In this document: in pieces, positions 1 through 64,000 of the stretch | How positions within the stretch are numbered: the first letter of the stretch is position 1 | Layout: every line of letters starts with the position of its first letter | IMG/VR virus record: IMGVR_UViG_3300019886_000004 | Coordinates: 83,917-147,916 of that record | Origin: a virus | Strand: one strand, 5' to 3' | Length of the DNA stretch: 64,000 nt | Notes under the pieces: generated by a model | The model's database searches: none | Told to the model about the DNA's origin: nothing | Seen by the model: the letters and a program-made list of their open reading frames with translations, nothing else | Program-made: the position numbers and the translations under genes

Positions 1-341
1 TAACCTACTCCAGATCCACCAAGTAGTAAAAACATTGTTTCACTAAATGCTCGATAGTCTGAAATATGTAAAAATGCGCAATTATAAATACGATTCGGAG
101 ATAGCTCAATAGGTTTACCTGCAAATTGCGCAGCTCTCATTGACATAAGAACCTTTTTATCTCTTAGATAATGAGTGCGTTCAAAGATTTCCTTTTTTAA
201 TTTAGGATACTTTTTCATCATCATTACTTCATACCTATTGCAGATTTCTTCCCAACTTTCTCTTCTTTTAACCTCTGGCGAATATCTGGCATATTTCATG
301 AATACGCCGATATCAGATAAAATTTTTTGACTTAAATCCAT
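1..341 (-). CDS. Ribonucleotide reductase, class II-like, N-terminal part (cut by window edge)
   Basis: Reduces ribonucleotides to deoxyribonucleotides for phage DNA synthesis. About 113 residues are visible from the ATG at 341, and the frame is open to the window edge. The N-terminus has the KYARY and ESWEEICNR pattern followed by SMRAAQFAGKPIELSP, RIYNCAF and FLLLGGSGVGY, which match the start of adenosylcobalamin-type large subunits; the Cys in YNC is the expected redox Cys. The class assignment is inferred because the catalytic core lies outside the window. A clear promoter lies about 20 nt upstream. Together with the neighbouring dUTPase it indicates phage-controlled dNTP pools. Confidence 0.85.
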   Translation of the reverse strand, partial: MDLSQKILSDIGVFMKYARYSPEVKRRESWEEICNRYEVMMMKKYPKLKKEIFERTHYLRDKKVLMSMRAAQFAGKPIELSPNRIYNCAFLHISDYRAFSETMFLLLGGSGVG

Positions 342-360
342 AGTTTGTATTCAATTCATA

Positions 361-392
361 CAAATGTACGGAAATAAATCCATATAAACAAA
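361..392 (-). promoter_or_regulatory. Bacteroidota-type promoter for the ribonucleotide reductase gene
   Basis: Reading the minus strand, TTTG (389-392), a 20-nt spacer and TACATTTG (361-368) match the TTTG/TAnnTTTG consensus of the Bacteroidota primary sigma factor. The ATG at 341 follows after 19 nt. Confidence 0.75.
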
Positions 393-417
393 TTTTATTG
401 ACTTAATTTAAAAAATT

Positions 418-443
418 AAAGTCGATATAGAAATATCGACTTT
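418..443 (-). terminator. Intrinsic terminator after dut
   Basis: Arms GTCGATAT (421-428) and ATATCGAC (433-440) are perfectly paired around a 4-nt loop and extended by A/T pairs. T-rich sequence follows on the minus strand. It separates the dut unit from the reductase promoter. A T-run on the plus strand means it could act in both directions. Confidence 0.75.
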
Positions 444-470
444 TTCATTACACATTAAAACAGACTATAT

Positions 471-896
471 TTATCCAGTAGAACCAAATGCAGATGCTGC
501 GCGATCGGTGTCTTCCAGTTTTTGAACTTCTTCAAATTCTACTTTCGGTATTGGTATTACTATTAGTTGAGCAACTCTATCTCCTACTGTATAAGCCTTA
601 CTGTTTCTTATATATTTAAAACGAGCTTTAATTTCTCCTCGATATCCTGAATCCACTACTCCAACAGCATTACTCAAAATCATACCTGTATTTGAAATCG
701 AAGACCTAGGAAATATTAATCCAACGTGATTTTCTGGTATTTCCAAGGAAATTCCAAAACCATATTCATAGTATCCAAAATCTTTATTATCAACGACTAT
801 CATCGAAGTTGATGTGAGATCCATACCACCATCTCCTTGCTTCTGATACTCTGGAATTTTGGCCGAATCAACCAATTTCTTTATTTTTATCTTCAT
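471..896 (-). CDS. dut: dUTPase (deoxyuridine 5'-triphosphate nucleotidohydrolase)
   Basis: Hydrolyses dUTP to dUMP and pyrophosphate, keeping uracil out of DNA and feeding dTMP synthesis. At 141 residues it has the normal trimeric-family length. All five motifs are visible: GMDLTS (24-29), PRSSIS (63-68), GVVDSGYRG (79-87, with the catalytic Asp and uracil-binding Tyr), GDRVAQLIVIP (105-115) and RAASAFGSTG (132-141). Motif 5 is slightly relaxed (RAASAFG where RGxGGFG is usual). The upstream endonuclease gene overlaps its start by 29 nt, so the two are translationally linked. Confidence 0.95.
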   Translation of the reverse strand: MKIKIKKLVDSAKIPEYQKQGDGGMDLTSTSMIVVDNKDFGYYEYGFGISLEIPENHVGLIFPRSSISNTGMILSNAVGVVDSGYRGEIKARFKYIRNSKAYTVGDRVAQLIVIPIPKVEFEEVQKLEDTDRAASAFGSTG

Positions 897-1560
897 AGTT
901 TTCGTATATTAGTTTTATGAAGTCTAAGAATTTTCCTCTATCAAAATTGAACTTTATAGTATTGACAGCATGGCAACAAAGAACTATATTTGATTTTATG
1001 TATCCGATTCTATTATCAACTCTGTCAACACTCACATGTGTTAATTTTGGTTCATTATCAATTGTCATAGGTATATTTGTATATTTACATATACCTTTTT
1101 GTTCTTTCCATAATTCTATTAAATCAGAAATCTCAATATCAAAATGTATATTTCTTTTTTTCGACATTGATCTCATCCTCTGAAATTTCATGGCAAAGAA
1201 TTTTTCGTCTTTACTATATTTAAATCTTGGATTTTTGCTGTTGTACTCGAATTTACATCCATTACAACAACAAGATGGTCTACCAAGTTGATCTAAATAA
1301 ACGTGTCTTTTTTGATAAAAGTCCTTGTTGCAGTTTGCACAATGAACCAAAACTTGTGTATTTTTTCCAACATTGAGAAATTTAGGTGCACAGTATTTAC
1401 AGTAACCTGTACCTCTTTTTAAGAAGGTGATACCGTACACCCTCATTTCTTTATTACAATCCAGATTTCTACATTTACAAATATAAATCTTTGTTGTCTC
1501 AATACACTTCTTAGTTTGCTTTTTTCTAATTTCTATTCTTATAACTTGTGATACTTCCAT
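868..1560 (-). CDS. HNH-family free-standing homing endonuclease with zinc ribbons
   Basis: Probably a selfish endonuclease that cleaves phage genomes lacking it. The N-terminal half (about 25-110) has several CxxC pairs, consistent with zinc ribbons. The C-terminal part carries VSVDRVDNRIGYIKSNIVLCC, the treble-clef HNH pattern (the SVDRID...GYI..N form), followed by VNTIK. It is not in an intron but overlaps the start of dut, a common place for free-standing homing endonucleases next to nucleotide-metabolism genes. It has its own weaker promoter-like sequence. Function is inferred from motifs. Confidence 0.75.
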   Translation of the reverse strand: MEVSQVIRIEIRKKQTKKCIETTKIYICKCRNLDCNKEMRVYGITFLKRGTGYCKYCAPKFLNVGKNTQVLVHCANCNKDFYQKRHVYLDQLGRPSCCCNGCKFEYNSKNPRFKYSKDEKFFAMKFQRMRSMSKKRNIHFDIEISDLIELWKEQKGICKYTNIPMTIDNEPKLTHVSVDRVDNRIGYIKSNIVLCCHAVNTIKFNFDRGKFLDFIKLIYENYEDKNKEIG

Positions 1561-1578
1561 ATATCATATATCTTTTAT

Positions 1579-1610
1579 ATAATATACTGAAAATATTCCA
1601 TATAACCAAA
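1579..1610 (-). promoter_or_regulatory. Weaker promoter-like element before the HNH endonuclease
   Basis: Minus strand: TTTG (1607-1610), 20-nt spacer, TATATTAT (1579-1586). It keeps the spacing and the TAnnTT part of the consensus but lacks the final TG. The ATG at 1560 lies 18 nt downstream. Confidence 0.45.
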
Positions 1611-1621
1611 TTTATTTTCTA

Positions 1622-2314
1622 TTAACCTTTAACTTCATCTAATTGTTTTTTTTCTGAACATACGAATGTTTCAAGTTTTAGATTTGGTTTACTACATAAT
1701 TCTTTTACTTCTTCCAAATCTTGGATCGGAATCCCTAATTCATCTGCAAAAAATTTAAAGCAATTTCCTTCCTCATTTTTTTTATCATCAAAATTGGCAT
1801 CTGGCCAAAGATAACAATAAAGTTTCTTTTGCTCAGTTGGTAATAAAGAAGACCATTTATAGTTTTTTATAATTTGTTTAGCTTTCTCTGTCATTTGAGA
1901 GTATCTACCTTTCATAAAATTACTCCAGTCACTTGTGTAACCAGAAAGATCATATGTATATAGATATTCATCTGGTGATTCATGAAATCCAACAAACCTT
2001 TTATTAGACATTAAAATAGTTTCATATTTTTCCCAACCAGTTTCTTGAATACTTATATTTTTAAAATTGTTATTAATTTGATTATAAATATTATCTTGTT
2101 TAATCTTATAAATTTTAGAATAAGTAACAATTAATATTTTATCATCAAAACTAATACCATTTGGATAGTCACCACAAACTAGATCTGGTGAAGATATATA
2201 AGTATTTGTTTCCGTGAAGTATTTATTCTTTATTAACCCAGTCAAAGGTAATAGAAATAGTTTTGACTTTTGTAGGTAACTTTTTTGCAGTAGAGAAGAT
2301 TCTTTTTTATTCAT
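1622..2314 (-). CDS. Protein of unknown function, 230 aa
   Basis: Not recognised. It is a soluble, Lys- and Tyr-rich protein with no signal peptide, membrane segment or obvious catalytic motif. A C-terminal stretch (about 150-200) is rich in Trp, Tyr and acidic residues and may be a helical domain. It lies 28 nt downstream of the 450-residue gene in the same direction and is probably co-transcribed with it. The ATG start is followed by a normal Lys-rich N-terminus. Confidence 0.7.
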   Translation of the reverse strand: MNKKESSLLQKSYLQKSKLFLLPLTGLIKNKYFTETNTYISSPDLVCGDYPNGISFDDKILIVTYSKIYKIKQDNIYNQINNNFKNISIQETGWEKYETILMSNKRFVGFHESPDEYLYTYDLSGYTSDWSNFMKGRYSQMTEKAKQIIKNYKWSSLLPTEQKKLYCYLWPDANFDDKKNEEGNCFKFFADELGIPIQDLEEVKELCSKPNLKLETFVCSEKKQLDEVKG

Positions 2315-2342
2315 TAAACAAATAAAGTTTAGAACATTTTAT

Positions 2343-3695
2343 TTATATTACATATTCGGAAAAACCATAAGGTAAATTAATTGGTCCATCATTAAATATC
2401 AAAGTAGATTCCGTAATTTTATCTTTCAAATTTTTCTTCCATCTTATAAGTGTAGATTTCTTGACTGTGAATCTCATGTAGTTATACTCTTTGTCACATA
2501 CAAACACTCCTGTTATTACATTAATACCCTGCTTTATTTTATCAGAATATTCTTTTTGAACCAATTCATTTATCAATGCTATTTTTAAAGATAATGGTGA
2601 AGATTCAATAACCTCATATATTTCTTTAATATTATCAACAAAAGTGAAAAATTCCAAGAATATTTCTTTATTTCTTACATCTATATATGGTATTGTTTCT
2701 TTAAAATAAAAAGGTTCAGAGTATTCAATAGTTTCCTCTATTTTATTATTTAACCTGTTACTTCTATAGTGTAAATTCGAAGGATTTATTTTATACTCTT
2801 TATCATATAAATTGGATAAGTTATCAAAATATTCCTTTTGTTTTTCTGTTACTACAATTTTCTCTCCTCTTGTTAATAAATATCTAAAGTATGCGTGATA
2901 GTCCTTAGCTTCTTCAATAACTGTTTGCAAAGTCTTACCTTCATATCCAGCAAATTGATATGCTATTTTCTGTAACTCCTCCATATTGTCCAAACCATCG
3001 CATTCTAGGATGCTAAGTTGCTTATTTACTAATTCGGATAGTTTTTCTAGATATTTTTTCATTAAAGGAGACTCTGGTTTATCTGTCTCTATAGTAAATA
3101 TTTCATCAAATTGACCTGACTGTAATATAGCAGTTTTTATTAAAATATCTATATTACTATCACTAGTAAAAGCAACAGGATCATTATAGATTTCCCAAAA
3201 CTTTCTTCTATTAATTAATGATAAATTAATTAAATATAGATTTAATGGCCTTCTAAAGCTAAAGTTTTTCTCCTTTTTCTCCTTTTTCTCCTCTACTTTT
3301 TCTTTTCTCATTAAATTCTTACCAAAATAATCTTCATGGAAAAGATTTCCATCGCTTGTAAATGGCTCTAAATCATATTCACTGTCTTGAGCCTCAACAT
3401 AATTAATAGCTAATCCTTGATGATTACATATCCATGCTCTACCTTCTTTTTTGTCAACTATTCTACAATTGGCTAATTCATCTCTAGGAATTTTAACATA
3501 TTCACTAATATCATCTCTTTTGATGACACCCAAAACACCAAGATTATTATGGACTATTAGTAGATTTTCATCCATTACATCAATAATCTCAGATCCATCA
3601 AAGACTTCTTCAAAGATTTCTTCTTTGATTGAACTACCATCATATGATGGATTTTTTCCTTTTATATATTTTCTAACTGCTGCCATTTTCCACAT
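2343..3695 (-). CDS. Large protein of unknown function, 450 aa
   Basis: Not recognised. Its start overlaps the end of the nuclease gene by 23 nt; an alternative ATG (MAAVRKY) three codons in is equally plausible. There is a Lys/Glu-rich linker (about residues 130-145), then a largely helical C-terminal part (about 150-450) with no membrane segment or known catalytic motif. Position directly after a Holliday-junction-type nuclease might suggest a role in DNA processing, but nothing in the sequence shows it. Confidence 0.7.
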   Translation of the reverse strand: MWKMAAVRKYIKGKNPSYDGSSIKEEIFEEVFDGSEIIDVMDENLLIVHNNLGVLGVIKRDDISEYVKIPRDELANCRIVDKKEGRAWICNHQGLAINYVEAQDSEYDLEPFTSDGNLFHEDYFGKNLMRKEKVEEKKEKKEKNFSFRRPLNLYLINLSLINRRKFWEIYNDPVAFTSDSNIDILIKTAILQSGQFDEIFTIETDKPESPLMKKYLEKLSELVNKQLSILECDGLDNMEELQKIAYQFAGYEGKTLQTVIEEAKDYHAYFRYLLTRGEKIVVTEKQKEYFDNLSNLYDKEYKINPSNLHYRSNRLNNKIEETIEYSEPFYFKETIPYIDVRNKEIFLEFFTFVDNIKEIYEVIESSPLSLKIALINELVQKEYSDKIKQGINVITGVFVCDKEYNYMRFTVKKSTLIRWKKNLKDKITESTLIFNDGPINLPYGFSEYVI

Positions 3696-4044
3696 TTTTT
3701 AATACTTCGTAGAAATCTTCTTTTCTCAAAATAACGTAATCACCACACTTAAAAAATCGTGATCCGCGTTTTTCTGTAATTTCATGAAAAACAACTAAAG
3801 GTTTATCTTTAAGTTTAAATTGCTCAAATATATCTCTATATTTTAGAGGACTAGTATAGCTTTTACATTGTATATGATAAGGAAATCTTTTTAAAGATTC
3901 TGGAGTGTCAACTATGTCAACATCCATATTATCCATATATCTACTGTAAAGTCTAGATGTACCTACCAAATAACCTAGTTTCAAGTTATTTATCTCAGTT
4001 ACAATTTTTCTTTCGTAGTTTGATCCTTTTACCTTGTTAAGCAT
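3673..4044 (-). CDS. PD-(D/E)XK nuclease, Holliday-junction-resolvase-like
   Basis: Probably a structure-specific endonuclease that resolves branched DNA during replication or recombination. At 123 residues it has the archaeal-type resolvase / phage VRR-like size. Catalytic pattern: SNYERKIV (Glu 11), MDVDIVD (Asp 43) and HIQCK (Gln 59-x-Lys 61), in the order and spacing of the PD-(D/E)XK fold with the QxK variant. It has its own strong promoter 14 nt upstream and is the first gene of its unit. The fold is well supported; the exact substrate is inferred. Confidence 0.75.
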   Translation of the reverse strand: MLNKVKGSNYERKIVTEINNLKLGYLVGTSRLYSRYMDNMDVDIVDTPESLKRFPYHIQCKSYTSPLKYRDIFEQFKLKDKPLVVFHEITEKRGSRFFKCGDYVILRKEDFYEVLKNVENGSS

Positions 4045-4058
4045 ACATTGGTTTTAAC

Positions 4059-4090
4059 CAAATATACGCATTTTTCATGAAATTACCAAA
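4059..4090 (-). promoter_or_regulatory. Bacteroidota-type promoter for the PD-(D/E)XK nuclease
   Basis: Minus strand: TTTG (4087-4090), 20-nt spacer, TATATTTG (4059-4066). The ATG at 4044 follows after only 14 nt, so the leader is very short. Confidence 0.75.
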
Positions 4091-4099
4091 TTATTATTC

Positions 4100-4657
4100 T
4101 TAGACTTGCGTTATCTTCATTTCTTCATCAATATTTAAACTATATGTACTACATGTGTGTTTATAGTTATTTCGTCTATTTTTAAATGAAGACATTGATT
4201 GTAATCCTAGATTTTTAACACATTTAAGTATTATTGGCTGTTCAACATCAGAAATAATGAAATCAACAGAGCTATAATACATTATATTACATATTGATTC
4301 TACCAGGTTTAAAACCTCTCTAAACATTTGTGTTGATTGTTCTGTGGTAATACTAATGGAATCTAACCCACTATGTATCATTGTATAAGAATATATGTCA
4401 TGAATTATAAGTTTTCCACAACAACTAGGATATTCTACTATGCTGAATCCCAAAATATTATATTCAGACTTAGTTAGTATAGAAAACGAAACAGGACCTT
4501 TGTTACCTATGGTTATCCTACTAATTGGACGAATCATACTATTAAATATATCATCCTCATCAGAATAAATCAAAGATTTTGATCTAGATACAAGTATTAA
4601 GTCTTTTATATTTAATATTTTACTAATATTATTCTTAAAGTCTAATATGCATCCCAT
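4100..4657 (-). CDS. GNAT-like protein with a Cys-Cys-Gly motif, 185 aa
   Basis: Distantly GNAT-like rather than a clear acetyltransferase. A central strand segment reads VEYPSCCGKLIIHDIYSY, matching the position of the CCG/CCA strand in three other proteins of this window (22743-23237, 5489-5998, 24469-25005). The last two also show an acetyl-CoA loop, but that loop is not obvious here. The start overlaps the end of the COOH-NH2 ligase by 16 nt, so it is coupled to the peptide-chemistry cluster. It could be an inactive or binding-only relative. Confidence 0.5.
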   Translation of the reverse strand: MGCILDFKNNISKILNIKDLILVSRSKSLIYSDEDDIFNSMIRPISRITIGNKGPVSFSILTKSEYNILGFSIVEYPSCCGKLIIHDIYSYTMIHSGLDSISITTEQSTQMFREVLNLVESICNIMYYSSVDFIISDVEQPIILKCVKNLGLQSMSSFKNRRNNYKHTCSTYSLNIDEEMKITQV

Positions 4658-5508
4658 ACATCTGTAAGTTCTTTTTCCTTAATTAAGACTAGTATACCAA
4701 ACTCATCACATATTTTACCAGCAAGTTCTTTATTACTGGAATTAATTGCCTCAACAATATCTATTGACATTTCATTAATCTTATCCATTCCATGTTCATT
4801 ATAATAGTCAAACATTTGATTGATTTGATTAAAAATGTACTCAACATATTCTCTATCTTCAACCCAGAAATTAGAAAGTGTTCTAGCTTCAAAACCCCTT
4901 GATTCACTCCATTCACACAACCTCATTTCTCCAGCCTTACCATATAGTTGTCTCCTTCTTTCATCGCTATCTAAAAATAGGCAAGGTATTGTCACAAAAG
5001 TATCAAAAACTTTCATTAAATCAATGGAATTATTTACATCAGCTCCTTCAAAGCTGAAATGAAGATGACCTCCGCACACCCTCAAATTAGTATCTAATAG
5101 ATTACAAGAAGGATTCATTTCTCCATCCAACCAAGCATTATATGAAGGACTACATCCAGCCACCTTTGCTTCTGGATGCTCTAGTTGATCTTCTGTAAAT
5201 TCTGCTGAAGGACAACAAGTTATTTTTAACTTTTCTTCCTTGGCATATTTACTTAATATGTAACTCTTAATATACTCAAGATTCTCCAAAAATTCCTGGC
5301 TACCATCTAATTTTACTGGCGGCACATTACATTCTTGTAATACACCATCATACTGTAAGCAACATCCCTTTCTAGGAAGTTGTTCTGGAAATTTCTTAGT
5401 TCCGCTATTAAAGGGTATTGCAGATATAAATTTTCCTTCATCATTAGTTAAAAATAGTTCAAAATCAGAACCTATTAGTACTGTTTCCTTATTTACTTTC
5501 ATTTTCAT
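4642..5508 (-). CDS. Amidoligase, COOH-NH2 ligase type 2 family
   Basis: Predicted to join a carboxylate to an amine using ATP, as in the glutamine-synthetase/glutamate-cysteine-ligase fold. Signature elements in order: IGSDFELFL (Asp 15, Glu 17), CCLQYDGVLQECNVPPV (50-65), GGHLHFSF (146-153), the Arg-rich RRRQLYGKAGEMR (184-196) and GFEARTLSNFW (205-215). These are the metal-, ATP- and substrate-binding features of the phage COOH-NH2 ligase family. The length of 288 is normal. It overlaps both neighbours (GNAT-like genes). Substrate is unknown; cell-wall peptide or protein side chains have been suggested for the family. Confidence 0.85.
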   Translation of the reverse strand: MKMKVNKETVLIGSDFELFLTNDEGKFISAIPFNSGTKKFPEQLPRKGCCLQYDGVLQECNVPPVKLDGSQEFLENLEYIKSYILSKYAKEEKLKITCCPSAEFTEDQLEHPEAKVAGCSPSYNAWLDGEMNPSCNLLDTNLRVCGGHLHFSFEGADVNNSIDLMKVFDTFVTIPCLFLDSDERRRQLYGKAGEMRLCEWSESRGFEARTLSNFWVEDREYVEYIFNQINQMFDYYNEHGMDKINEMSIDIVEAINSSNKELAGKICDEFGILVLIKEKELTDVWDAY

Positions 5509-5998
5509 TCAGATTTAATAGCCAAATATTTAAAGTATTTCCAGTTTTTGCATTAATAAACTCAAGGCTTTTTAACCAACCTTGTTTTTCAAATATCTTA
5601 ACTTGATATTCATTATTTTTCTTATCTGCACCTTGCAATACACCATATCCATAATAGGAAGAAAAGTCAGACATGAACTTTGTTGCAATAGAACCAATTC
5701 CTTTATTTCTAAAGTTCTTAGATACAAGAAGATTGCTTCCAACAATTATACCACAACAATTATACATATCTTTTAAATCAAAAGTAACTATAGTTAATTT
5801 ATTATAGTCTACTTTAAATATTAAGTTACATTGACCTTTTCCTATTTCTTCAGGATTATATTGATTAAAGAATTCTTCCAGGGTATACTGTACCCCGGAA
5901 GAATTTTCGTAAACCTTTATTTCAATCTGTTGTTCCTTACATCCTATAATTTTAGATATATCTGTTCTAAACTTGGACTGAATTTCTTTCGTTTTCAT
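5489..5998 (-). CDS. GNAT-family N-acetyltransferase with a Cys-Cys-Gly motif
   Basis: Probably transfers an acetyl group to an amine, perhaps on the product of the adjacent ligases. The GNAT fold is visible: NCCGIIVGSNLLVSKNFRNK (central strand), then RNKGIGSIATKF, the Q/RxxGxG/A acetyl-CoA loop, then a helix and YGVLQGADKKN with a typical C-terminal Gly-Trp and strand. It starts MKTKEIxxK, as does its paralogue at 24469-25005. It overlaps the class I amidotransferase upstream by 32 nt and the COOH-NH2 ligase downstream by 20 nt. Confidence 0.75.
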   Translation of the reverse strand: MKTKEIQSKFRTDISKIIGCKEQQIEIKVYENSSGVQYTLEEFFNQYNPEEIGKGQCNLIFKVDYNKLTIVTFDLKDMYNCCGIIVGSNLLVSKNFRNKGIGSIATKFMSDFSSYYGYGVLQGADKKNNEYQVKIFEKQGWLKSLEFINAKTGNTLNIWLLNLNENESK

Positions 5999-6695
5999 GT
6001 TTGTAATTTGGAGACTTTTTTATTAAGTTTGTAATAAGATATCTTGCTAGCAAATTATAGTCTTCCTCTGGATGAAATTGACAAGCGGCTATCGGAAGAG
6101 TTTTATGTTGAAATACTTCTGCAATGTCATCCTTTGCAGTATATGCAATTAATTCTAGTGGCTCAGGTAACTCATCCTTTCTAACACCTTGATGGTGAAG
6201 TGAACAACATTTCATTTTTTTACTTTTAGAATTCTTTAATAAAGATGTTTCTAATATAGTAAATTTCGGAGTGAATGTAAGATCATTAACTAATTCTCCT
6301 CTATTTTCGGAATCACTATATCCATGCGTTCCAAGGTCTATATTTTGTATTAGTTTGCCACCAAAATGTACATTAATCATTTGGAAACCTAAACAGATTC
6401 CGAATACTGGTATTCCCGCATCAATATATTTAGGTAAATTAACTTTAGCAAAATGTTCTTTGAATGGATCTGGATCACTATTAAAATATCCTGGAACAGC
6501 CTCATAATTACTTGGTAAAGTATCCTTACCTCCTGGCATTATAATTAAATCTAAATCATTATCAATACCCATTTTTGGAGTTAGAATTCTAACATCTCCA
6601 AACACTTTGAAGAAGTGTAAATAAGATTTTGCTACACCAAAAGATAATTCTCCTTGACTCCAACCCGGTATTCCAATTTTAGGAACGTATTTCAT
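5967..6695 (-). CDS. Class I glutamine amidotransferase / gamma-glutamyl hydrolase-like (first copy)
   Basis: The fold hydrolyses gamma-glutamyl amide bonds through a Cys-His-Glu triad. Visible here: GGKDTLPSNY (55-64), nucleophile elbow FGICLGFQMIN with Cys 101, and CQFHPEED with His 208 and Glu 210. The form resembles PuuD-type gamma-glutamyl-GABA hydrolases, which act alone, rather than ammonia-supplying domains. A ligase neighbour suggests it trims or recycles gamma-glutamyl bonds, or releases ammonia. An 18-nt gap separates it from a second, divergent copy. The physiological substrate is inferred. Confidence 0.85.
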   Translation of the reverse strand: MKYVPKIGIPGWSQGELSFGVAKSYLHFFKVFGDVRILTPKMGIDNDLDLIIMPGGKDTLPSNYEAVPGYFNSDPDPFKEHFAKVNLPKYIDAGIPVFGICLGFQMINVHFGGKLIQNIDLGTHGYSDSENRGELVNDLTFTPKFTILETSLLKNSKSKKMKCCSLHHQGVRKDELPEPLELIAYTAKDDIAEVFQHKTLPIAACQFHPEEDYNLLARYLITNLIKKSPNYKHENERNSVQV

Positions 6696-6713
6696 ATTAA
6701 TTCATTTAAAATT

Positions 6714-7373
6714 TTATAATTCATTATTAAAAAACTTCACTAAAGTCTTTTTAGTCCAATCCATTACTGGTTCAAATTGACTAGATTTATGCATCATTTC
6801 CGGATGGAATTGAAACCCGATTGCACTAATTTTAGGAAAATAAATCGACTCAATTTCTTTAAAATTCCAAGGAAGTAAGATTGATTTATCCTTTGGACCT
6901 AAATATCTATTAGACCTTCTCTTACTACTCCAAGCTAATACTTTATAGTTCCTTGGATCCTTAATTGTATAAGGATTGATCATTTGATGATGTATACTAT
7001 TTGTATTTACAGAAACACCATCAAAAGTTGTTATTGTATGGCTGCTTCCACTATGACCACTAACGTCTTGAATCAACTTACCACCCGCCATTGCACAAAT
7101 AAATTGAATACCGCGACATATACCCAGCATCTTCTTACCAAGTTTTATACCTTCCATAAAGTCTTCTTTTTCTATCTTCTCCTTTTGTGGACTAGTCCAG
7201 GTCCTGTCACTTGCTTCTTCTCCATAGGTGCTTGGATCTACATCAGCTCCTCCCCCAAAAATTATTACATCTGCCTCTTCTATATTTCTAGTATGTACAA
7301 ATCCTAAATCCTGTAAGAAATTTCCATTATTTGCTCCACACGCAGACGTGAAATACTTATTTAATTTCTCCAT
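6714..7373 (-). CDS. Class I glutamine amidotransferase / gamma-glutamyl hydrolase-like (second copy)
   Basis: Same fold as its downstream neighbour but diverged: FGGGADVDPSTYGE (39-52), nucleophile LGICRGIQFI with Cys 86, a Ser/His-rich GHSGSSHT, SIHHQMI, and GFQFHPEMM with His 190 and Glu 192, so a full triad is present. Two intact, non-identical class I domains side by side suggest two different amide bonds or substrates. Its start overlaps the unknown gene upstream by 17 nt. Confidence 0.85.
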   Translation of the reverse strand: MEKLNKYFTSACGANNGNFLQDLGFVHTRNIEEADVIIFGGGADVDPSTYGEEASDRTWTSPQKEKIEKEDFMEGIKLGKKMLGICRGIQFICAMAGGKLIQDVSGHSGSSHTITTFDGVSVNTNSIHHQMINPYTIKDPRNYKVLAWSSKRRSNRYLGPKDKSILLPWNFKEIESIYFPKISAIGFQFHPEMMHKSSQFEPVMDWTKKTLVKFFNNEL

Positions 7374-8178
7374 AAAGTCTTATTAAGTCGTTTCCTTCTA
7401 TTCTTTTTTGAAAGTCTGAAATCTTTAAATTTGAATTAAATCTTGTTTGAAATAGTTTTCCAAGATTTCCATCTTTTTGGTTTTTAATCAACACATCAAA
7501 CTCTTGCTTACTTAACAATTTACTAATGAAAGTTTCTCTATTTTCAACCCTAAGTAAGGAGAACGTTTCGTTAAATCCATGATTTCCTGCAAAATAATAG
7601 TGAGCCATTTGAAGTAATTCAAAGTCTTCAATCATTTTTGCATTGATACCATTTATAGCTTTTAAATTGACAAATCTACAAAAGTTCTTAACTACTTGAT
7701 CATAATGGTCAGAAAATAAATATCTAACCATGCAATAAGCACAATAATTTCTTAATTGATTTTCATGAGAATTTTCTTTTATTTTTATTTTAAATGCTTC
7801 CCATTTATCTTCAATTATAAAACTACCCATGTCTAATTTCAATTCGTTCTCATTTTGCCATCCTTTCACTGATGTAAAATTCGTTCCAATCTCACTAGAA
7901 GTTTTATTACCTAAGTATTTTACTTCGCAAAAGAAATTAGATGTTAAGTCTATCCAATAATTAAAGAAACTTTTATTTCTGGCTTGCCTTATTAACCAGT
8001 CACTTGGATAATAAAATTTAATCTTTCCATTCTTAACCTTGTATTTATCATTGTTTATATCAAAAGTCATTTTAATTATTTGAGAACAATGTGTTACCAT
8101 TTTCTTAATTACGATTTGATCGTCATCATCGTAAATTATGAAAAATCCATAACTATTTCTATTATTAATTGTCATCAT
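7357..8178 (-). CDS. Protein of unknown function in the amidoligase cluster, 273 aa
   Basis: Not recognised. The N-terminal half (1-120) looks beta-rich; the C-terminal half is helical with a Cys/Tyr-rich stretch (NYCAYCMVRYLF, about 145-156). No membrane segment. It is coupled to the amidoligase upstream by a 4-nt ATGA overlap and to the amidotransferase downstream by a 17-nt overlap, so it is likely a working member of the pathway. A second ATG directly after the first may be the real start. Confidence 0.7.
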   Translation of the reverse strand: MMTINNRNSYGFFIIYDDDDQIVIKKMVTHCSQIIKMTFDINNDKYKVKNGKIKFYYPSDWLIRQARNKSFFNYWIDLTSNFFCEVKYLGNKTSSEIGTNFTSVKGWQNENELKLDMGSFIIEDKWEAFKIKIKENSHENQLRNYCAYCMVRYLFSDHYDQVVKNFCRFVNLKAINGINAKMIEDFELLQMAHYYFAGNHGFNETFSLLRVENRETFISKLLSKQEFDVLIKNQKDGNLGKLFQTRFNSNLKISDFQKRIEGNDLIRLYGEIK

Positions 8179-9743
8179 TTGATTTCCATATTATTGTGCT
8201 TAAAATTAAAATTAGGATCATCATCAAACCACTTCGATTCAACAGTTTTGTAATTTTTATAAGATCCGTCTTTATTAAAAAATGTTTCATACCTCATCTT
8301 GTAATACTCCATTATATAATTTGTGTACTTTTCTCCTAAATTTTCAAGTAATACCTCTCTTAACGTAATGGACTTTGCAGTTAAGCAAGTTTTCACATTC
8401 TCAGCATATTTAAGAATGGAAGCACAAGTCAACATCCAAATTAATATTTTAGTTGAATTCACACTTCCTTCAGCGCAACGAAATTCTAGAGTTCCAATTT
8501 TATTAAAATATAAATTTAGAAAATTAACCCAAAAATATCGAGATTCTTTTTGCCACTTCTCACCAGTTATAGCATGATAAACTGTTTTAGTAGAATAGAT
8601 ATTCTTTAACCACTTATCATAAAACATTTTTTTACCATCTACAACAACACTGGTTCTTATCAATTCCGGATCTCCATGTATAGCAGCTAAACTTTTTCCA
8701 TTATTTAACCAAGTATATATTTTATTGAATTCATTGACAACACATTCATGGAATTTTTCCTCTGAATTTTGTTTGAAGATGAGATCATATTTTACATCAA
8801 GATCACCTAGTGGTTTACAGTATATTTTACCATCTGATTTTATACTATTAAATCTACTATATGGAAAATATTTAACCATTTCACCTTGAAGTAAATAACC
8901 TAATCTATACATTGATAAAGTAAATAATTTATCTTTTCTGACTTTTCCGAAGTGGAAATGCACTGAACAATAATTATTTACTTCACACCTTTTGGTTAGT
9001 TCCTTGCAGAACTTTTTAATTACTTCTATACCCTTTGCACCACTCATCGGCATGGTTACCATCTCGATTCCCTCTCCATTATCACTCCTTAAAGATCCGT
9101 CCTTTAAAGCTTTTATCCCGTACTTATTTCTTATTCTTCTAGGAATAAAACCATTTATGACTTCAGCTTCCATTCCAAAACTATAATCACCTACAAACTT
9201 AGCTAATCTCTTAGAATCAGCTGATACTTTAATTTCTAGTTTTGCATACACTTCTTCTAACTGTTTCTTTCTTTCAGGATCAGCTTCTAAGTTATAACTC
9301 TTAGATCTCTCAACATTTGGAATATGTTTCTTATTAAACCATTCTTTTATATCTTTATCAGTTATAAAAGACTTTTCATAAAATATTCCATCATAAATAG
9401 ATTCAATGAATGAAAGCTTTTCTGCTAGTTCTTCATTTAATATATATATAAAGGAACCTATTCTTTTATCCTTAGCTGTCACGTATAAATCATTATCGCA
9501 AAACCAACCCTCTTCCCCATTCTCATTTATAATACCCTTAATTAATGCAGTATTTGCTTTCAGCACATATTTTTTAGAATAGTTATCATAAATTATTTTA
9601 TCAGTGGATGTAATTCTATACCATTGATCGTCTTCCATTTTAAAACAAGCCTCATTTTCCTTGTAATACTTATCAAGTATTTTATGAGCGCTATCTTTTG
9701 GTATTAGATTACCTAAATAATCCTTTACAAGTTTCTTGCTCAT
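8175..9743 (-). CDS. Amidoligase (Amidoligase_2-like), 522 aa with N-terminal extension
   Basis: A second, distinct carboxylate-amine ligase of the glutamine-synthetase-like superfamily. The catalytic core starts at FGMEAEV (189-195, Glu 192 and Glu 194), then KDGSLR (214-219), GIEMVTMPMSG (225-235) and CSVHFHFG (259-266), with a late FRCAEGSVN. That is the family order: acidic strand, DGSL, EhvSPP-like strand, H-x-H strand. Residues 1-185 form an extra N-terminal domain of unknown role. It differs from the COOH-NH2 ligase type 2 gene 3 kb away, so the cluster holds two separate amide-forming activities. Confidence 0.8.
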   Translation of the reverse strand: MSKKLVKDYLGNLIPKDSAHKILDKYYKENEACFKMEDDQWYRITSTDKIIYDNYSKKYVLKANTALIKGIINENGEEGWFCDNDLYVTAKDKRIGSFIYILNEELAEKLSFIESIYDGIFYEKSFITDKDIKEWFNKKHIPNVERSKSYNLEADPERKKQLEEVYAKLEIKVSADSKRLAKFVGDYSFGMEAEVINGFIPRRIRNKYGIKALKDGSLRSDNGEGIEMVTMPMSGAKGIEVIKKFCKELTKRCEVNNYCSVHFHFGKVRKDKLFTLSMYRLGYLLQGEMVKYFPYSRFNSIKSDGKIYCKPLGDLDVKYDLIFKQNSEEKFHECVVNEFNKIYTWLNNGKSLAAIHGDPELIRTSVVVDGKKMFYDKWLKNIYSTKTVYHAITGEKWQKESRYFWVNFLNLYFNKIGTLEFRCAEGSVNSTKILIWMLTCASILKYAENVKTCLTAKSITLREVLLENLGEKYTNYIMEYYKMRYETFFNKDGSYKNYKTVESKWFDDDPNFNFKHNNMEIK

Positions 9744-9757
9744 TGATTTTAATTTAA

Positions 9758-12220
9758 TTATTGTAGTATCTTACTGATATACATTATACTTCCTGCTAAA
9801 GATACATTTAATTTATTAAATCTTTCAGTCCTTAAATTTGTCTCAGTCTTATCCATTCTGCCTTTGATTTCTTTAACTGATTCAAGTAACTCTTCTAATT
9901 CGGATAGAAAAGATGACTCATAATATTCAGCATCTAATACTTCTGCTTCTGGTTCTACTACAATCTCTTTGGAATTTTCTCTTACACATTCATTTTCACT
10001 AATCTGTAAGTCACCACAATCTCTCATAAAATTATGCCATTCTCTATATGTAGAATGTGCTTTTGCAGAAAGATCTTTTGGATCAGACTCAAGTGCATAT
10101 AATAGTTCACTTTTACTTATTCTTTCTACAGTATTTAAAGATAGTAAAACCGCCTCATAGAAATCATATAATTCTTTATCTGAATTATTAACAACCCATG
10201 AAGTTTTTAAGTCATCTAATATCTCTTCTTTAGCCTCATGAATGTCATTTGCAAAATTAGGACTCTTATAAAGAATATTACAACACTTTATACTATTTAT
10301 TATATCATCTTCTGTAAATATATTCTGATTCTGTTCATGTATTTGTATCTTTTCCTTAGTAGTTAAATCAGTACTTATGTGCATATTGTGATTTGTCATA
10401 TTGGATATGTCTTCATCTTTTACTTTTGTTTTAATCAATGAGGTTATTTTCTCCATATCCTTTAGGAACTGCTTACCACTAAACATACTTACTTCAGCTT
10501 CTTTTCTTAGATCTTTAAGCATTACTTTACTTACAACAAGGTAATTTAAACCTATTCTCATAATTAATTCAAAGAAATATTTCTTTAATGAATCACTAGT
10601 ATTCACTCTCCATAAATCTCTTCTAGTAATCGTATAATAGTAATTAGGATTGTCAGATTCTTCAGTCTTAAACTTATCTATTAACCAAGCTCTTGTTGTA
10701 ACTTCAGATTCAATAGAAGTTAAATCATCATTATCAGCATCCACAGAGACTTCTTTCTTTCTAAATCCTATATTATCACATATTACTTTTTTAGTGATTT
10801 TTGTCCATTTACATCTAAATATTAATTTAAATTCTTCATCAGATAAAAACGGGGAAAAGCTAAGAGTATCTCCTCTTTTCTTAAGAGAAGAAGTATAATG
10901 ATTATCTAATATCCAACCTTCTTCTTCATCTATAAGAGTTAATACCGGATAACTAAAAAACTCTACAAATTCAGATACACGAATAGATTTAAACTTATCA
11001 AGACTAAATTTATCATGTTGGTCTTTAACTCTTTCAAAAACAGTATCATATGCTTTCTCAGATAAACATTTATAGCCACAAATAAAGAACATTGGTTCCA
11101 TGTTAAGTTTTACTGCTTCCAGTTCACTTTTCATTTTACCAATATCAGTTATAAAGTTTTTACCTTCCAAAGGATGACCATTTCTGTAATACCTTTCATT
11201 TATAGTGTACACTTTATTACCTCTATTGTCATGGTTTTTACTTTCATTTGGTCTATTCTTTATAAGTATAACTTCATCTTTTTTGGATGTCATTTCTATA
11301 AATGACTCTCCTCCTTGATTCTGCCATGTTTCATAGTCTGTATTGTAGTGTTTTCCTTTTTTATAACCTATTCTATTTCCTATCGGGTATGTCACTATAG
11401 GTTTAAGAGGTTTTCTATCAACTATCTTATCATAAGTAATTTTACCTTCTACTATCTTGTATAAAAAGTTAGGTTTGAAATATTTAAGTTCATTTTGTGC
11501 TGCTCCTATTGCAAGTAATGGTTCTTCCATTGATGATATATACATTTGATCCGGAGCAATATTCCAAAGATATAATGGACGATCTGGATCTTTATATATC
11601 ATCAATGTATTTTTTTCCAGTGGATGAAAGAATGCTAACGTTGCCCATCCATCATAAAGCTCCAGCGCTTCACGATAATTCTCTTCACCCAGTTTAACCA
11701 TAGCTTTAGCCAACATTTGAGTGTCAGAATTGGTATTAGTTTTAAATTCTATATCCCATCTGTTAGCTAATAGTTCTGTATTAGATAAGGTTCCATTCAT
11801 TGCAAGAATTAAGTCATAGTCTTCTTTTTCTGTGTCATTTTCATAAATACCAAAAGGATGAGCTAATTCTTTTGAATATCTTAACCCAGAACTTGCCTTT
11901 CTAGCATGTGCAACAATGGTGAAATTATCATCTTCTGGAGTTATAATTAAAGGATTTTTTTGTATAAATTTCATTACTTTTTCTGTATCCTTAATTATTT
12001 TATTGTTTACTGCCCATCCAGTACTATCTTCACCTCTTTCTTGATTATACATCATAATCATCTTTATCTTGTCTGGGTCAGCAGGTTTCGAACCTGAATA
12101 AGCCGTGATTCCGCAGCTTAATATACTTCGATCTATATTTAATCCAAATTTCTTTGAAATCAAAGAAAATAAGGAGTTTAAAATCCATATTAAAACCATT
12201 ACTAACATTAAGATTTCCAT
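9758..12220 (-). CDS. Class II glutamine amidotransferase (Ntn hydrolase) with N-terminal propeptide and long C-terminal region
   Basis: The N-terminal domain is a GlmS/PurF-type glutaminase that would release ammonia from glutamine. Key features: CGITAYSG with Cys 36, RGEDSTGW (62-69), AHARKAS (104-110), HPFG (121-124), NGTLSN (142-147) and SDTQML (165-170). The nucleophile must be N-terminal to work, so 35 residues would have to be cleaved off; part of that propeptide (about 3-22) is a hydrophobic segment that could anchor the precursor. Residues from about 270 to 820 match nothing I recognise and hold no obvious synthetase domain. It is the largest cluster gene, between the amidoligase and the ATP-grasp unit. 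Confidence 0.85.
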   Translation of the reverse strand: MEILMLVMVLIWILNSLFSLISKKFGLNIDRSILSCGITAYSGSKPADPDKIKMIMMYNQERGEDSTGWAVNNKIIKDTEKVMKFIQKNPLIITPEDDNFTIVAHARKASSGLRYSKELAHPFGIYENDTEKEDYDLILAMNGTLSNTELLANRWDIEFKTNTNSDTQMLAKAMVKLGEENYREALELYDGWATLAFFHPLEKNTLMIYKDPDRPLYLWNIAPDQMYISSMEEPLLAIGAAQNELKYFKPNFLYKIVEGKITYDKIVDRKPLKPIVTYPIGNRIGYKKGKHYNTDYETWQNQGGESFIEMTSKKDEVILIKNRPNESKNHDNRGNKVYTINERYYRNGHPLEGKNFITDIGKMKSELEAVKLNMEPMFFICGYKCLSEKAYDTVFERVKDQHDKFSLDKFKSIRVSEFVEFFSYPVLTLIDEEEGWILDNHYTSSLKKRGDTLSFSPFLSDEEFKLIFRCKWTKITKKVICDNIGFRKKEVSVDADNDDLTSIESEVTTRAWLIDKFKTEESDNPNYYYTITRRDLWRVNTSDSLKKYFFELIMRIGLNYLVVSKVMLKDLRKEAEVSMFSGKQFLKDMEKITSLIKTKVKDEDISNMTNHNMHISTDLTTKEKIQIHEQNQNIFTEDDIINSIKCCNILYKSPNFANDIHEAKEEILDDLKTSWVVNNSDKELYDFYEAVLLSLNTVERISKSELLYALESDPKDLSAKAHSTYREWHNFMRDCGDLQISENECVRENSKEIVVEPEAEVLDAEYYESSFLSELEELLESVKEIKGRMDKTETNLRTERFNKLNVSLAGSIMYISKILQ

Positions 12221-12240
12221 ATCTTTTCTAGTTTTTTTTA

Positions 12241-12963
12241 TTAAATTGTCTCTGCTAATTGAGCTGTTTCCTGTTTTTTATAATCTTTATAATTACATAT
12301 ACCAGAATAGTTATGTATATTACTTTGATTAGTATAATCTAAATACTTCTGCCTATAATCTAATATTCCATTCTCTATATCTTTTACTATTTCAGCTGAC
12401 TTTTTTAAATACATTTGATCATGTGGAGAAATGAACTTTTCAGGTTTATCAAAATATTTAACAATACTTTCATCACCTTCATATTTAAATCCTAATCGTA
12501 GAAACATGAAAAATGCACTTATAAGATATGGAATCTCTGTCCATTTTCTATCAAATGTCAAGATAATGTGAAATTTTTCTTCGCATAACTCAGCAATTGA
12601 TAAGTTAAAATTATTTTTTCTTTCTATTTTATTTAGTAAAGATAAAATAGAGTCAACTTGTTGTTGAGTAATGGTTTCCTTCACATGGGTTATCCTTTGT
12701 GATAATAGAATAGCAAGTGTGACATTATCCCTATCTAAAATACCTTTATCTTCGCCAACATGCCAACTAAAACCATACTGACTAATAACATTATTTCCGG
12801 TATATTTAACCCAAAATACGTCACTAAAATAATCTTTACATTTACAAAACGGAGTCATTGTTTCTCCACTTTCCTTGTTAATTAAGGCAAATTTTACTTC
12901 AGTTTGACCATGACCACTCTCAATTAAATGAAATTTTGCACTAACATTATCTATTATTTTCAT
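12241..12963 (-). CDS. Protein of unknown function coupled to the ATP-grasp ligase, 240 aa
   Basis: Not recognised. The N-terminal part (about 1-75) looks beta-rich with CKCKDYF and HVGEDKGILDRD; the rest is mainly helical and ends in a hydrophilic tail. No membrane segment or known catalytic triad. A 4-nt ATGA overlap with the ATP-grasp gene upstream argues for translational coupling and a linked role, for example substrate binding or a partner subunit; this is inference. Confidence 0.7.
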   Translation of the reverse strand: MKIIDNVSAKFHLIESGHGQTEVKFALINKESGETMTPFCKCKDYFSDVFWVKYTGNNVISQYGFSWHVGEDKGILDRDNVTLAILLSQRITHVKETITQQQVDSILSLLNKIERKNNFNLSIAELCEEKFHIILTFDRKWTEIPYLISAFFMFLRLGFKYEGDESIVKYFDKPEKFISPHDQMYLKKSAEIVKDIENGILDYRQKYLDYTNQSNIHNYSGICNYKDYKKQETAQLAETI

Positions 12964-13850
12964 AAAGAATATTTACGCTGTATAATTTTGGGTAACTCTT
13001 CAGTATATTTTTTTAAAGTTCCTTCACCAAAAGATGGGGCAGAACAAGACTCTATTAATATATATCTCGCCTTCTTATCTTTACTTTCTTTAACGGAGGT
13101 ACATTTAATATCAAATCCTAAAACATCAGCACCTAGAGCTTTTACTGCCTTCTTACAATCCTCTACCATCTCATTCCAATTCTCTGGTTTATTAAATTTT
13201 GGATTGGTTTCTACAAACCAGCTACAATTATCATCATGTCTTTGAAAACGATCTTCCTTTGGAGTATTTTCCTTAAGCATTTTTCTGCAAGTGTAGAAAT
13301 ACCCTTCCTCTGTTACATGAATTCTATACTCAACAGAATAATTTTTGTATTCTTCAACAATATAATTTTCCAAAGATTTTGTCTTTTCTTTTAAAAATAC
13401 ATCTAGTTGTTCTTTAGTCTTTACTAGAGTATTTCCAACTCCTCTACTTCCCCATCTATTTTTAATAATAAGCCAAGAATCTTTATCCTTGATAAAATCT
13501 AAATTTGCTAGGAATTTATCCCATGATATTTTATCAGTAGTTGCTTTAGCTAAGTGAATCCAAGGTGCATGTTTAACTTCAGATCTATCAAACGCTTCTT
13601 TCATTAGTTTTTTATCAGCACTATTCTTTATAGATTCTACACTATTAATTTCAAACTCAAAATCACTATTAGTTGTAGATCCATGTCTATAAACTGCTTT
13701 CACACCTTTTATTAGTATGGAATTTCTTAATGGTGATATACTTGGATGTCTTGAAAGAATCCTTAAATAAAAATGTGTAGGTTTCTTAATAGACTTAATT
13801 TCTTTCTTTGCAGTTTTTGCTAACTTTTTTTCTTTAATAGTGTTGTTCAT
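12960..13850 (-). CDS. ATP-grasp ligase (RimK/peptide-ligase-like)
   Basis: ATP-grasp enzymes activate a carboxylate as acyl phosphate and join it to an amine or thiol. Visible landmarks: IIKNRWGSRGVGN (128-140, first lysine and glycine-rich loop), NYIVEEY (162-168, adenine-binding hinge), EYRIHV (174-179), TCRKML (187-192), FDIKC with Asp 247 and LIESCSAPSF with Glu 267. The usual E-x-N metal motif reads E-S-C here, so the Asn is replaced; activity may be changed or another residue may help. The N-terminus is Lys-rich. It overlaps both neighbours. Confidence 0.8.
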   Translation of the reverse strand: MNNTIKEKKLAKTAKKEIKSIKKPTHFYLRILSRHPSISPLRNSILIKGVKAVYRHGSTTNSDFEFEINSVESIKNSADKKLMKEAFDRSEVKHAPWIHLAKATTDKISWDKFLANLDFIKDKDSWLIIKNRWGSRGVGNTLVKTKEQLDVFLKEKTKSLENYIVEEYKNYSVEYRIHVTEEGYFYTCRKMLKENTPKEDRFQRHDDNCSWFVETNPKFNKPENWNEMVEDCKKAVKALGADVLGFDIKCTSVKESKDKKARYILIESCSAPSFGEGTLKKYTEELPKIIQRKYSL

Positions 13851-14256
13851 TTTCTACTTTTTTTGTTTTTTCAATATTATTAAGTAATGATACCCAATCT
13901 CCTGATTCAACTAAATGACTTTCATTCACCTTTCCAGCATATGGAAATATTTTGTAATAATGTTCATCTATTTTTATATCATCTTCATAAAAATTAGAAG
14001 ATATTTCCATTCTATACACACAATCAAACACCTCTTGGTTTATCTCAAATAGATCCACTACTATACTTTTACTTCTATCTGAATCTTTTATACCTGGATA
14101 TTGACCAAGTATATACATTTCATATCCAAAAAGTTTTATCGTCTTTTTATAGTGCATTGAATCCTTACCAAAAGATTGACACATTCTTATATAATTATAC
14201 ATAGGTCTTCTTAGGGATCCATAGAATGCACATTTGATCATTTTATTGTCCATCAT
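13834..14256 (-). CDS. Gamma-glutamylcyclotransferase-like (AIG2/GGCT fold)
   Basis: The family releases amino acids from gamma-glutamyl amides by forming 5-oxoproline. The signature FYGSLRRPMYNY (11-22) is the YGSLR...N substrate-binding loop, and VYRMEISSNFYEDD carries the expected acidic residue and Tyr of the later strand. At 140 residues it has the normal length. It overlaps the ATP-grasp gene by 17 nt. In this setting it would be the trimming partner of a gamma-glutamyl or related amide-forming pathway. Confidence 0.75.
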   Translation of the reverse strand: MMDNKMIKCAFYGSLRRPMYNYIRMCQSFGKDSMHYKKTIKLFGYEMYILGQYPGIKDSDRSKSIVVDLFEINQEVFDCVYRMEISSNFYEDDIKIDEHYYKIFPYAGKVNESHLVESGDWVSLLNNIEKTKKVENEQHY

Positions 14257-14593
14257 AAATTTCTTTTATTTCTCCACTTTCTGTATATTTATATATATTA
14301 GAAAGTATTTTATAAGTATGTGGAAATACCGTTTCTCTGGTACCATCATTCCATATCATGTAAAGCTTGTCTTTTTCATTTGGATTTACAAACATATATT
14401 TACATAATATTTCTTTTTTTTCTTTTTTGGTGTACCACACGTGGTATATGTAATCCTGAAAAGCCTGCATCATTTCAGCATTAAGTTCTTCAGAAGTCAT
14501 ATTCTGCACATCATCTATTATGTCTAGATTTTCTATGTACTCACCATAACCATCAAATACACATAGAAGTACTTTCTGTTTTTCACATATCAT
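14243..14593 (-). CDS. Small acidic protein of unknown function, 116 aa
   Basis: Not recognised. It is a soluble protein with an N-terminal beta-strand (KVLLCVFDGYG), an acidic helix and aromatic-rich strands. It is joined to the primase gene by a 4-nt ATGA overlap on its upstream side and overlaps the cyclotransferase by 14 nt downstream, linking the replication and peptide-chemistry blocks into one transcript. Confidence 0.65.
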   Translation of the reverse strand: MICEKQKVLLCVFDGYGEYIENLDIIDDVQNMTSEELNAEMMQAFQDYIYHVWYTKKEKKEILCKYMFVNPNEKDKLYMIWNDGTRETVFPHTYKILSNIYKYTESGEIKEIYDGQ

Positions 14594-15576
14594 TTCTCAT
14601 TTATTTTCTTATTTATCAGCTCACTATATAGCAATCTTAGCTTCTCCAGTGGAAAAGCCTTGTTGTTATCAGCTTGATCTTTTTTATATTTCTGATGAAC
14701 ATAGGGTATACCATACACTTTCTCATATCTTCTCATAGCTTTTAATCCAGCTTCATCATTATCTAACATACTTAATACAAACTCATATTTTGATTTTAAC
14801 CAGTCTATTCTATCTTTAGGTATTAAAGTATTCTCTGAAGATGGAGCGACATATTCGCAACTAAGTTTTATAACATCCATTGCACATATATCTTTTAGTC
14901 CAGAAATAATTAAACATATATTATATTTTTGTTTTAGTTGCTCAGAACCTATTAAATAACTTGTGTCTATGTTTATATACTTTATCTTTGGTAAATTTGG
15001 TTGATATAACTGGTAAATTCCTTTCTCATTACTAAAAAATCCATATATACGTCCTCTAAATTCAAATGATTCTTCTCCTTTTTTTATGTTATATTCTGGA
15101 ACTTTTCTTATCTGAAATTTATTTAACGTTGTTAAGTCTATCTTGGATGTATCCCAAAAATCTAAGTCTTCACTTTTAAAGTAGTCAGTTACTATAGTAT
15201 ATTCAGGTTTAGAGACACTGCGAAACACTACGTCTTCCTCGTAATCACAACCTGATGATAAAAAAGTTTCATAGTCTCTTATTATCATACCAATTGATTG
15301 ACCTTCTGTTTTATTATAATGAAAGGCTACAAACCTTATTATATTTCCTCCTTGTCCTTGAGAAAAATCCCTCCAAAAATACTTTTCATTTTTATAAAAA
15401 AAGCAAAGTGATGGATTGGAATCTCTATTAACCACAGATTTCATCTTTATTATCCGACCATCAAATGGTTGACTTATTTTGTTGCCAGTTAAGTTTTTGT
15501 AGTAATGTTTATAGACCCAGCTCTCAGGAACATCAGATATATCACCAATAATATCACTTACGTCATATGCTACCAT
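14590..15576 (-). CDS. DNA primase, DnaG/Toprim type
   Basis: Makes RNA primers for phage replication. The N-terminal part has SNPSLCFFYKNEKYFWRDF followed by GQGGNIIRFV, the degenerate zinc-domain pattern of DnaG-like primases. The C-terminal part is a Toprim domain: ICLIISGLKDICAMDV, then APSSENTLIP, then LSMLDNDEAGLKAM with the DxD metal pair. The Toprim acidic residue normally near SG.KD is not obvious (Leu in its place). The 328-residue length fits a phage primase without a fused helicase; the DnaB-like gene is separate at 17.9-19.0 kb. Confidence 0.8.
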   Translation of the reverse strand: MVAYDVSDIIGDISDVPESWVYKHYYKNLTGNKISQPFDGRIIKMKSVVNRDSNPSLCFFYKNEKYFWRDFSQGQGGNIIRFVAFHYNKTEGQSIGMIIRDYETFLSSGCDYEEDVVFRSVSKPEYTIVTDYFKSEDLDFWDTSKIDLTTLNKFQIRKVPEYNIKKGEESFEFRGRIYGFFSNEKGIYQLYQPNLPKIKYINIDTSYLIGSEQLKQKYNICLIISGLKDICAMDVIKLSCEYVAPSSENTLIPKDRIDWLKSKYEFVLSMLDNDEAGLKAMRRYEKVYGIPYVHQKYKKDQADNNKAFPLEKLRLLYSELINKKINEK

Positions 15577-15593
15577 ATTTATTTAATTAAAAA

Positions 15594-15610
15594 GGCTCCA
15601 AATAGGAGCC
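15594..15610 (-). terminator. Intrinsic terminator after the SSB-like gene
   Basis: Minus strand: GGCTCC, 5-nt loop, GGAGCC, then TTTTT. It lies between the SSB-like gene and the primase and probably reduces rather than blocks read-through. Confidence 0.75.
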
Positions 15611-15633
15611 TTTAAGTTTTATTACTTCTTATT

Positions 15634-16377
15634 CTAGAACGGTAAATCTAAGAAATCTTCTTTCTGATCACCTAGTTTTTCTTCAATTGGATTATCCAAA
15701 TTCAGGGGAGTGTCATAAACAGAAGACTTATAATTAGAACTTTGATTATTCCACGATGGTGTGGTAGTTGTATCATACACAGTTCCAGCAGGCTTCGAAA
15801 TTATCTTCTTATAGTGGTATTGATTAGTTTTATCGAATACGATTATGGTGGAAGGAGTAGCATTTTCAGATTCTACAAATTTAAATCTAGGTAAAGATAA
15901 AGTAATACCAACCTTACCATCTGATTTTGGATATTCAGAAGCTACTATTGTATATCTAGCATACTTACCTTTTAGGATGGCTGCTATCTTAGATACCACT
16001 TCTTCGAAGCTTTCAGACTTAATTTCATTGATCTTACTTTCTAAACCAATTGCTGCTGCAATAGTCTTCATCTTTTGAAGAAATTCTCGTTTCAGTAGTT
16101 CACTATTCATGTAAACACCAACGCCAACTCTACCCACTTTACCTGTTGCTCCTTCAATTGGTTTGAAGTTCTCATCATTGATAGGTTTAGTTTCCATATG
16201 TAGAATGGCCTTCTTTGCACCAGTGTTCTGGCTCTCCTTTAATTCAATATCATTTATTTTTAGAATCTGACCACTACCATAACCAACATATGGAGATATA
16301 TTATCGGACTGTGGTTTTTCAGATCCTACTTCTGACAAATCATAATTATTCATAAATACGGGATTTAAATTATTCAT
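15634..16377 (-). CDS. Single-stranded-DNA-binding-like protein
   Basis: Likely coats ssDNA at the replication fork. Support: a beta-rich core (about 30-180), a flexible Ser/Thr/Asn-rich linker (about 185-230) and an acidic, hydrophobic-tipped C-terminus ending EDFLDLPF, the tail SSB proteins use to recruit partners. It sits between the primase and the Sak4-like ATPase and overlaps the ATPase gene by 8 nt. The core sequence itself is not a clear OB-fold by eye, so the call rests on architecture and context. Confidence 0.65.
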   Translation of the reverse strand: MNNLNPVFMNNYDLSEVGSEKPQSDNISPYVGYGSGQILKINDIELKESQNTGAKKAILHMETKPINDENFKPIEGATGKVGRVGVGVYMNSELLKREFLQKMKTIAAAIGLESKINEIKSESFEEVVSKIAAILKGKYARYTIVASEYPKSDGKVGITLSLPRFKFVESENATPSTIIVFDKTNQYHYKKIISKPAGTVYDTTTTPSWNNQSSNYKSSVYDTPLNLDNPIEEKLGDQKEDFLDLPF

Positions 16378-17050
16378 TATACGCTATAATTGTTCTTCTA
16401 ACCAGTTCCAAGTCATTTGGTATTTCTTTTTGTTCAAACATGCCTTTCGGAGTCTTGGCTGGTGTTTGACCATCTGTTTGAGTCTCAAAGATATACTTCA
16501 TACCCTCATCTGTTTTTTTAGCTCTTCCATATAAAACAACGGTAAAAAGGCTTTCAACAGTTATTTTATCATTTACTAATTTACCTACTGTTCTAGCCTT
16601 ATATATAGCATCTCCATCTATGTTTTCATGCTTTTCAGGATGAGTCAAATAAAAAACGGTTAGATTACCTCTTAGCTCTTTAGGAATAGTAGCTGTACTA
16701 AAAATACCATAGGCAATTGAATTAAACTTATCAAATGTCTTTTCACTCAATCTATTCATAAATTCAAATGTGCTAAAAAAACTCCAGTCGTCAACAACCA
16801 CAGTTTCTATTTGAGGCATTTCTTTATCTATCATTTTCAATATACCTACAACATCACTAGGATTAACTACTACTATATAGTTTCCTTTTCTTGTCTTTAG
16901 GTCAAAAGGAGGATACATTTTCTTCCATCCTCTAAAAGGTAGATCTTGTCCTTTCGGATTGATTATAAAAGTTGTCTTGGGATCTAAGGTTTCTATTGAA
17001 GTAGATTTACCTGAGCCAGTCTCAGCTTCTATTAATACTGCATTTGCCAT
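16370..17050 (-). CDS. P-loop ATPase, Sak4/RecA-like recombination protein
   Basis: Probably a single-strand-annealing or RecA-like ATPase. Walker A is EAETGSGKST (8-17), followed by the family-typical IETLDPKTTFIINPKGQDLPFRGWKK; Walker B is ETVVVDDWS. At 226 residues it has the normal length for AAA_24/Sak4-type phage proteins, which work with a cognate SSB, and the SSB-like gene is its direct neighbour. No helicase domain is present. Confidence 0.75.
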   Translation of the reverse strand: MANAVLIEAETGSGKSTSIETLDPKTTFIINPKGQDLPFRGWKKMYPPFDLKTRKGNYIVVVNPSDVVGILKMIDKEMPQIETVVVDDWSFFSTFEFMNRLSEKTFDKFNSIAYGIFSTATIPKELRGNLTVFYLTHPEKHENIDGDAIYKARTVGKLVNDKITVESLFTVVLYGRAKKTDEGMKYIFETQTDGQTPAKTPKGMFEQKEIPNDLELVRRTIIAYNE

Positions 17051-17063
17051 TTATTATATTGGT

Positions 17064-17552
17064 TTACATTACTAAGGATGAATTCACCTCAGAAAAGCTA
17101 TCAGTAACAATATGTGACTTGTTCTTAAGTAGGTGAAATTCAGGACTTTCTAGGAAATTTTTATACAATCCATAATACCTTTTCATTTCATCTAATTGTA
17201 CAAATTTTCCAAACTTTTCTTTTCTTTTAATATTTCTTTTTACTGATTCAGCAAAGCTGACATCAAAGAGTCTAATTGTTGTTTTTTCAGCAAAAGCTAT
17301 CATATTACTTAAATCTTTGGATTCTAATGGAAAACCATCTACAACTGTATTACCTTCCATTAACATACCAAAAATGGCGCTCATGGATTTATCCTTTATT
17401 TTAGTGTCATAGTTTCCATTTCCCTTACACATAAGTAAAAATTCATCAAAGCAAAATCTCATTGCTTTTGGATTGTCTTCTAAGTATTTTAAGCTCCACG
17501 TACTTTTTCCGGAGCATATAGGACCAAGGCATATTATTAATTCATTTTTCAT
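17064..17552 (-). CDS. Polynucleotide 5'-kinase-like P-loop protein
   Basis: Likely phosphorylates 5'-OH ends of DNA or RNA in repair. Walker A is LGPICSGKSTW (9-19), then MRFCFDEF (the kinase-strand Asp region), VVDGFPLE and an Arg/Lys-rich lid (SVKRNIKRKEKFGK). At 162 residues it matches the kinase domain of T4 Pnkp without its phosphatase domain. A separate HAD protein is encoded at 48.3 kb. A nucleotide kinase is the main alternative. Confidence 0.7.
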   Translation of the reverse strand: MKNELIICLGPICSGKSTWSLKYLEDNPKAMRFCFDEFLLMCKGNGNYDTKIKDKSMSAIFGMLMEGNTVVDGFPLESKDLSNMIAFAEKTTIRLFDVSFAESVKRNIKRKEKFGKFVQLDEMKRYYGLYKNFLESPEFHLLKNKSHIVTDSFSEVNSSLVM

Positions 17553-17566
17553 AAAGTGGATTAAAA

Positions 17567-17577
17567 AAACAAGTCGG
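17567..17577 (+). repeat. Left arm of an 11-bp inverted repeat flanking the winged-helix gene
   Basis: AAACAAGTCGG here is the exact reverse complement of 17917-17927. The arms lie 9 nt after the stop and about 45 nt before the start of the small DNA-binding gene, so they could be operator half-sites; chance is possible. Confidence 0.4.
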
Positions 17578-17586
17578 GCAAAATTA

Positions 17587-17871
17587 CTACGATTTCACAT
17601 AACCCCATCTAGCACACGGACGTCCGCTAGTGAGCTTACCATTCTTATCTATCTGTTTTACCATATTTTTTTCACTAAAACGATTTAAACACTTGCTTAT
17701 TTGCGTTACAGTCAATCTAGTCTTGGATCTTACAGCCTTGAAACTATCATTGATTGCATTACAAATTTGTTCACTTGTTAGGTTTCTACGGCTGTTACGT
17801 TTAAGATATCCTATTACTAATTGATTCTGATTGATTATGCTACCTGTTACTTTATTATTCTTAATACTCAT
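17587..17871 (-). CDS. Small winged-helix-type DNA-binding protein
   Basis: A 94-residue, strongly basic protein with three helices and a wing-like end: LVIGYLKRN, LTSEQICNAI, LTVTQISKCLNRF, then MVKQIDKNGK and a Gly-Arg-Pro-Cys stretch. This is the pattern of a winged helix that reads a nucleic acid. It is isolated by short non-coding gaps on both sides, unusual here, and flanked by an 11-bp inverted repeat that could be its operator. A regulator of the replication block is plausible. Confidence 0.6.
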   Translation of the reverse strand: MSIKNNKVTGSIINQNQLVIGYLKRNSRRNLTSEQICNAINDSFKAVRSKTRLTVTQISKCLNRFSEKNMVKQIDKNGKLTSGRPCARWGYVKS

Positions 17872-17916
17872 TTACTTGTTTTGTTTTTTGTTTTAAAATT
17901 AGAAATATGTCAATGT

Positions 17917-17927
17917 CCGACTTGTTT
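17917..17927 (-). repeat. Right arm of an 11-bp inverted repeat flanking the winged-helix gene
   Basis: CCGACTTGTTT on the plus strand, the exact reverse complement of 17567-17577. It lies between the helicase end (17934) and the winged-helix start (17871), where an autoregulatory operator would be expected. Confidence 0.4.
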
Positions 17928-17933
17928 ATGATT

Positions 17934-18998
17934 TTACCAATTTGGTTTTCTATTCTTTATCATCTCATAATGAGATGAATTTATTTGGTCTGATCTAGGT
18001 AATTCTTTGAAAAAATTTATTGCACCATCAAAGTATAATCCTACATTTAGATTGGATGAACCATATCTACCCTTGAATATATTTATACTCCTATAGGCAT
18101 CTCTCATTTCAAATACATTATATCCTCCATCAGTTTTAATATTATGTTTTTGTGGCTGAAATATACCAATTGCTGTATCACAATCGTTATATGTTAATTT
18201 GGACTCAGCTAATCCGTTTTTTGATGGTAGTAACTTATCACTTTTAAAATGATCTAGATTTTCAGATTCGCTATTCATCTGTTGAATGGGTACAGGTGTG
18301 TAACCATATCTATTTCTAGCTAGTACAAAATACCTGGAAAGTTCCTCTATTGTTTGTTTTGTGTTCGCACCATTTTCTCCAGTCAATAAGCTATAATGAT
18401 CTAAAATTATAAGAACATATTGTTTTGGATTATTGGCTACGTATTTATCAAACAATAATTCACCATCTATACCTTTTTTATACAGAATTTTTCCGTTCTC
18501 TCTTGCAAATGATTCTATATCTCTTATTATTCTCTTAGGACTGATCATACCGTCATGCATCTTAACTGAATCTTCCAATCCTTCAAAATACTCTCTAGTC
18601 TCTTGAACAGCCATATAAAGATTATCATTAAGTCTATTTTTACCTACCGACTTTAATATTCTAACACCTGATCTAATACCATAATTTGTGAATAACCTCC
18701 TTGCCATCCATTGATGCATTTTAGTTATTTTATCCATTTCAAGAGAATAATATAGGATTTTTACCTTTAAATCAGTATCCTCTTCTTTAATAAAATCATA
18801 TGGAGTAAAAACAAAGAAATCATCAGTAAATTGAGACTTACCTGCACCAGATGCACCTGATATTAGATAATACTGTTTTTGTTCAATACCTGGTAGGTAT
18901 TCTGAAAACCTTGGTAGTTTTTTATCATAAGGTATACAATTAAATTGATTATTTCTATTCTGATCTATTATATCCAGTGCTTCATCAAATATTGACAA
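17934..18998 (-). CDS. DnaB-like replicative helicase (RecA-fold domain)
   Basis: Unwinds DNA at the phage fork. The RecA-type core shows Walker A SGASGAGKSQF (47-57), KILYYSLEMDK (the SLEM motif), Walker B VLIILDHYSLL, and a late IQQMNSESE motif like the DnaB QSN/H4 region. At 354 residues it lacks the N-terminal primase-binding domain of bacterial DnaB, as in several phage helicases. It lies just downstream of a 185-residue gene that could be its loader. Confidence 0.85.
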   Translation of the reverse strand: MSIFDEALDIIDQNRNNQFNCIPYDKKLPRFSEYLPGIEQKQYYLISGASGAGKSQFTDDFFVFTPYDFIKEEDTDLKVKILYYSLEMDKITKMHQWMARRLFTNYGIRSGVRILKSVGKNRLNDNLYMAVQETREYFEGLEDSVKMHDGMISPKRIIRDIESFARENGKILYKKGIDGELLFDKYVANNPKQYVLIILDHYSLLTGENGANTKQTIEELSRYFVLARNRYGYTPVPIQQMNSESENLDHFKSDKLLPSKNGLAESKLTYNDCDTAIGIFQPQKHNIKTDGGYNVFEMRDAYRSINIFKGRYGSSNLNVGLYFDGAINFFKELPRSDQINSSHYEMIKNRKPNW

Positions 18999-19020
18999 CT
19001 AGTTATGTTTTTACCCATAT

Positions 19021-19578
19021 TTATACATCAATTCTATAACTTTCCTCTTCTTGCACTCCTTCTAATATTTTGTCACACCATTCAGATAAGGTTGATGTTC
19101 TTACTTTAGTGTTTTCTTCTTTATATATAAAGTATGCTGAGGTCCTCATAAAGGCCCATGATCGATCTCTATAGTAAACTATGTAATTCTCTGTAGCTTT
19201 AAGTATAGTACTCCAGTCATAGTTATAATGTCCTAGAAACCACTTAAACCTTGACTTCAAATCTACAGAACTAGATCTTGCTGTTTTACCAGAAGGTAGT
19301 GTTACTAAAGGCCACATAGACCTATAAGTTTCAACATTTTTTCCAAATGTTTCATCTTCGAAATCATCAAAAATCTTACTTCTCTTTACTTTTTCAGTCG
19401 GATTGTTTCGAATATCTAGCCAGTCATTTATTACTAGATATTTTCTATATCTATCATAGTTCATTCTTTCTTGTAAAGGTCTGTCTTTCAATATTCTAGC
19501 TAACGCAAAATACTCATTTGGAGTTATTCCATGACTACAAATTTCTTCAAATAGCTCATTTATTTTATTTATTTTCAA
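19021..19578 (-). CDS. Protein of unknown function next to the helicase (possible loader), 185 aa
   Basis: Not clearly recognised. It is a helical, Arg/Trp/Tyr-rich soluble protein; the middle part has LPSGKTARSSSVDLKSRF followed by a helical bundle with repeated Trp and Tyr. It is the first gene of a unit with its own strong promoter and lies 22 nt before the helicase, the usual place of a helicase loader or replisome organiser. That role is inferred from position only. Confidence 0.6.
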   Translation of the reverse strand: MKINKINELFEEICSHGITPNEYFALARILKDRPLQERMNYDRYRKYLVINDWLDIRNNPTEKVKRSKIFDDFEDETFGKNVETYRSMWPLVTLPSGKTARSSSVDLKSRFKWFLGHYNYDWSTILKATENYIVYYRDRSWAFMRTSAYFIYKEENTKVRTSTLSEWCDKILEGVQEEESYRIDV

Positions 19579-19590
19579 CCTTTTTTATTA

Positions 19591-19622
19591 CAAAGCTACG
19601 AATAAAAAATGACATAACCAAA
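19591..19622 (-). promoter_or_regulatory. Bacteroidota-type promoter for the helicase unit
   Basis: Minus strand: TTTG (19619-19622), 20-nt spacer, TAGCTTTG (19591-19598). The ATG at 19578 follows after 12 nt. Confidence 0.75.
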
Positions 19623-19628
19623 TATTTT

Positions 19629-19985
19629 TTACTGATCCTCTGGCCACCTTCTTTCATCCTTCGGATTACTGTAAGAATCGTCATCTTGAAAAAACATGCG
19701 TCCTTTATTGTTTGCACATATAGTTTTACCTTTCGAGATAGAAAAGTCATCAATAGAATCTATTGCTTTCCATGGTGGTCTATGAAAATCTTGAGATTCC
19801 ATTTTCACAATTCTTGCTTCAGATTCTGGTTTTTTCATCGTAAAACAACAACTATCATACTTAGTGTCTAATAGTTCAAGTTCATTATCTTGTTTTATTA
19901 TTTCTGATTCTTCTGGTGGATGATCTCTATTAGCTAATGCTCTTTTTTGTGCATTAGTAAATCTTTTACCTTTTCCTCTAGACAT
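19629..19985 (-). CDS. Small hydrophilic protein with a DHPPEES motif, 118 aa
   Basis: Not recognised. It is highly charged and probably partly disordered. Near the N-terminus it has ANRDHPPEESEI, and the same DHPPEES string occurs in the unrelated small protein at 56206-56421. A middle stretch has a Cys pair (DSCCFTM), and the C-terminus is Asp/Pro-rich. It lies 2 nt after the phosphatase gene. The shared motif may be a docking peptide for a common partner. Confidence 0.65.
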   Translation of the reverse strand: MSRGKGKRFTNAQKRALANRDHPPEESEIIKQDNELELLDTKYDSCCFTMKKPESEARIVKMESQDFHRPPWKAIDSIDDFSISKGKTICANNKGRMFFQDDDSYSNPKDERRWPEDQ

Positions 19986-19987
19986 AT

Positions 19988-20725
19988 TTAATCTTTTAAT
20001 ATAAAAAAATTATCAGATTTTGAAAGACAATCTGTAAAGATAACAGTAGGACCTCCTTTATGTTGATATATTTCTATATCATTTACTTGATTATGACCCA
20101 CAATATGATTAAACCTGTGTACACAACCGTCTTTCTTTATTTCAGATGTATCAGCCCACATAATTCCTCCAATAGATCCCGCTACACCTCCTCTTATTGT
20201 AGGCACTGTATTTAATATCCATTCATCATGTGAGTCGTTAATTGCATTGAGTAATACATCAAGGTTATTTCTTTTATCTATACCCAGCTTTTCTTCATAG
20301 TATGATAATCTATCATTATATCTGTACAACCAATCAGATAGAATACCGGCATGCGTACACATATAATTACCATTTAACCATGCTACCTGAAACATTTCTC
20401 TATTATCTCTGAACAGTTTATATAAATCTGGCTGCAGTTCTGCTCTAAATCCACTACAACGATAAGCTGGAGAATGTATATATTGTTGGTCATGATTTCC
20501 TAATAAGCAAATAACTTTATTAGGATTTTTCTTTTTATAACTTATAACTTGTTCCAGTAGATATTTAATTTCAATATTCGTACAATTAAAAGAATCCACA
20601 TAGTCTCCCATGAAAACTATTTTATCCAATTTATCTCTTTCAAACATCTCAATGGCCCTTTCAAAATGGTATATTCTCCCATGTAAATCTCCTACATGTA
20701 GAGCACTAAACTGAAGATTCTTCAT
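19988..20725 (-). CDS. Metallophosphoesterase, PPP-type Ser/Thr phosphatase-like
   Basis: Probably a metal-dependent protein or nucleotide phosphatase. The full motif set is present: VGDLHGRIYHF (11-21), FMGDYVDS (38-45), LLGNHDQQ (73-80), a CTHAG histidine and a late HIVGHNQ histidine. This matches lambda-phosphatase/PrpA-type enzymes, at normal length. It overlaps the 120-residue gene upstream by 20 nt. Phage enzymes of this type can reverse host phosphorylation or act on nucleotides; the sequence does not decide which. Confidence 0.85.
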   Translation of the reverse strand: MKNLQFSALHVGDLHGRIYHFERAIEMFERDKLDKIVFMGDYVDSFNCTNIEIKYLLEQVISYKKKNPNKVICLLGNHDQQYIHSPAYRCSGFRAELQPDLYKLFRDNREMFQVAWLNGNYMCTHAGILSDWLYRYNDRLSYYEEKLGIDKRNNLDVLLNAINDSHDEWILNTVPTIRGGVAGSIGGIMWADTSEIKKDGCVHRFNHIVGHNQVNDIEIYQHKGGPTVIFTDCLSKSDNFFILKD

Positions 20726-21068
20726 AATATTCTATTATATTACTTTCCGGTATTTCTTCTGCACTTTCCTGATTTGCCATCCTTCTTTCTATTTCTTTTT
20801 CATAAAGAGTTATTATTGAGTTAACATCTTCTAAATCAATAATTACATTTCCTAGCTTAAAATAGTTAGGTAAAGAATGATAGAGTAATGTTATAATAGT
20901 TATTGTTTCCATTCTACAACCTTCTTCTAATCCTTCATGGTTAGAGATAGTTACTTGATCATCATACATATAAGAGATCTTGGAATTAGTCCTTTTTGCT
21001 ACATATCTCGCTATTTCTTCTACTTTCTTTTTTTCATTATATGATAAATGTAGTCTTTTTGTATGCAT
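20706..21068 (-). CDS. Small protein of unknown function, 120 aa
   Basis: Not recognised. The N-terminal helix is Lys-rich, then comes a strand-rich middle and an acidic C-terminal tail (about 95-120). No membrane segment. It lies between two metallophosphoesterase genes, overlapping one and 2 nt from the other. Confidence 0.65.
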   Translation of the reverse strand: MHTKRLHLSYNEKKKVEEIARYVAKRTNSKISYMYDDQVTISNHEGLEEGCRMETITIITLLYHSLPNYFKLGNVIIDLEDVNSIITLYEKEIERRMANQESAEEIPESNIIEYYEESSV

Positions 21069-21069
21069 G

Positions 21070-21704
21070 CTATTTGTTTTTATTTATATCTATTACCGAA
21101 TCACCTACTCCACCAGTAATAGGTATCTTTTCTAATTCTAATATAATCTCCCCTATAGAATAAGGATAAGAAAGTGTTCCTCCTTTATCTATTCCAACAT
21201 CTATTTTTCTACCAGGTCCAATTCTGCTTGAATGTTGATGTCCAAATAAATGAAACCATCCTTTAAATGTACCCATCCAACTCTCTAATGGATAGTGATC
21301 CAATATGAAATTATAGTTACCATATTCCAAATGAGTTCTATCACTGACAGATGTGAAGATGGATTGTATATTCTCCTTATTACTTTCAATATGATGGTCG
21401 TGATTTCCTAAAAGCAAATGTATGGTTTGACAATATATTTGATCTCTAAATCTTTTTATATTTTCAAAACCACCAAAACTCCAGTCTCCTAAATGAAACA
21501 ATATGTCATTCCACCGGACAAAATTGTTAATCCTTTTTACCAAATCTTGATCGTGTTCTTCCAATGATTTGTAGTCTCTACATATACTTTTATCCTTCCA
21601 TTTAGAGCATGATCTAACTATATTTGAATGACTAAAATGTGTTAAGTGTCCGCAAGAAACCAAATGTTATGATCATCTTGCGGACTTAATTTTATGTGTT
21701 TCAT
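21070..21704 (-). pseudogene. Metallophosphoesterase broken by a 5-nt frame offset (or programmed bypass)
   Basis: The main frame encodes a calcineurin-like phosphoesterase: FHLGDWSFGGF, LLGNHDHH, LDHYPLESW, LFGHQHS. The conserved first motif, D-x-H-F-x-H-x-N, is split. From the ATG at 21704 (1-nt TAATG overlap with the gene before) the frame reads MKHIKL...IWFLADT and then hits TAA at 21642-21644; THFSHSNIV continues in another frame. Moving 5 nt from ACT (21645-21647) to ACA (21640-21642) restores DTHFSHSN exactly. A TTG at 21663 would give an open frame but lose the metal-binding Asp. Causes could be a 5-bp insertion, a sequence error, or translational bypass. Confidence 0.7.
21648..21685 (-). 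repeat. 10-bp perfect hairpin just before the frame break
   Basis: GTCCGCAAGA (21648-21657) and TCTTGCGGAC (21676-21685) are exact inverted repeats with an 18-nt loop. The hairpin lies inside the 5' coding part of the phosphoesterase and ends at the GAC codon before the take-off ACT. It is not followed by a T-run, so it is not a normal terminator. Confidence 0.75.
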
Positions 21705-22162
21705 TAGAATTTTATATTTTTATTTCCAAGTTTTGTCCGTAAAGAAGGTAAGTTTCTGTCCCTCAAACTTGAAGAGAAATATACTTCCCTTCTAACAGTA
21801 ATACAATAATGACTTCCTATAACTCTATGATTTATCTTTAAATCTTCAACTATTTTATATAATTCCTCATAGCTTATATTAGGTTTATAATTAACTACTA
21901 TATTAAATAAGTCTTGTATACTTCTTGCTCTACCAGAAATGCATTGAGTTTTTACTTTAGTATTACTTAATAAATATGCACTTCCTGTATTTTTAATTAA
22001 TAACTCATATATGACCTCAGCTAGATCTTTAGGTGGAACACTTATCTTTATTATATTTTTATAAGTATCAACACTAAAGTTTGGTTTTATATCTGCTAGG
22101 ACTATAGGATATTTTCTATTTCTTAATTTCTTTTCTATACTTTTGAAACTAGGAGCTGCCAT
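21704..22162 (-). CDS. Protein of unknown function, 152 aa
   Basis: Not recognised. It is a basic, soluble protein with an N-terminal helix, a middle with LAEVIYELLIK, and a C-terminal SSLRDRNLPSLRTKLG. Its stop and the next ATG form TAATG, which supports the upstream start of the broken phosphoesterase. It overlaps the gene before it by 28 nt. Confidence 0.65.
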   Translation of the reverse strand: MAAPSFKSIEKKLRNRKYPIVLADIKPNFSVDTYKNIIKISVPPKDLAEVIYELLIKNTGSAYLLSNTKVKTQCISGRARSIQDLFNIVVNYKPNISYEELYKIVEDLKINHRVIGSHYCITVRREVYFSSSLRDRNLPSLRTKLGNKNIKF

Positions 22163-22527
22163 TTTTTAAGTTTTTTATATTCTTTATACAAAAGATCAAT
22201 TATATGTTTACCTTCAGTAGTAGCAAAAAACAACATTTCTCCACCTGTTTGAAACTGACCATGTAAATCATGGTGTTTTATGAGTTCATCCTCTCTTGTA
22301 TAACGATCTAATTTTTCCAATATTACTCTTGGTAATTCTGTCACACAGAGTTCAAACCAATGAAATTCTGTCGGATCTGGTAAATTATCTGGTAAATTAT
22401 CAAACCAAACCTCATGTGTTCCATACCTTGTAGTAAATTTAATGTTACAATATTCGGGAAATGAATCTTTACACATTTCCAACATTTTATCTACTTGTTC
22501 TCTAGTAATTGAAATATGTTTGTTCAC
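22135..22527 (-). CDS. Protein of unknown function, 130 aa
   Basis: Not recognised. The N-terminal ITREQVDKML helix is followed by a beta-rich region with a repeated NLPDNLPDP turn and an aromatic/His-rich middle, then a Lys-rich helix. It lies 3 nt after the small membrane-protein gene. Confidence 0.65.
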   Translation of the reverse strand: MNKHISITREQVDKMLEMCKDSFPEYCNIKFTTRYGTHEVWFDNLPDNLPDPTEFHWFELCVTELPRVILEKLDRYTREDELIKHHDLHGQFQTGGEMLFFATTEGKHIIDLLYKEYKKLKKWQLLVSKV

Positions 22528-22530
22528 AAT

Positions 22531-22746
22531 TTAGATTTTAATGTAATAAAAAATAGACCAAATAGAAAATGTAAATAATAGAAGTAACGATACAAGTAAT
22601 GCAATTGAAAAGAAATTATTTATTGTCTTATCTGTCCCTTCTATATTACCTTCATTATTTGCATGAACTATTAAGCAAATCAATGTTAATACTAAGGAAA
22701 GTAATCCAGCTTTAAACGGGGTAATAAAAAAAAGTAATGTTATCAT
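22531..22746 (-). CDS. Small membrane protein with two transmembrane segments
   Basis: At 71 residues it has two clear hydrophobic helices (about 3-27 and 46-68) joined by a short polar loop. No holin-like charge pattern is decisive. It has a 4-nt overlap with the gene upstream. It could be a membrane-modifying accessory protein; the function is unknown. Confidence 0.65.
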   Translation of the reverse strand: MITLLFFITPFKAGLLSLVLTLICLIVHANNEGNIEGTDKTINNFFSIALLVSLLLLFTFSIWSIFYYIKI

Positions 22747-23237
22747 ATTAGTACGAAGTGTTTTAAAGTATTACTTGAATTATGATTTATGAACTCACCT
22801 ACTTCTACAAAACCTACTTTCAATGCAGCCTCTATAAATAAGGTATAGTTATTCGAATGTCCTTCAACATTTACAGGAACAGTAAAAGTTAATCCATACT
22901 TAGTATCTGCAATTGGTGTGTCATCTTCAAATGTAAATTGCTTAATTACCTGTCTTAACATTTTTGTTACTAAATCTCTAATTAAATTATCTGGTAATAG
23001 GTCACCATTCGAAAGTAGAATTATATCACCTATTTCTTTCATACCACAGCAAAATGCATATGTTTTATATTTAAATGACACATAATCACTTCCTCCTATC
23101 CACGTTATAGTAGTTTTTGTCTCTTCTTCTCCCATGCTACTAGTTACAATTGGATTTACCTTATCGTTATGTGTCAAATATTCTTTTATTTTTGTTTCCG
23201 TCAGCTTTTTTACTGGCACTTTTACTTTTTTTTCCAT
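22743..23237 (-). CDS. Protein with a Cys-Cys-Gly strand, divergent GNAT-like relative, 164 aa
   Basis: A weak relative of the GNAT-like set in this window: the segment KTYAFCCGMKEIGDIILLSNG aligns by eye with the NCCGIIV strand of the gene at 5489-5998, and the C-terminal KVGFVEVGEFINH resembles its final Gly-Trp strand. The acetyl-CoA RxxGxG loop is not visible. It lies 7 nt after the glycosyltransferase gene. It may be a non-catalytic paralogue or unrelated; the shared CCG is the main evidence. Confidence 0.5.
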   Translation of the reverse strand: MEKKVKVPVKKLTETKIKEYLTHNDKVNPIVTSSMGEEETKTTITWIGGSDYVSFKYKTYAFCCGMKEIGDIILLSNGDLLPDNLIRDLVTKMLRQVIKQFTFEDDTPIADTKYGLTFTVPVNVEGHSNNYTLFIEAALKVGFVEVGEFINHNSSNTLKHFVLI

Positions 23238-23244
23238 ATTAATT

Positions 23245-24279
23245 TTATTTAAAAGAATTTATTAATTGTCTCCTTAGTAGATTTACTTTAAGTAAGTCAT
23301 ACTTTCTTTTAACATACTCATGTAATCTCTCCCCGTCATCTAAAACTAAATTCATATTCTCCATTAGTGTTCTTGCCTTTGCAAACCAATCGCTTGGTTT
23401 ATCGCAGAAATATATTCCACTATTTTCCATTTCTTCATCTTCTAGATATGGAAATAATCTACTTGCCATTACAGGAGTTTTCATACAACCAGCTTCAATT
23501 ATCTTTAAGTTTGACTTAAAGTAATTAAACTGATTATGTTCCAGTGGAGCAAGAGCTACATCAGTGTAATTATAATGTTCCATATATCTATTTAGAGATA
23601 ATGCATCTCTAGTAGAATAACTTGGACTAATCTTCATCACATCATTCATTTCATGAAGAGCTTTCTCCTTATAGTTACTATTAAAACCTGCTAATATAAA
23701 CTTAGTCTTTATTTTAAAGTTTACATTCATATTAACCATAGTGAAAAAATCTTTTATAGACTCTAAGTCATATTGATGACTTGGTCCTCCAGAATACATA
23801 AATCTAAGTCGGCTTGCCTCCGTTTTCTCTGATTTAAACTGTTCATGACCAATTGGTAATGCGTTTGGTATAACTATACACTTTTTATTAATATCGCTTA
23901 CCCTTCTAAATAATCTCTGGTTAGTTACTGTAACTATATCTGCATTGGTAATAGATTTTAAAATAAGATCTGCTATTTTATTTTTAGTCCAAGTCTCATA
24001 AAGATAATGATGTTCATATAGCTCCCAAATATCATCTATATCTACCCACATTTTAAATCCATACCTTTTCTTCATTTCCAGTAGAATATCTAAATCTACA
24101 GTTGGATGTCGATTAAAAATAACAAGATCTGTATTCTTAAACTCACCAGTAGTATATTGCTCATCATCAGTTTTATACTCTATGTGTTCACCAGACTCTA
24201 GTGGTAGATAACGAAAAGGGTTGTAAATCCTATGATAATCACTTGCGCTTTTAGGTCGGTGAAGTAATAGAATGTTCAT
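23245..24279 (-). CDS. Glycosyltransferase, GT4-like (GT-B fold)
   Basis: Likely transfers a sugar from an activated donor to DNA, protein or a surface glycan. A Rossmann-type N-terminus (NILLLHRPKSASDYHRI) precedes WVDIDDIWEL, VIPNALP, a RFMYSGGPSHQYDLE strand-turn and, in the donor site, DVALAPLE followed by FKSNLKIIEAGCMKTPVMAS, which carries the acidic donor-binding residue pattern. At 344 residues it has the normal GT4 length. It shares a TAATG with the 59-residue gene before it. The acceptor is not shown. Confidence 0.8.
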   Translation of the reverse strand: MNILLLHRPKSASDYHRIYNPFRYLPLESGEHIEYKTDDEQYTTGEFKNTDLVIFNRHPTVDLDILLEMKKRYGFKMWVDIDDIWELYEHHYLYETWTKNKIADLILKSITNADIVTVTNQRLFRRVSDINKKCIVIPNALPIGHEQFKSEKTEASRLRFMYSGGPSHQYDLESIKDFFTMVNMNVNFKIKTKFILAGFNSNYKEKALHEMNDVMKISPSYSTRDALSLNRYMEHYNYTDVALAPLEHNQFNYFKSNLKIIEAGCMKTPVMASRLFPYLEDEEMENSGIYFCDKPSDWFAKARTLMENMNLVLDDGERLHEYVKRKYDLLKVNLLRRQLINSFK

Positions 24280-24458
24280 TAATTTGGTTTTATTTTAGTT
24301 AAAGGTACACAATACGAATCTTGCATATTTCTTTCACCTTCTTCATATATTACACATCTACCTTCTGTTTTGGAAAAATATCCAAAATCATACGTTTTAT
24401 TCTCTGGAATATAAATAATCTTATCTCCAGGTTTATAATTTAATAAGTTTAATTCCAT
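24279..24458 (-). CDS. Small SH3-like protein, 59 aa
   Basis: A short gene: beta-rich, starting MELNLLNYKPGDKIIYIPE, with a KOW/SH3-like PGDKI turn and a Cys-containing C-terminal half. The stop TAA and the glycosyltransferase ATG form TAATG at 24277-24281, which supports that it is a real gene. The function is unknown. Confidence 0.6.
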   Translation of the reverse strand: MELNLLNYKPGDKIIYIPENKTYDFGYFSKTEGRCVIYEEGERNMQDSYCVPLTKIKPN

Positions 24459-24468
24459 TAATTAAATT

Positions 24469-25005
24469 TTATAAGTTTATTACTGATAAGTAAACTCTAT
24501 TGTTCGTTCTTTTATTAATTACATTATATATGTCTTTCCATCCGTTTGTAGCTAGAAGTTTGCGCTGGTGTTCATTCTTATCCACATCTGTGCATAAAAG
24601 TAAAGAATACCCAAGTGCCCTTCCAATGTCCTGTCTTAGTGTATTTAAAGTAGTGGCTATTCTTTTATTCCTAAATTCTGTATCTACAAATGACTTACAA
24701 GAAACAAGTATGGCACAACAATGTGGCATTCTATAAAGTTCAAATGAAGAAACAAACCTATCCCTACAGCAAAGTATGTAATTACCTTCAGACCAATCAT
24801 TTAACTCTTGTTTTTTATTCTCATCAAAAATAGGTATAATTCCGGTAATCTTCTTTTCAAATTTACATAATCTCTCATAAAGACCAGTAGTAATGTGTGT
24901 ACTATAAGGAATTTTTGTTATGAAGAAAGATATATCTTCTGGTTTTACATTTAGTAACCCGGCAATTAATTTACAATATTTATCTAATATTTCTTTTGTT
25001 TTCAT
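24469..25005 (-). CDS. GNAT-family N-acetyltransferase-like with a Cys-Cys motif
   Basis: Paralogue of the gene at 5489-5998: both begin MKTKEI, both have the CC strand (MPHCCAILVSCK here) followed by FRNK-x-I-A/G in the acetyl-CoA loop position (FRNKRIATTLN; the usual second Gly is Ala). A helix and a YSLLLCTDVDKNEHQ strand follow, then a Gly-Trp pair. It is 178 residues long. It is divergent from the structured-RNA promoter that starts 10 nt away on the other strand. Confidence 0.65.
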   Translation of the reverse strand: MKTKEILDKYCKLIAGLLNVKPEDISFFITKIPYSTHITTGLYERLCKFEKKITGIIPIFDENKKQELNDWSEGNYILCCRDRFVSSFELYRMPHCCAILVSCKSFVDTEFRNKRIATTLNTLRQDIGRALGYSLLLCTDVDKNEHQRKLLATNGWKDIYNVINKRTNNRVYLSVINL

Positions 25006-25014
25006 GAAAATAAA

Positions 25015-25046
25015 TTTGTTTATATTAAAAATTAGTTGTATCTTTG
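25015..25046 (+). promoter_or_regulatory. Bacteroidota-type promoter for the structured RNA
   Basis: TTTG (25015-25018), 20-nt spacer and TATCTTTG (25039-25046) exactly match the consensus. No plus-strand coding start of any length follows for over 700 nt, so the product is probably RNA. Confidence 0.8.
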
Positions 25047-25052
25047 TTTATG

Positions 25053-25445
25053 GTTTTTAATATGTTTCTATCCAGTTGCTTTTAGTTTGGCAATAAATAA
25101 AAAGATAAGATTAAGATAGACAGCCACCTGATTAGACGAAACTTGGTCGGGATGGAGTAATTCAAAGGTAGGGTAATACCAGTGTTAGCAACGTCTGCAC
25201 AGCTTGACGACTAATGACCTCAGATCAAACTTAAAAATTTGACTTTACCTTCATCGTTAGGTCTAACAACCTATATCTTTAAGATGGATGCGATGAGTTT
25301 ACTTAATCAGTTACAGAAAAAACTAATTTACTTAATTCTGTAACAATATAAACTTCTTTAGCTACTATTTTTTCTACGGTGGTAGCTATTCTGAGGGATG
25401 TAGAAGCTGTACTATGTTAGCTACCCAAAAGGTAGCTTTCATAGT
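25053..25445 (+). ncRNA. Candidate structured non-coding RNA, about 390 nt
   Basis: A stretch without a long open frame, bounded by a consensus promoter and a terminator. At least five helices are visible in order: AAGGTA (25165-25170) with TACCTT (25246-25251); TCATCG (25251-25256) with CGATGA (25291-25296), enclosing two small hairpins (25259-25272 and 25275-25285) as a three-way junction; GTTACAGAA (25310-25318) with TTCTGTAAC (25336-25344); TAGCTAC (25359-25365) with GTAGCTA (25382-25388); and the terminator stem. It does not match tmRNA, RNase P, 6S or group I intron cores that I know. It could be an independent phage RNA or a long leader. Ends are estimated. Confidence 0.6.
25419..25437 (+). 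terminator. Intrinsic terminator of the structured RNA
   Basis: AGCTACC (25419-25425), 5-nt loop, GGTAGCT (25431-25437), then TTCATAGTTTTT. The stem repeats the GCTAC sequence of the preceding hairpin, so an alternative pairing between them is possible. Confidence 0.7.
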
Positions 25446-25522
25446 TTTTACGAATTACCTAAAAGTTTTTTTATACTTAGTTAATTCCATATCAGTGTTC
25501 TCCATACTTATTGATGAAGTTT

Positions 25523-25741
25523 CTATTGCTTCATTATTATTGTACCTTTAAATAATCTAGTTGTCTTTTTACTCCAAGTTTCTATCTTAGAAAGCCCAAA
25601 ATTAAAGACGTGATGTGACTCATTATATTTAATAGGATTGGTGGTAACATGTCCAATTCTAGCATTATCAATTACTAAAGATCCTGATTCTATAAACTCC
25701 TGATTTTGTTCTTCTAGTTCTATTTTAAGTACTGGTTTCAT
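25523..25741 (-). CDS. Small beta-rich protein of unknown function, 72 aa
   Basis: Not recognised. The sequence alternates hydrophobic and polar residues (PVLKIELEE, GSLVIDNARIGHV, TRLFKGTIIMKQ), suggesting a small beta-sandwich. It is a lone minus-strand gene between the structured RNA and the plus-strand operon, with no obvious own promoter. No further role can be read from the sequence. Confidence 0.55.
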   Translation of the reverse strand: MKPVLKIELEEQNQEFIESGSLVIDNARIGHVTTNPIKYNESHHVFNFGLSKIETWSKKTTRLFKGTIIMKQ

Positions 25742-25785
25742 AAAGATTTATTTGTTTATTTGAGTTAATTTTTGTATATTAAGAT

Positions 25786-25887
25786 ATGAAAAAGATAACT
25801 AATAGTTGTGGCGGTTCTGGTTGTTCAGTCCCAGCTCACGAGCAAATCCTTCCAAAAGGTGTTATAGTTGTGAAACCTCTAAAATAA
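25786..25887 (+). CDS. Cys/Gly-rich micropeptide, 33 aa
   Basis: An ATG-initiated frame coding for a 33-residue peptide with CGGSGC near the N-terminus (Cys 8 and Cys 13) and a hydrophobic C-terminal half (GVIVVKPLK). An AT-rich leader and a strong terminator bracket it, as expected for a stand-alone small gene. The Cys-Gly-Gly-x-Gly-Cys pattern could bind metal or form a disulfide. No homology is recognised; it could also be a short non-functional frame. Confidence 0.5.
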   Translation: MKKITNSCGGSGCSVPAHEQILPKGVIVVKPLK

Positions 25888-25919
25888 CTAAAAGATTTTT
25901 CGCAATATAACACTAAATC

Positions 25920-25952
25920 AGATCATTTAAATTTGTTTAGATGATCTTTTTT
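25920..25952 (+). terminator. Intrinsic terminator after the micropeptide gene
   Basis: AGATCAT (25920-25926) pairs with ATGATCT (25941-25947), followed by TTTTTT. It insulates the micropeptide from the tail operon. From here to 26034 there are about 80 nt of AT-rich sequence with no clear consensus promoter. Confidence 0.7.
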
Positions 25953-26033
25953 ATTTATATTATAATACAGGAGCAAATGCCTGTTTAAAAAAATAAAAGC
26001 TTGTTCTTTCAGCTATAAGATAGATCCCAAAAT

Positions 26034-26288
26034 ATGAGAACTTCATACTACATTCAGTCCGGTTTTATCGTTAAACGTAATGATACGAAAAATGATACTT
26101 ACGGACTTTTTAGTTTAACAAAGTGGTTTAAGAAAATGCTTACTGCTTTTCATGTAGCATTTAATGATGATTGTTGTGATGCAACTGCTGATCCCACTAA
26201 TGCACCTGTTAGATTCAATGCAACAGCGGGACATCTGCAGTACTACAATTACGTAAATAACACGTGGACTAACGTACCTAGCCTCTAA
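26034..26288 (+). CDS. Small tail/fibre-associated protein, 84 aa
   Basis: First gene of the plus-strand tail operon. The C-terminal part (RFNATAGHLQYYNYVNNTWT) is the strand-rich fibre motif in which a short sequence on a loop is displayed, common at tail-fibre ends. The N-terminal half has a helix (LTKWFKKMLTAF) and a Cys pair (DDCCDA). It could be a fibre attachment or assembly protein. Spacing to the next gene is 9 nt. Confidence 0.5.
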   Translation: MRTSYYIQSGFIVKRNDTKNDTYGLFSLTKWFKKMLTAFHVAFNDDCCDATADPTNAPVRFNATAGHLQYYNYVNNTWTNVPSL

Positions 26289-26297
26289 ATCTAATTA

Positions 26298-27848
26298 ATG
26301 TCTACTAATTGTTCACCTATACAGAGTTGTATACCACAAGGTATTGTTAGTGACCCTTTATGTACTAGTCAAGCTTTATCGCTTGATTGTGACACAGGAG
26401 TACTTTCTCTTTCCAGTGCAAATTCTATTAACTTAGATTGTGCTGTTAAACTATTGGAGACAAAAACTATACTTAGTTCGGTAACACTCACTGGCACAAT
26501 ACTTCAAATAATTTATTTAGGAGAAGATAGTGTTCCACAAGCAAAAAACGTAGATTTAAGTTCAATAGCTGGCACAGGAGGTAATATTGGTGTTCAGAAT
26601 AGTAACTCTATTCTTTTACACAATGGTAATAATACCTTAACTGCTACTTTAAACATTGATCCTGCTTCTAGTCTTCCAATAAGTTCTAGTCCATCTGGTG
26701 TTTTATTCGGTTGTTGCCCGGAGACTGTTAATATTACTAATAATACTAACACAATTCAATTGGCAGCTACAGGTTCTGTAGGTCATATATTTACCGCTAA
26801 TTTGAAGTATCAAAGTTCTGGTACCATACTACTATCCGATAGCTCAAATGGTCTTAGCGCAGCTGTAAAGTACTCTACAGATGCTAATAACGCTGTAGTA
26901 AGTGGTACAGATGGTGGAGTATATGTTGCATCTGCATCTTCTCAGTTAGCAAATCTTTCCAATAACGGATTTGTAACAACCGGATCTGCTGGTACCCTTT
27001 TAGTTGGATCAGATTCTAAATTATATAGAATACCAGATCCTATTGCTGAAAGTCAAATAATTGGCAATAATACCAATACTGTTGCTTTAACAGTAAATGG
27101 ACCCAATAATCACACAATTCAAGCTGGTGTTAGATATACTAATACTAATAGCGCTTTAATAAGTGAAACAGGCAGTGGTCTACAAGTAGATGTTAAATTA
27201 GATACTGTCACTCCTGGCAATGTTGGTTTTACTGAAACAATCAATGGTTTGGTTGGAAACATAACCGAAAGTTCGATACTTGGAGTTCAAAATTCAGTAG
27301 CTACTGTTCAGAATCCAATAACCAAGATATATGGTAATTTAAATAACGGTGCTGGTGGTTATGCTGTAGGTTTCCTAAGTCAATATGGATTGAAGACACC
27401 TAATTTCACAACTACACAAAGATTTGCCATACCAAGTACTGACTTGTATGACAGTCTTTTAGTATTTGATACTACTCTTAGACAATATTATTGGTATGAT
27501 GCTGTAACACCTGCTTGGATTCAAATTGGAGCAACTACGAGTCCTACTACACCAACTATTTACACGTGGTCTAATGCTGCAAATACTGGAAATTACACTA
27601 TAAATGCAGCTAATGCTATAAGACTTTCTGATTTAACAGGTCAAGCAAATAGAAATATAGTATTACCGGCATCTCCTACTACTATACAACAGTTGCTTAT
27701 AATAAAAAATGTTAATTCAAGTGGTTTCAATTGGACATTTACAGGAACCACTGTGTTTGATATGAGCGATAGTGCGGTAACAACGTTATCAAATAACACC
27801 ACATACCAACTATCTTGGGATGGTGTAGCATATAATATAATAAATTAA
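26298..27848 (+). CDS. Tail-fibre-like protein, 516 aa
   Basis: A Ser/Thr/Asn/Gly-rich beta-structured protein made of repeated units with a pattern of an SI.L...G.xGH strand pair followed by a GLxV turn, as in Bacteroidota phage fibres. The N-terminus has a Cys-rich stretch ([22 protein letters not shown]) and the C-terminus ends in an aromatic-rich domain (YYWYD...W). It shares its design with the 453-residue gene at 29675. No signal peptide. The stop and next ATG form TAATG. Confidence 0.65.
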
Positions 27849-29482
27849 TGAATAAACTATACTTATTTCTACTTTTTTTAATCTTTTCCTTTAGTGTAAA
27901 TGCTCAAGTAGGAAGAGATTTCTCTAATAGTATTAGTTTTTCTAGATGGGCTAAAGTTGGAGATGGTACCACAGATTACACAGGTGCATGGAATACTGCT
28001 ATTAATTATATTATTTCTCATGATAAAGTTCTTGAGATACCAGAAGGAACTTATAATCTGGCTGGAATTTCAGATTTAGCTGGTATTTTTGGTAATCCGG
28101 GTAGATTAAGAATACATGGTAGAGGACCATCCTCTATTTTGCTTGTTCCAGCTAAGACTTCTGCTCTTATAAATATTGCCAGCTCAGCTATTACAGCACT
28201 GGAAATAGATGGAATATACTTTAAAAGTACGCATGATACCACTAATGTTGGTAATGTTGCTTTATTGCTTCAAGGTACAGCTCCTAATTTAATAACCAAT
28301 GTAAAAATAGCAAATTGCATATTTGAAGGTTTTACAACGGCTATCATTGGTAAAGGAGTTAGAGGTTTAGAAATATGTCATAATACATTCAAATCTCCTA
28401 CTGGACATGACAATGCAACAACTACATCTAATCCAGCTATATTTATCCTTGCTGTGGACAACAATGCAACAGATTTAAATAAAAATTGGAATATTCATGA
28501 TAATTTCGTAGATGGTTATTCTGGAACGCTGTCCATTACTACTACTAAGACAGGTGGTCCAATGGATGGATTCTTCTATGGACATGTAAGTGGATTAAAT
28601 ATTAACAATAATACAGTTCTAAATACAGGTCAAGAAGCAATTTATCCAAAAGTTAACATTTCTATAATTGATTCTGGTGTAACTTCTATAAAAAATAATA
28701 TTATTTATTCATACATACCAACCGGAAGTAAGGATATGAACGGAGTGCTTATGAGATCTAATTACGCTATAAGAGCTGAGTCTCAACACTTATTAATAGA
28801 AGGTAATACCATACTAGGTGCAACAATCGGAATATGGTCTGATGCAACAAATGATGTCTTTCAATGCCGCGATTTAACAATAAAGGACAATCATATATTT
28901 TTTATAAGAGACACTACAAAAAGAGTACAGTATGGAACATATATTAGAGGAAATGCAAATGGATTTCGTTTTAAAAATGTTATAGTTAAAGGTAACATTT
29001 CTATTCTTGATAGTAGTTTTATATATAGTACATTTAGAAATATTGCATTAACATACGTAGATAGTGCTCAGGTTGAAGGCAATTCATTGAGTATTGTGAG
29101 GTTAACAAAATCAGGAGGAGGTACTCAAGGCATCTCTCTTTTATCTTCAGATAGTGCTTATATTGGAGTAAATATAATGAGAGGAGTAGATACTACCATA
29201 AACTCAGTTTCTTCTAGTTATGTAAATATACCTGTTGTAAGCGGAAGTGGAGGACCACCAACAGGATCTGCGGGTGGACGTCTTACTGGTACTTATCCAA
29301 ATCCATCTCTTGCTAATACAGCGGTAACTCCTGGAAGTTACACTAATGCAAATATAACGGTAGCACCAGATGGAACTATAAGCTCGGCAACTAATGGAAC
29401 TGGAGGAGGTGGACTACTTTCAACATCAGCTGGTCAGCAGTGGCACCTAACATTTGATTCTGGAACTACAACGTGGTATTAA
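27848..29482 (+). CDS. Exported parallel beta-helix (pectate-lyase-like) tailspike protein
   Basis: A 544-residue protein with a Sec signal peptide (residues 1-19, ending VNA before Gln). [16 protein letters not shown] followed by [12 protein letters not shown] is the start of the Pectate_lyase_3 fold that tailspike depolymerases use to cut surface glycans. Many N-x-I-x-x-N-x-I repeats form the helix (about 100-400). A fibre-like linker ([21 protein letters not shown]) and a C-terminal tip follow. A signal peptide is unusual for a virion protein that assembles in the cytoplasm. Confidence 0.75.
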
Positions 29483-29492
29483 AATATAAGAA

Positions 29493-29675
29493 ATGGCAGA
29501 TCATCGTTCTATTTTATTGTGGCTCGGATCTAGTTTTACAACAGTAATTGGACTTATAACAGTGAATGATTTAGCAATTATGGTTGGTATAGCTGCAGGA
29601 ATAGGTAGTTTAATATCAAGTGGAGTAAATATATACTTCAAATTTAAAAATAAAGGTAAAAAAGATATACAATAA
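29493..29675 (+). CDS. Small two-helix membrane protein, holin candidate, 60 aa
   Basis: Two hydrophobic helices (about 8-24 and 27-46) with a positively charged C-terminus (FKNKGKKDIQ), the shape of a small class II-like holin. It starts MADHRS, with a His-Arg-charged N-terminus. It lies between fibre genes rather than next to the lysozyme, and a second membrane protein (40288-40632) sits nearer the lysozyme, so which is the holin is open. Confidence 0.55.
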   Translation: MADHRSILLWLGSSFTTVIGLITVNDLAIMVGIAAGIGSLISSGVNIYFKFKNKGKKDIQ

Positions 29676-31036
29676 TGTCAATACCGGTATCAAATTCATG
29701 CTGCGAACCACAAAGCTTAAAGCTAAATAACTCTACAGGTTATTTATCCATTTCCGATGGTAATAGTGTCTATTTAGGTACTATAATAAAAGCATTAGGT
29801 ATAAGTACACCTGTCATTGACTTCACTTTGGGTGGATTTATATTAACTTTGACTTATACAGATGCTGGTGGTGTTATACAACATAAAAATGTAGACCTTT
29901 CAGCACTTGCTCAGGGTGGTAGTTTTAGTGTAGCAGATACTCCAACAACTCATTTAGTATATACTAATGGTGTTTTAACTGCAAATGTAAACATATCAAC
30001 TGCAACCAATAATTCTATATTAGCAAAAACAGATGGTATATGGGCTCCTAATTTTACTGAGACTATACTTACAACTACGGATAGTCCATCTATAGCCTTC
30101 ACAACAAGTGGAGTAGATGGACATAATGTATCCGGATCAGTTAAGATATCTCAGACAGTAGGTAATAAAATTCAGATAGCTAGTGATGGATTATTAGTCA
30201 ATGATATGACTACTTATTTGCTTGCTGGCACAAATATAACTTTAAGTGGTAGTGGTACTGCCTCATCTCCTTACATAATAACAGCAGGTGGTTTTTCTCA
30301 AGTACCTCTTTCTGTTAATGATAGTTCTTCCTTCCATTTTATTTCTTCTGGAACAAGCGGAATGACTTTAAGTGGTAATGTAAAAGTATCTGGATCTACA
30401 GCCAATGCGCTTATTGTTAATGCTGATGGTTTGTATGTACCGCAAGCAAGTACAAATAGTTATAGTGATGTTCAAGCAAGAGCAGCTATAAGCGCAATTG
30501 CACCTCTTTTGTATAATAATACAACTGGTGTAATGAGTTTAGCTCAAGCAACTAGTTCAACTAGTGGTTATCTTGCAAATGCAGATTGGCTTACTTTTAA
30601 TGGTAAGATATCTACAGGAGCTTCAATAGGAACAGCTAGCTCAGTACCTGTATATGCAGGACAAAATGGGACTACTTTAAACTTTAATGGTTTAAGAGCT
30701 GGCACAAATGTAACACTTAACCAGTCTGGTAATGATATAGTTATTAATGCATCCAGTAGTGGTGGAGGTACACCTTCAAGTGTATTCTCTATAGACTTTA
30801 TAGTTGGTGATGGTGGAGCATTAACTCCAACAGCTAATGCATCTCAGTTTAATCCTTCTTCAAATCCTTTAGCGGGTAAAACAATACTTGGTTTTTGGGT
30901 AGAAGGTATTAAGACAGCTGGAGTTCCGAGAACTGGAGGAGAACTATATTTTACTTTTAGTCAATCGGTTGGAACTATAACTCTTACAAATGGAGTTTTT
31001 TCCTTAGATACATATTATTCAATACTTTATAAATAA
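29675..31036 (+). CDS. Tail-fibre-like protein, 453 aa
   Basis: A Ser/Thr/Gly-rich repeated beta protein. The N-terminus repeats the plan of the 516-residue gene, with a Cys pair (NSCCEPQS) and VDLSALAQ matching VDLSSIAG there. The inner units show a DGL(L/Y)V turn and a GH...G.VK strand as in that gene. The C-terminal third has a separate globular domain (from FSIDFIVGDGG). It starts with TAATG. Probably a fibre or receptor-binding subunit, possibly cooperating with the first. Confidence 0.65.
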   Translation: MSIPVSNSCCEPQSLKLNNSTGYLSISDGNSVYLGTIIKALGISTPVIDFTLGGFILTLTYTDAGGVIQHKNVDLSALAQGGSFSVADTPTTHLVYTNGVLTANVNISTATNNSILAKTDGIWAPNFTETILTTTDSPSIAFTTSGVDGHNVSGSVKISQTVGNKIQIASDGLLVNDMTTYLLAGTNITLSGSGTASSPYIITAGGFSQVPLSVNDSSSFHFISSGTSGMTLSGNVKVSGSTANALIVNADGLYVPQASTNSYSDVQARAAISAIAPLLYNNTTGVMSLAQATSSTSGYLANADWLTFNGKISTGASIGTASSVPVYAGQNGTTLNFNGLRAGTNVTLNQSGNDIVINASSSGGGTPSSVFSIDFIVGDGGALTPTANASQFNPSSNPLAGKTILGFWVEGIKTAGVPRTGGELYFTFSQSVGTITLTNGVFSLDTYYSILYK

Positions 31037-34000
31037 TGAAAAAATTATTTAAATTCATACTGCTCCTTACTTTACCTTTCCTATTACCTAAGATATCTTT
31101 TGGACAAACAGGTGTTCAGTGGTTAGGTACTAAGGATAATGTTGTTGTTACTAGAAATATAGCAAGAGAAGATAGTGCTCATGAATTTGCGCTAACTGAT
31201 ACTAGCAAGCACCCAGCACGTCCAGGTAGAATGATATCTTTTAATGGATCTCCTTACTGGTGGAATGGTATTTTCTGGTATAGACTAAACGGTGATACTT
31301 CAACAGTACCTGGCCAAGTTAATGCTGACTGGACAGCTACCACTGGTGTGGCTCTTATTTTACATAAACCAACCTTTGCAACTGTTGCTACAACTGGATC
31401 ATATACAGATTTAATAAATCCACCAACAATACCTGCAGCTCAGGTTGCTGTGGATTGGAACGCAGCTAGTGGTATAACTCATATTTTAAATAAACCAAGA
31501 ATAACAGATTCAATATGGAGAGTTATAGGTAAGGACTCTATACTATTCAGAATAGTTGGACCAGATGGAGTTGTTAGAAACTATTCAATACTTGACTCCG
31601 CTGGTGGAGCAGGAGGAGGCGGAGGAGGGACTGTATTTAGCGTGGCAGCAGCAAATCTTACACCTTTATTCTCAACAAATGTTGCAACTGCAACAACTAA
31701 TCCAAGCATTACTTTTACTTTAAATAACGCAGCAGCACATACATTCTTCGGAAATAACACTGGATCAACTGGACCACCTACATACTCTACAATAGGTTTG
31801 GGAGATCTTCCAACTATTCCATTAACAAAAACAGATGTTACAAATGGTATTGGTATATCAGCTATAGTTAGTGGTGTGATAAAAGTAGATACAAGTGTAA
31901 TAGGTTATCCTAAATTCATATCGATTTCTAGGAGTCCTAATACAGATAGTGTTTATTACACAGTTAAAACTAATGCAGCTACTACTGTAAAGACACTTGG
32001 TTTAATAGATAGTGTGAGATATACTAGTATTGGACTTGCTGGAACTACTAATTTAGGTTATCAAACAGGACCTTCTAGTTTCTATACTAGAAAAGTTAGA
32101 CCAGGTACCAATACTGCTTTTACAGCAGATACTGATAGTACACTTGTAATAGCGAGTACATTAACTAATGTAATCAATACTTTACAAGTAATAAATTCTG
32201 GTGCTGCTAGAAGTATTCAAGTTGGTACATTTTCTGGAAGACCTACTGGTAATACTGGAGATTTTTATGTGGTAAGTGACTCTAGCTATCGTGAAAGTTA
32301 TAAAACTGCTAGTGGATGGATATGGATGACAGTAAGTCCTAAGCAACTAGCAGATAGTTTTGCTATTGTTGACACGGTAAAAATAGCACATGTTGCTCCA
32401 ATAAGTAACCTTTATACGAATAGTAATGGAACAACAATAGTTGATGTAGGTTCCAGACAGGGTTGGGGTATGTTAATAACCAAATTAACTGACTCTAGTA
32501 ATCAGTACATGGTTGATAGTAATGCCATAAAAGTCTTAGTTGGATCTGGAGTTACAAGTAGTGTTCAGAGTCAATTTTCTGTTTCGGGTAATGGCACATC
32601 AGCCAATAAACTACAGTTAGTTAATGACTCAGCTGCTGGACCTAATTATGCCTATTATCGAAATAGTGCTGGAAGGCTTGGTTGGTATCCAATAATTAAT
32701 GGTCCATTAGCCACACCATCTAGTCCGGGTTTTCTTTCAGCTAATGATTATATAACTATACATACTAGAATAACAGCTATAAATGCTCCAGGATCTGGAG
32801 ATAGTTTAATGTATGCGGTTCCAACAGCTGACACTTTAGTCACTAAAAGAATAATAAAAGGTTATGGATTACTGGCCACAGTAACTCAAAATAATATTAA
32901 ATATGATGTAGATACAACTACATTAAAAGCTGTATTTGGAGCTGGTTCTGGAAGTGGATTAGGTACTGTTACTAGTTTTTCTAGTGGTAATCTAAATCCG
33001 TTATTTACTACCAGTGTAGCAACAGCTACAACTACTCCAACACAAACATTTACATTATCTAATGCTGGTCCTTATATGGTATTTGGAAATAATAGTGGAT
33101 CAACAACTACTCCTTCTTACTTTACTCCTATTTTAGCTAGTCTTCTATATCAAAACCAAGGAACTACAACTACATTGCTTCATGGTAATGGGGTAGGTGC
33201 ACCTAGTTGGTCTACTTTAAATTTAGCTAGTGAAGTATCAAATGTGTTAGGTACTACAAATGGTGGTACAAACATAAGTTCTTATGCACTTGGAGATATC
33301 ATTTATTCTAATGGTACTAATTCTCTAGCCAAATTAGCTGGTAATGTTACAACAGGCAAACAAGTACTCATTCAAACAGGTAACGGATCTATATCTGCAG
33401 CGCCAGTTTGGGGTAATTTGACAAATGTTGATGTGGGATTGGGAAATGTTGAAAATACAGCATTATCTACTTGGTCTGGATCCACTAATATAACAACATT
33501 AGGTACAATAGGTACAGGTGTATGGAATGGTACTATTATTGATGCTGTACGTGGTGGTACCGGACACGGTTCTTATACTATAGGTGATGTTCTAGTAGCT
33601 AATAGCACTACAACATTAGGTTTAGTAAGTGACGTAGCGGCAGGCAATGTATTTTTATCCGGAGGTGTAGGTGCACAACCTACTTATGGTAAAGTTAATC
33701 TTGGTACAATGATAACAGGTAATCTTCCTGTTGCTAACTTAAATAATGGTTCTGGAGCTAGTGCTTCAACAGTCTGGACAGGCAATGGCACATGGCAACC
33801 CTTTAACACAACCCTTTACAGTGGTGATGGAACTCTTGCTAGCAATAGAACTGTTACAATGGCATCTAACTCTCTTACTTTTACAGGAGGTAGTAAAGTC
33901 ACTTTCAATCAGGCTGTTCAAATAGCCGATGGTACACAAGGTACTAGTAAAGTTTTTACTTCTGATGCTAGTGGTAATGGAGCGTGGGGACTAGTAATTG

Positions 34001-34359
34001 CTTCTGGTGTTTATACACCTACTATTACTAATTCAACAAATGTAGCATCTAGCACTTTTTCTAGTGCTTTTTATAAAAGAATTGGTAATGTAGTTGAGGT
34101 AACTATTACATTTGGTATGGTATGTACCACTGCTGGTGTTCCTACTACTATAACTTTTACAACACCACCTGGTTTGACTGGAGTTTGGTCGTCAAGCACA
34201 TCATTCTTAGGTATTGGTAGTTATGGTGTTAATGGAGTATATACACCTGGTGTAGCTATATTTTCCGGAACCTCTGGTGGTATAGTAGCTTTTCAATGTA
34301 ATGGTCTATCCGGTAGTTCTAATAGTGGATGTATTAAATTCACCTATTCACTTATATAA
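31036..34359 (+). CDS. Giant exported tail-fibre-like protein, 1107 aa
   Basis: Signal peptide 1-23 (ending SFG before Gln), then a long fibre with repeats, including two copies of a unit with FFGNNTGSTGPPTY / VFGNNSGSTTTPSY and a matching SGNLxPLF(S/T)T(S/N)VATATT segment. TNGGTNISSY- and GGTGHGSYTIGD-type Gly-rich turns mark a triple-stranded fibre stalk. The C-terminal domain (about from YTPTITNSTN) is a globular tip. The long, repetitive architecture is a stalk that would reach the host surface. Export of such a protein by the Sec system is unexpected. Confidence 0.7.
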   Translation: MKKLFKFILLLTLPFLLPKISFGQTGVQWLGTKDNVVVTRNIAREDSAHEFALTDTSKHPARPGRMISFNGSPYWWNGIFWYRLNGDTSTVPGQVNADWTATTGVALILHKPTFATVATTGSYTDLINPPTIPAAQVAVDWNAASGITHILNKPRITDSIWRVIGKDSILFRIVGPDGVVRNYSILDSAGGAGGGGGGTVFSVAAANLTPLFSTNVATATTNPSITFTLNNAAAHTFFGNNTGSTGPPTYSTIGLGDLPTIPLTKTDVTNGIGISAIVSGVIKVDTSVIGYPKFISISRSPNTDSVYYTVKTNAATTVKTLGLIDSVRYTSIGLAGTTNLGYQTGPSSFYTRKVRPGTNTAFTADTDSTLVIASTLTNVINTLQVINSGAARSIQVGTFSGRPTGNTGDFYVVSDSSYRESYKTASGWIWMTVSPKQLADSFAIVDTVKIAHVAPISNLYTNSNGTTIVDVGSRQGWGMLITKLTDSSNQYMVDSNAIKVLVGSGVTSSVQSQFSVSGNGTSANKLQLVNDSAAGPNYAYYRNSAGRLGWYPIINGPLATPSSPGFLSANDYITIHTRITAINAPGSGDSLMYAVPTADTLVTKRIIKGYGLLATVTQNNIKYDVDTTTLKAVFGAGSGSGLGTVTSFSSGNLNPLFTTSVATATTTPTQTFTLSNAGPYMVFGNNSGSTTTPSYFTPILASLLYQNQGTTTTLLHGNGVGAPSWSTLNLASEVSNVLGTTNGGTNISSYALGDIIYSNGTNSLAKLAGNVTTGKQVLIQTGNGSISAAPVWGNLTNVDVGLGNVENTALSTWSGSTNITTLGTIGTGVWNGTIIDAVRGGTGHGSYTIGDVLVANSTTTLGLVSDVAAGNVFLSGGVGAQPTYGKVNLGTMITGNLPVANLNNGSGASASTVWTGNGTWQPFNTTLYSGDGTLASNRTVTMASNSLTFTGGSKVTFNQAVQIADGTQGTSKVFTSDASGNGAWGLVIASGVYTPTITNSTNVASSTFSSAFYKRIGNVVEVTITFGMVCTTAGVPTTITFTTPPGLTGVWSSSTSFLGIGSYGVNGVYTPGVAIFSGTSGGIVAFQCNGLSGSSNSGCIKFTYSLI

Positions 34360-34367
34360 CAATTAGT

Positions 34368-35693
34368 ATGAAAAAATTATTATATCTCTTTTTATTTTTA
34401 ATACCTGTGTTTAGTTTCGGTCAATTACCAATACTAAATTTGAGTAATATGGTGCAACCAGGTAATACACCATCTATATCTATTGCTACAAGCTCTATAA
34501 CATTTGCACCAATAGTATCTGGTAATAGTTCTGCGTCCCAGAATACAACAACTACAGCTGCTAATCTAACAAATCCCGGATCAATAACTTCTCCAGGTAC
34601 ATGGTTAGAATTATCCTTTAATAATAGTACTCCCTGGTCATCTAGTTTAAGTCTTCCAATAACATCAGGTAACTGGACTGGAGCACCGGTAGTATTTTAT
34701 TTTAGAGTAACTTCCGTAGCTCCTGTTGGTCCTAACACTGGTAATATAACAGTAGCATCAAGTGGAGCATCACCTAAAACTATAGCTGTTACTGCAACAG
34801 TAACGTCTCCAGGAGCGTCTTTAAATGCTAGTCCGTTATCTTTTACAGGTATGTCTGCTGTGGCTGGTACTCAAGGATCAAGTGTTAACTATCTTTTAAC
34901 CGGATCTAATTTGGGTGCAAATAATGTAACAGTAACTGCTCCAACTAATTTTTTAGTATCTAAAGATAATTCATCTTTTGCTACTTCACAAGTAGTAACC
35001 CCTAGTAGTGGATCTGTTAATCAAACTATATATACAGCAATAGCTTCTACAGCCCTAGCTGGAGCAGTATCTGGTAATATATCAAATGTTGTTTCAGGTG
35101 CAAGTACAGTTAATGTATCAGTTTCAGGCGTTGTAAGTTCTCCAAGTTCAGCTGATAGTATAAATGTCAATTTTTGGAATAGTGCAAATGGTAATGTTAA
35201 TCCGGCTAATGGTTGGAATAATATAGCTTTAATTGAGTCAGGTTCACCTCAAACAAGTGCTACTTTACTTAGAACTACAGGTGTCTCTTCTGGAGTGACT
35301 GTAACTATAAGCACTGTAGATCTTTTATTTGATAATTTTGATAATGGTGCTGGATATGGCAATGCCACCACTCTTCCTATACCACCTGTTGTATGGAGAA
35401 TAGAGGCTGTTTCTACCGCATCTGAAGCTGTTACCTTAACACTTAATGGATTAGTAGTTGGACATCATTATAACTTCTTGATAGGTTCTGGTGCTAACAC
35501 AGGTACAGCAAGACCACAATCCTTTGCAATACCTGGTCAAACTACTCAAAATTTAGATGCTAGACAAAATATAAATACTTTAGTTTCATTTACTAGTATA
35601 ACAGCAGGAGCTACTTCACTCGTACTTACTGTAACACCAACAAGTGGAGCTTCTACTTCACTTAATTTCTTCCAGTTAGTAGATAATCATTAA
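34368..35693 (+). CDS. Exported adhesin-like protein with host-type surface domains, 441 aa
   Basis: Signal peptide 1-18 (ending FSFG before Gln). The middle part (about 150-260, starting ASLNASPLSFTG) is a beta-sandwich with NVTVTAPTNFLVS, a domain common in large secreted Bacteroidota proteins, with a companion Ig-like domain before it. The C-terminal part (about 275-441) is a separate beta-rich domain. The resemblance to host secreted proteins suggests acquisition from the host. No catalytic residues are clear; a binding role is inferred. Confidence 0.7.
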   Translation: MKKLLYLFLFLIPVFSFGQLPILNLSNMVQPGNTPSISIATSSITFAPIVSGNSSASQNTTTTAANLTNPGSITSPGTWLELSFNNSTPWSSSLSLPITSGNWTGAPVVFYFRVTSVAPVGPNTGNITVASSGASPKTIAVTATVTSPGASLNASPLSFTGMSAVAGTQGSSVNYLLTGSNLGANNVTVTAPTNFLVSKDNSSFATSQVVTPSSGSVNQTIYTAIASTALAGAVSGNISNVVSGASTVNVSVSGVVSSPSSADSINVNFWNSANGNVNPANGWNNIALIESGSPQTSATLLRTTGVSSGVTVTISTVDLLFDNFDNGAGYGNATTLPIPPVVWRIEAVSTASEAVTLTLNGLVVGHHYNFLIGSGANTGTARPQSFAIPGQTTQNLDARQNINTLVSFTSITAGATSLVLTVTPTSGASTSLNFFQLVDNH

Positions 35694-35695
35694 TA

Positions 35696-38600
35696 ATGAG
35701 GAAATTACTATTTCTAATATTATCTTTTATAGGTTTTTATGCTAATGCTCAGGTAGAGTCTACAATCTCAGTGCCTTATACTAGTTCTGCTAGTCCTACT
35801 TTTCAGGCATTATTATATTTACCTTCTGATTATAATACTACAAGTGGTAATTATCCTTTGATAATTTTCTGCCATGGTTCTGGAGAATCATGTCCTCCTC
35901 TAAGTAATATTTATAATAGCTCAAGCGCTGGTGGACCACCTTATGAAATAGAACATGGAACCTGGCCAACTGATGGAGGTTTCATAAACCCAAAAGATGG
36001 CCTAAAATATAAGTTTATAGTTGTTTCTCCTCAATCTGCTTGTAATAGCTGGTCTGCATCTGGAGATCAAATAGAGAACATAAAAATCTATTTAGTTACA
36101 CACTATAGAATAGATATAAATAGAATTTACGGCACCGGTTTGTCTTCTGGTGGTGGTGGTATGATAGAAAATGTATCTCATCAAAACGGTAATGAAACAG
36201 GACCTGTCTTCACACCTACATATCCTTTTGCTGCTGTTGTTCCAATGAGCCCTGCTACTAATAGTCCTCAGCAATCATGGATGGCTACAATGGTTCATGA
36301 CAGTACCTCTGGATGGTGGTTTGGTGACCAGTCTGGTGACACTTATGGAGAATGGGCTTTAAATGAAATTAATTTTGTCAATGCTATTAAAACAAACTAT
36401 GCTAGATTAACAGGTCATCCTGGAACTAGTGGACAAAATAGCTTTACAACAGGTCATGGCCCTTGGAGACCATTTTATATTCCAACATATACAGAAACAT
36501 TTGTAGCTGTTGGTATGACTACACCAGCTACTATGAATATGTACCAGTGGTTTTTAACACAAACCAGACCAGGAGCAGTAGTAACAACTCCAACAGCTAA
36601 CGCTGGATCAAATCAAAATATAACATTACCAACAAACTCTGCTACGTTAAGTGGCTCAGGTACGCCAGGTAGTGGACATCTAATAAGTTCGTATGGTTGG
36701 ACGCAAATTTCTGGACCTAATACTGCTAATATTAATCCATCTAGTTCAACTACTACTGGATCTACCACTGTGAGTGGACTTATTGCTGGAACTTACGTTT
36801 TTCAATTAACAGTAACTAATAATATATCAGCTACTGCTACTAGTACTGTTTCAGTAACAGTTAATCCAGCGCCTGCTCCAACAGCCAACGCAGGACCAGA
36901 TCGTACATTGGTCTTACCAACTACGACTTTAACATTAGATGGGTCCGCATCAAGTAATACTACTTCTTACAGTTGGACTTTCATATCCGGACCAGGCACT
37001 CCAACTATAGTTTCTCCTACTTCTGCTATAACAAATATAAATAATTTATCAGCAGTTGGAGTTTATATATTTCAGCTTTCTGTAAATGGTGGAGTAAGTA
37101 CAGATAGAGCAAACGTAACAGTTAATGCTGCATCTACTTATCCCGCCTGTGGGACTGGAACTAAATATACTCCAGTACCAGATCCATCTGATTCAGGTGT
37201 GTTTATAGGTGTATCATCTGCTGCCAACTATAAACCTGGTGATACTATTGTTTTAAGTAGTGCTTTTAAATGGAGTTATTTCGAAATGGATGGATATCAA
37301 GGTAATCCTTCTTGTCCATTAGTAATTATAAATGATGTAGGTATAACTAAACTAAGAAAGTTTATACGTCTAGATGGTTGTACATACATAAAAATAGTTG
37401 GAGGTGGTAATTCAGGTAATTTCTATGGTTTATTTATAGAATACGATCCTGTAAATATATGGCAAGGATTTGCTGGTATACAACTAGTTGGAAGAACTTC
37501 TAACATAGAAGTAACAAGAGTATTTACACACCACACAGACATTGGTATAGTTTGTGAGAATAATGGTAGTTGTGATCCCAGTCAAAATTATCCTAATTGG
37601 ATAATAGATTCAATTTTTATACATGATAACAAAATTGTTGGCACCTGGAATGAAGGGATGTATATTGGTAATACCGCTCCAGACAATCAAGGTAATGATT
37701 TAAGACCAGTAGTTTGTCCGATTGGTGTTGGTGGTGCAGATAGCACTATTTATCCAGCTCCAGCTAAAAATGGATATACAAAAATTTGGAACAATATAGT
37801 AGATACAACTGGGAGAGGTGGTATACAGTTAGCTAATGCAATAAATGGTCCTAGTGAGATATATAACAATACTGTCAGTCATAATGGAATAAATGGAGAT
37901 GATGCTCAAGGAGCAGCCATTAACTTAGGATTATACACACAAGTGTATGTTCATGACAATACAATAAGTAATACTTATACATGGGGTATATCTAGTATAG
38001 GATCGGGAGCTACTAATAAGCCTGTTAGACTAGAGAATAATCATATTGATAGTTCGGGTTTCTTAAGAACTTTTGATCTATCTCAAACTAGTAGAGATCA
38101 TTATAATCCTGCTACAGAACCAAGTTTTATTGATAGTTTACCTTGGCCTTATCCTTTATTTATAGATACAAGACCTCGCCATTATACTACAGATTCACCA
38201 CATCCTGGTACAGCAATAGTTGGACAAGATAGTACTCAATTCTGGATAAAAAATAATGTAGTAGGATTATTTAAAGCAGTAACAAGAACTGATGGTGGGG
38301 CAACTGCAGCTATTCAAATACAAGATGACTTCCTAGGTATACAAAAATTTGGTAATATAATTTGTAACAATACAAATAAGAATGGTAGTCCTGCTACAAT
38401 ATTTGTAGATAATAGTAATGGTACAATAAATTATTCTACAAACTGTTCTGCTCCTCCTACAGTAAATGCTGGTACAGATCAGTTCCTGTCTAGTGGATCA
38501 ACTAGTGTTAACTTGGTTGGCACAGCGGTTCCAACAAGTGGAGCAACTATAACACAAGTTACATGGACACAACTTTCTGGTAGTAATCCGGTTTCGATAG

Positions 38601-38779
38601 GTTCTCTACATTCTCTTAATACAATAGCAACTGGACTTACACCATCAGGAGTTTATACGTTTAGATTATTTGCACTAGATAGTAATAACAATACTTCCAG
38701 TGATGACATAATAGTTGTAGTAGCTAGTGGAGCTCCGGCTCAATATCTTTTATTTAGACGAAAAACATACATACAATAA
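35696..38779 (+). CDS. Exported chimeric protein: esterase-like domain, PKD domains and beta-helix, 1027 aa
   Basis: Signal peptide 1-18 (ending YANA before Gln). Residues about 30-290 form an alpha/beta-hydrolase: IIFCHGSGE (57-64) and nucleophile elbow GTGLSSGGGG (Ser 150). Two PKD-type domains follow (TANAGSNQNITL and TANAGPDRTLVL with LTVTN and LSVNGG strands), then a right-handed beta-helix (from CGTGTKYTP) and a third PKD-like domain near the end (VNAGTDQFL). An enzyme plus binding modules would suit removal of acyl or sugar decorations from the host surface. The Sec signal and the mixed architecture point to host origin. Confidence 0.75.
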   Translation: MRKLLFLILSFIGFYANAQVESTISVPYTSSASPTFQALLYLPSDYNTTSGNYPLIIFCHGSGESCPPLSNIYNSSSAGGPPYEIEHGTWPTDGGFINPKDGLKYKFIVVSPQSACNSWSASGDQIENIKIYLVTHYRIDINRIYGTGLSSGGGGMIENVSHQNGNETGPVFTPTYPFAAVVPMSPATNSPQQSWMATMVHDSTSGWWFGDQSGDTYGEWALNEINFVNAIKTNYARLTGHPGTSGQNSFTTGHGPWRPFYIPTYTETFVAVGMTTPATMNMYQWFLTQTRPGAVVTTPTANAGSNQNITLPTNSATLSGSGTPGSGHLISSYGWTQISGPNTANINPSSSTTTGSTTVSGLIAGTYVFQLTVTNNISATATSTVSVTVNPAPAPTANAGPDRTLVLPTTTLTLDGSASSNTTSYSWTFISGPGTPTIVSPTSAITNINNLSAVGVYIFQLSVNGGVSTDRANVTVNAASTYPACGTGTKYTPVPDPSDSGVFIGVSSAANYKPGDTIVLSSAFKWSYFEMDGYQGNPSCPLVIINDVGITKLRKFIRLDGCTYIKIVGGGNSGNFYGLFIEYDPVNIWQGFAGIQLVGRTSNIEVTRVFTHHTDIGIVCENNGSCDPSQNYPNWIIDSIFIHDNKIVGTWNEGMYIGNTAPDNQGNDLRPVVCPIGVGGADSTIYPAPAKNGYTKIWNNIVDTTGRGGIQLANAINGPSEIYNNTVSHNGINGDDAQGAAINLGLYTQVYVHDNTISNTYTWGISSIGSGATNKPVRLENNHIDSSGFLRTFDLSQTSRDHYNPATEPSFIDSLPWPYPLFIDTRPRHYTTDSPHPGTAIVGQDSTQFWIKNNVVGLFKAVTRTDGGATAAIQIQDDFLGIQKFGNIICNNTNKNGSPATIFVDNSNGTINYSTNCSAPPTVNAGTDQFLSSGSTSVNLVGTAVPTSGATITQVTWTQLSGSNPVSIGSLHSLNTIATGLTPSGVYTFRLFALDSNNNTSSDDIIVVVASGAPAQYLLFRRKTYIQ

Positions 38780-40266
38780 TGACTATATATAAACTAGTTA
38801 CAGATAGACTTCTAGATAAGTTACAAAGAATGGTGAATAATCTTTACTTTATAATGGGTAAAGCTAATGGTGTTGCTACTCTTGATAGTACTGGAAAGGT
38901 ACCTACTTCTCAAATACCAAGTGGTGGAGGAGGTGGAGTAACATCTTTTAATGCTAGAACCGGAGTTGTTGTTCCAGCTTCTAGTGACTATACGTTTGCT
39001 CAGATAGCAACCACTCCAACTACTGTGACTGGTTATGGTATAACTGATGCGGCTACTTTAACAGGTACTCAAACGTTAACTAATAAGACTATATCTGGAG
39101 CATCTAATACGTTATCTAATATAGCAGAATCTTCAGTAACAAATCTAACTACTGACTTAGCAGCTAAACAAGCCACTATTACTTTAACTACTACTGGTAC
39201 AAGTGGAGCAGCAACACTGGTTGGAGCTACTTTAAATGTACCAAACTATGCAACAGGTGGTGGAACTCCTGGTGGATCTACTACGCAACTACAATATAAT
39301 AATGCTGGTGCCTTTGGTGGAACTAGTGGTGCCACCGCAACCGCTACCGTGGTAACTCTAGTGGCTCCTGTCTTAGGCACGCCTACTTCAGGTACACTGA
39401 CTAGTTGTACAGGACTTCCAATTTCAACTGGAGTTAGCGGACTTGCAGCAGGTGTTGCTACTTTTTTAGCTACTCCTACAAGTGCTAACTTAGCGACTGC
39501 TGTGACTAATGAAACTGGAAGTGGTCTTTTAGTATTTGCTACTTCTCCGGTGCTAACCACTCCTAATATTGGAGTAGCTACCGCTACTACGGTAAATAAT
39601 GTAACTATAACTGCGCCTGCTACCTCTGCTACCTTAACATTGGTTCAGGGATCAAGTTTAATAACTGCTGGTGCTTTTGCAACTACTCTTGCGGCCACTG
39701 CTGCTACAACCACTACTATACCTCCCATATCAAGCACTTTGGTTGGAATGGTGGCTAGTGGAACCGCTGCTGCTCAGGCAACATTAGATATTAACTTTAG
39801 TTCTTATTTTAGTCAATTTTCAGTTATTGAGATACAACTAAATAGTGTGATACTAGCTACAGATAATGTGGATATGTATTGTAGATTAAGTATAGATGGA
39901 ACTACTTTCGATTCTGGAGCAGGAGCATATTCTTGGGCTCTTACCTTCGGTAAATCAGATGCTTCTTCCGGTGGAGATGGTAGTAATTCTGCTACTCAAA
40001 TAGTATTAAATGGAACAGGATCTCATGTAGCAGGAAGTGCAACTATTCCATTAAATGTCACTGTAAAAATCTTTAATCCTGGTGTATCAACTTTTAGACC
40101 AATGGTTGGGTTTTCTACTCACTATTATAATGGAACTACAGCAAATATACTTTCGGCCATAGGGACCGGATCTAGAAATACTAATCAAGTAACGAAAGGA
40201 ATAAGATTCTTAACAAGTTCAGGTAATATAACATCTGCAAATTACAGAGTTATAGGATATCCATAA
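38779..40266 (+). CDS. Tail-fibre protein with repeat stalk, 495 aa
   Basis: The N-terminus lacks a signal peptide. It has the fibre-stalk signature ATLDSTGKVPTSQIP, then SFNARTGVVVPASSDYTF and LTGTQTLTNKTISG repeats common in phage tail fibres. The Ala/Thr/Gly-rich middle (about 130-300) is stalk-like; the C-terminal 170 residues (from FSQFSVIEIQL) form a separate globular tip that would be the receptor-binding part. The last gene of the fibre block, followed by the lysis-type genes. Confidence 0.75.
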   Translation: MTIYKLVTDRLLDKLQRMVNNLYFIMGKANGVATLDSTGKVPTSQIPSGGGGGVTSFNARTGVVVPASSDYTFAQIATTPTTVTGYGITDAATLTGTQTLTNKTISGASNTLSNIAESSVTNLTTDLAAKQATITLTTTGTSGAATLVGATLNVPNYATGGGTPGGSTTQLQYNNAGAFGGTSGATATATVVTLVAPVLGTPTSGTLTSCTGLPISTGVSGLAAGVATFLATPTSANLATAVTNETGSGLLVFATSPVLTTPNIGVATATTVNNVTITAPATSATLTLVQGSSLITAGAFATTLAATAATTTTIPPISSTLVGMVASGTAAAQATLDINFSSYFSQFSVIEIQLNSVILATDNVDMYCRLSIDGTTFDSGAGAYSWALTFGKSDASSGGDGSNSATQIVLNGTGSHVAGSATIPLNVTVKIFNPGVSTFRPMVGFSTHYYNGTTANILSAIGTGSRNTNQVTKGIRFLTSSGNITSANYRVIGYP

Positions 40267-40287
40267 ATAATTAAAAATTCAAATATT

Positions 40288-40632
40288 ATGTTACAAAAAA
40301 TCGAATCGTTTTTTTCAGGGAATAAGGTGTTTATCCTTGGTAGTCTATCTGCCATTGGAGTTGCTTTACAGCAATATTTAACAGGAACAATAGATTGGAA
40401 AGTAATTGGTTTTGCAATTGTCATTGCTGTTCTATCTTATCTTGCCAAGAGTCTTAGTGGAACAGTTGCTTCCATATTAGGTATACTTGGTGGTGTTGCA
40501 ACTACAGTTTCTCAAGTAGCATCAGGTGGAAAAATAGGGTGGAGTGCACTTATACTTAGCACTGTCATCTCTATAATCGGAGTAGTAACAAGCTCAGCAA
40601 CCAGTACAAAAATAACTAGTCCCATAAGTTAA
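40288..40632 (+). CDS. Small membrane protein, holin candidate, 114 aa
   Basis: At least three hydrophobic segments (about 11-31, 39-68, 86-101) with Gly and Ala, as in class I holins. It lies 75 nt before the lysozyme, separated by a terminator, the typical place for a holin. The C-terminal tail is Thr/Ser-rich and polar. Class and function are inferred from topology and position. Confidence 0.6.
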   Translation: MLQKIESFFSGNKVFILGSLSAIGVALQQYLTGTIDWKVIGFAIVIAVLSYLAKSLSGTVASILGILGGVATTVSQVASGGKIGWSALILSTVISIIGVVTSSATSTKITSPIS

Positions 40633-40655
40633 TTAAACTCAAATAAGTAAAAGTT

Positions 40656-40681
40656 AGCCAGAACCAAGAATGATTCTGGCT
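40656..40681 (+). terminator. Intrinsic terminator between holin candidate and lysozyme
   Basis: AGCCAGAA (40656-40663) pairs with TTCTGGCT (40674-40681), followed by TTCGTTGTTATT. The lysozyme lies 27 nt downstream, so it needs read-through or its own weak promoter. Confidence 0.7.
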
Positions 40682-40707
40682 TTCGTTGTTATTGATCATC
40701 AACTAAA

Positions 40708-41148
40708 ATGAAAATTATGGAAATTACATTTGCAGACACAGTAATTATAAGGCAATTTGAAGGCTATATACCACATGTATATAAGGACCAAATTGGTGTA
40801 CTAACTTGTTGCTGGGGATTAACTGGACCTAGCTTAAGAGAAGGAACGACATTTACTCAAGACGAATGTACAGAGATGTTCATGAAAAGAATAAATGATT
40901 TTTCTTCTAAACTAAATAATCTCATAAAAACTCAAGTAACCAAAAATCAATACATTGCTCTTTTGAGTTTAGCGTTTAATATTGGAGAAGGCGCATTTGG
41001 ATCTAGTACTCTCCTTAAGAAGGTAAATGTAGATCCTAATGATAAAACTATCGAAGCACAATTTAAACTTTGGATTCATGCTGGTGGCAAAGTATTAGAT
41101 GATTTAGTTAAAAGACGTGCTCAAGAAGCTGCACTTTATTTTAGTTAA
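40708..41148 (+). CDS. Endolysin, GH24 lysozyme (T4-like)
   Basis: Hydrolyses peptidoglycan at lysis. The catalytic triad pattern E-x8-D-x5-T is visible as QFEGYIPHVYKDQIGVLT: Glu 18, Asp 27, Thr 33. The second half has the helical KNQYIALLSLAFNIG and a WIHAGGKVLDDLVKRR motif typical of the family. It is 146 residues long with no signal peptide, so it relies on a holin. The next ATG (codon 4) is also possible. It converges with a minus-strand gene, overlapping it by 4 nt. Confidence 0.9.
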   Translation: MKIMEITFADTVIIRQFEGYIPHVYKDQIGVLTCCWGLTGPSLREGTTFTQDECTEMFMKRINDFSSKLNNLIKTQVTKNQYIALLSLAFNIGEGAFGSSTLLKKVNVDPNDKTIEAQFKLWIHAGGKVLDDLVKRRAQEAALYFS

Positions 41149-41540
41149 TTCACTAGCCTATAAATGTGACTAACTTTGTTAATTGAATCCTGTAATAATA
41201 TTTGCAATCCAAGCTTATGTAGAATGTTTATAAGATTCTGAGCTTGTTCAGTGATTCTGAAATTAGCCTCATGCACACCATTCCATGTAGAATATTGGAA
41301 TGGTTTCGTTATAGTAAGACCTTTGTAAACAGTATTTCCAGATGTACTATACAACCATCCTAAATATTTGGTTGTATCGCTTCCAAATCTTATGGCATAT
41401 AACTTAGTATAGTCACAGTATACAATTTGAAACTTCTCTTTAGCCTCGCTTGCATAGGCTCCATAATCTGTTATAGTATCTTTCTTTTGTGAATATCCTT
41501 TCAAACCAACTAAAAGGAGTAATAAGATTAGTATTTTCAT
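41145..41540 (-). CDS. Small secreted protein of unknown function, 131 aa
   Basis: Signal peptide 1-17 (hydrophobic run LILLLLLVG, ending GYS before Gln-Lys). The mature part is soluble, beta-rich and Tyr-rich, with no known catalytic motif. It is paired with the gene at 41537 (4-nt overlap), another exported protein, so the two may act together at the envelope. Its end overlaps the lysozyme end by 4 nt. Confidence 0.65.
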   Translation of the reverse strand: MKILILLLLLVGLKGYSQKKDTITDYGAYASEAKEKFQIVYCDYTKLYAIRFGSDTTKYLGWLYSTSGNTVYKGLTITKPFQYSTWNGVHEANFRITEQAQNLINILHKLGLQILLQDSINKVSHIYRLVN

Positions 41541-41980
41541 TGTATGTAATGATTTGCTTTTCTGATTGAGTCTTTTGCTTTTCTATCATAGTGCTTATAA
41601 CTAACTATAACATGTATCATACTATCTGCTTGAGCTTGTGTCTTAAAGTTTAAACCTTTTGGACAGTATGGTGTGATAGTATATTTATTTATTCTTGTAG
41701 TATAGTTTTGTGTTTTAAAGCTATCTACTTTAATACCTACGTATCCTACTTCTGTGGTTTTAGTAGTAAAATTCCTACAGTAATCTTTAATTACATACCT
41801 GAAAGGAACAGCTAAACTATCTTTCTCAACTACAAACATATGATTTTTATCTGAAAAAAAGTTGTAAAAATTATGACTATAATAATGTTGTAAAACTTTA
41901 CCAGACGTGTCATGTTGATGTCTTTGAGCATTTATCTTAGTAAAACCAAGACATAATATAAAAAACAGTATATATTTCAT
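41537..41980 (-). CDS. Small secreted protein of unknown function, 147 aa
   Basis: Signal peptide 1-18 (ending INA before Gln-Arg). The mature part is His- and Tyr-rich near the start (HQHDTSGKVLQHYYSH) and Lys-rich at the end, with no recognised domain. The ATGA overlap with the following exported gene makes them a two-gene secreted unit. Role unknown; superinfection exclusion or envelope modification are possibilities. Confidence 0.65.
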   Translation of the reverse strand: MKYILFFILCLGFTKINAQRHQHDTSGKVLQHYYSHNFYNFFSDKNHMFVVEKDSLAVPFRYVIKDYCRNFTTKTTEVGYVGIKVDSFKTQNYTTRINKYTITPYCPKGLNFKTQAQADSMIHVIVSYKHYDRKAKDSIRKANHYIQ

Positions 41981-42000
41981 TTTCTTTATTTAAGTTAAAA

Positions 42001-42021
42001 AGAGACTCAATTAGAGTCTCT
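42001..42021. terminator. Bidirectional-type terminator hairpin
   Basis: AGAGACTC (42001-42008) pairs perfectly with GAGTCTCT (42014-42021). The plus strand continues with TTTTTTGTTTTTT and the minus strand with TTTTAACTT, so it can end the minus-strand transcript from 42-45 kb and limit plus-strand read-through. Confidence 0.75.
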
Positions 42022-42049
42022 TTTTTGTTTTTTGATAGGAGGTGTCTAA

Positions 42050-42409
42050 TTACTTATTGAGAGCACCACCTTTCTTCATTTTCCCACCCTTGGCACCAGA
42101 GGGTTTCAAACTACGACCATCAGTGGGAGAGGTCTTAGGACCACCCTTTCCCACTCCTGCACCAGAAGGTTTCGCCGTTCCTGATTTTGGCTTCATGTTT
42201 GTTACATTACTGTCTGTAGTACTAACTGGTTGATTTTTCATCTTGTTCTTTTTTTGTTTTGTTATTAAATGATTAGTATATGGAATCTCCGAATTCAAAT
42301 TGTGCTCTCTTTCAAATAAACTTCTATCATGTGGTCTCATATCTTTCTTAAGTTTTTTTTCTGGAACCGGATAATCCATGTAATTATAAGTCCAATCTAA
42401 TGACATCAT
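42050..42409 (-). CDS. Basic, low-complexity protein, 119 aa
   Basis: Rich in Lys, Gly, Pro and Ser. The C-terminal half (about 55-119) is made of GKGGPKT-, KPSGA- and GGKMKKGG-type runs and is likely disordered and nucleic-acid- or surface-binding. The N-terminal half has an aromatic DWTYNYMDYP. Its start lies 2 nt from the next gene's stop codon. Function unknown. Confidence 0.6.
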   Translation of the reverse strand: MMSLDWTYNYMDYPVPEKKLKKDMRPHDRSLFEREHNLNSEIPYTNHLITKQKKNKMKNQPVSTTDSNVTNMKPKSGTAKPSGAGVGKGGPKTSPTDGRSLKPSGAKGGKMKKGGALNK

Positions 42410-42411
42410 GA

Positions 42412-43425
42412 TTAATCCATTTCTGTAATATATGATTTATTTATTTTTGCAAATTTATCTAGCAACACCTGATGTTGATCATAATCACCACATTGTGGAG
42501 TTAAATAAAGAATGTAGGGTTGAAAGGAACCAGACATACAATGAAGATTACTTCTAATGGTCACTAGTTCGGACAGAAGATTACCATAGGTTCTAAAATT
42601 ATAACAGTACTTGTCACGTAGTGTTTTAGGTTCTGGGGGAGTGTATCTTTTTTCTGTAATAGATAACATTTCAGCCAACATATCACTATACTCAAACCGA
42701 CTTACATCTATAATGTATAATAGATTTTCCTTTGCTTTTCTGTCACTCAAATGTTCCCATAATTGCCACATTGTCTTTTCTCCAATCCATTTTTTATCTT
42801 CTGGAATAGCGATGTGTTCACTTAAAGAACTATAACTATTAAAAGTAAAAATACTACTTTTACCACAATACAACCAAGTTCCATCTGAGTGAAAATTTTT
42901 ACCTTGAAAGGTCCAGTGATACTTATATCTTTTGGGATCTCCTTTGTTATTTCCAATATTTTCACCTACATATGTAAAACCTAGTAAATTTAGTATGTCA
43001 ACATCACCGAATTCAAGACATCCTTTTCCTCTTTCACTACCATGGTCTTCTTTAGCTAAGAAGTCATAAATCCCTCTATCGATCCACATATATGGCCACT
43101 CTTTACATTCATCATAATTGTGCATTTTTTCCCGAATAGGATCTAACTCTTTTCTATGGTATGTACAACCACCATCTATGATAAAAGAAGTAAACTCATC
43201 TATACTAACACCAAAGTGCTCTTCTATAAGTTCGGTGTTTTTGTCCTTCTCAATCTGCTCGATAGATCCATAGTCATCATACTCACCAAAGATTGGTAGT
43301 GTTGCCGGTAGATAAGGTAGATATGTTTCATAATCTTTCCTCTTTTTAAGGGGTAGTAATACACATTTTTGTCCACTAGTGATACTTATATTACTTATAC
43401 TGCAATATACAGAAAAGCTTCCCAT
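42412..43425 (-). CDS. Conserved phage protein of unknown function, 337 aa
   Basis: The N-terminus MGSFSVYCSISNISITSGQK, with the beta-strand pattern C.ISN..I..G, recalls a widespread family of phage proteins of unknown role. The body is Trp-, Tyr- and Cys-rich with several acidic patches and no membrane segment. It is coupled to the spanin-like lipoprotein gene by TAATG. No catalytic motif is visible. Confidence 0.65.
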   Translation of the reverse strand: MGSFSVYCSISNISITSGQKCVLLPLKKRKDYETYLPYLPATLPIFGEYDDYGSIEQIEKDKNTELIEEHFGVSIDEFTSFIIDGGCTYHRKELDPIREKMHNYDECKEWPYMWIDRGIYDFLAKEDHGSERGKGCLEFGDVDILNLLGFTYVGENIGNNKGDPKRYKYHWTFQGKNFHSDGTWLYCGKSSIFTFNSYSSLSEHIAIPEDKKWIGEKTMWQLWEHLSDRKAKENLLYIIDVSRFEYSDMLAEMLSITEKRYTPPEPKTLRDKYCYNFRTYGNLLSELVTIRSNLHCMSGSFQPYILYLTPQCGDYDQHQVLLDKFAKINKSYITEMD

Positions 43426-44075
43426 TATATTATACTTTTATTTATGAAGAAATAAGTACCCACAGCAATAACTATACCCATAACTATGATCCAAATCAGA
43501 CGTAGTCTTGACGTGGACTTTTGTTCTGTATACTTGAGTATGTACTGATTAGTAGAGTCTCTAGACATCTGTAATTGATCTGTAAGACCTTTTATCTGAC
43601 TATCGTTGACTACTATCTTTGTTATTGTATCATGTATGTAAGCGTACTGTCTTAATAGAATAGATTTAGGTGGATGGTTCTTAATCCAATTGGCGCAGTT
43701 ACTACCGCTGTCGAGATTTAGCCAGAGTGTGTCAGTAGTTGGAAAAATAGGAATCGTACCGGAAAAAAAGCCTGGATCGATTTGATTGGGAGCATTATCC
43801 CATGGATGATAAAAATGGAGTCCGGAGATACTATCCCAATAAACAGGAGGATTTTCCCAGGCCGAACTAATTGTATCTATAGATCCCCATGTTGTATCGG
43901 ACTTGCTTTGTTTAATAGTTGTATCAATTTTCTGCGGATGTTTGACAGCCATCCAGTCTTGTAGTTTTCCAGAAAATTGATTATTCTTTGAATCCTTTTT
44001 ATCGATTCTCGGTACCGTGATACAGGACGATACGAGAACCATACTAAAAAGGGATAGAATCTTGAACTTGTTCAT
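43425..44075 (-). CDS. Lipoprotein with C-terminal transmembrane helix, likely unimolecular spanin
   Basis: The N-terminus is a lipoprotein signal peptide with lipobox LVSSC (Cys 18), and the C-terminus (about 190-212) is a single transmembrane helix (LIWIIVMGIVIAVGTYFF). That architecture, an outer-membrane lipid anchor plus an inner-membrane helix bridging the periplasm, is that of a u-spanin, which fuses the two membranes at the end of lysis. The middle has a Pro-rich segment and a helical part. Position 2 kb from the lysozyme supports it. Spanin sequences vary widely, so homology cannot be judged by eye. Confidence 0.65.
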   Translation of the reverse strand: MNKFKILSLFSMVLVSSCITVPRIDKKDSKNNQFSGKLQDWMAVKHPQKIDTTIKQSKSDTTWGSIDTISSAWENPPVYWDSISGLHFYHPWDNAPNQIDPGFFSGTIPIFPTTDTLWLNLDSGSNCANWIKNHPPKSILLRQYAYIHDTITKIVVNDSQIKGLTDQLQMSRDSTNQYILKYTEQKSTSRLRLIWIIVMGIVIAVGTYFFINKSII

Positions 44076-44895
44076 TTTTTTTTTGTTTTATTTTTAAGCA
44101 GGCGTAATTACCAATATATTGATCTATTTCTACGTAGCTTTTTGACTTAAACTGATCTGCCAGTTTTATCACATGTTTGTCATTGTTTGGATCAAATTTA
44201 CCTTTCATTAGTTCAGAATAAGATTTGCCAGCATATTCTAATATCGAATTTATTGAAGGAGTACTTAGGGAGCCACTAACGTAAAGGTATTTTTCTTGTA
44301 TGTAAAAGTCAAGATCTTCATATGGTTTGTCAGTATATGCATTAAGTGGTAGATAAATTTTAATACCTTCCGGACTATATAAGGAAACTATTTCCATCTC
44401 CTGTATGGGATGTAGTTCATTTAGTTTCTTTCCGATTATGCTGTAAGATTGTTTGCTTAATCCAAGAATTTCAACAAATTCAACTCCATATTCTAACCAC
44501 AATTCTATGGCCTTCTTTACTCTATTAGTATTAAAGTCAATAGCTTTAGTTAATTTATCACAGCTAATCCATCCGCCTGGCAAACATCCATCTATAACTA
44601 CTTTTCGCTTATCATCATTTATAAATGATACAACTGTTGATATATCTCCTTTTTTTAGACTGGTTGTTGAATTTATTAATACTACTTTATCTCCTTCCTT
44701 TAAAGATTCATTTAGTGATGAAACAAACTCATAGCATTCTTCTCCAGCGCTCCATGTATCTAAGATGTTTTCAAGAATAACCCTTCTTTTATCTATAACT
44801 CTGTCTATTTTGTAAACAGCACCTTTTGATAAAAAACTTGCACCAGCAGTGTTTTTTATTCTTATTTTCCTATCTTTATCTGATGGTTTAAACAT
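44044..44895 (-). CDS. Protein of unknown function with SH3/KOW-like N-terminus, 283 aa
   Basis: Not recognised. The N-terminal third has two short beta-barrel-like stretches (KIRIKNTAGASFLSKGAVY and KEGDKVVLINSTTSLKKGD), each with a KGD/KGA turn as in KOW/SH3 folds. The rest is helical and soluble. It overlaps the spanin-like gene by 32 nt and ends IPF after a short acidic stretch. Confidence 0.65.
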   Translation of the reverse strand: MFKPSDKDRKIRIKNTAGASFLSKGAVYKIDRVIDKRRVILENILDTWSAGEECYEFVSSLNESLKEGDKVVLINSTTSLKKGDISTVVSFINDDKRKVVIDGCLPGGWISCDKLTKAIDFNTNRVKKAIELWLEYGVEFVEILGLSKQSYSIIGKKLNELHPIQEMEIVSLYSPEGIKIYLPLNAYTDKPYEDLDFYIQEKYLYVSGSLSTPSINSILEYAGKSYSELMKGKFDPNNDKHVIKLADQFKSKSYVEIDQYIGNYACLKIKQKKNEQVQDSIPF

Positions 44896-44897
44896 AT

Positions 44898-45320
44898 TTA
44901 TATAGAGTTTAAAAAATGAATATCCTCATTCGTTAGAAGAGGTAAATTTAAAGTTGAAATAGACCATTGATTAGTAAACTGTATAAGCTCAGATACCTCC
45001 AATTTAGTAAAATCTGATAATGACTTACAAACTGTTATATTTTCTCCTTCTATAGTGTGACTAAAACAGAGTCCGGCTTTTAATTTTAAAATAAGCTTAA
45101 TATCTTCAACTCCTTGTCCAGTGTGGTAGGCTATCTGTCTAAAACATGCATAAAGAAGTCGAAGTTGTCGTGAACTCTTGTATTGTTTTGATATATTGAA
45201 CTTAATAACTATATCTTCACCCTCTAATAAGTTATCAATCCATTCTTTTAGAATATGCTTGTTAAAATATTCAAGTTTTCCATTGGTTTTTTTACAATAT
45301 ATGTTGATTTGATTGCTCAT
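44898..45320 (-). CDS. NinB-like recombination accessory protein (tentative), 140 aa
   Basis: The segment YKSSRQLRLLYACFRQIAYHTGQGVEDIKLILKLKAG and KSLSDFTKLEVSELIQFTNQW resembles the lambda NinB/Orf fold, in which a conserved Arg-rich helix and a late L/F-W region bind ssDNA and SSB. Length is comparable to NinB (about 145). It has its own promoter whose transcript would begin almost at the ATG. The assignment is by local pattern only. Confidence 0.45.
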   Translation of the reverse strand: MSNQINIYCKKTNGKLEYFNKHILKEWIDNLLEGEDIVIKFNISKQYKSSRQLRLLYACFRQIAYHTGQGVEDIKLILKLKAGLCFSHTIEGENITVCKSLSDFTKLEVSELIQFTNQWSISTLNLPLLTNEDIHFLNSI

Positions 45321-45325
45321 AAGAG

Positions 45326-45357
45326 CAAATATAGTGATTTTTTAGCTATTTTCCAAA
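45326..45357 (-). promoter_or_regulatory. Bacteroidota-type promoter giving a near-leaderless mRNA
   Basis: Minus strand: TTTG (45354-45357), 20-nt spacer, TATATTTG (45326-45333). The ATG at 45320 lies 5 nt after the element, so transcription would start at or next to the start codon. Confidence 0.75.
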
Positions 45358-45372
45358 TTTATTTTAATAGAA

Positions 45373-45407
45373 AACGCTGCCTCCATCTACAGGACGAAAG
45401 CAGCGTT
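45373..45407 (-). terminator. Terminator hairpin of the NAD+ operon
   Basis: AACGCTGC (45373-45380) pairs with GCAGCGTT (45400-45407) around a 19-nt loop, followed on the minus strand by TTCTATT. Closes the operon that runs from 50.7 kb. Confidence 0.65.
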
Positions 45408-45439
45408 GTAAAGTTATAGGGCACGAGTTGAACGTGACC

Positions 45440-45468
45440 TGTCTAGAAGTTTTGGAAGCGACTAGACA
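45440..45468 (-). repeat. Second hairpin just after the winged-helix gene stop
   Basis: TGTCTAG (45440-45446) and CTAGACA (45462-45468) are perfectly paired with a 15-nt loop and touch the stop codon at 45469. No T-run follows. It might protect the mRNA end or act with the adjacent terminator. Confidence 0.55.
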
Positions 45469-45738
45469 CTAGGCAGAAGTTGCGGCTTCTCCTAATTTGC
45501 CTACTAATTCAGGAGGAATTTCTTCAGAGTTTTCTCTAGGTTGAATCGAGAGTTCATGAAGAATTTTCCTACCTTTCTCAGTTATTTCATACTTTAAATT
45601 ACCAATATTTGTTACTAATTTATAGGATGCTAATACATTCATAGATGTTCTTTGTATACCTACGTACTGATAGTTAGGACATTCATTACAAAAGTTTAGT
45701 AAGTATTTTTCTACTGTACTCAAATCGAAGTTTTCCAT
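45469..45738 (-). CDS. Winged-helix-like protein at the end of the NAD+ operon, 89 aa
   Basis: The core has a helix-turn-helix plus wing pattern: FDLSTVEKYLL, then SMNVLASYKLVTNI and GNLKYEITEKGRKIL, as in MarR/PadR-type DNA-binding folds. The C-terminal 25 residues are acidic and flexible. It overlaps nadV exon 2 by 19 nt, so it is made with the NAD+ enzymes and could regulate them; this is inference. Confidence 0.55.
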   Translation of the reverse strand: MENFDLSTVEKYLLNFCNECPNYQYVGIQRTSMNVLASYKLVTNIGNLKYEITEKGRKILHELSIQPRENSEEIPPELVGKLGEAATSA

Positions 45739-46060
45739 AGTCTTTCTCTTATTTCAGACAAACTCTGATCTTTTATGAGCTTTCCGTCCTTGAACACAAT
45801 CTCCAGCGCTCCTTGCTTTTCTTGATCCCAAGTTTGTTGATCATGTAAAATGTAAGTACCGTCTTTCTCTTCTACTCGAAGAAGTCCTTTTGCACTCTTT
45901 TTAGTTCCATCATCTGTTATTGGATCTTTATAGATTTCATGAGGAGTTTTCTTCGTAATAGTGATATCATCTTCGTGCTCTTCATCCTCAAGTATTTCTA
46001 CATACGTAGCTTTTAATGCCAACCCCAGTGAATCCCTCGTATTCATTTGATAGGTGAATG
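45720..46060 (-). CDS. nadV: Nicotinamide phosphoribosyltransferase-like, exon 2
   Basis: The C-terminal 113 residues of the transferase. It would start mid-codon; after splicing the junction reads GVG then SFTYQMNTRD, matching the family's G-S-(Y/F)-T-Y-Q-x-N-T-R-D. Then come LALKATY, DPITDDGTKKSAKGLLRV and GKLIKDQSLSEIRERL, all family hallmarks (the DDGTKKS loop and the C-terminal SLxEIR). The internal ATG at 46046 could wrongly be taken as a gene start. Exon 1 (1201 nt) and exon 2 (341 nt) together give 1542 nt, exactly 514 codons. Confidence 0.9.
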
Positions 46061-46061
46061 C

Positions 46062-46991
46062 TTAATTTAAGTATTCTAATTTTATAGGTAATATATTTTC
46101 TGTAAATAATTCTGTTGACCACCTAAAGAATGTTCTTTTATCTTTATATTTTTCTAATATTTCTTGTTCTTTTTTGAAACAATTATATAAGGTATCTTCC
46201 ACACTCCATAAGATGTCAATAGATTTTATAAATCCATTTGACTTTGATTTTATACCGGCTATTCTTTTCTTTAGAGAACTTGCTATGCCAATTTTATATA
46301 ACCTTCCGTTGTTTATGGAAAGATAATATAAATTCACTAATTTATATTTTAATTTCGGTTTATTTTGAAATAAGCTTTCACAATATCCTCCAATTAAAAT
46401 ATTTTTCTTTATTAGATCCTTAATTCTACATTTAAAACAGCCTTGTCCTGCTAAATGTTTTTGAGCGGATTTTACAAATTCACCATGTTCACTACAAATA
46501 ATTCTAATCTTAGATTTTCTATTTTTATAATCTTCACATATGTATTCATATTTATTATTATGAATAATATTTGCCTTTTCTAAAAAGTTTTGAAAATCTT
46601 TGGTTTTAGACTTATTTTTGCTTTCTAATCCGCATTTTTTACATCCTGTTTTACATTGCCGTAAAATGAGATTTCGTGGTGACTGCTCAAATTCTCCATG
46701 TATTGGACAAAACACTTTTATTTTATTCCCCGTAATACCCGACCAATTAGAAAAATCAAATGTGAACTTATTACCATATTTTTCGTAAATTTTCTCTAGA
46801 TATTGCTCTACTGATTTACGACTACTATAATACTTCAAATTTTGGACTATATCATTACCTTCAGCATTATCTGTTAAGGTAGGCACCGCTTCGGAAATTT
46901 CTTTCCTACTCTCTTTCGAGATAGTCTCTGAACGTTCAAGGATATTTCTATCCAAGCTTCGCTGCTGATTTTCTATTTTTATATCTTGCAT
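46062..46991 (-). CDS. Intron-encoded homing endonuclease, zinc ribbons plus GIY-YIG-like domain
   Basis: Probably spreads the intron by cutting intronless nadV. The first 49 residues (to DIV) are simply the ribozyme core read in frame, so the real protein may start later or carry a fortuitous extension. Two zinc-ribbon repeats follow (VFCPIHGEFEQSP...GCKKCG and IICSEHGEFVKSA...GCFKC), then LYYLSINNGRLYKIGIASSLKKRI, a GIY-YIG/T5orf172-like catalytic core. The stop TAA abuts the intron's final G. A promoter-like element before the ATG would allow expression without splicing. Confidence 0.75.
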   Translation of the reverse strand: MQDIKIENQQRSLDRNILERSETISKESRKEISEAVPTLTDNAEGNDIVQNLKYYSSRKSVEQYLEKIYEKYGNKFTFDFSNWSGITGNKIKVFCPIHGEFEQSPRNLILRQCKTGCKKCGLESKNKSKTKDFQNFLEKANIIHNNKYEYICEDYKNRKSKIRIICSEHGEFVKSAQKHLAGQGCFKCRIKDLIKKNILIGGYCESLFQNKPKLKYKLVNLYYLSINNGRLYKIGIASSLKKRIAGIKSKSNGFIKSIDILWSVEDTLYNCFKKEQEILEKYKDKRTFFRWSTELFTENILPIKLEYLN

Positions 46992-46994
46992 GAT

Positions 46995-47026
46995 ATAAGA
47001 TAAGTAAAAAATCCAAAAATACCAAA
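46995..47026 (-). promoter_or_regulatory. Promoter-like element inside the group I intron
   Basis: Minus strand: TTTG (47023-47026), 20-nt spacer, TATCTTAT (46995-47002), matching the spacing and TAnnTT part of the consensus. It lies just before the endonuclease ATG (46991), as intron ORFs of T-even phages often have their own promoters. Confidence 0.45.
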
Positions 47027-47127
47027 TTTATTTTTGATAATTTTAGAACTTTTACCTATCAATAGGGTTCCAGCAATTCAATGCCTTTTTTCAATATAGA
47101 TTTCTCTATAAGGGGGCCATTATGTTA

Positions 47128-48328
47128 ACCCTACACCAAATACTATATTAGAAGACGCAAAGCCCTTAGATTTAAGTCTTTCTAAGATTTCCCTCGCTCT
47201 CTCTAAAGTGATAGAATCACCATAAATAGCTCCAATGTGTGGATCAAGGACCTTATATCCCTTCTCGTTAGTGGTTCCACCAAAAACATCCCAGAGAAGT
47301 TCTATAACACCTTTTCCTATTGAACTTAATTTTTCAAAATCTTCTTCGCCAAAATTTAATACAATTTTTTCTCCTGTTCCACAAATAATATCTATAGGAT
47401 CACCTGAGTCAGGACGAATTACTACCTTACCATCTCGTGCAAGAATTACATCTTTTAGTTCAGTTAAATACTCAGTGCAAACCTTCCAAAGGTCCCATGT
47501 GTCAGATACAATTGAAATGATACCTGACGGGAAGACATTTTGAATTAAGTCTTTAAAGCTTTCTAATTCACCCATTTCAGCAGCATTTACACACATAATA
47601 CTGTGTTCTGTAGCTGGTACAGACGTCCCAACTAGTTCTTTCTTGATATCTGCATCATAATACTCTTGTAAAAATAATATGGCAGGTATAGTATCTGTAC
47701 CAACAAAACTTAATAAATGGCCAGCACCCGATGTCATAGATGTTTCTACTGAAGAATAACCTCGTTGGGCAAAATCATGTGCTTGAAATTGTATAAATCC
47801 TTTATCAGCACCTGTCATTTCAGCAAAATTATTTAGTAATTTTCTGTACTCAAGAGCTATAGTAGCTGTTGTGCACGGACTCCAAATAACATTACTTAAA
47901 CAAGTCTCAAGGAAATTTACCAACCATCCAAATCGTGGTTCAGTATTCTTAATAGTTAAGCAGGGAACTCTCATAGGAACTAAACTACCTTCGGGAAGAG
48001 CTTTAATTTCGAGTGGTAAATGACCTAAGTCATGCAAGTCCTTTATGTGCTTTATTTCTACTTCTTTAGTACCTAATGTTAAGGTGATGAAATGTGCGTA
48101 ATTAACTATAACCTCTTCTATGGGCTTTTTAAAGAATAACTCGTCCCATTGGTTGATCAAATATTCTTTGATAAAATATTGTAATCCAAAAAATACCATT
48201 TTCTCTACACCAGGTATTCTACTTTTACGTGGAGTTAAGTTTGAATATAGTAAGGTCATATTCGGAGAGTACATTAGATGGTGCGATTGTTTATAAAAGT
48301 CGCTATTAAGCAGTGGATTTATTCTCAT
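47128..48328 (-). CDS. nadV: Nicotinamide phosphoribosyltransferase-like (NadV/Namat), exon 1
   Basis: Joins nicotinamide to an activated ribose pyrophosphate (PRPP giving NMN, or ADP-ribose pyrophosphate giving NAD+). Signature stretches: NSDFYKQSHHLMY at the N-terminus, IKALPEGSLVPMRVPCLTI, HDFAQRGYSSVETSMTSGAGHL, VIRPDSGDP and IYGDSITLERA; these are the nicotinamide, phosphate and ribose site motifs of the NAMPT family. The spliced product would be 513 residues, the normal size. Without splicing the frame ends after two extra residues. The neighbouring PRPP-synthetase-like and macro-domain genes set its likely role in NAD+ rebuilding. Confidence 0.95.
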
Positions 48329-48329
48329 T

Positions 48330-48737
48330 TTAATTTAAGTTGAGTAAATTATTTTTAACTAAGTAAACAAGTAAAGAAAGTTCATTGAATTGTTGTGTTA
48401 AACCTGAGCGATCATCTAGAATGTAATTATAGAAAGGTTTTCTGGTTTGCCATTGAAGAGGAATGTCATCAACATTAACGCCGTAACAAGGTATTTTATT
48501 AAGTCTACAGTAATCTTTAACATATTCATGATCTTCATATGCTGTCCAACAGTAGATTATACAATTCATCTCATCGAGATCTTGTAATAGCTTAATAACC
48601 TGAAAATAAGTTTCACCTTTATTATGATAGTCATGAACTGTACCGTCAAAGTCAAATCCTATGACAAGGTTTTTGTGTTTTTTGTACTCACCAAGCATTC
48701 TTATAAAAGAAGTGTTTGATTTGAGAAATTCATCCAT
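48330..48737 (-). CDS. HAD-superfamily phosphatase, small
   Basis: The DxD motif is clear: LVIGFDFDGTVHDY with Asp 29 (nucleophile) and Asp 31, followed by IIYCWTAYED (motif II Thr) and a late ILDDRSGL (motif IV). The 135-residue protein has a small cap, like 5'-nucleotidase or deoxynucleotidase relatives. Between the PRPP-like and transferase genes, 1 nt from one (TAATG) and 1 nt from the other, it could dephosphorylate a nucleotide intermediate such as NMN or ADP-ribose phosphate. The substrate is inferred. Confidence 0.75.
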   Translation of the reverse strand: MDEFLKSNTSFIRMLGEYKKHKNLVIGFDFDGTVHDYHNKGETYFQVIKLLQDLDEMNCIIYCWTAYEDHEYVKDYCRLNKIPCYGVNVDDIPLQWQTRKPFYNYILDDRSGLTQQFNELSLLVYLVKNNLLNLN

Positions 48738-49525
48738 TAGGATATATTTATAAGTTTAACAATGTTAGATTCACCAACAAAGGGATAACTATTAGAAACT
48801 ATGATCTTTTCAAATACCTCTTCAAGTAGTGGGAATCCTTTCGAAAATATACCGTGTGAGACAATAAGTGTTAGATATTTTGGTTGTATTTGGTTAGCTA
48901 TTTGTAAAAAAGTTCCTCCTCCATCACATAGGTCATCAATTATTACACAATTTCTATTAAGACAAAATTGAGGTGTTAAGACTTTCAATTTTATACTTCC
49001 ATCGTTGAGATCTCTGCTTTTAATACATTGGACAGTGTTAATTATATTTTTGTTCCACTCTAAGTATCTATCAGCTTTTTTAGCTGCACCGGCATCTGGA
49101 ATTATTAAAACAGAATTCTCTCTCTTATACTCCCGTACTAATTTCTCATTTGACATATTATGAGAGTTTTCTATTAGTGCCGTAGACACATCAGAATGTA
49201 CATCAAATAATATAACATGGTCATACTTCAAAGAGTTTATAATTTTTGCGATCACTTTTAGATCAAAACTATCTCCCTCTTGCATAACTCTATCAAATCG
49301 GGCTCCCATTAGGTATGGTATGAATAGTTTTTTAGTTTTAACGCTTTTACTATTTAAACAATCTGTGATCATGCATAGTTCAAGTAACTTCTGACTATCT
49401 GTTATTGAGCAAATTACAAAGGCTTCCTTGGAAATAATTTCTGCCTCTACATTAATGTGTGGTTGGTTATCTGGATAAAGAAAGGACTTGTATCCCAATT
49501 TATCATTCATATTAATTACATACAT
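48737..49525 (-). CDS. PRPP-synthetase-like pyrophosphokinase (Prs or Adps type)
   Basis: Transfers pyrophosphate from ATP to a ribose phosphate. PYLMGARFDRVMQEGDSF matches the Prs PY-x-RQDR strand, FDVHS the metal/ATP site, LIIPDAGAAKKA the P-loop-like segment and CVIIDDLCDGGGTF (near residue 200) the PRPP-binding VDD-D-GGT loop. At 262 residues it is shorter than bacterial Prs (about 310), as expected for phage versions. Its neighbour is NadV-like; in known phage NAD+ pathways such a pair is either Prs with NadV or Adps with Namat. Sequence alone does not separate the two. Confidence 0.8.
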   Translation of the reverse strand: MYVINMNDKLGYKSFLYPDNQPHINVEAEIISKEAFVICSITDSQKLLELCMITDCLNSKSVKTKKLFIPYLMGARFDRVMQEGDSFDLKVIAKIINSLKYDHVILFDVHSDVSTALIENSHNMSNEKLVREYKRENSVLIIPDAGAAKKADRYLEWNKNIINTVQCIKSRDLNDGSIKLKVLTPQFCLNRNCVIIDDLCDGGGTFLQIANQIQPKYLTLIVSHGIFSKGFPLLEEVFEKIIVSNSYPFVGESNIVKLINIS

Positions 49526-49526
49526 A

Positions 49527-50003
49527 CTAAAAGGTTTCTGGATAATAAATAATTAATTTAATTTTTGTGCATTCTTCCTGTAAAATCTTCTTGATAATTT
49601 TAGAATCTCCACGTGCAAGCCCACAACCTATAAGACCAGGTACTCCAACTTTTTCATTTGGAAATAACTTATTTATTTTGCGAAAACACAAGCGAAAAGC
49701 ATCATAATCAAGTGGTATACCATAGGGTCCGTGATTGTACCAATGATACTGACAATAAGCGTTTACTACCCATATGTTTTTAACTTTTGTATTCACAAGC
49801 TTAAAGTCAATTTGTCCTAGTTTATTGTAGTCAGCTTCTTCTTCCTCCTTTTCAAGTGGAAATTTATCAGTTCCAAAAGCTTTTACCATTTCTAATGCAA
49901 TACCTTTTTTTTGTGTACAAAAGCAGTTACAAGACTGAACAATAGCATTCAAGTCACCGTTTAATGCTGCTCTTATCACATCTCCCACTACTTCATTTAC
50001 CAT
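49527..50003 (-). CDS. Macro domain protein (ADP-ribose phosphatase-like)
   Basis: Macro domains bind ADP-ribose and often hydrolyse ADP-ribose-1''-phosphate or remove ADP-ribosylation. The N-terminal VVGDVIRAALNGDLNAIVQSCN and GIALEMVKAFGTDK fit the Poa1/ALC1-type fold, and the middle has YNKLGQ. The YGIPLDYDAF and VGVPGLIGCGLARGDSKII segments carry the substrate-loop Gly-rich GCGLARG. Full domain length of 158 residues. It lies 1 nt from the PRPP-like gene, so ADP-ribose is a shared theme of the operon. Confidence 0.85.
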   Translation of the reverse strand: MVNEVVGDVIRAALNGDLNAIVQSCNCFCTQKKGIALEMVKAFGTDKFPLEKEEEEADYNKLGQIDFKLVNTKVKNIWVVNAYCQYHWYNHGPYGIPLDYDAFRLCFRKINKLFPNEKVGVPGLIGCGLARGDSKIIKKILQEECTKIKLIIYYPETF

Positions 50004-50340
50004 AGTGTTTATATTTTACAAATCCTAAACTCAACTTCCAAACTTTACTATAGGTTACTAAATTATGAAAAAATAAATCTGGTCTAAATAAAAATAACCA
50101 TTGACCAATAGCGAAGATATGAGAAGTTGACCAAAATTTACATCTCCCACAAAGTTTAATATTTAAGCGATAGTGAGCACCACCTTCTACTGGATCCCTA
50201 TGAATGGGAAGCTGTTGGTTTGGTTCATATCTTAATAAATATCCATCAAAACCCCAATATAAGAATCTAAAGTATAGAAAGCAAAACCTCTCATATTGTG
50301 TAGTATTTTGTCTACCTTTTACCCATTTAAAAAGTTTCAT
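49993..50340 (-). CDS. 2-oxoglutarate/Fe(II) oxygenase-like protein, 115 aa
   Basis: The double-stranded-beta-helix pattern is visible: LLRYEPNQQLPIHRDPVEGG (His 47, Asp 49, the HxD), HYRLNIKLCG, then FRPDLFFHNLVTYSKVWKLSLG with the distal His 92 and a basic residue (Lys 102) where Arg usually binds 2-oxoglutarate. It is short for the family but contains all three metal ligands. The first strands may be missing, so it could be inactive or act on a small substrate. It overlaps the macro-domain gene by 11 nt. Confidence 0.6.
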   Translation of the reverse strand: MKLFKWVKGRQNTTQYERFCFLYFRFLYWGFDGYLLRYEPNQQLPIHRDPVEGGAHYRLNIKLCGRCKFWSTSHIFAIGQWLFLFRPDLFFHNLVTYSKVWKLSLGFVKYKHYGK

Positions 50341-50729
50341 TTTATTAAGGTTATTAGATTGGTTATTCTTTTCTGCAAAATCTCTGAAAATGCCGTATCT
50401 TTTAAAGTGTTAAGTACTTCCTTATTAGCTAATTCCAAAGTCTGTTTACATGCTTCTTTCATTATTTCAAGAGTAGTTTCTCTGTAAGTTAGAGTTAATC
50501 TATCAAATATATTTCTTTCTGTTTTTTCAGTGGATATCTTAATATATATAGATTCTAAATCTACACTAACCTTTTCATAAATAGGTTCCCAGTATTCAGG
50601 AAAATCTATATAATATGTATTTTCCTTTATATCTTTTTGAGAAGATCTCGATAAATCAATAATCTTTCCAGTTTCTTTCCAACCAGGATACGTTTTAATA
50701 GACTTAAATCCGACTATTTTCTTTTCCAT
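50337..50729 (-). CDS. Protein of unknown function, 130 aa
   Basis: Not recognised. Beta-strands (FKSIKTYPGWK, YYIDFPEYW) precede a long C-terminal helix (about 75-130, LETTLEIMKE- and ELANKEVLNTL-type) that could be a coiled coil. A 4-nt overlap with the oxygenase-like gene places it in the NAD+ operon. No membrane segment. Confidence 0.6.
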   Translation of the reverse strand: MEKKIVGFKSIKTYPGWKETGKIIDLSRSSQKDIKENTYYIDFPEYWEPIYEKVSVDLESIYIKISTEKTERNIFDRLTLTYRETTLEIMKEACKQTLELANKEVLNTLKDTAFSEILQKRITNLITLIK

Positions 50730-50730
50730 A

Positions 50731-50937
50731 TTAAAGTATTATTGGATAAATGTTATAATTATTCTCTTTACTATCAATTAGTACTTTTTCTCTAAGATCT
50801 TCTGCATACTCTATATCACCATAGTGAACTTGACAATTATAAATCATGTACACGTTTAACTCTTTCTCACCTTTTTTCCAAGGCTTAGCTATTACGAAGT
50901 TGAATCGATTATTTGTTATAAATTCTCTTTTAGCCAT
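50731..50937 (-). CDS. Small protein of unknown function, 68 aa
   Basis: Not recognised. It starts AKREFITNNRFNFVIAKPWKKG and is beta-rich with a Tyr/Asn-rich middle (YNCQVHYGDIEY). It overlaps the zinc-type gene upstream by 22 nt and lies 1 nt from the next gene. Probably translated as part of the same operon. Confidence 0.55.
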   Translation of the reverse strand: MAKREFITNNRFNFVIAKPWKKGEKELNVYMIYNCQVHYGDIEYAEDLREKVLIDSKENNYNIYPIIL

Positions 50938-51185
50938 TTTTTAAATGATTTTATGCTTTCTACATCATTATTCTCTGAGTAAGAATTAGAAAATTCCCTA
51001 ACTGCCTCATCCCAGGTGTCTTGTAATAATGATTTAACTTGTGCACGAGTAAATATCCTTTTAGGAACTTTTATTGGTCTGGCTTCACAATCTTCACGTG
51101 AACAAGGTACATTTGTATCACATTTGGAACCTGGTCCGGGTTTACATCTCGGACATACTAATACTATGTCTGTTAGCTTTTCCAT
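50916..51185 (-). CDS. Small zinc-ribbon-like protein, 89 aa
   Basis: The start chosen is the ATG at 51185 (MEKLTDIV), 1 nt after the previous stop, rather than the earlier ATG that overlaps more. It has CPRCKPGPGSKCDTNVPC and EDCEA, five Cys in a zinc-binding pattern, then a basic stretch (IKVPKRIFTRAQVK) and a helical C-terminus. Likely nucleic-acid- or protein-binding; no family is recognised. Confidence 0.6.
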   Translation of the reverse strand: MEKLTDIVLVCPRCKPGPGSKCDTNVPCSREDCEARPIKVPKRIFTRAQVKSLLQDTWDEAVREFSNSYSENNDVESIKSFKKWLKENL

Positions 51186-51186
51186 A

Positions 51187-51456
51187 CTATTTAACTTTGT
51201 AATGAACTCCACCAAAACTAAGATTAGTAATTGTCTGAGGATTAACTAGCCTAATTCCCTTATTTTTAAGAGAATGTACTTTAATATAACCAAGTGGATT
51301 GTCTTGTATCTTAAATCGCATACCGTTGATAGTATGAGGTTTCGCGTCTTTACCAACATGAGTACTGGTGAAAAATCTACCTTTTGTGTCATTGATTAGT
51401 TTTACTATTTCTGTACGAGAAACGCGTTTTACTGTAAAATTTTTATTATGTGACAT
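51187..51456 (-). CDS. Small beta-rich protein of unknown function, 89 aa
   Basis: Not recognised. It is basic and beta-rich (NFTVKRVSRTEIVKLIN, THVGKDAKPHTINGMRF, GYIKVHSLKNKGIRLV), possibly an OB- or SH3-like fold. It is the first gene before the tRNA-like region. No membrane segment. Confidence 0.6.
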   Translation of the reverse strand: MSHNKNFTVKRVSRTEIVKLINDTKGRFFTSTHVGKDAKPHTINGMRFKIQDNPLGYIKVHSLKNKGIRLVNPQTITNLSFGGVHYKVK

Positions 51457-51492
51457 GTTATTTAGTTTTTTTTATAAGTTAAAATAATTGTT

Positions 51493-51574
51493 CCTGCTGT
51501 TCTACCAACTGAACTACGTAACCATGGCCTGGATAGGGTGGGCTTCGCTAGGATTTGAACCTAGGCAAGCCAGG
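51493..51574 (-). other. tRNA halves in permuted order (3' half before 5' half)
   Basis: On the minus strand a T-arm CTAGG-TTCAAAT-CCTAG followed by CGAAGCC (51574 to 51541) precedes GGTTACG-TA-GTTC-AGTTGGTA-GAAC-A-GCAGG (51523 to 51493). The acceptor strands of the two halves pair at six of seven positions (one U-G, one A-A) and the anticodon stems GCAGG/CCTGG at four of five. The anticodon loop is not intact (no U33 after GCAGG), so it may be a decayed remnant of tandem copies rather than a working permuted tRNA. Confidence 0.4.
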
Positions 51575-51592
51575 AGCGAGATGCATAAATAT

Positions 51593-51622
51593 AATAAAAA
51601 ATCCGGGAGATTAATCCCGGAT
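51593..51622 (-). terminator. Intrinsic terminator after the GIY-YIG gene
   Basis: Minus strand: ATCCGGG, loop, CCCGGAT (arms at 51601-51607 and 51616-51622), followed by TTTTTATT. Confidence 0.75.
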
Positions 51623-51657
51623 CTGACTTACAAAATGGAAATTTCGAACTATTTAAT

Positions 51658-52407
51658 CTAATCTGTATGTTTTCTTGTCCAAAATACGTGATTAACGCAC
51701 GCTAATTTTGTTCTATTCAATAAATTAGCAGCTATTTCAGAACCTTTCATCAATCCATTTTCTTTAACACATTTTAATAAAATTTGTTCTTCTTCTTTAT
51801 TCCAAACCATGAAACTCATTTCTGTTTTTGCTTGCCTTTTTATTATTCTATTTTTTCTTCTAGTTGTTGGTCTTATTTCACAAAACTGATCGCCGTTTAA
51901 ATAATTCCATTTATATCCATAACCTGTTATCTGTTTCTTCCTACAGCATTTTATAATGTTTGTTCTAAGAAATCCAAGCTCTCTTTCAATTTCCATTGGA
52001 TTCTTCCAGGTTCTTATTTGATTGTTATCTAAATCCAACTGCTCGATGGGTAAATCTCTGTCTTTTATTGTACCTGCTCCACCTCCTGTACCACCTATAT
52101 CATGATTAACTAATGTCCCACCTCCATGTTTTTTTCTGCCATAAAAGGCTATCAATTCAATTTCCTTAGCTTTTATGTGTTCAAGATCATCATTTTCTTT
52201 TATGATTTCTATTTCATATTCAACTTTCCTCGTAACATTTTTCCAATAATCACTTCTTTTCGAACATTCAAAAGCCCTGGAGTACCTAGTTCTATGTCCA
52301 TTTATTTTCTTAGGATTTGGAGTAGTACCCATACCAATATAAAAGATTTCCTTGGTATCTAACCTTTTATGTGAATAAACATAATATTTCTTAGACTTAT
52401 CTATCAA
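51658..52407 (-). CDS. Free-standing GIY-YIG homing endonuclease with NUMOD1 and Myb-like domains
   Basis: Domain order as in SegA-type enzymes: GIY-YIG catalytic core (YYVYSHKRLDTKEIFYIGMG, then HRTRYSRAF with the Arg, and a helix with AKEIELI for the Glu), then a NUMOD1 DNA-binding segment (IEQLDLDNNQIRTWKNPMEI, GYKWNYL), then a C-terminal Trp-containing helical Myb/SANT-like part (FMVWNKEEEQILLKC). It is not in an intron here. It overlaps the HNH gene upstream by 4 nt. Confidence 0.8.
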   Translation of the reverse strand: MIDKSKKYYVYSHKRLDTKEIFYIGMGTTPNPKKINGHRTRYSRAFECSKRSDYWKNVTRKVEYEIEIIKENDDLEHIKAKEIELIAFYGRKKHGGGTLVNHDIGGTGGGAGTIKDRDLPIEQLDLDNNQIRTWKNPMEIERELGFLRTNIIKCCRKKQITGYGYKWNYLNGDQFCEIRPTTRRKNRIIKRQAKTEMSFMVWNKEEEQILLKCVKENGLMKGSEIAANLLNRTKLACVNHVFWTRKHTD

Positions 52408-52853
52408 TTTGATTCCTCAGTCTTATCCATATTATCTACATCTATTCTAGATATGCTCCAACCTTTTTCATAGGCTAAGAGGGGATGAGCTTCCAAAAAA
52501 ATGTGGCAGGAATAGCAAACTGCGAGAAATTTGGTCTTATCAAGTAGTAAAGATCCAATGCGCCCAGCACGATGGTGAACTTGCATTAAGGAAGGATGAC
52601 ATTCACTACATCCTGGAAGATTTACTTCGCAGCATGGGTGCTCTTTTAGGAACTGAGCTCTTACTTTACCATATTGATTCAATAAATTCTTCTGTTTATC
52701 CGAAACCTGCTTAATTCTAGCTCTTGGTTTAACTGCCTTTAGTTTCTTCTCTTCTATTTTTTTTCTGTTGTAACAAACTTTGCAGAGCTGGTATCCAAAC
52801 AAATATTGTTCGGTATTACAGCCTTTACAAAGTTTCTTTCGGTGCTTTATCAT
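52404..52853 (-). CDS. HNH nuclease with zinc ribbons, 149 aa
   Basis: An N-terminal Cys-rich zinc ribbon (LCKGCNTEQYLFGYQLCKVC), a basic linker, and a treble-clef HNH core: CCEVNLPGCSECHPSLMQVHHRAGRIGSLL, then FLAVCYSCHIFLEAHPLLAYEKGWS. The HHRAG and CxxCH pair are the metal and active-site elements. This matches phage HNH recombination-type nucleases rather than a homing enzyme. It has a strong promoter whose transcript would start about at the ATG. Confidence 0.75.
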   Translation of the reverse strand: MIKHRKKLCKGCNTEQYLFGYQLCKVCYNRKKIEEKKLKAVKPRARIKQVSDKQKNLLNQYGKVRAQFLKEHPCCEVNLPGCSECHPSLMQVHHRAGRIGSLLLDKTKFLAVCYSCHIFLEAHPLLAYEKGWSISRIDVDNMDKTEESN

Positions 52854-52858
52854 ATACC

Positions 52859-52890
52859 CAAAGATACGACAATTTCAGCACTTTTCCAAA
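52859..52890 (-). promoter_or_regulatory. Bacteroidota-type promoter,near-leaderless
   Basis: Minus strand: TTTG (52887-52890), 20-nt spacer, TATCTTTG (52859-52866). The ATG at 52853 lies 5 nt after the element. Confidence 0.75.
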
Positions 52891-52901
52891 TTTAAGATTT
52901 C

Positions 52902-53273
52902 CTATAAACCTTTCACATTTTTAGGTATAATAAAGTAATTTGACTTTGGCTCACCATGTTTCCAATCCTTTTCTCTAAAACCCCAAATTCTGTCATTGTT
53001 TATAGTGAAATAATTTTCATCTGTAAATCTCTCCTTATGAAACATCTTTCCGATTGGATGTGGATTACCATAGCTTATGAACTTTCTTACTAGGTAGCCA
53101 TTAATGAGAACAGCTAATCCAGGTCCATCATCAATCTGTATTCTTACCTTGATAGTGTCTAGTTGAGTTCTGGCAGTGTCTTTAAGGTTAAAAGGATTAT
53201 TTAATGGATGTGTTTCTTGTGCATTGCTATTAATATATATTAAGAACAGCAGAATAAATAATATTTTCATCAC
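52902..53273 (-). CDS. Small secreted protein of unknown function, 123 aa
   Basis: Signal peptide 1-18 (ending NSNA before Gln). The mature part is beta-rich with IQIDDGPGLAVLINGYLV and a Gly-Asn-Pro-His turn, no known catalytic motif. The hydrophobic signal and the lack of a membrane segment elsewhere suggest it goes to the periplasm or outside. It may be the last product of its small unit. Confidence 0.65.
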   Translation of the reverse strand: MMKILFILLFLIYINSNAQETHPLNNPFNLKDTARTQLDTIKVRIQIDDGPGLAVLINGYLVRKFISYGNPHPIGKMFHKERFTDENYFTINNDRIWGFREKDWKHGEPKSNYFIIPKNVKGL

Positions 53274-53283
53274 CGTTTAAATT

Positions 53284-53502
53284 TTAAGATCCATATTCAA
53301 CAAAAAAAGCACTTCGATTCTTATAATCTATCATAGTAAAAGTACTAGTGGCTATGTCACTAAACACTAAAATTATTTCATAGTCTATGTCATTCTCATT
53401 TGCTGAGTAGAATTCCGGAAGTATTTTCTTTATATCTCCAATAGTTAATCTGTCACCGTAGTAATTTAGTGCCTTATCTTTTTTCCAAAATGATGTATCC
53501 AT
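53284..53502 (-). CDS. Small protein of unknown function, 72 aa
   Basis: Not recognised. It is acidic in the middle (ENDIDYEIILVFSD), with beta-strands and an aromatic C-terminus. It lies 10 nt before the secreted protein's start and is likely co-transcribed with it. Confidence 0.55.
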   Translation of the reverse strand: MDTSFWKKDKALNYYGDRLTIGDIKKILPEFYSANENDIDYEIILVFSDIATSTFTMIDYKNRSAFFVEYGS

Positions 53503-53601
53503 ATCTATAAGTTTAAATACCGGCTATAACGGTTAGTTAGTCACTGATACCTAACTAGCTTGAAATTTCACTTTCTTTATGGACCACAGGAAATACTATA
53601 T

Positions 53602-53952
53602 TTAAGCAGGTTGTGTAGTTTCTACTTTCTTCTTTTTCTTTGTGTCTTTTCTCCAGTTCCCATGAATCATATCCTCATAAGCCATCCAGAAAATACCACG
53701 TGTGGTTCTGTCGAAATTAAGTGTCTTTAAGACTCGTGTGAATGCCTTGAGGCGCCCACATTGTTTATAGAAGGTATCTCCAAGCGCACAATAAGAACTA
53801 GCTCTAGCAAGCTCTTCAGCTTCTTCACCAGTCCCTTCTCTGATTATACATTGTGTCTCCTTACATGTTTCATTGTGTTTCCTTGGATTCTGTACTTCTT
53901 CGTTGTATCGAAATACAAAAGAGAAAGTCTTATTACCTACATGAACTAGCAT
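53602..53952 (-). CDS. Protein of unknown function, 116 aa
   Basis: Not recognised. The N-terminal beta-strands (LVHVGNKTFSFVFRY) are followed by a Cys/Glu-rich helix (CKETQCIIREGTGEEAEELA), a region with Cys residues (SSYCALGDTFYKQCGRL) and a Lys-rich tail (DTKKKKKVETTQ). Might bind metal or nucleic acid. The 99 nt that follow its stop hold no gene. Confidence 0.6.
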   Translation of the reverse strand: MLVHVGNKTFSFVFRYNEEVQNPRKHNETCKETQCIIREGTGEEAEELARASSYCALGDTFYKQCGRLKAFTRVLKTLNFDRTTRGIFWMAYEDMIHGNWRKDTKKKKKVETTQPA

Positions 53953-53964
53953 ATTAAGTTTTTT

Positions 53965-54393
53965 TTAGATTTTAATTAAATGTTCTTTTATAAGTTCTTC
54001 AAAGATTTCTTTTTTAGTAATACCAATGGAAGCAAAACTAGCACTTACTTCACCTGTTAATGGTTCCTTTATAATCTCATCTACTAATGTTTCCATTTTT
54101 GATGCAGGTTTTATTCCCTTTTTATAATAGGATAAAAAAGTGTTAATAATAGGCTCAGCTCGTTCACTCTTCATTTTATTGAGTATATTTTGACCTTTAG
54201 GAGATTGAAGAGCTTCTACTATTTTCTGTGACATTTTGGCAGATAAAAGAAACTTAGGTTTAAATTTCTCTACTTGAATGTCTTTCATGTCATAGATTGT
54301 AACGAAACTAGTTTTCTTTTTTTTATCATCAATTATGGTATTAACCATTAGTCTACCACTTTCGCTGATGTTAACGCAGGATACTGTATTCAT
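53965..54393 (-). CDS. Protein of unknown function, 142 aa
   Basis: Not recognised. Beta-strands at the start (CVNISESGRLMVNTI and FVTIYDMKDIQV), then a Lys-rich helical middle with LLSAKMSQKIVEAL. The C-terminal KKEIFEELIKEHLI may be a helix-turn-helix end. Soluble, no membrane segment. Confidence 0.6.
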   Translation of the reverse strand: MNTVSCVNISESGRLMVNTIIDDKKKKTSFVTIYDMKDIQVEKFKPKFLLSAKMSQKIVEALQSPKGQNILNKMKSERAEPIINTFLSYYKKGIKPASKMETLVDEIIKEPLTGEVSASFASIGITKKEIFEELIKEHLIKI

Positions 54394-54495
54394 GTGAGTT
54401 TTATTTTATGTGTTTATAAATACTTTGATTTACCTTCTTGAAATTTTTTGCTGTTTTGTGTGAGCATTTGTTGATATTAATAAGTTAAATAAAAA

Positions 54496-54522
54496 AGCTC
54501 CTACTAAAAACTAGTAAGAGCT
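54496..54522 (-). terminator. Intrinsic terminator after the 155-aa gene
   Basis: Minus strand: AGCTCTTACT (54513-54522 side) pairs with AGTAGGAGCT (54496-54505 side), one G-U/mismatch pair in the stem, followed by TTTTTTATT. Confidence 0.7.
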
Positions 54523-54545
54523 ATCTGTATGCAAAAACAAAGAAT

Positions 54546-55013
54546 CTATTTTAGATCTTTTACTTCAACTGTGTATATGGTTTGCTGGTAACCTTTTTCA
54601 TGATTTTTGTTCTCAAAAGAGTAAACAGGTTTAAAGCCAAAAGACTCTATAAAATCCTCATATATTCTGGAGCTGTTTTTTCTTTCTTTATAATCATCTC
54701 CTAATGTAGCCATTAAGCAAAACCAGCAGTTTAGAGTGCATTCTCTCTTTATTATTTTAATAAAACATTCCCTCGTTTCTTTAGTGAATTTGACGTTTCT
54801 AACTAGTCCAATCCAGTTTGCAATTAGACCAAGACCACATCCACTAGAAGCTGATTGAAGAGTAAAATTAAAATTAGCTAAAGAGGAGTTTACCACATTA
54901 GTAACGTTATAATTGGTGGGAGATAAACCATTAGCATTTTTTGTTACAATTAAAATTTCTGGTTTAGGATCTTCTTTAACAATAGGAAGAACATTATCGT
55001 TAATTTGATTCAT
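54546..55013 (-). CDS. Protein of unknown function, 155 aa
   Basis: Not recognised. The N-terminal 30 residues are Pro/Asn-rich and flexible. The middle is hydrophobic and Cys-rich (SGCGLGLIANWIGLV and CTLNCWFCLMATLG), without the length of a transmembrane helix. The C-terminal part looks beta-rich and may be a small alpha/beta fold. It overlaps the gene at 55000-55227 by 14 nt. Confidence 0.6.
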   Translation of the reverse strand: MNQINDNVLPIVKEDPKPEILIVTKNANGLSPTNYNVTNVVNSSLANFNFTLQSASSGCGLGLIANWIGLVRNVKFTKETRECFIKIIKRECTLNCWFCLMATLGDDYKERKNSSRIYEDFIESFGFKPVYSFENKNHEKGYQQTIYTVEVKDLK

Positions 55014-55227
55014 CTATTTCTTTTTTAATTTTATCAATTGATTCTTCGTCCAAGGGATCTAGATATTTTTGATGGAAATCTTTAAATTTAATATCAGAAA
55101 AAGGATCATTTATTTCCATACCAAGATCTTTGGCAATAATTTCTTGAATCTTTTCATCATCTAAATCCAAAATTTGCTCTATAGTTAGCATTACTGTTTT
55201 TCCGTTTATCTCGTAGGGTATAGACAT
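55000..55227 (-). CDS. Small acidic protein of unknown function, 75 aa
   Basis: The start chosen is the ATG at 55227 (MSIPYEING). An upstream TTG would lie at the promoter's -7 element and is unlikely. The sequence is very acidic, with two acidic helices (LDLDDEKIQEIIAK, LDEESIDKIKKEIDES) and no catalytic motif. Small acidic proteins like this are common among phage early genes that bind host proteins. It overlaps the next gene by 14 nt. Confidence 0.6.
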   Translation of the reverse strand: MSIPYEINGKTVMLTIEQILDLDDEKIQEIIAKDLGMEINDPFSDIKFKDFHQKYLDPLDEESIDKIKKEIDESN

Positions 55228-55245
55228 TTTGTTATCTTTTAACTG

Positions 55246-55277
55246 CAAAGATAATCAATATAACTGATAATACCAAG
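55246..55277 (-). promoter_or_regulatory. Bacteroidota-type promoter for the acidic-protein unit
   Basis: Minus strand: CTTG (55274-55277, one change from TTTG), 20-nt spacer, TATCTTTG (55246-55253). The ATG at 55227 follows after 18 nt. Confidence 0.65.
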
Positions 55278-55306
55278 AAATTTAGTAACTAACTTTAAAA
55301 ATTAAT

Positions 55307-55555
55307 TTAAGATTTTCTCGCATCTGATAACCTTTCTGCCCATCTATCCAATAAATACTTTTTGTCCGGACTGTTTCTACACAAATTGACCATTTTGTAA
55401 TAGAGAGCATTTAGCTGCTGTGAACCATAATTCTTTAACAACTGATCAAAATCAAATATAAGGCTGTTATAAGCCTGTTCTGTGCTGCTTTTCTGCTCCA
55501 GCAGAGCATTGTATTGAGTCCTTGTATATAGACCCAATCTATTCAATATATTCAT
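55307..55555 (-). CDS. Small helical protein of unknown function, 82 aa
   Basis: Not recognised. Almost all helical, with Tyr/Leu-rich heptads (TEQAYNSLIFDFDQLLKNYG) compatible with a short coiled coil, and an Arg-rich end (KYLLDRWAERLSDARKS). It shares 1 nt with the gene upstream (TAATG). Confidence 0.6.
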   Translation of the reverse strand: MNILNRLGLYTRTQYNALLEQKSSTEQAYNSLIFDFDQLLKNYGSQQLNALYYKMVNLCRNSPDKKYLLDRWAERLSDARKS

Positions 55556-55962
55556 TAAGCGACTTTTTTTAAAAAACTGATAGGGTATTCAACTATTGTA
55601 CCTTCATTTATAAATAATTTAGGTAGATTTAGCATTATTGCAGACCTTTTATGATAATCTTCAACTTTTGTTCCAATGGAGGATTTTGTTAAAATAAGGA
55701 CAGCACGCTCATCTTCAACTGCAGCTAGTTTTATATCTCCCAGTGTAACTAATCCAAATAACGCTCCTCCTTCAAAAAATGAATTGCATTCTATGTAGCA
55801 TCTATCATAGTTTTTATATAAAGAGTCAATTTTCTCCACTCTTGCATTATACCAACTATTATCATATCCCCATTGTTTGTAATTATATCCTTTCTTACTA
55901 ATAGTAACAAGATGAGTACCAACACCAATTGTTTGATTTCCATATTTTATATTGCTGCACAT
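55555..55962 (-). CDS. Protein of unknown function, 135 aa
   Basis: Not recognised. The sequence is beta-rich with Tyr-rich strands (YNYKQWGYDNSWYNARVEK) and the middle has FEGGALFGLVTLGDIKLA. It could be a small beta-barrel or bind a ligand. It is coupled to the next gene by TAATG. Confidence 0.6.
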   Translation of the reverse strand: MCSNIKYGNQTIGVGTHLVTISKKGYNYKQWGYDNSWYNARVEKIDSLYKNYDRCYIECNSFFEGGALFGLVTLGDIKLAAVEDERAVLILTKSSIGTKVEDYHKRSAIMLNLPKLFINEGTIVEYPISFLKKVA

Positions 55963-55970
55963 GATGATTA

Positions 55971-56206
55971 ATTTAAGGCATGGTTTCTGTAACAGAAGTC
56001 ACTATCTGGTTCGTTGTTCACCCAACGATCTTCCACTATCTTATTCAAATTGAATGAGCGCTTTTTATTTCTTTCATTTAGCTTCTGATGCTATGCAATC
56101 AGATTGAAAACTACTTGTCATTTCCAGCGTAATTCTGTATGAATACGACTCGTTTAGAATTATTATTACCTTTTTGAAAGCAACTTCTGCTACAGTGCGA
56201 AACCAT
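55971..56206 (-). pseudogene. Possible decayed gene split over three frames
   Basis: From the ATG at 56206 (TAATG with the gene before) a 31-residue frame (MVSHCSRSCFQKG...) ends at 56111. Overlapping short frames continue, and the last, without an ATG, reads FNLNKIVEDRWVNNEPDSDF and CYRNHALN before a stop at about 55971. The last stretch looks coding-like, so one gene with two frame shifts is possible, but each piece could be chance. No other gene occupies this 243-nt gap. Confidence 0.3.
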
Positions 56207-56421
56207 TAGTTTATGTTTGATGGTAACATTTGTCTTGTTCGTTCATACTCAAGAAGAGATCTTGCCATTTCTGCATTTTCCTCCCAAAGATTTGATCCTT
56301 GCGCACGTATTATTCTTTCTTCTCTTTCCTGTTTCTCTTTCTTGGTGATTCTTGGCCTTTTGATATAACTTTCCTCTGGTGGATGATCCTTTTCAGGTAT
56401 TATTGTCATCTTTTTAGGCAT
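56206..56421 (-). CDS. Small protein with a DHPPEES motif, 71 aa
   Basis: Not recognised. Basic and mostly helical, with EKDHPPEESYIKRP near the N-terminus; the same DHPPEES string occurs in the gene at 19629-19985. The rest (KKEKQEREERIIRAQG, ENAEMARSLLEYERT) is a charged helix. The common motif, in otherwise different proteins 36 kb apart, may be a short linear interaction motif. Confidence 0.65.
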   Translation of the reverse strand: MPKKMTIIPEKDHPPEESYIKRPRITKKEKQEREERIIRAQGSNLWEENAEMARSLLEYERTRQMLPSNIN

Positions 56422-56425
56422 GTTA

Positions 56426-57133
56426 TTAATTTTTTTCTCCTATAGTATTTTCAAGTGTAAGATAGCTAAAAAAGACCACAATTTTGTAAAAAGTAGCACA
56501 ATAATCTTCTGGTATATGTAAAAGTATTACGATTACAAATATATAACCCTGTATTCTTACACAAGCTTCCAAAAAATTAGATGTAATTTGTTCTATACTC
56601 TTTTTACTTGAGTCACTTACTTTATATTTCTCTTCGAAGTCTATTATCTCCTTATTCACCCCAAGTAAGTAAGATAAATATTTTTTTAGTCTCTTTTGTA
56701 GCTCTTCATCTTGCTCATAAATTAGATGGTCTCTATCTTTTGATCTAACTGGTGTTATTGTTATACTAGCTCCAAAACCAGCATAATATTCTATTCTAAC
56801 CGTTTTGCTTTGTAGATAAATTGTATTATAACTACTCATTTTGTGTTTGAAACCCTCCCTTAGTAGCCAAGTTTTCATTCTATTAATCGCATCTGGATAG
56901 TCTTGATTACATTGTAGAATCTTTCTGATTCTTTTCGTATTCCTCTTAGGAGTAGTATGGGAGCTATCATATATTTTACCTATTGATATATAAACTATTG
57001 CGACTAGAATGTAATAAAGACCTAAAAGAAGTATTACCTTACTGGTGGGACCAATGAATATAGCAAAAAGTATGACTAAAAAAGATAACAAGTTCCTTTT
57101 TACACTCATATTAAAAAGTTTAAATCTTTTCAA
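56426..57133 (-). CDS. Membrane protein with three to four hydrophobic segments, 235 aa
   Basis: Two hydrophobic helices near the start (about 13-30, 33-52), a soluble middle with beta-strands and charged residues, and one or two more near the end (about 190-228). No known enzymatic motif. It overlaps the gene upstream by 14 nt. A role at the inner membrane is likely, but which is unclear. Confidence 0.6.
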   Translation of the reverse strand: MKRFKLFNMSVKRNLLSFLVILFAIFIGPTSKVILLLGLYYILVAIVYISIGKIYDSSHTTPKRNTKRIRKILQCNQDYPDAINRMKTWLLREGFKHKMSSYNTIYLQSKTVRIEYYAGFGASITITPVRSKDRDHLIYEQDEELQKRLKKYLSYLLGVNKEIIDFEEKYKVSDSSKKSIEQITSNFLEACVRIQGYIFVIVILLHIPEDYCATFYKIVVFFSYLTLENTIGEKN

Positions 57134-57395
57134 ACCAAATCGACATTAAGTGAGCACTATGATAAACCCTGTCATCATGAGGTAATTGTTCTGTATTGAT
57201 TATCCTACTTATGTGATCTAGTGCTTCATATTTATCCACGCCTTTTTTGACTACTAGATTACTGGTGTCTGGCAATCTTCTGAATATCCACTCAGAAGCC
57301 AAATGAACAAATGGACTAGACCATCCTCTATTTATCTCAACTTTATCTAGCAGGTCTCTCACATCAACTCTCCTTGGGTCCTTATTTGGTAGCAT
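57120..57395 (-). CDS. Protein of unknown function, 91 aa
   Basis: Not recognised. It is helical with Arg/Trp-rich patches (RGWSSPFVHLASEWIFRRLPD), LEVDKYEALDHISRII-type packing, and several His. Soluble. It overlaps both neighbours by 14 nt, typical of the local gene packing. Confidence 0.6.
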   Translation of the reverse strand: MLPNKDPRRVDVRDLLDKVEINRGWSSPFVHLASEWIFRRLPDTSNLVVKKGVDKYEALDHISRIINTEQLPHDDRVYHSAHLMSIWFEKI

Positions 57396-57567
57396 ACCTT
57401 TCGGTTTTTAAGTTTTTCATAGTGGCAACCAGATTATGTAGCTTTTCTTTTTCGTGTTCCACCACCAATCTCACGCCAAGTTTTTCTGCGCCCTTCATCT
57501 TTTTTATAATCTCTTCTCTTTGTGTTAAGGCTTTTCTTTCTAATTTGTTGAATTGTGATGGTTTCAT
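57382..57567 (-). CDS. Small basic helical protein, 61 aa
   Basis: Not recognised. Lys/Glu-rich, probably a coiled coil (LERKALTQREEIIKKMKG and VEHEKEKLHNLVATMKN). It fills the gap between its neighbours, overlapping the downstream gene by 14 nt. It is the minus-strand reading of a region where the plus strand also shows a frame; position and overlaps favour the minus one. Confidence 0.55.
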   Translation of the reverse strand: MKPSQFNKLERKALTQREEIIKKMKGAEKLGVRLVVEHEKEKLHNLVATMKNLKTERYATK

Positions 57568-57578
57568 AAAGTTTATTT

Positions 57579-58061
57579 TTAGGTTAATTCAAGTGTGTTT
57601 ATTAAAATAACTTCCTTATTCTGATTCTCGGCATATGCTAATGCATTTTGTATTCTATTATTACTTTTTGTATTCCACACTACAAAAATAATGTCACATC
57701 GGTCAATGATTGCTTTATCTCTAAAATTCTCTTTAGCGTCACTGGATGAACCTTGACCAAGTGTTATTGTTTTTCCTGCTGCTATTTTTATATTTTGTAG
57801 TCTCTCTTTATTATCTAAAGTCCAGTTTTCCCCATATCTTTGACAAGCTGTCAAGCACACTAGATCTCCAATTTCAGCCATAGCAACCCAAGCCCAAACA
57901 AAATCAGCTCCTGGAACTGCACCAGTTATTGCTTTATCTATTTGTAATGTGCCTACATATTCTGTTAATAGGTTGTACAAAGCGTTGTTGTATGGACCAT
58001 GATAATCATACTCGAATCCCAGTTCTTCTATACTACATCCTATTAAACCTGCTACAGTCAT
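57579..58061 (-). CDS. SLOG-fold nucleotide-binding protein (YpsA/DUF1273-like)
   Basis: The Rossmann-like SLOG pattern is visible: TGAVPGADFVWAWVAMAEIG (the G-x-x-x-G-A-D-x-x-A helix), ITLGQGSSSDAKENFRDKAIIDRCDIIFVVWN and NALAYAENQNKEVILIN. At 160 residues it has the normal length. The fold binds nucleotide-type ligands, including ADP-ribose derivatives in immune and channel proteins, but no catalytic residue is clear. It is coupled to the next gene by ATGA. A ligand sponge or a nucleotide sensor are possible roles. Confidence 0.65.
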   Translation of the reverse strand: MTVAGLIGCSIEELGFEYDYHGPYNNALYNLLTEYVGTLQIDKAITGAVPGADFVWAWVAMAEIGDLVCLTACQRYGENWTLDNKERLQNIKIAAGKTITLGQGSSSDAKENFRDKAIIDRCDIIFVVWNTKSNNRIQNALAYAENQNKEVILINTLELT

Positions 58062-58348
58062 GATGGATATGATTTAGTTTGCAATAGATGTTCTACAACG
58101 AATTCCTTTGGAACCCAAGTAAAAAAGTTTCTAGTTGATTCTGTTAACTCACCTATCCATTTTTTTACCTCTTCCAATGTTCCTCCAAATGGATAGGTAA
58201 AATGAGGTTCGTTATCTTCAAAGTAAGTACTTCCCTCTGCCCTGGCTGCAAACCACTCATGGTTTAGCGTTTTGTCTATTTCACCAAGTGTTAACTCTTT
58301 GTTTGTGCTAATGTAGAGTTTTCTGCAAATACCTGTTCTAATGTTCAT
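58058..58348 (-). CDS. Protein of unknown function, 96 aa
   Basis: Not recognised. It is beta-strand-rich at the start (RTGICRKLYISTNKELT), with Trp/Phe-rich patches (HEWFAARAEGSTYFEDNEPHF) and a Gly-rich turn. It is coupled to the SLOG gene (ATGA overlap downstream) and to the gene before it (4-nt overlap). Linked function with the SLOG protein is possible. Confidence 0.6.
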   Translation of the reverse strand: MNIRTGICRKLYISTNKELTLGEIDKTLNHEWFAARAEGSTYFEDNEPHFTYPFGGTLEEVKKWIGELTESTRNFFTWVPKEFVVEHLLQTKSYPS

Positions 58349-58584
58349 AATTGATAAAATTTAAGATCTGTATTTTGTTGCATTAAATTATAAAGTGATT
58401 GCGCTTTAGTACGTATGTCTCGTCCTTTAACGTTTACAATACATACATCTAAACTTTCACCATAAAACGTAATAAATCCAACTAATTTGTCTTGAGAATC
58501 TTTAACAATTATTCCATTATTTATATTTGCTTCATTAATTGATAACGAAATTTGATTTACGTTTGGGATAAACAATAGTTTCAT
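58345..58584 (-). CDS. Small beta-rich protein of unknown function, 79 aa
   Basis: The start chosen is the ATG at 58584 (MKLLFIPNV). An earlier in-frame ATG at 58626 lies inside the terminator hairpin of the previous gene and is rejected. Strands NQISLSINE, GIIVKDSQDKLVGFITFYG and a Gln-rich C-terminus, which resemble a small ACT/ferredoxin-like fold but without a clear match. Confidence 0.6.
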   Translation of the reverse strand: MKLLFIPNVNQISLSINEANINNGIIVKDSQDKLVGFITFYGESLDVCIVNVKGRDIRTKAQSLYNLMQQNTDLKFYQL

Positions 58585-58605
58585 ATTAAATAAGTTTAAA
58601 AATGA

Positions 58606-58633
58606 AAAGCCATCAGATCTCTCCAATGGCTTT
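58606..58633 (-). terminator. Intrinsic terminator after the secreted-protein gene
   Basis: AAAGCCAT (58606-58613) pairs with ATGGCTTT (58626-58633) around a 12-nt loop, followed on the minus strand by TCATTTTT. Confidence 0.7.
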
Positions 58634-58653
58634 TATTGTGGTTTTGGTTACGA

Positions 58654-58980
58654 CTAAAGCTTAAATTCTGCTAAGACTTTCACTTGTTTAGGTTTGATAG
58701 CTATTACTTTAAAAGGAGATATAAAATAATATTCAGACTTTACCGGAACCTTTTGTTTTTTAACGGTAAAGCTATCAACACCAGCTGGTGCCTGTTGTTG
58801 TACAAATTGATATTCATACGTTGTAATTTTATTCAACCATCCTGTAGTAGTTGTAAAAGTTGCACTATCCACTACATACATGCATGCGGCTCGGGTAGTA
58901 TCACTGAACGTTTGAGCTTTTACGAACATACTAATACTTGAAACTAAGAATACTAAAAGAACGGATTTGATTTTACTCAT
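58654..58980 (-). CDS. Small secreted protein of unknown function, 108 aa
   Basis: Signal peptide 1-22 (hydrophobic VLLVFLVSSISMFV, ending VKA before Gln). The mature part is beta-rich with a Thr-rich start, a Gln-rich stretch (YEYQFVQQQAPAG) and a late YYFISPFKVIAIK. One Cys, no catalytic motif. It forms a unit of its own, ended by a clear terminator. Confidence 0.65.
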   Translation of the reverse strand: MSKIKSVLLVFLVSSISMFVKAQTFSDTTRAACMYVVDSATFTTTTGWLNKITTYEYQFVQQQAPAGVDSFTVKKQKVPVKSEYYFISPFKVIAIKPKQVKVLAEFKL

Positions 58981-59012
58981 CTATATGGATTTTTTATTTA
59001 CGAATTATTGTT

Positions 59013-59249
59013 TTATTTTGGTACGCTTTTTGGATTTCTTGGTTTACGTGCTGGTACATAGGTATTACCAAATGCTTTATTAGCCTCTATAGAAGCTGCA
59101 TTTTTACTTCTTCTGTTGCTGCCAGCACAAACAGTACAGAATGCTTCCCCATTGGTATTAACATTATGCACTCTTCGTTGTTTCCCATACATCTCATCTT
59201 GTTGTTGGTGTGTACAGGTACACGGTAGTATCTCAGTTCTTTCTGCCAT
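59013..59249 (-). CDS. Small zinc-ribbon-type phage protein, 78 aa
   Basis: A common phage family by pattern: LPCTCTHQQQDEMYGKQRRVHN, then FCTVCAGSNR, with CxC-H and CxxC as likely zinc ligands. The C-terminus is basic and Pro/Arg-rich. It is joined 1 nt from the 66-residue gene. The function of this family is unknown; binding of nucleic acids is plausible. Confidence 0.7.
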   Translation of the reverse strand: MAERTEILPCTCTHQQQDEMYGKQRRVHNVNTNGEAFCTVCAGSNRRSKNAASIEANKAFGNTYVPARKPRNPKSVPK

Positions 59250-59250
59250 G

Positions 59251-59451
59251 TTAAATCTTTTTTTTGATATTTTCTATTTCACTCATTACTCGCTTTCTGT
59301 CTTTCTCATCCATTGGTCTATATGGTTCTATAGAAGATCCAGTTCTTATTTTACCCGTTTTCAGATCTTCCTCAAGCATCTTTAAAGCTTGCTTTCTTCT
59401 AGCAATAGCGTCTCCACCCATGCTTTTCTTTCCTCTGGTCCATTTTGCCAT
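59251..59451 (-). CDS. Small basic helical protein, 66 aa
   Basis: Not recognised. A basic N-terminus (KWTRGKKSMGGDAIARRKQ) precedes an acidic/basic coiled-coil-like helix (KMLEEDLKTGKI) and a second helix (EKDRKRVMSEIENIKKK). It might bind DNA or a partner; no family known. Confidence 0.6.
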   Translation of the reverse strand: MAKWTRGKKSMGGDAIARRKQALKMLEEDLKTGKIRTGSSIEPYRPMDEKDRKRVMSEIENIKKKI

Positions 59452-59467
59452 TTTAATTAATTTAAAT

Positions 59468-59677
59468 TTACCATTTAGCTTTCTTATTCCAAAATTCTAT
59501 AGTGATTAAATAAAAAACGAGGATTAAGAATACCACGATTGGAGAACCTAGTATACAAATGGATAAAAGAGTTAATCTCTTACCCATTGTCCATTCACCA
59601 TCCTCTATTGCATTTTCTCTACAAATCAAATAGCAAGGTACTATTAAAAGTACATGAATTATCAAATATACTATCAT
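59468..59677 (-). CDS. Small membrane protein with two transmembrane segments, 69 aa
   Basis: Two hydrophobic helices (about 1-17 and 35-58) with a charged loop between (CRENAIEDGEWTMGKR). The C-terminus is basic (FWNKKAKW). It is one of a series of small membrane proteins here (59687, 59808, 59890, 60909), a feature of phage early regions. No function is evident. Confidence 0.6.
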   Translation of the reverse strand: MIVYLIIHVLLIVPCYLICRENAIEDGEWTMGKRLTLLSICILGSPIVVFLILVFYLITIEFWNKKAKW

Positions 59678-59686
59678 AAAACTGAT

Positions 59687-59797
59687 TTAAGAAAATAACC
59701 ACCAAAATAATAAAATAGCTATTACCCACCAAAACCAGCTATTATTGTTTTCACCATCATCATTATCATAGCGTCGATTGTATTCATAGTAACACAT
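59687..59797 (-). CDS. Small single-span membrane protein, 36 aa
   Basis: Hydrophilic, Tyr/Asp/Asn-rich N-terminus (MCYYEYNRRYDNDDGENNN) followed by one Trp-rich hydrophobic helix (SWFWWVIAILLFWWLF). Short but with a clear topology, in the row of small membrane proteins, so probably real. Confidence 0.45.
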   Translation of the reverse strand: MCYYEYNRRYDNDDGENNNSWFWWVIAILLFWWLFS

Positions 59798-59807
59798 AAA
59801 ATTAAGT

Positions 59808-59903
59808 TTAATGTGAAAAAATAAAATAAGTTATTATTAGTATAATTAGGAACCAAAACACAATCTTATCTCCCATGTCATCATACTCGTCATATTTCTT
59901 CAT
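59808..59903 (-). CDS. Small single-span membrane protein, 31 aa
   Basis: A polar N-terminus (MKKYDEYDDMGDK) precedes one hydrophobic helix (IVFWFLIILIITYFIF). It overlaps the gene at 59890 by 14 nt, the overlap length seen at several real gene pairs here. Confidence 0.45.
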   Translation of the reverse strand: MKKYDEYDDMGDKIVFWFLIILIITYFIFSH

Positions 59904-60090
59904 GTGGAGGATATTTTAAAGTATTATAAGCCATTATTACAAACCAACCAAAGAAAATAAATAGGGATAAAAACCATATAAATAAACATTCTAACCAATT
60001 TATTTCCTTTATATTATGTTCTTCTTTATAAATATCTCTAATTATAAAGTAACTACCTATTATTAAAAGAAGATATATAGTTATTGTCAT
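59890..60090 (-). CDS. Small membrane protein with two transmembrane segments, 66 aa
   Basis: The start chosen is the ATG at 60090, where ATGA couples it to the stop of the gene at 60087; a longer frame from 60138 would overlap that gene by 52 nt. Two hydrophobic helices (about 3-17, 33-55) with a charged loop of Lys, Glu and His (RDIYKEEHNIKEINW). The function is not evident. Confidence 0.6.
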   Translation of the reverse strand: MTITIYLLLIIGSYFIIRDIYKEEHNIKEINWLECLFIWFLSLFIFFGWFVIMAYNTLKYPPHEEI

Positions 60091-60401
60091 GGTTTTGATT
60101 TTGTATAAAGATACGCACCACCATAAATTAAGTAACAATCATTACTTGGTAAATGCATTAATAAATCATCGCCTTCCTTACTTAAGTAATATACTTCATG
60201 ATCTAATGTGGAAAAATCATTGTTTGCTCTTATGAGCTTTACATTCTCCCATACATAGAGGCTATTAAATATCCATCCATCTTCGCTATTCCGTGTTAGA
60301 CTTGAGCTGTTATTCCATTTACCCAACGTATCTATTGTTGGATATAGTTCTGCTACTAAAACTAATCTTTTATTTTCTTTATCATACAAAAAGTTTCTCA
60401 T
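60087..60401 (-). CDS. Protein of unknown function, 104 aa
   Basis: Not recognised. Beta-rich, with strand-turn-strand stretches (KRLVLVAELYPTIDTLG, GWIFNSLYVWENVKL), acidic and Ser/Thr-rich. It is coupled by ATGA overlaps at both ends (60087-60090 and 60398-60401), which fixes its boundaries well. Confidence 0.65.
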   Translation of the reverse strand: MRNFLYDKENKRLVLVAELYPTIDTLGKWNNSSSLTRNSEDGWIFNSLYVWENVKLIRANNDFSTLDHEVYYLSKEGDDLLMHLPSNDCYLIYGGAYLYTKSKP

Positions 60402-60562
60402 CTTGTTGCTAATTTTTGAGTTTTTAATCTATTCACTCTATTCATGTGAATGTGGAAGATGTCTCTTATCTCCTTTGGAATTTCTATGTTTCTTTTTATA
60501 ATATCTTGATATAGACTATTTATGCCACGTTCAACTGCTTTTATTTCTTCTATTTTGTTCAT
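60398..60562 (-). CDS. Small helical protein, 54 aa
   Basis: A short ATG-initiated frame: helical, Lys/Arg/Ile-rich (NKIEEIKAVERGINSLYQDIIKR) and a second helix (EIRDIFHIHMNRVNRL). Its TGA stop and the next ATG overlap as ATGA, which supports that it is translated. The function is unknown. Confidence 0.55.
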   Translation of the reverse strand: MNKIEEIKAVERGINSLYQDIIKRNIEIPKEIRDIFHIHMNRVNRLKTQKLATR

Positions 60563-60574
60563 ATAGTATGGATT

Positions 60575-60650
60575 TGGAGCCTGAAAACGGGATCGAACCG
60601 ATAACCTCTTGTTTACAAAACAAACGCTCTACCAATTGAGCTATACAGGC
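60575..60650 (-). tRNA. tRNA-Thr (anticodon UGU)
   Basis: Complete cloverleaf by eye: acceptor GCCTGTA/TTCAGGC with one T-T mismatch, TA, D-arm GCTC-AATTGGTA-GAGC, anticodon arm TTTGT-TTTGTAA-ACAAG (loop T33, TGT), variable AGGTT, T-arm ATCGG-TTCGATC-CCGTT, and CCA encoded at 60575-60577. It decodes ACA, a frequent codon in this AT-rich genome. Confidence 0.85.
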
Positions 60651-60656
60651 TTAATG

Positions 60657-60763
60657 GGAAAGTAGTGGGACTCAAACCCACAACCGTACCTGTTACATGA
60701 GTAAGAATACTCATCGGGTCCGCTCTATCTACAGGGACACATCCCATTGGAGCTATACTTTCC
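60657..60763 (-). tRNA. Irregular tRNA-like element, oversized middle (possible Tyr GUA)
   Basis: The ends are regular: acceptor GAAAGTA/TACTTTC pairs at all seven positions, TA follows, D-stem halves GCTC and GAGC are present, and the T-arm is GTGGG-TTTGAGT-CCCAC. Counting back from the T-arm gives AGGTA as the 3' anticodon stem and ATGTAAC as loop (U33, GUA), with TACTC before it (four of five pairs). But the element is about 107 nt, some 30 nt longer than normal, and the extra lies between D-arm and anticodon. It may be a degenerate or intruded gene. Confidence 0.4.
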
Positions 60764-60770
60764 TTATAAG

Positions 60771-60846
60771 TACTACCTCTCGGGATCGAACCGAGCTGAA
60801 CCAACTATCCTTTCGATACGATATAAGCGTAAGGGAATAAGGTAGC
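60771..60846 (-). tRNA. Irregular tRNA-like element, 76 nt
   Basis: A normal-length element with acceptor GCTACCT/AGGTAGT (one G-U pair), TA, a T-arm CTCGG-TTCGATC-CCGAG and A73. The region between has no regular D- and anticodon arm by eye, only a 4-bp TATC/GATA stem, so the anticodon is not assigned. Probably a decayed or atypical tRNA. Confidence 0.4.
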
Positions 60847-60908
60847 ATAAAAGAAACATTAGCACTTTTACAATACACTGTTTTATACAGTTTGGTCTCC
60901 TTTAATTA

Positions 60909-61046
60909 TTAATTATTTTTAGTAGCATAGTAAATAAGCATACATGCTCCACAACATAAAAAGAATATAATAACGTTCTGTAGTATTGAAACTTGCAGAT
61001 CTTCTTGTTCCGGATCGTATTTTTTTGTTATTTCATTATATTTCAT
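60909..61046 (-). CDS. Small membrane protein, 45 aa
   Basis: A charged N-terminal half (KYNEITKKYDPEQEDLQ) precedes one hydrophobic Cys-rich helix (NVIIFFLCCGACMLIYYA). It lies 9 nt after the phosphatase stop. Short, but the topology and position are those of the other small membrane genes here. Confidence 0.5.
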   Translation of the reverse strand: MKYNEITKKYDPEQEDLQVSILQNVIIFFLCCGACMLIYYATKNN

Positions 61047-61055
61047 AAAATTAAT

Positions 61056-61544
61056 TTAATAAGCTAAGTAAATCATTCTAAGTATTGACAAAATCCTTTG
61101 ATTTGGTTTAATACATTTATTGTTTTGATTGAATACTGTACTATCTTCATTTATAGCTTCATCAATGAATTTAGCTACTGCTCCGCTTCTTGAGAAACCA
61201 GCAGCACAATGCACTATAAAAACATTAGCATCTTGATTTGCCTCAACAAACTCCACTATTCTTTTACCCTGTCCTTCATTCATAGGTATTACTGGAATAT
61301 ACTCTCTGCTATCTTTTATATTTCCTAATAGTTTGACAGTTAACTCAGTATCCACGTCATCAAAGCATAATCTTAATACATTGTGATGCTCGTGTTTGAA
61401 ATAAAAAGGATGAATTAAGAGATCTTGTTCTCCCATTATTTCTATGATAGCAGCCTTTTTTTCTTCAATATTATACTCATGAACCGCATTAATTACCATG
61501 TGTTTAATAAATTCATGATAAGACAACGCATATATTAACTTCAT
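61056..61544 (-). CDS. Dual-specificity / tyrosine phosphatase
   Basis: The active-site loop VHCAAGFSRSG has the CX5R motif (Cys 113, Arg 119) and the following Ser, as in DSP-type enzymes. An upstream LCFDDVD strand holds the likely general-acid Asp. At 162 residues it has the catalytic-domain length. It would dephosphorylate proteins or RNA 5' ends, as phage and viral relatives do. With the metallophosphatase at 20 kb this gives the phage at least two unrelated protein-type phosphatases. Confidence 0.8.
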   Translation of the reverse strand: MKLIYALSYHEFIKHMVINAVHEYNIEEKKAAIIEIMGEQDLLIHPFYFKHEHHNVLRLCFDDVDTELTVKLLGNIKDSREYIPVIPMNEGQGKRIVEFVEANQDANVFIVHCAAGFSRSGAVAKFIDEAINEDSTVFNQNNKCIKPNQRILSILRMIYLAY

Positions 61545-61559
61545 TTAGCTTGGATTTAG

Positions 61560-61632
61560 TAGTCCCGGATAGATTCAAACTATCGACTTTCATTTTAGAA
61601 AAATGACACTCTATTCACTGAGTTACGGGACC
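61560..61632 (-). tRNA. tRNA-Arg (anticodon UCU)
   Basis: Complete cloverleaf by eye: acceptor GGTCCCG/CGGGACT (one G-U), TA, D-arm ACTC-AGTGAATA-GAGT, anticodon arm TCATT-TTTCTAA-AATGA (T33, TCT), variable AAGTC, T-arm GATAG-TTTGAAT-CTATC, A73. CCA is not encoded. It decodes AGA, the favoured Arg codon of AT-rich phages. Confidence 0.85.
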
Positions 61633-61637
61633 AATAA

Positions 61638-61666
61638 AACCACCATAAAGTGCAATTATGATGGTT
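61638..61666 (-). terminator. Terminator hairpin between the 61.7-kb gene and tRNA-Arg
   Basis: AACCACCATAA (61638-61648) pairs with TTATGATGGTT (61656-61666), one G-U; the minus strand continues TTATT. Confidence 0.6.
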
Positions 61667-61683
61667 TGTAGGTAACTGCATGA

Positions 61684-62115
61684 CTAAGACGAAATTTCGA
61701 ACTTTTCCAGCCACTCTTGCGGGTCACTAACGGCTCCATCCAGTATCCTCATAACATCTTGTCTTGTAAAGTGTTGTTTTCTAATTATATTTGTAACCTG
61801 AAGTAAACCATCATAACCGAACACTGGAACTTCCTTTGTTTGCATTTTGATCTCAAACTTATTAATCCCTTTTTTGTACTTTTCCACAACGTACTCTGGT
61901 AGAAAAGCCAAGCAATCATTCAGTTTTCTTCCGTTTGTTGATGCAGCATGGATCCTACAGTTTACACTTAAATCTTCAGTGCCGGTGAATCTTATGATAT
62001 TTTTAGTAAACGTGTTTACCATGAGATCCAGGTAGCTTGGTTTTTCATCACTTATGAGTAAGTAGTAATCTAAACCTACTTCCATTATCCAACATTTAAC
62101 CTTTCTTATTTCCAT
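61684..62115 (-). CDS. Protein of unknown function, 143 aa
   Basis: Not recognised. The start chosen is the ATG at 62115 (MEIRKVKCW); an earlier ATG at 62151 would overlap the gene before by 56 nt. It has beta-strands (WIMEVGLDYYLLISDE), a Cys/His patch (CRIHAAS) and a C-terminal helical part with an FTRQDVMRILDG motif. It is followed by a terminator. Confidence 0.6.
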   Translation of the reverse strand: MEIRKVKCWIMEVGLDYYLLISDEKPSYLDLMVNTFTKNIIRFTGTEDLSVNCRIHAASTNGRKLNDCLAFLPEYVVEKYKKGINKFEIKMQTKEVPVFGYDGLLQVTNIIRKQHFTRQDVMRILDGAVSDPQEWLEKFEISS

Positions 62116-62281
62116 TATTAGCAAGTTTTTTAATAAGTTTAAGTGATTCAAGATTACCTTTTAATCTTGAGATAGTGTGACTACCAGTGATATCTGTTTC
62201 ATGTGTTAGTCTCTTTAATTCGTTTTTGACTGTTTTTATTTCGTTATTTAAGAATTTAACACCAATTTTTAAACTTTTCAT
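62096..62281 (-). CDS. Small coiled-coil protein, 61 aa
   Basis: Not recognised. Basic, with heptad-like helices (VKFLNNEIKTVKNELKRL and ISRLKGNLESLKLIKKL) that suggest a short coiled coil. It overlaps the next gene by at least 20 nt. Confidence 0.6.
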   Translation of the reverse strand: MKSLKIGVKFLNNEIKTVKNELKRLTHETDITGSHTISRLKGNLESLKLIKKLANNGNKKG

Positions 62282-62306
62282 ATTATTTAGTTAAATTTGA
62301 ACTTTA

Positions 62307-62777
62307 TTACTTATCTCCATCAGCAGTTGTTAGTAGGAACATTGATTTATTAATGCCTTCTCCTTTAAAGTAATGTGTACATTTCTCTTTAGTAGTCATG
62401 AACATTTCTTTTTGATGACTAGGTAAATAATCAAAGTCTTTCTTACTAATAATAAAACCCTCCCTTATACTTTTAAAATTAATGGTGTGTGGTTTTACTT
62501 TATGAAATCTAGAAGGATGACACCAATGAGCATCTCCTGGTAGCATCTCTTTGGTTTCATAACTTCTAATGTAATTAAGCTCAGAGATTAAACCAATATC
62601 TAAATGCTGGTTGCCTTCTTTGTCTGTGAATATATTTTTTACTGGATATCCTTTGCTAAAGTCAAGTGGAGGTGAGTGATCATTACCTTTAAGTGGATCA
62701 ATCCAATCACATATTATTAAGTCTCCCACACAATACTCCTCTATATAATTGAATTGTTTTGTTACTTTTACTACCAT
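62307..62777 (-). CDS. Protein of unknown function, 156 aa
   Basis: Not recognised. A beta-rich N-terminal half begins with YCVGDLIICDWIDPLKG, contains DHSPPLDF and a His/Pro-rich HWCHPSRFHKVKPH, and a Lys-rich C-terminus follows. TAATG couples it to the membrane-anchored gene before it. The strand-turn with a WIDP motif could be a small enzyme-like or ligand-binding fold; this is open. Confidence 0.6.
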   Translation of the reverse strand: MVVKVTKQFNYIEEYCVGDLIICDWIDPLKGNDHSPPLDFSKGYPVKNIFTDKEGNQHLDIGLISELNYIRSYETKEMLPGDAHWCHPSRFHKVKPHTINFKSIREGFIISKKDFDYLPSHQKEMFMTTKEKCTHYFKGEGINKSMFLLTTADGDK

Positions 62778-63250
62778 TAGATATAACTTTTATATTCGCG
62801 TGGTAAAATAATAGTGGCTCCCTGTGGTAATCCTCCTACATTACAAAATCTGTAATTAAATTTGGACATTGCCGCGTTGTATTCTGCTGCTAGTGTGTTG
62901 AAGGAGGCTTTAACACCACTTTCTTCACTTTGCCATGTGTTATACTGTTCACGATCATCACGACTCCATTTGGATCTGTTTAAGCTGTCAGCACCATATC
63001 CTTCTTTTATAGTAGCATATCGTTGTCTGTAGTCATTTAAATTAGCTAGTTTAGCATCTAATTGCGCAGATGCATCCTTAAACCATTCATATTTACGAAG
63101 TAATTCTTCTGGCTTAAATTGATCGTAAACTACTTTATTGGCGTTGTTTACCATTTTAACTGCTGTGTTGCAAGTCCCCATTATTAATGAAAGGATAAGG
63201 ATGAATAGCCCTCCTAGAGCTACCCATCCAAATATCTTTAATGTTTTCAT
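62777..63250 (-). CDS. Membrane-anchored coiled-coil protein, 157 aa
   Basis: One N-terminal transmembrane helix (about 7-25, GWVALGGLFILILSLIMG) with a Cys right after it (lipobox-like IMGTC, but the preceding residues are long for a lipoprotein signal). The rest is an outside helical region with a repeated polar/hydrophobic pattern (LLRKYEWFKDASAQLDAKLANL) compatible with a coiled coil. It resembles inner-membrane spanin-type or small phage membrane proteins. It is coupled by TAATG at both ends. Confidence 0.6.
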   Translation of the reverse strand: MKTLKIFGWVALGGLFILILSLIMGTCNTAVKMVNNANKVVYDQFKPEELLRKYEWFKDASAQLDAKLANLNDYRQRYATIKEGYGADSLNRSKWSRDDREQYNTWQSEESGVKASFNTLAAEYNAAMSKFNYRFCNVGGLPQGATIILPREYKSYI

Positions 63251-63810
63251 TACTTAATTTCCTCCAAATTGATTGTTATATTTTTTACAGAAATAGGTTG
63301 ACTAGAAACATGTACAATCATTCCACCAGTGATATATTGTTGATGATAAATATTTTTACTATCAAACCAATAAACATACTCTACTGATGATCCATATGTT
63401 CCGTCATCCTGTAAAACCTCACCTGTCTTATATGTTGTTCCACTTATATCAACATCTATTCCATCAGGTGCTTTTGTATTCGGTTGGTTGGTTGATACAG
63501 TAGTAGGACTTAATCTTTTACCAGAAGAAGTTACTTTACCTTTTACAGTGGAATAAAGAATCACTTGACCTGAATAAGCTGATATAATATAAAGATGCTT
63601 GATAGCACCGGGTTTATTATCCTCTGCATACCGGGCAACTATATTATTTTGTTCTGTTGTATGTCCATTGAGATCTGTAGCTACTTTAGTAGTAACTTTG
63701 GTAACACCTGAACTACTGGAAGGAGTTGCTGTTGGTGCATTTAAATCGCAACTTGTTAATGTTATACACGCAATGATAAATACAGATAAGAGAACTTTTA
63801 AATGTTTCAT
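63250..63810 (-). CDS. Lipoprotein of unknown function, 186 aa
   Basis: The start chosen is the ATG at 63810 (MKHLKVLL): the signal runs to lipobox LTSC, the usual place. A much longer frame extends upstream through a hexanucleotide repeat as an artefact (Met-Ala run) and is rejected. After a Ser/Thr-rich linker the mature part is beta-rich with KHLYIISAYSGQVILYSTV and a Tyr-rich VEYVYWFDSKNIYHQQY. Probably displayed on the inner or outer membrane; substrate unknown. Confidence 0.7.
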   Translation of the reverse strand: MKHLKVLLSVFIIACITLTSCDLNAPTATPSSSSGVTKVTTKVATDLNGHTTEQNNIVARYAEDNKPGAIKHLYIISAYSGQVILYSTVKGKVTSSGKRLSPTTVSTNQPNTKAPDGIDVDISGTTYKTGEVLQDDGTYGSSVEYVYWFDSKNIYHQQYITGGMIVHVSSQPISVKNITINLEEIK

Positions 63811-63841
63811 ATTTTTATTTAAATTAGTTTGTAAATATAAG

Positions 63842-64000
63842 TTAGTAGCCATTACCATCGCCATAGCCATAGCCATCGCCATTGCCATTACCATAGCCAT
63901 AGCCATAGCCATAGCCATTGCCATTGCCATAGCCATCGCCATTGCCATTACCATAGCCATTGCCATTACCATTACCATAGCCATTGTCATAGCCATATCC
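63842..64000 (-). CDS. C-terminus of a Gly-(Tyr/Asn/Asp) dipeptide-repeat protein (cut by window edge)
   Basis: From the window edge to a TAA at 63842-63844, 52 residues alternate Gly with Tyr, Asn or Asp (GYGNGNGD-type), preserved in this one frame across unit-to-unit base changes. Such alternating Gly-aromatic/acidic repeats are seen in low-complexity, sticky or calcium-binding surface proteins. The start of the gene is outside. The DNA unit is ATGGCN-type hexamers that could slip in replication. Confidence 0.55.
   Translation of the reverse strand, partial: GYGYDNGYGNGNGNGYGNGNGDGYGNGNGYGYGYGYGNGNGDGYGYGDGNGY
63848..64000. repeat. Hexanucleotide tandem repeat, (GCCATN)n on the plus strand
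   Basis: About 25 imperfect copies of a 6-nt unit (GCCATA, GCCATT, GCCATC and ACCATN variants) from 63848 to the edge. The variation is limited to synonymous-looking or Tyr/Asn/Asp-changing positions in the Gly-X frame. It continues past the window. Confidence 0.85.

Follow-up and report, generated by a model that had tools for sequence, protein, structure and literature searches.

Organization of the Cassette and Its Genomic Context

The window analyzed in this work is a stretch of 64,000 nucleotides from a virus (positions 83,917 to 147,916 of the IMG/VR record IMGVR_UViG_3300019886_000004), in which a cassette of genes for amide chemistry occupies positions 4100-14256. The cassette genes are all on the minus strand, from 14256 down to 4100; that they share one direction agrees with the first-pass annotation, and the overlaps of 4-32 nt that it also reported hold for seven junctions, whereas three others are gaps of 14-20 nt. 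The genes coding for an ATP-grasp ligase, a class II amidotransferase-fold protein, and a gamma-glutamyl cyclotransferase (GGCT) are all embedded in one operon with those of both amidoligases, and the active-site residues are largely intact in these five proteins as well as in two class I proteins. The profile matches (PF14395, PF12224, phrog_2599, PF06094, and PF13522) bear out the families originally assigned to the two amidoligases, the ATP-grasp, the GGCT, and the class II fold.

The cassette genes are co-directional and lie near replication genes, namely a DNA primase gene (14590..15576, minus strand; phrog_47, 2.9e-5) and a helicase gene at 17934. The usual place of the cassette among replication genes would equally suit a nucleic-acid role. 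The virus contig (147.9 kb) carries crAss-like core genes, with matches to the RNA polymerase (giant proteins), metallophosphoesterase, IHF-like, helicase, and primase genes of phage phi14:2, and its TerL, portal, and capsid proteins match PHROG families; the source virus is thus probably a large crAss-like phage. The search of INPHARED retrieved no close nucleotide relatives, and PADLOC recognized no known anti-phage defence genes among nine cassette proteins.

The Enzymes of the Cassette

Three ligases are predicted. The COOH-NH2 ligase type 2 (phiEco32-like, 288 aa; 4642..5508) matches PF14395 above the cut-off (E 4.2e-10) and phrog_3815 (5e-52), and its conserved residues are D15, E17, E59, R143, H148, R185, R196, and E207. 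The second one (522 aa; 8175..9743) is of the Amidoligase_2 type (GS/GCS-like), with matches to PF12224 (1.4e-7; 32 bits vs. a cut-off of 22, the match to the same stretch in the genome scan scoring 20.3) and phrog_2443 (1e-22); residues E192, E194, D215, E227, H262, H264, E420, and R422 are invariant in 76-77 aligned rows. The ATP-grasp ligase (296 aa; 12960..13850) matches phrog_2599 (2.5e-17), its Pfam match (0.0017) lying below the cut-off, and shares 41-42% identity with its homologs in cr108_1 and in the IMG/VR locus 3300011438_000022 (L008). It also shows a distant similarity, far below the cut-off, to D-Ala-D-Ala ligase. Its metal motif is E-x-C rather than E-x-N, a variant found in 11 others of 84 sequences, and a pattern scan of genome contigs revealed no cellular relatives of this protein.

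The two class I proteins had been described as glutamine amidotransferases. The C26/GATase matches and the triads were indeed recovered, but the two proteins are best described as members of peptidase family C26 (PuuD-like). Both paralogs keep a Cys-His-Glu triad and match the C26 profile above the cut-off: paralog a (242 aa; 5967..6695; PF07722, 4e-26) has the triad C101-H208-E210 and sub-threshold NCBIfam matches that include the gamma-glutamyl-CDP-amidate hydrolase and PuuD models, and paralog b (219 aa; 6714..7373; PF07722, 9.5e-17) has profile matches to the Lin1909 and PuuD structures. On this basis, gamma-glutamyl hydrolysis would be as likely a function for the pair as ammonia transfer. 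The GGCT/AIG2 protein (140 aa; 13834..14256) matches PF06094 (GGACT; E 1.4e-10) and phrog_2520 and possesses the YGSL motif and Glu84 at the catalytic position.

The remaining genes are small or without an assigned function. The protein encoded at 12241..12963 (240 aa) belongs to a family present in 15 loci, often adjoining the ATP-grasp gene, and has five invariant residues (C42, D44, G64, H217, and G221); its model is of low confidence (pLDDT 62), and the PDB fold search gave no match. The protein without an assigned function at 7357..8178 (273 aa) has its only recognisable counterpart in L008, where it occupies the same position; no homolog was found in named phages. Two genes had been labelled as GNAT-like. 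The one at 5489..5998 (169 aa) is a possible GNAT acetyltransferase, an assignment that we consider weak: its best Pfam match (Acetyltransf_7, E 0.019) is below the cut-off and the PDB search gave no convincing match; it resembles L008:286-912 and has a paralog at 24469-25005 whose Pfam match (0.0075) is likewise sub-threshold. The label is not sustained for the small conserved protein at 4100..4657 (185 aa), which has neither a GNAT match in Pfam nor PDB support; its positional counterpart, L008:14959-15393, reaches the GNAT profile only with E 0.055.

The Leader of the Class II Protein

The class II amidotransferase-fold protein (820 aa; 9758..12220) matches PF13522 (GATase_6; 9e-12), and no family match was obtained for its C-terminal region. 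Its model retrieved the GlmS glutaminase (Foldseek, 8.6e-13) and also PurF and EgtC; hence, the fold resembles glutaminase domains and a gamma-glutamyl hydrolase (EgtC) alike. It is an Ntn fold in which the glutamine-binding Arg, the Asn-Gly, and the Asp are present, and C36, R107, N142, G143, and D166 are invariant. The catalytic Cys36 is preceded by a leader of 35 residues (12116..12220, minus strand), made up of a hydrophobic helix (residues 2-24, predicted with a pLDDT of ~93-95) and a basic linker that abuts the cysteine. This membrane-type leader, absent from the first-pass annotation, is the new element with respect to the known cassette.

A leader of this kind (23-37 residues) occurs in 33-34 distinct class II proteins, including that of the window, and in every leader-bearing case it runs directly to the catalytic Cys. 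The N-terminus is strongly hydrophobic in 44 of 118 class II proteins; the corresponding figure for nine other families is 0-3 members per family. The possibility that the leader is a misread Met-Cys start was rejected: the codon preceding that of Cys36 (TGC) is AGC and not a start, 34 sequences have no start codon at position -1, and the start of the leader usually lies near the end of the upstream gene. A lipoprotein signal is also unlikely, since the basic residues come after the hydrophobic part. In the pairs tested (comparable and not near-identical), amino-acid-changing differences per site are fewer than silent ones, showing that the leader is under purifying selection. The last ten positions before the Cys contain, across leaders, 73 basic vs. 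10 acidic residues; accordingly, the enzyme domain is predicted to be cytosolic.

The leader is missing from ~60% of the class II homologs sampled, and the class II domains of two loci (L023 and L026) are identical over the compared residues, yet one has the leader and the other does not. Membrane tethering is therefore not essential to the cassette. The leader is not confined to one clade; the tree needs ~21 label changes and well-supported branches force 15, so that it was gained or lost at least ~15 times.

Distribution of the Cassette

The gene-neighbourhood comparison proposed along with the first-pass annotation revealed that the cassette genes co-occur in dozens of viral loci; such a conserved neighbourhood excludes chance. 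In IMG/VR, all 46 locus entries that contain the five core genes (a few contigs being represented twice) have them on one strand. In the well-covered sampled loci, two class I paralogs are present in 18/40 and 14/24 cases; hence their number, once thought to distinguish this cluster, does not do so. A primase gene is located no more than 3 kb from a cassette gene in 28/40 and 17/24 loci.

The phage amidoligase cassette was reportedly described in 2009. It occurs in phages of E. coli, Pseudomonas, Salmonella, cyanobacteria, and Bacteroidota, and we found it, whole or partial, in tf, SE131, cr108_1, QDWS535, Lbo-JY46, phi14:2, ECBP2, Slicky01, and HP1. The presence of two ligase types, also put forward as a distinction, is standard in the published cassette (phages tf, UFV-P2, and HP1). 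The genes at 4100-14256 are an expanded member of this phage amidoligase ("peptidoglycan modification") cassette and are not new in kind. A "peptidoglycan modification" cassette has been proposed for RIO-1/HP1, phiEco32, LUZ24/PaP3/tf, PA11, and CW02 (Iyer 2009; Hardies 2013; PMC5498523), and that of HP1 is reported to be expressed immediately, early in infection (PMC7082346). Peptidoglycan as the target is a published hypothesis; in the portions of the literature at our disposal, we found neither a biochemical test of it nor a report of the cassette's product.

Possible Function of the Cassette

The question concerns the molecule on which these enzymes might act. The idea of an amide or gamma-glutamyl pathway that builds and trims its product, advanced from the outset, is still the most suitable reading and is in line with proposals in the literature (PMC5498523; PMC11945000); the acetylation step once included in it finds little support. 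Starting from what was computed, that is, the gene families, the conserved catalytic residues, the operon conserved near replication genes, and the conserved leader under selection, the order of the reactions might be pictured as follows. The two GS/GCS-like ligases and the ATP-grasp ligase would introduce amide bonds into an acceptor. Gamma-glutamyl amides, including glutamine, are the substrates of the class II, C26, and GGCT folds alike, and so the four proteins with these folds would either supply ammonia or strip gamma-glutamyl groups.

The leader is suggestive of a pro-enzyme tethered to the membrane, which speaks in favour of envelope chemistry. In this phage and in many relatives, it should keep the class II enzyme attached to the inner membrane on its cytoplasmic side; to yield a classical N-terminal-Cys enzyme, the leader would have to be cut before Cys36. 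Such a placement points to lipid-linked envelope precursors. We therefore propose, with a probability of roughly 0.45, that the cassette acts on a membrane-linked envelope precursor, the class II enzyme being tethered by its leader. The most likely acceptor would be a precursor of this sort, for instance a peptidoglycan stem peptide, modified at an early stage of infection, and the benefit might be an altered envelope or the exclusion of other phages. Apart from the leader-bearing class II protein, no membrane protein was recognized in the cassette of the window.

A first alternative competes only with the leader part of this explanation and not with the reading of the cassette. The leader might be a mere short self-cleaved propeptide without a membrane role, the leader and Met-Cys forms giving the same mature enzyme. 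Propeptides of PurF and glutamate synthase (GltS) are established, the leader stops exactly at the Cys in all cases, and identical domains occur with either start, with frequent switching (at least 15 changes). Nothing in a simple propeptide, however, would call for a hydrophobic helix of membrane length with a basic linker behind it, as seen in 33-34 divergent sequences, and we regard this alternative as unlikely, though a serious one.

Somewhat less probable is a soluble gamma-glutamyl or peptide metabolite, serving as a nitrogen-metabolism helper or an anti-defence molecule, in which the ligases would build a protected compound from which GGCT/C26 strip the gamma-glutamyl group, as in the butirosin, Puu polyamine, and ergothioneine (EgtA/EgtC) pathways. 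Every hydrolase fold of the cassette is compatible with it, the C26 profile resembling PuuD, the class II model EgtC, and gamma-glutamyl-CDP-amidate hydrolase appearing below threshold; a role in nitrogen metabolism was also proposed by the authors of Phage-ZRK32 (PMC10945688). The growth effect of ZRK32, however, is not tied to the cassette genes, the membrane leader is ill-suited to a purely soluble pathway, and, weak GNATs aside, no carrier, efflux, or tailoring genes were seen.

It is improbable that the cassette is a peptide-tagging system that attaches amino acids to proteins of the host or the phage: the ATP-grasp matches a phage family named ribosomal protein S6 glutaminyl transferase and other phage ATP-grasp ligases are predicted to target proteins (PMC4431377), but neither a tag precursor nor a peptidase partner was seen, and several gamma-glutamyl hydrolases better suit small-molecule or envelope chemistry. 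Least probable of all is a DNA or nucleotide hypermodification pathway, suggested by the neighbouring primase, helicase, and dUTPase genes and by the adjacency of replication genes in unrelated phages, since the membrane leader would not be expected, the proteins scanned (part of the gene set) include no hypermodification enzyme, those of ThyX, ribonucleotide reductase, and dGTP/dATP diphosphohydrolase, the genes tested, are of the ordinary kind, and the contig has no PurZ, which also removes the PurZ-type modified-base pathway that the diphosphohydrolase had brought to mind.

Returning to the membrane-linked envelope precursor, the leader is, to our knowledge, the first positional clue, in that it should place one enzyme of the cassette at the inner membrane in many phages; it makes the cell-envelope idea testable and allows it to be told apart from the ideas of a metabolite and of a role in DNA. 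A bolder version, which we consider rather doubtful, is that the cassette forms a membrane-docked amide-editing complex whose class II member is an anchored zymogen, released and activated by cleavage before the Cys, with phages swapping the leader to shift between anchored and soluble forms. If true, this would be an uncommon mode of activation for a class II amidotransferase fold, the nucleophile being placed behind a membrane leader that can be switched.

Comparison with Known Systems

The cassettes of the phiEco32/LUZ24/RIO-1/HP1 type share with the window the COOH-NH2 ligase type 2, Amidoligase_2, class II, ATP-grasp, and GGCT genes, the single direction, and the adjoining replication genes. 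With respect to them, the window adds the two C26 paralogs, the genes at 7357 and 12241, and the small GNAT-like genes; its class II protein is larger and bears the membrane-type leader, and the gene order differs.

The cassette of Cellulophaga phage phi14:2 (Crassvirales, Steigviridae; g037-g041) has the same succession primase-GGCT-ATP-grasp-COOH-NH2 ligase-class II-Amidoligase_2, with RusA just beyond, and its class II protein likewise begins with a hydrophobic leader. Unlike the window, this cassette lacks C26 genes as well as counterparts of 7357, 12241, 5489, and 4100, and a uracil-DNA glycosylase gene lies between cassette and RusA.

L008 reproduces the window's cassette nearly gene-for-gene and in the same order, with protein identities of 23-44%; the two C26 genes, a homolog of 7357, and the leader are all there. 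It differs in that the GGCT gene is upstream of the primase gene, and BLAST did not show homology for the small genes at the positions of 12241, 5489, and 4100.

Lastly, the EgtA/EgtC and PuuA/PuuD couples also pair a GS/GCS-type ligase with a class II or C26-fold gamma-glutamyl hydrolase; the ergothioneine and Puu pathways are, however, cellular and have known products, and their likeness to the cassette is at the level of fold and superfamily only.

The leader of the class II amidotransferase

Class II amidotransferases rely on an N-terminal catalytic cysteine, usually residue 2 of the protein as translated. In the 820-residue class II protein (9758-12220) of the amidoligase cassette (4100-14256, minus strand), 35 residues precede the catalytic Cys36, and the codon at -1 is AGC. 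In a survey, leaders of this type turned up in 34 distinct class II proteins; they are 23-37 residues long, with a hydrophobic stretch and a basic segment (FKPKxNxL in many), and are followed by CG; in none of the 34 does a start codon lie at -1 of the cysteine. A strongly hydrophobic N-terminus was present in 44/118 class II proteins; the nine other families compared had 0-3 such members each. Between comparable leaders, near-identical pairs excluded, the difference was 0.29-0.58 at silent sites versus 0.05-0.25 at amino-acid-changing ones; the two near-identical pairs hold too few changes to be informative on selection.

AlphaFold2 modeled a leader helix at residues 2-24 (pLDDT about 93-95 at residues 1-20), a linker (pLDDT about 70-77) and, from Cys36 onward, an Ntn domain of high confidence, which Foldseek groups with GlmS, PurF and EgtC; the C-terminal two thirds of the protein gave no family match. 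When mapped onto a tree of 84 domains, the presence or absence of the leader requires 21 changes, and 15 are forced by well-supported branches. Two class II proteins from other viral loci (L023:7187 and L026:13540) have domains identical over the compared residues, one carrying a leader and the other an ATG directly before the cysteine, which we regard as evidence of very recent leader exchange.

Genes and active sites of the cassette

As the first-pass annotation had proposed, the genes run in a single direction from 14256 down to 4100; the overlaps it described exist at seven junctions (4-32 nt), whereas three others leave 14-20 nt between genes. Searches against Pfam and PHROG agreed with its COOH-NH2 ligase type 2, Amidoligase_2, ATP-grasp and GGCT, and with the class II amidotransferase domain at 9758. 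Of two further cassette genes, 7357 had no homolog among named phages, and the 12241 protein gave a low-confidence model that matched no PDB fold. The GNAT identity suggested at 4100 was absent in profile searches, and the one at 5489 reached only a sub-threshold match. A paralog of the 5489 protein lies far from the cassette (24469-25005, minus strand); its counterpart in L008, a locus on IMG/VR contig 3300011438_000022, adjoins replication genes.

The paralogs at 5967 and 6714 were likewise recovered as class I/C26 proteins by Pfam and PHROG. Both match the C26 profile and have a Cys-His-Glu triad, and in the PDB they match Lin1909 and its relatives best, PuuD ranking lower; they are therefore, judging from sequence, at least as much gamma-glutamyl hydrolase-like as amidotransferase-like.

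Active-site conservation was checked over 75-106 sampled sequences per family. Catalytic residues missing from both ligases, the observation that would have refuted the earlier reading, were looked for, and the residues are present: the conserved positions of the COOH-NH2 ligase (D15, E17, E59, R143, H148, R185, R196, E207) and of Amidoligase_2 (E192, E194, D215, E227, H262, H264, E420, R422) all occur in the window, as do those of the class II enzyme (C36, R107, N142, G143, D166), and the GGCT retains the Glu at its catalytic position. The ATP-grasp protein (12960-13850) has E-S-C at residues 267-269, versus the metal-binding motif E-x-N in most relatives; Cys occupies this motif position in 12/84 sequences, including the window's, and Ala in 4/84.

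The phage and its other genes

The window is the final 64 kb of a viral contig of 147,916 bases, elsewhere on which PHROG matches for terminase, portal and capsid proteins were found. That part of the contig also codes for RNA polymerase proteins of very large size that have relatives in Cellulophaga phage phi14:2, a member of Crassvirales. Matches to phi14:2 and cr108_1 were likewise obtained for the DnaB helicase, primase and Sak4-like protein; from these similarities we call the phage crAss-like. A 4049-residue ORF (L130:2125-14274; contig 59125-71274) fuses two crAss-like virion genes, matching both the phi14:2 RNA polymerase catalytic protein and the adjoining virion protein.

Large tail-fibre-like genes occupy 26298-40266 (plus strand). 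Those at 27848, 31036, 34368 and 35696 have apparent N-terminal export signal peptides, which are unusual on phage virion proteins, and the last also has PKD-type domains. At 47120-49525 (minus strand), genes resembling nicotinamide phosphoribosyltransferase and PRPP synthetase flank a small gene, an arrangement like the NAD+-rebuilding pair of other phages; in SE131, Lbo-JY46 and Slicky01, PRPP synthetase and NAMPT/NAPRT genes lie close to the amidoligase cassette, an association that may be due to chance. A polysaccharide pyruvyl transferase and a glycosyltransferase-like gene (L128:899-1642, elsewhere on the contig, and window 23245-24279) are possible additional surface-modifying genes of the same phage. 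At the contig end (63250-63996, minus strand), the first 50 or so residues of an ORF are Met-Ala/Met-Val repeats, which may reflect either genuine low complexity or an effect of the assembly.

Possible function and comparison with known cassettes

Membrane insertion, topology and cleavage of the leader are what we infer here. Since basic residues follow the hydrophobic helix, the enzyme domain is predicted to face the cytoplasm. The leader might be a membrane anchor of the class II enzyme, a membrane-inserted propeptide removed before the cysteine, or both, and each would be compatible with a pathway acting on membrane-linked envelope precursors. Tethering would be optional, because close kin include leaderless relatives. 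A purely soluble or DNA pathway would fit the leader less well than an envelope pathway; overall, we give the envelope version of the cassette function a probability of about 0.45.

The literature describes the gene set as a “peptidoglycan modification cassette” proposed to change the host surface and keep out other phages (PMC5498523), a view restated for LUZ24-like phages (PMC11945000; gene table in PMC3890496) and Sinorhizobium phage PhiM6 (PMC6256558); the authors of the OM43-phage study refer to wall modification in phiEco32, citing Iyer 2009 (PMC10580990). In HP1 the genes are expressed immediately (PMC7082346), and the ZRK32 study suggested a role in nitrogen metabolism (PMC10945688). 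No report of an enzyme activity or product was found in the accessible parts of this literature.

Cassettes of this kind are already known: the gene set, complete or partial, occurs in the isolate and named phages tf, SE131, cr108_1, QDWS535, Lbo-JY46, phi14:2, ECBP2, Slicky01 and HP1, and 306 INPHARED records have COOH-NH2 ligase matches. Alignment-based scans of viral contigs yielded 80 and 35 loci, of which those of at least 18 kb were used for layout counts (40 ATP-grasp-seeded and 24 amidoligase-seeded); these counts do not represent natural frequencies, because some contigs were counted twice and the samples are skewed towards the window's relatives. All five core genes, invariably on the same strand, were present in 32/40 and 14/24 loci, respectively, at least two class I genes in 18/40 and 14/24, and in 28/40 and 17/24 a primase was no more than 3 kb away from a core gene. 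The most frequent order was primase-GGCT-ATP-grasp-C26a-C26b-COOH-NH2-class II-Amidoligase_2, C26a and C26b being the class I genes. The L008 genes at the positions of 12241, 5489 and 4100 are placed as in the window, but BLAST did not show them to be homologous to the window genes; otherwise the two cassettes are alike nearly gene for gene and in identical order, including a homolog of 7357. We are almost certain that the window's genes belong to the published cassette, though not of its target; the leader on the class II protein is a new element in a known cassette.
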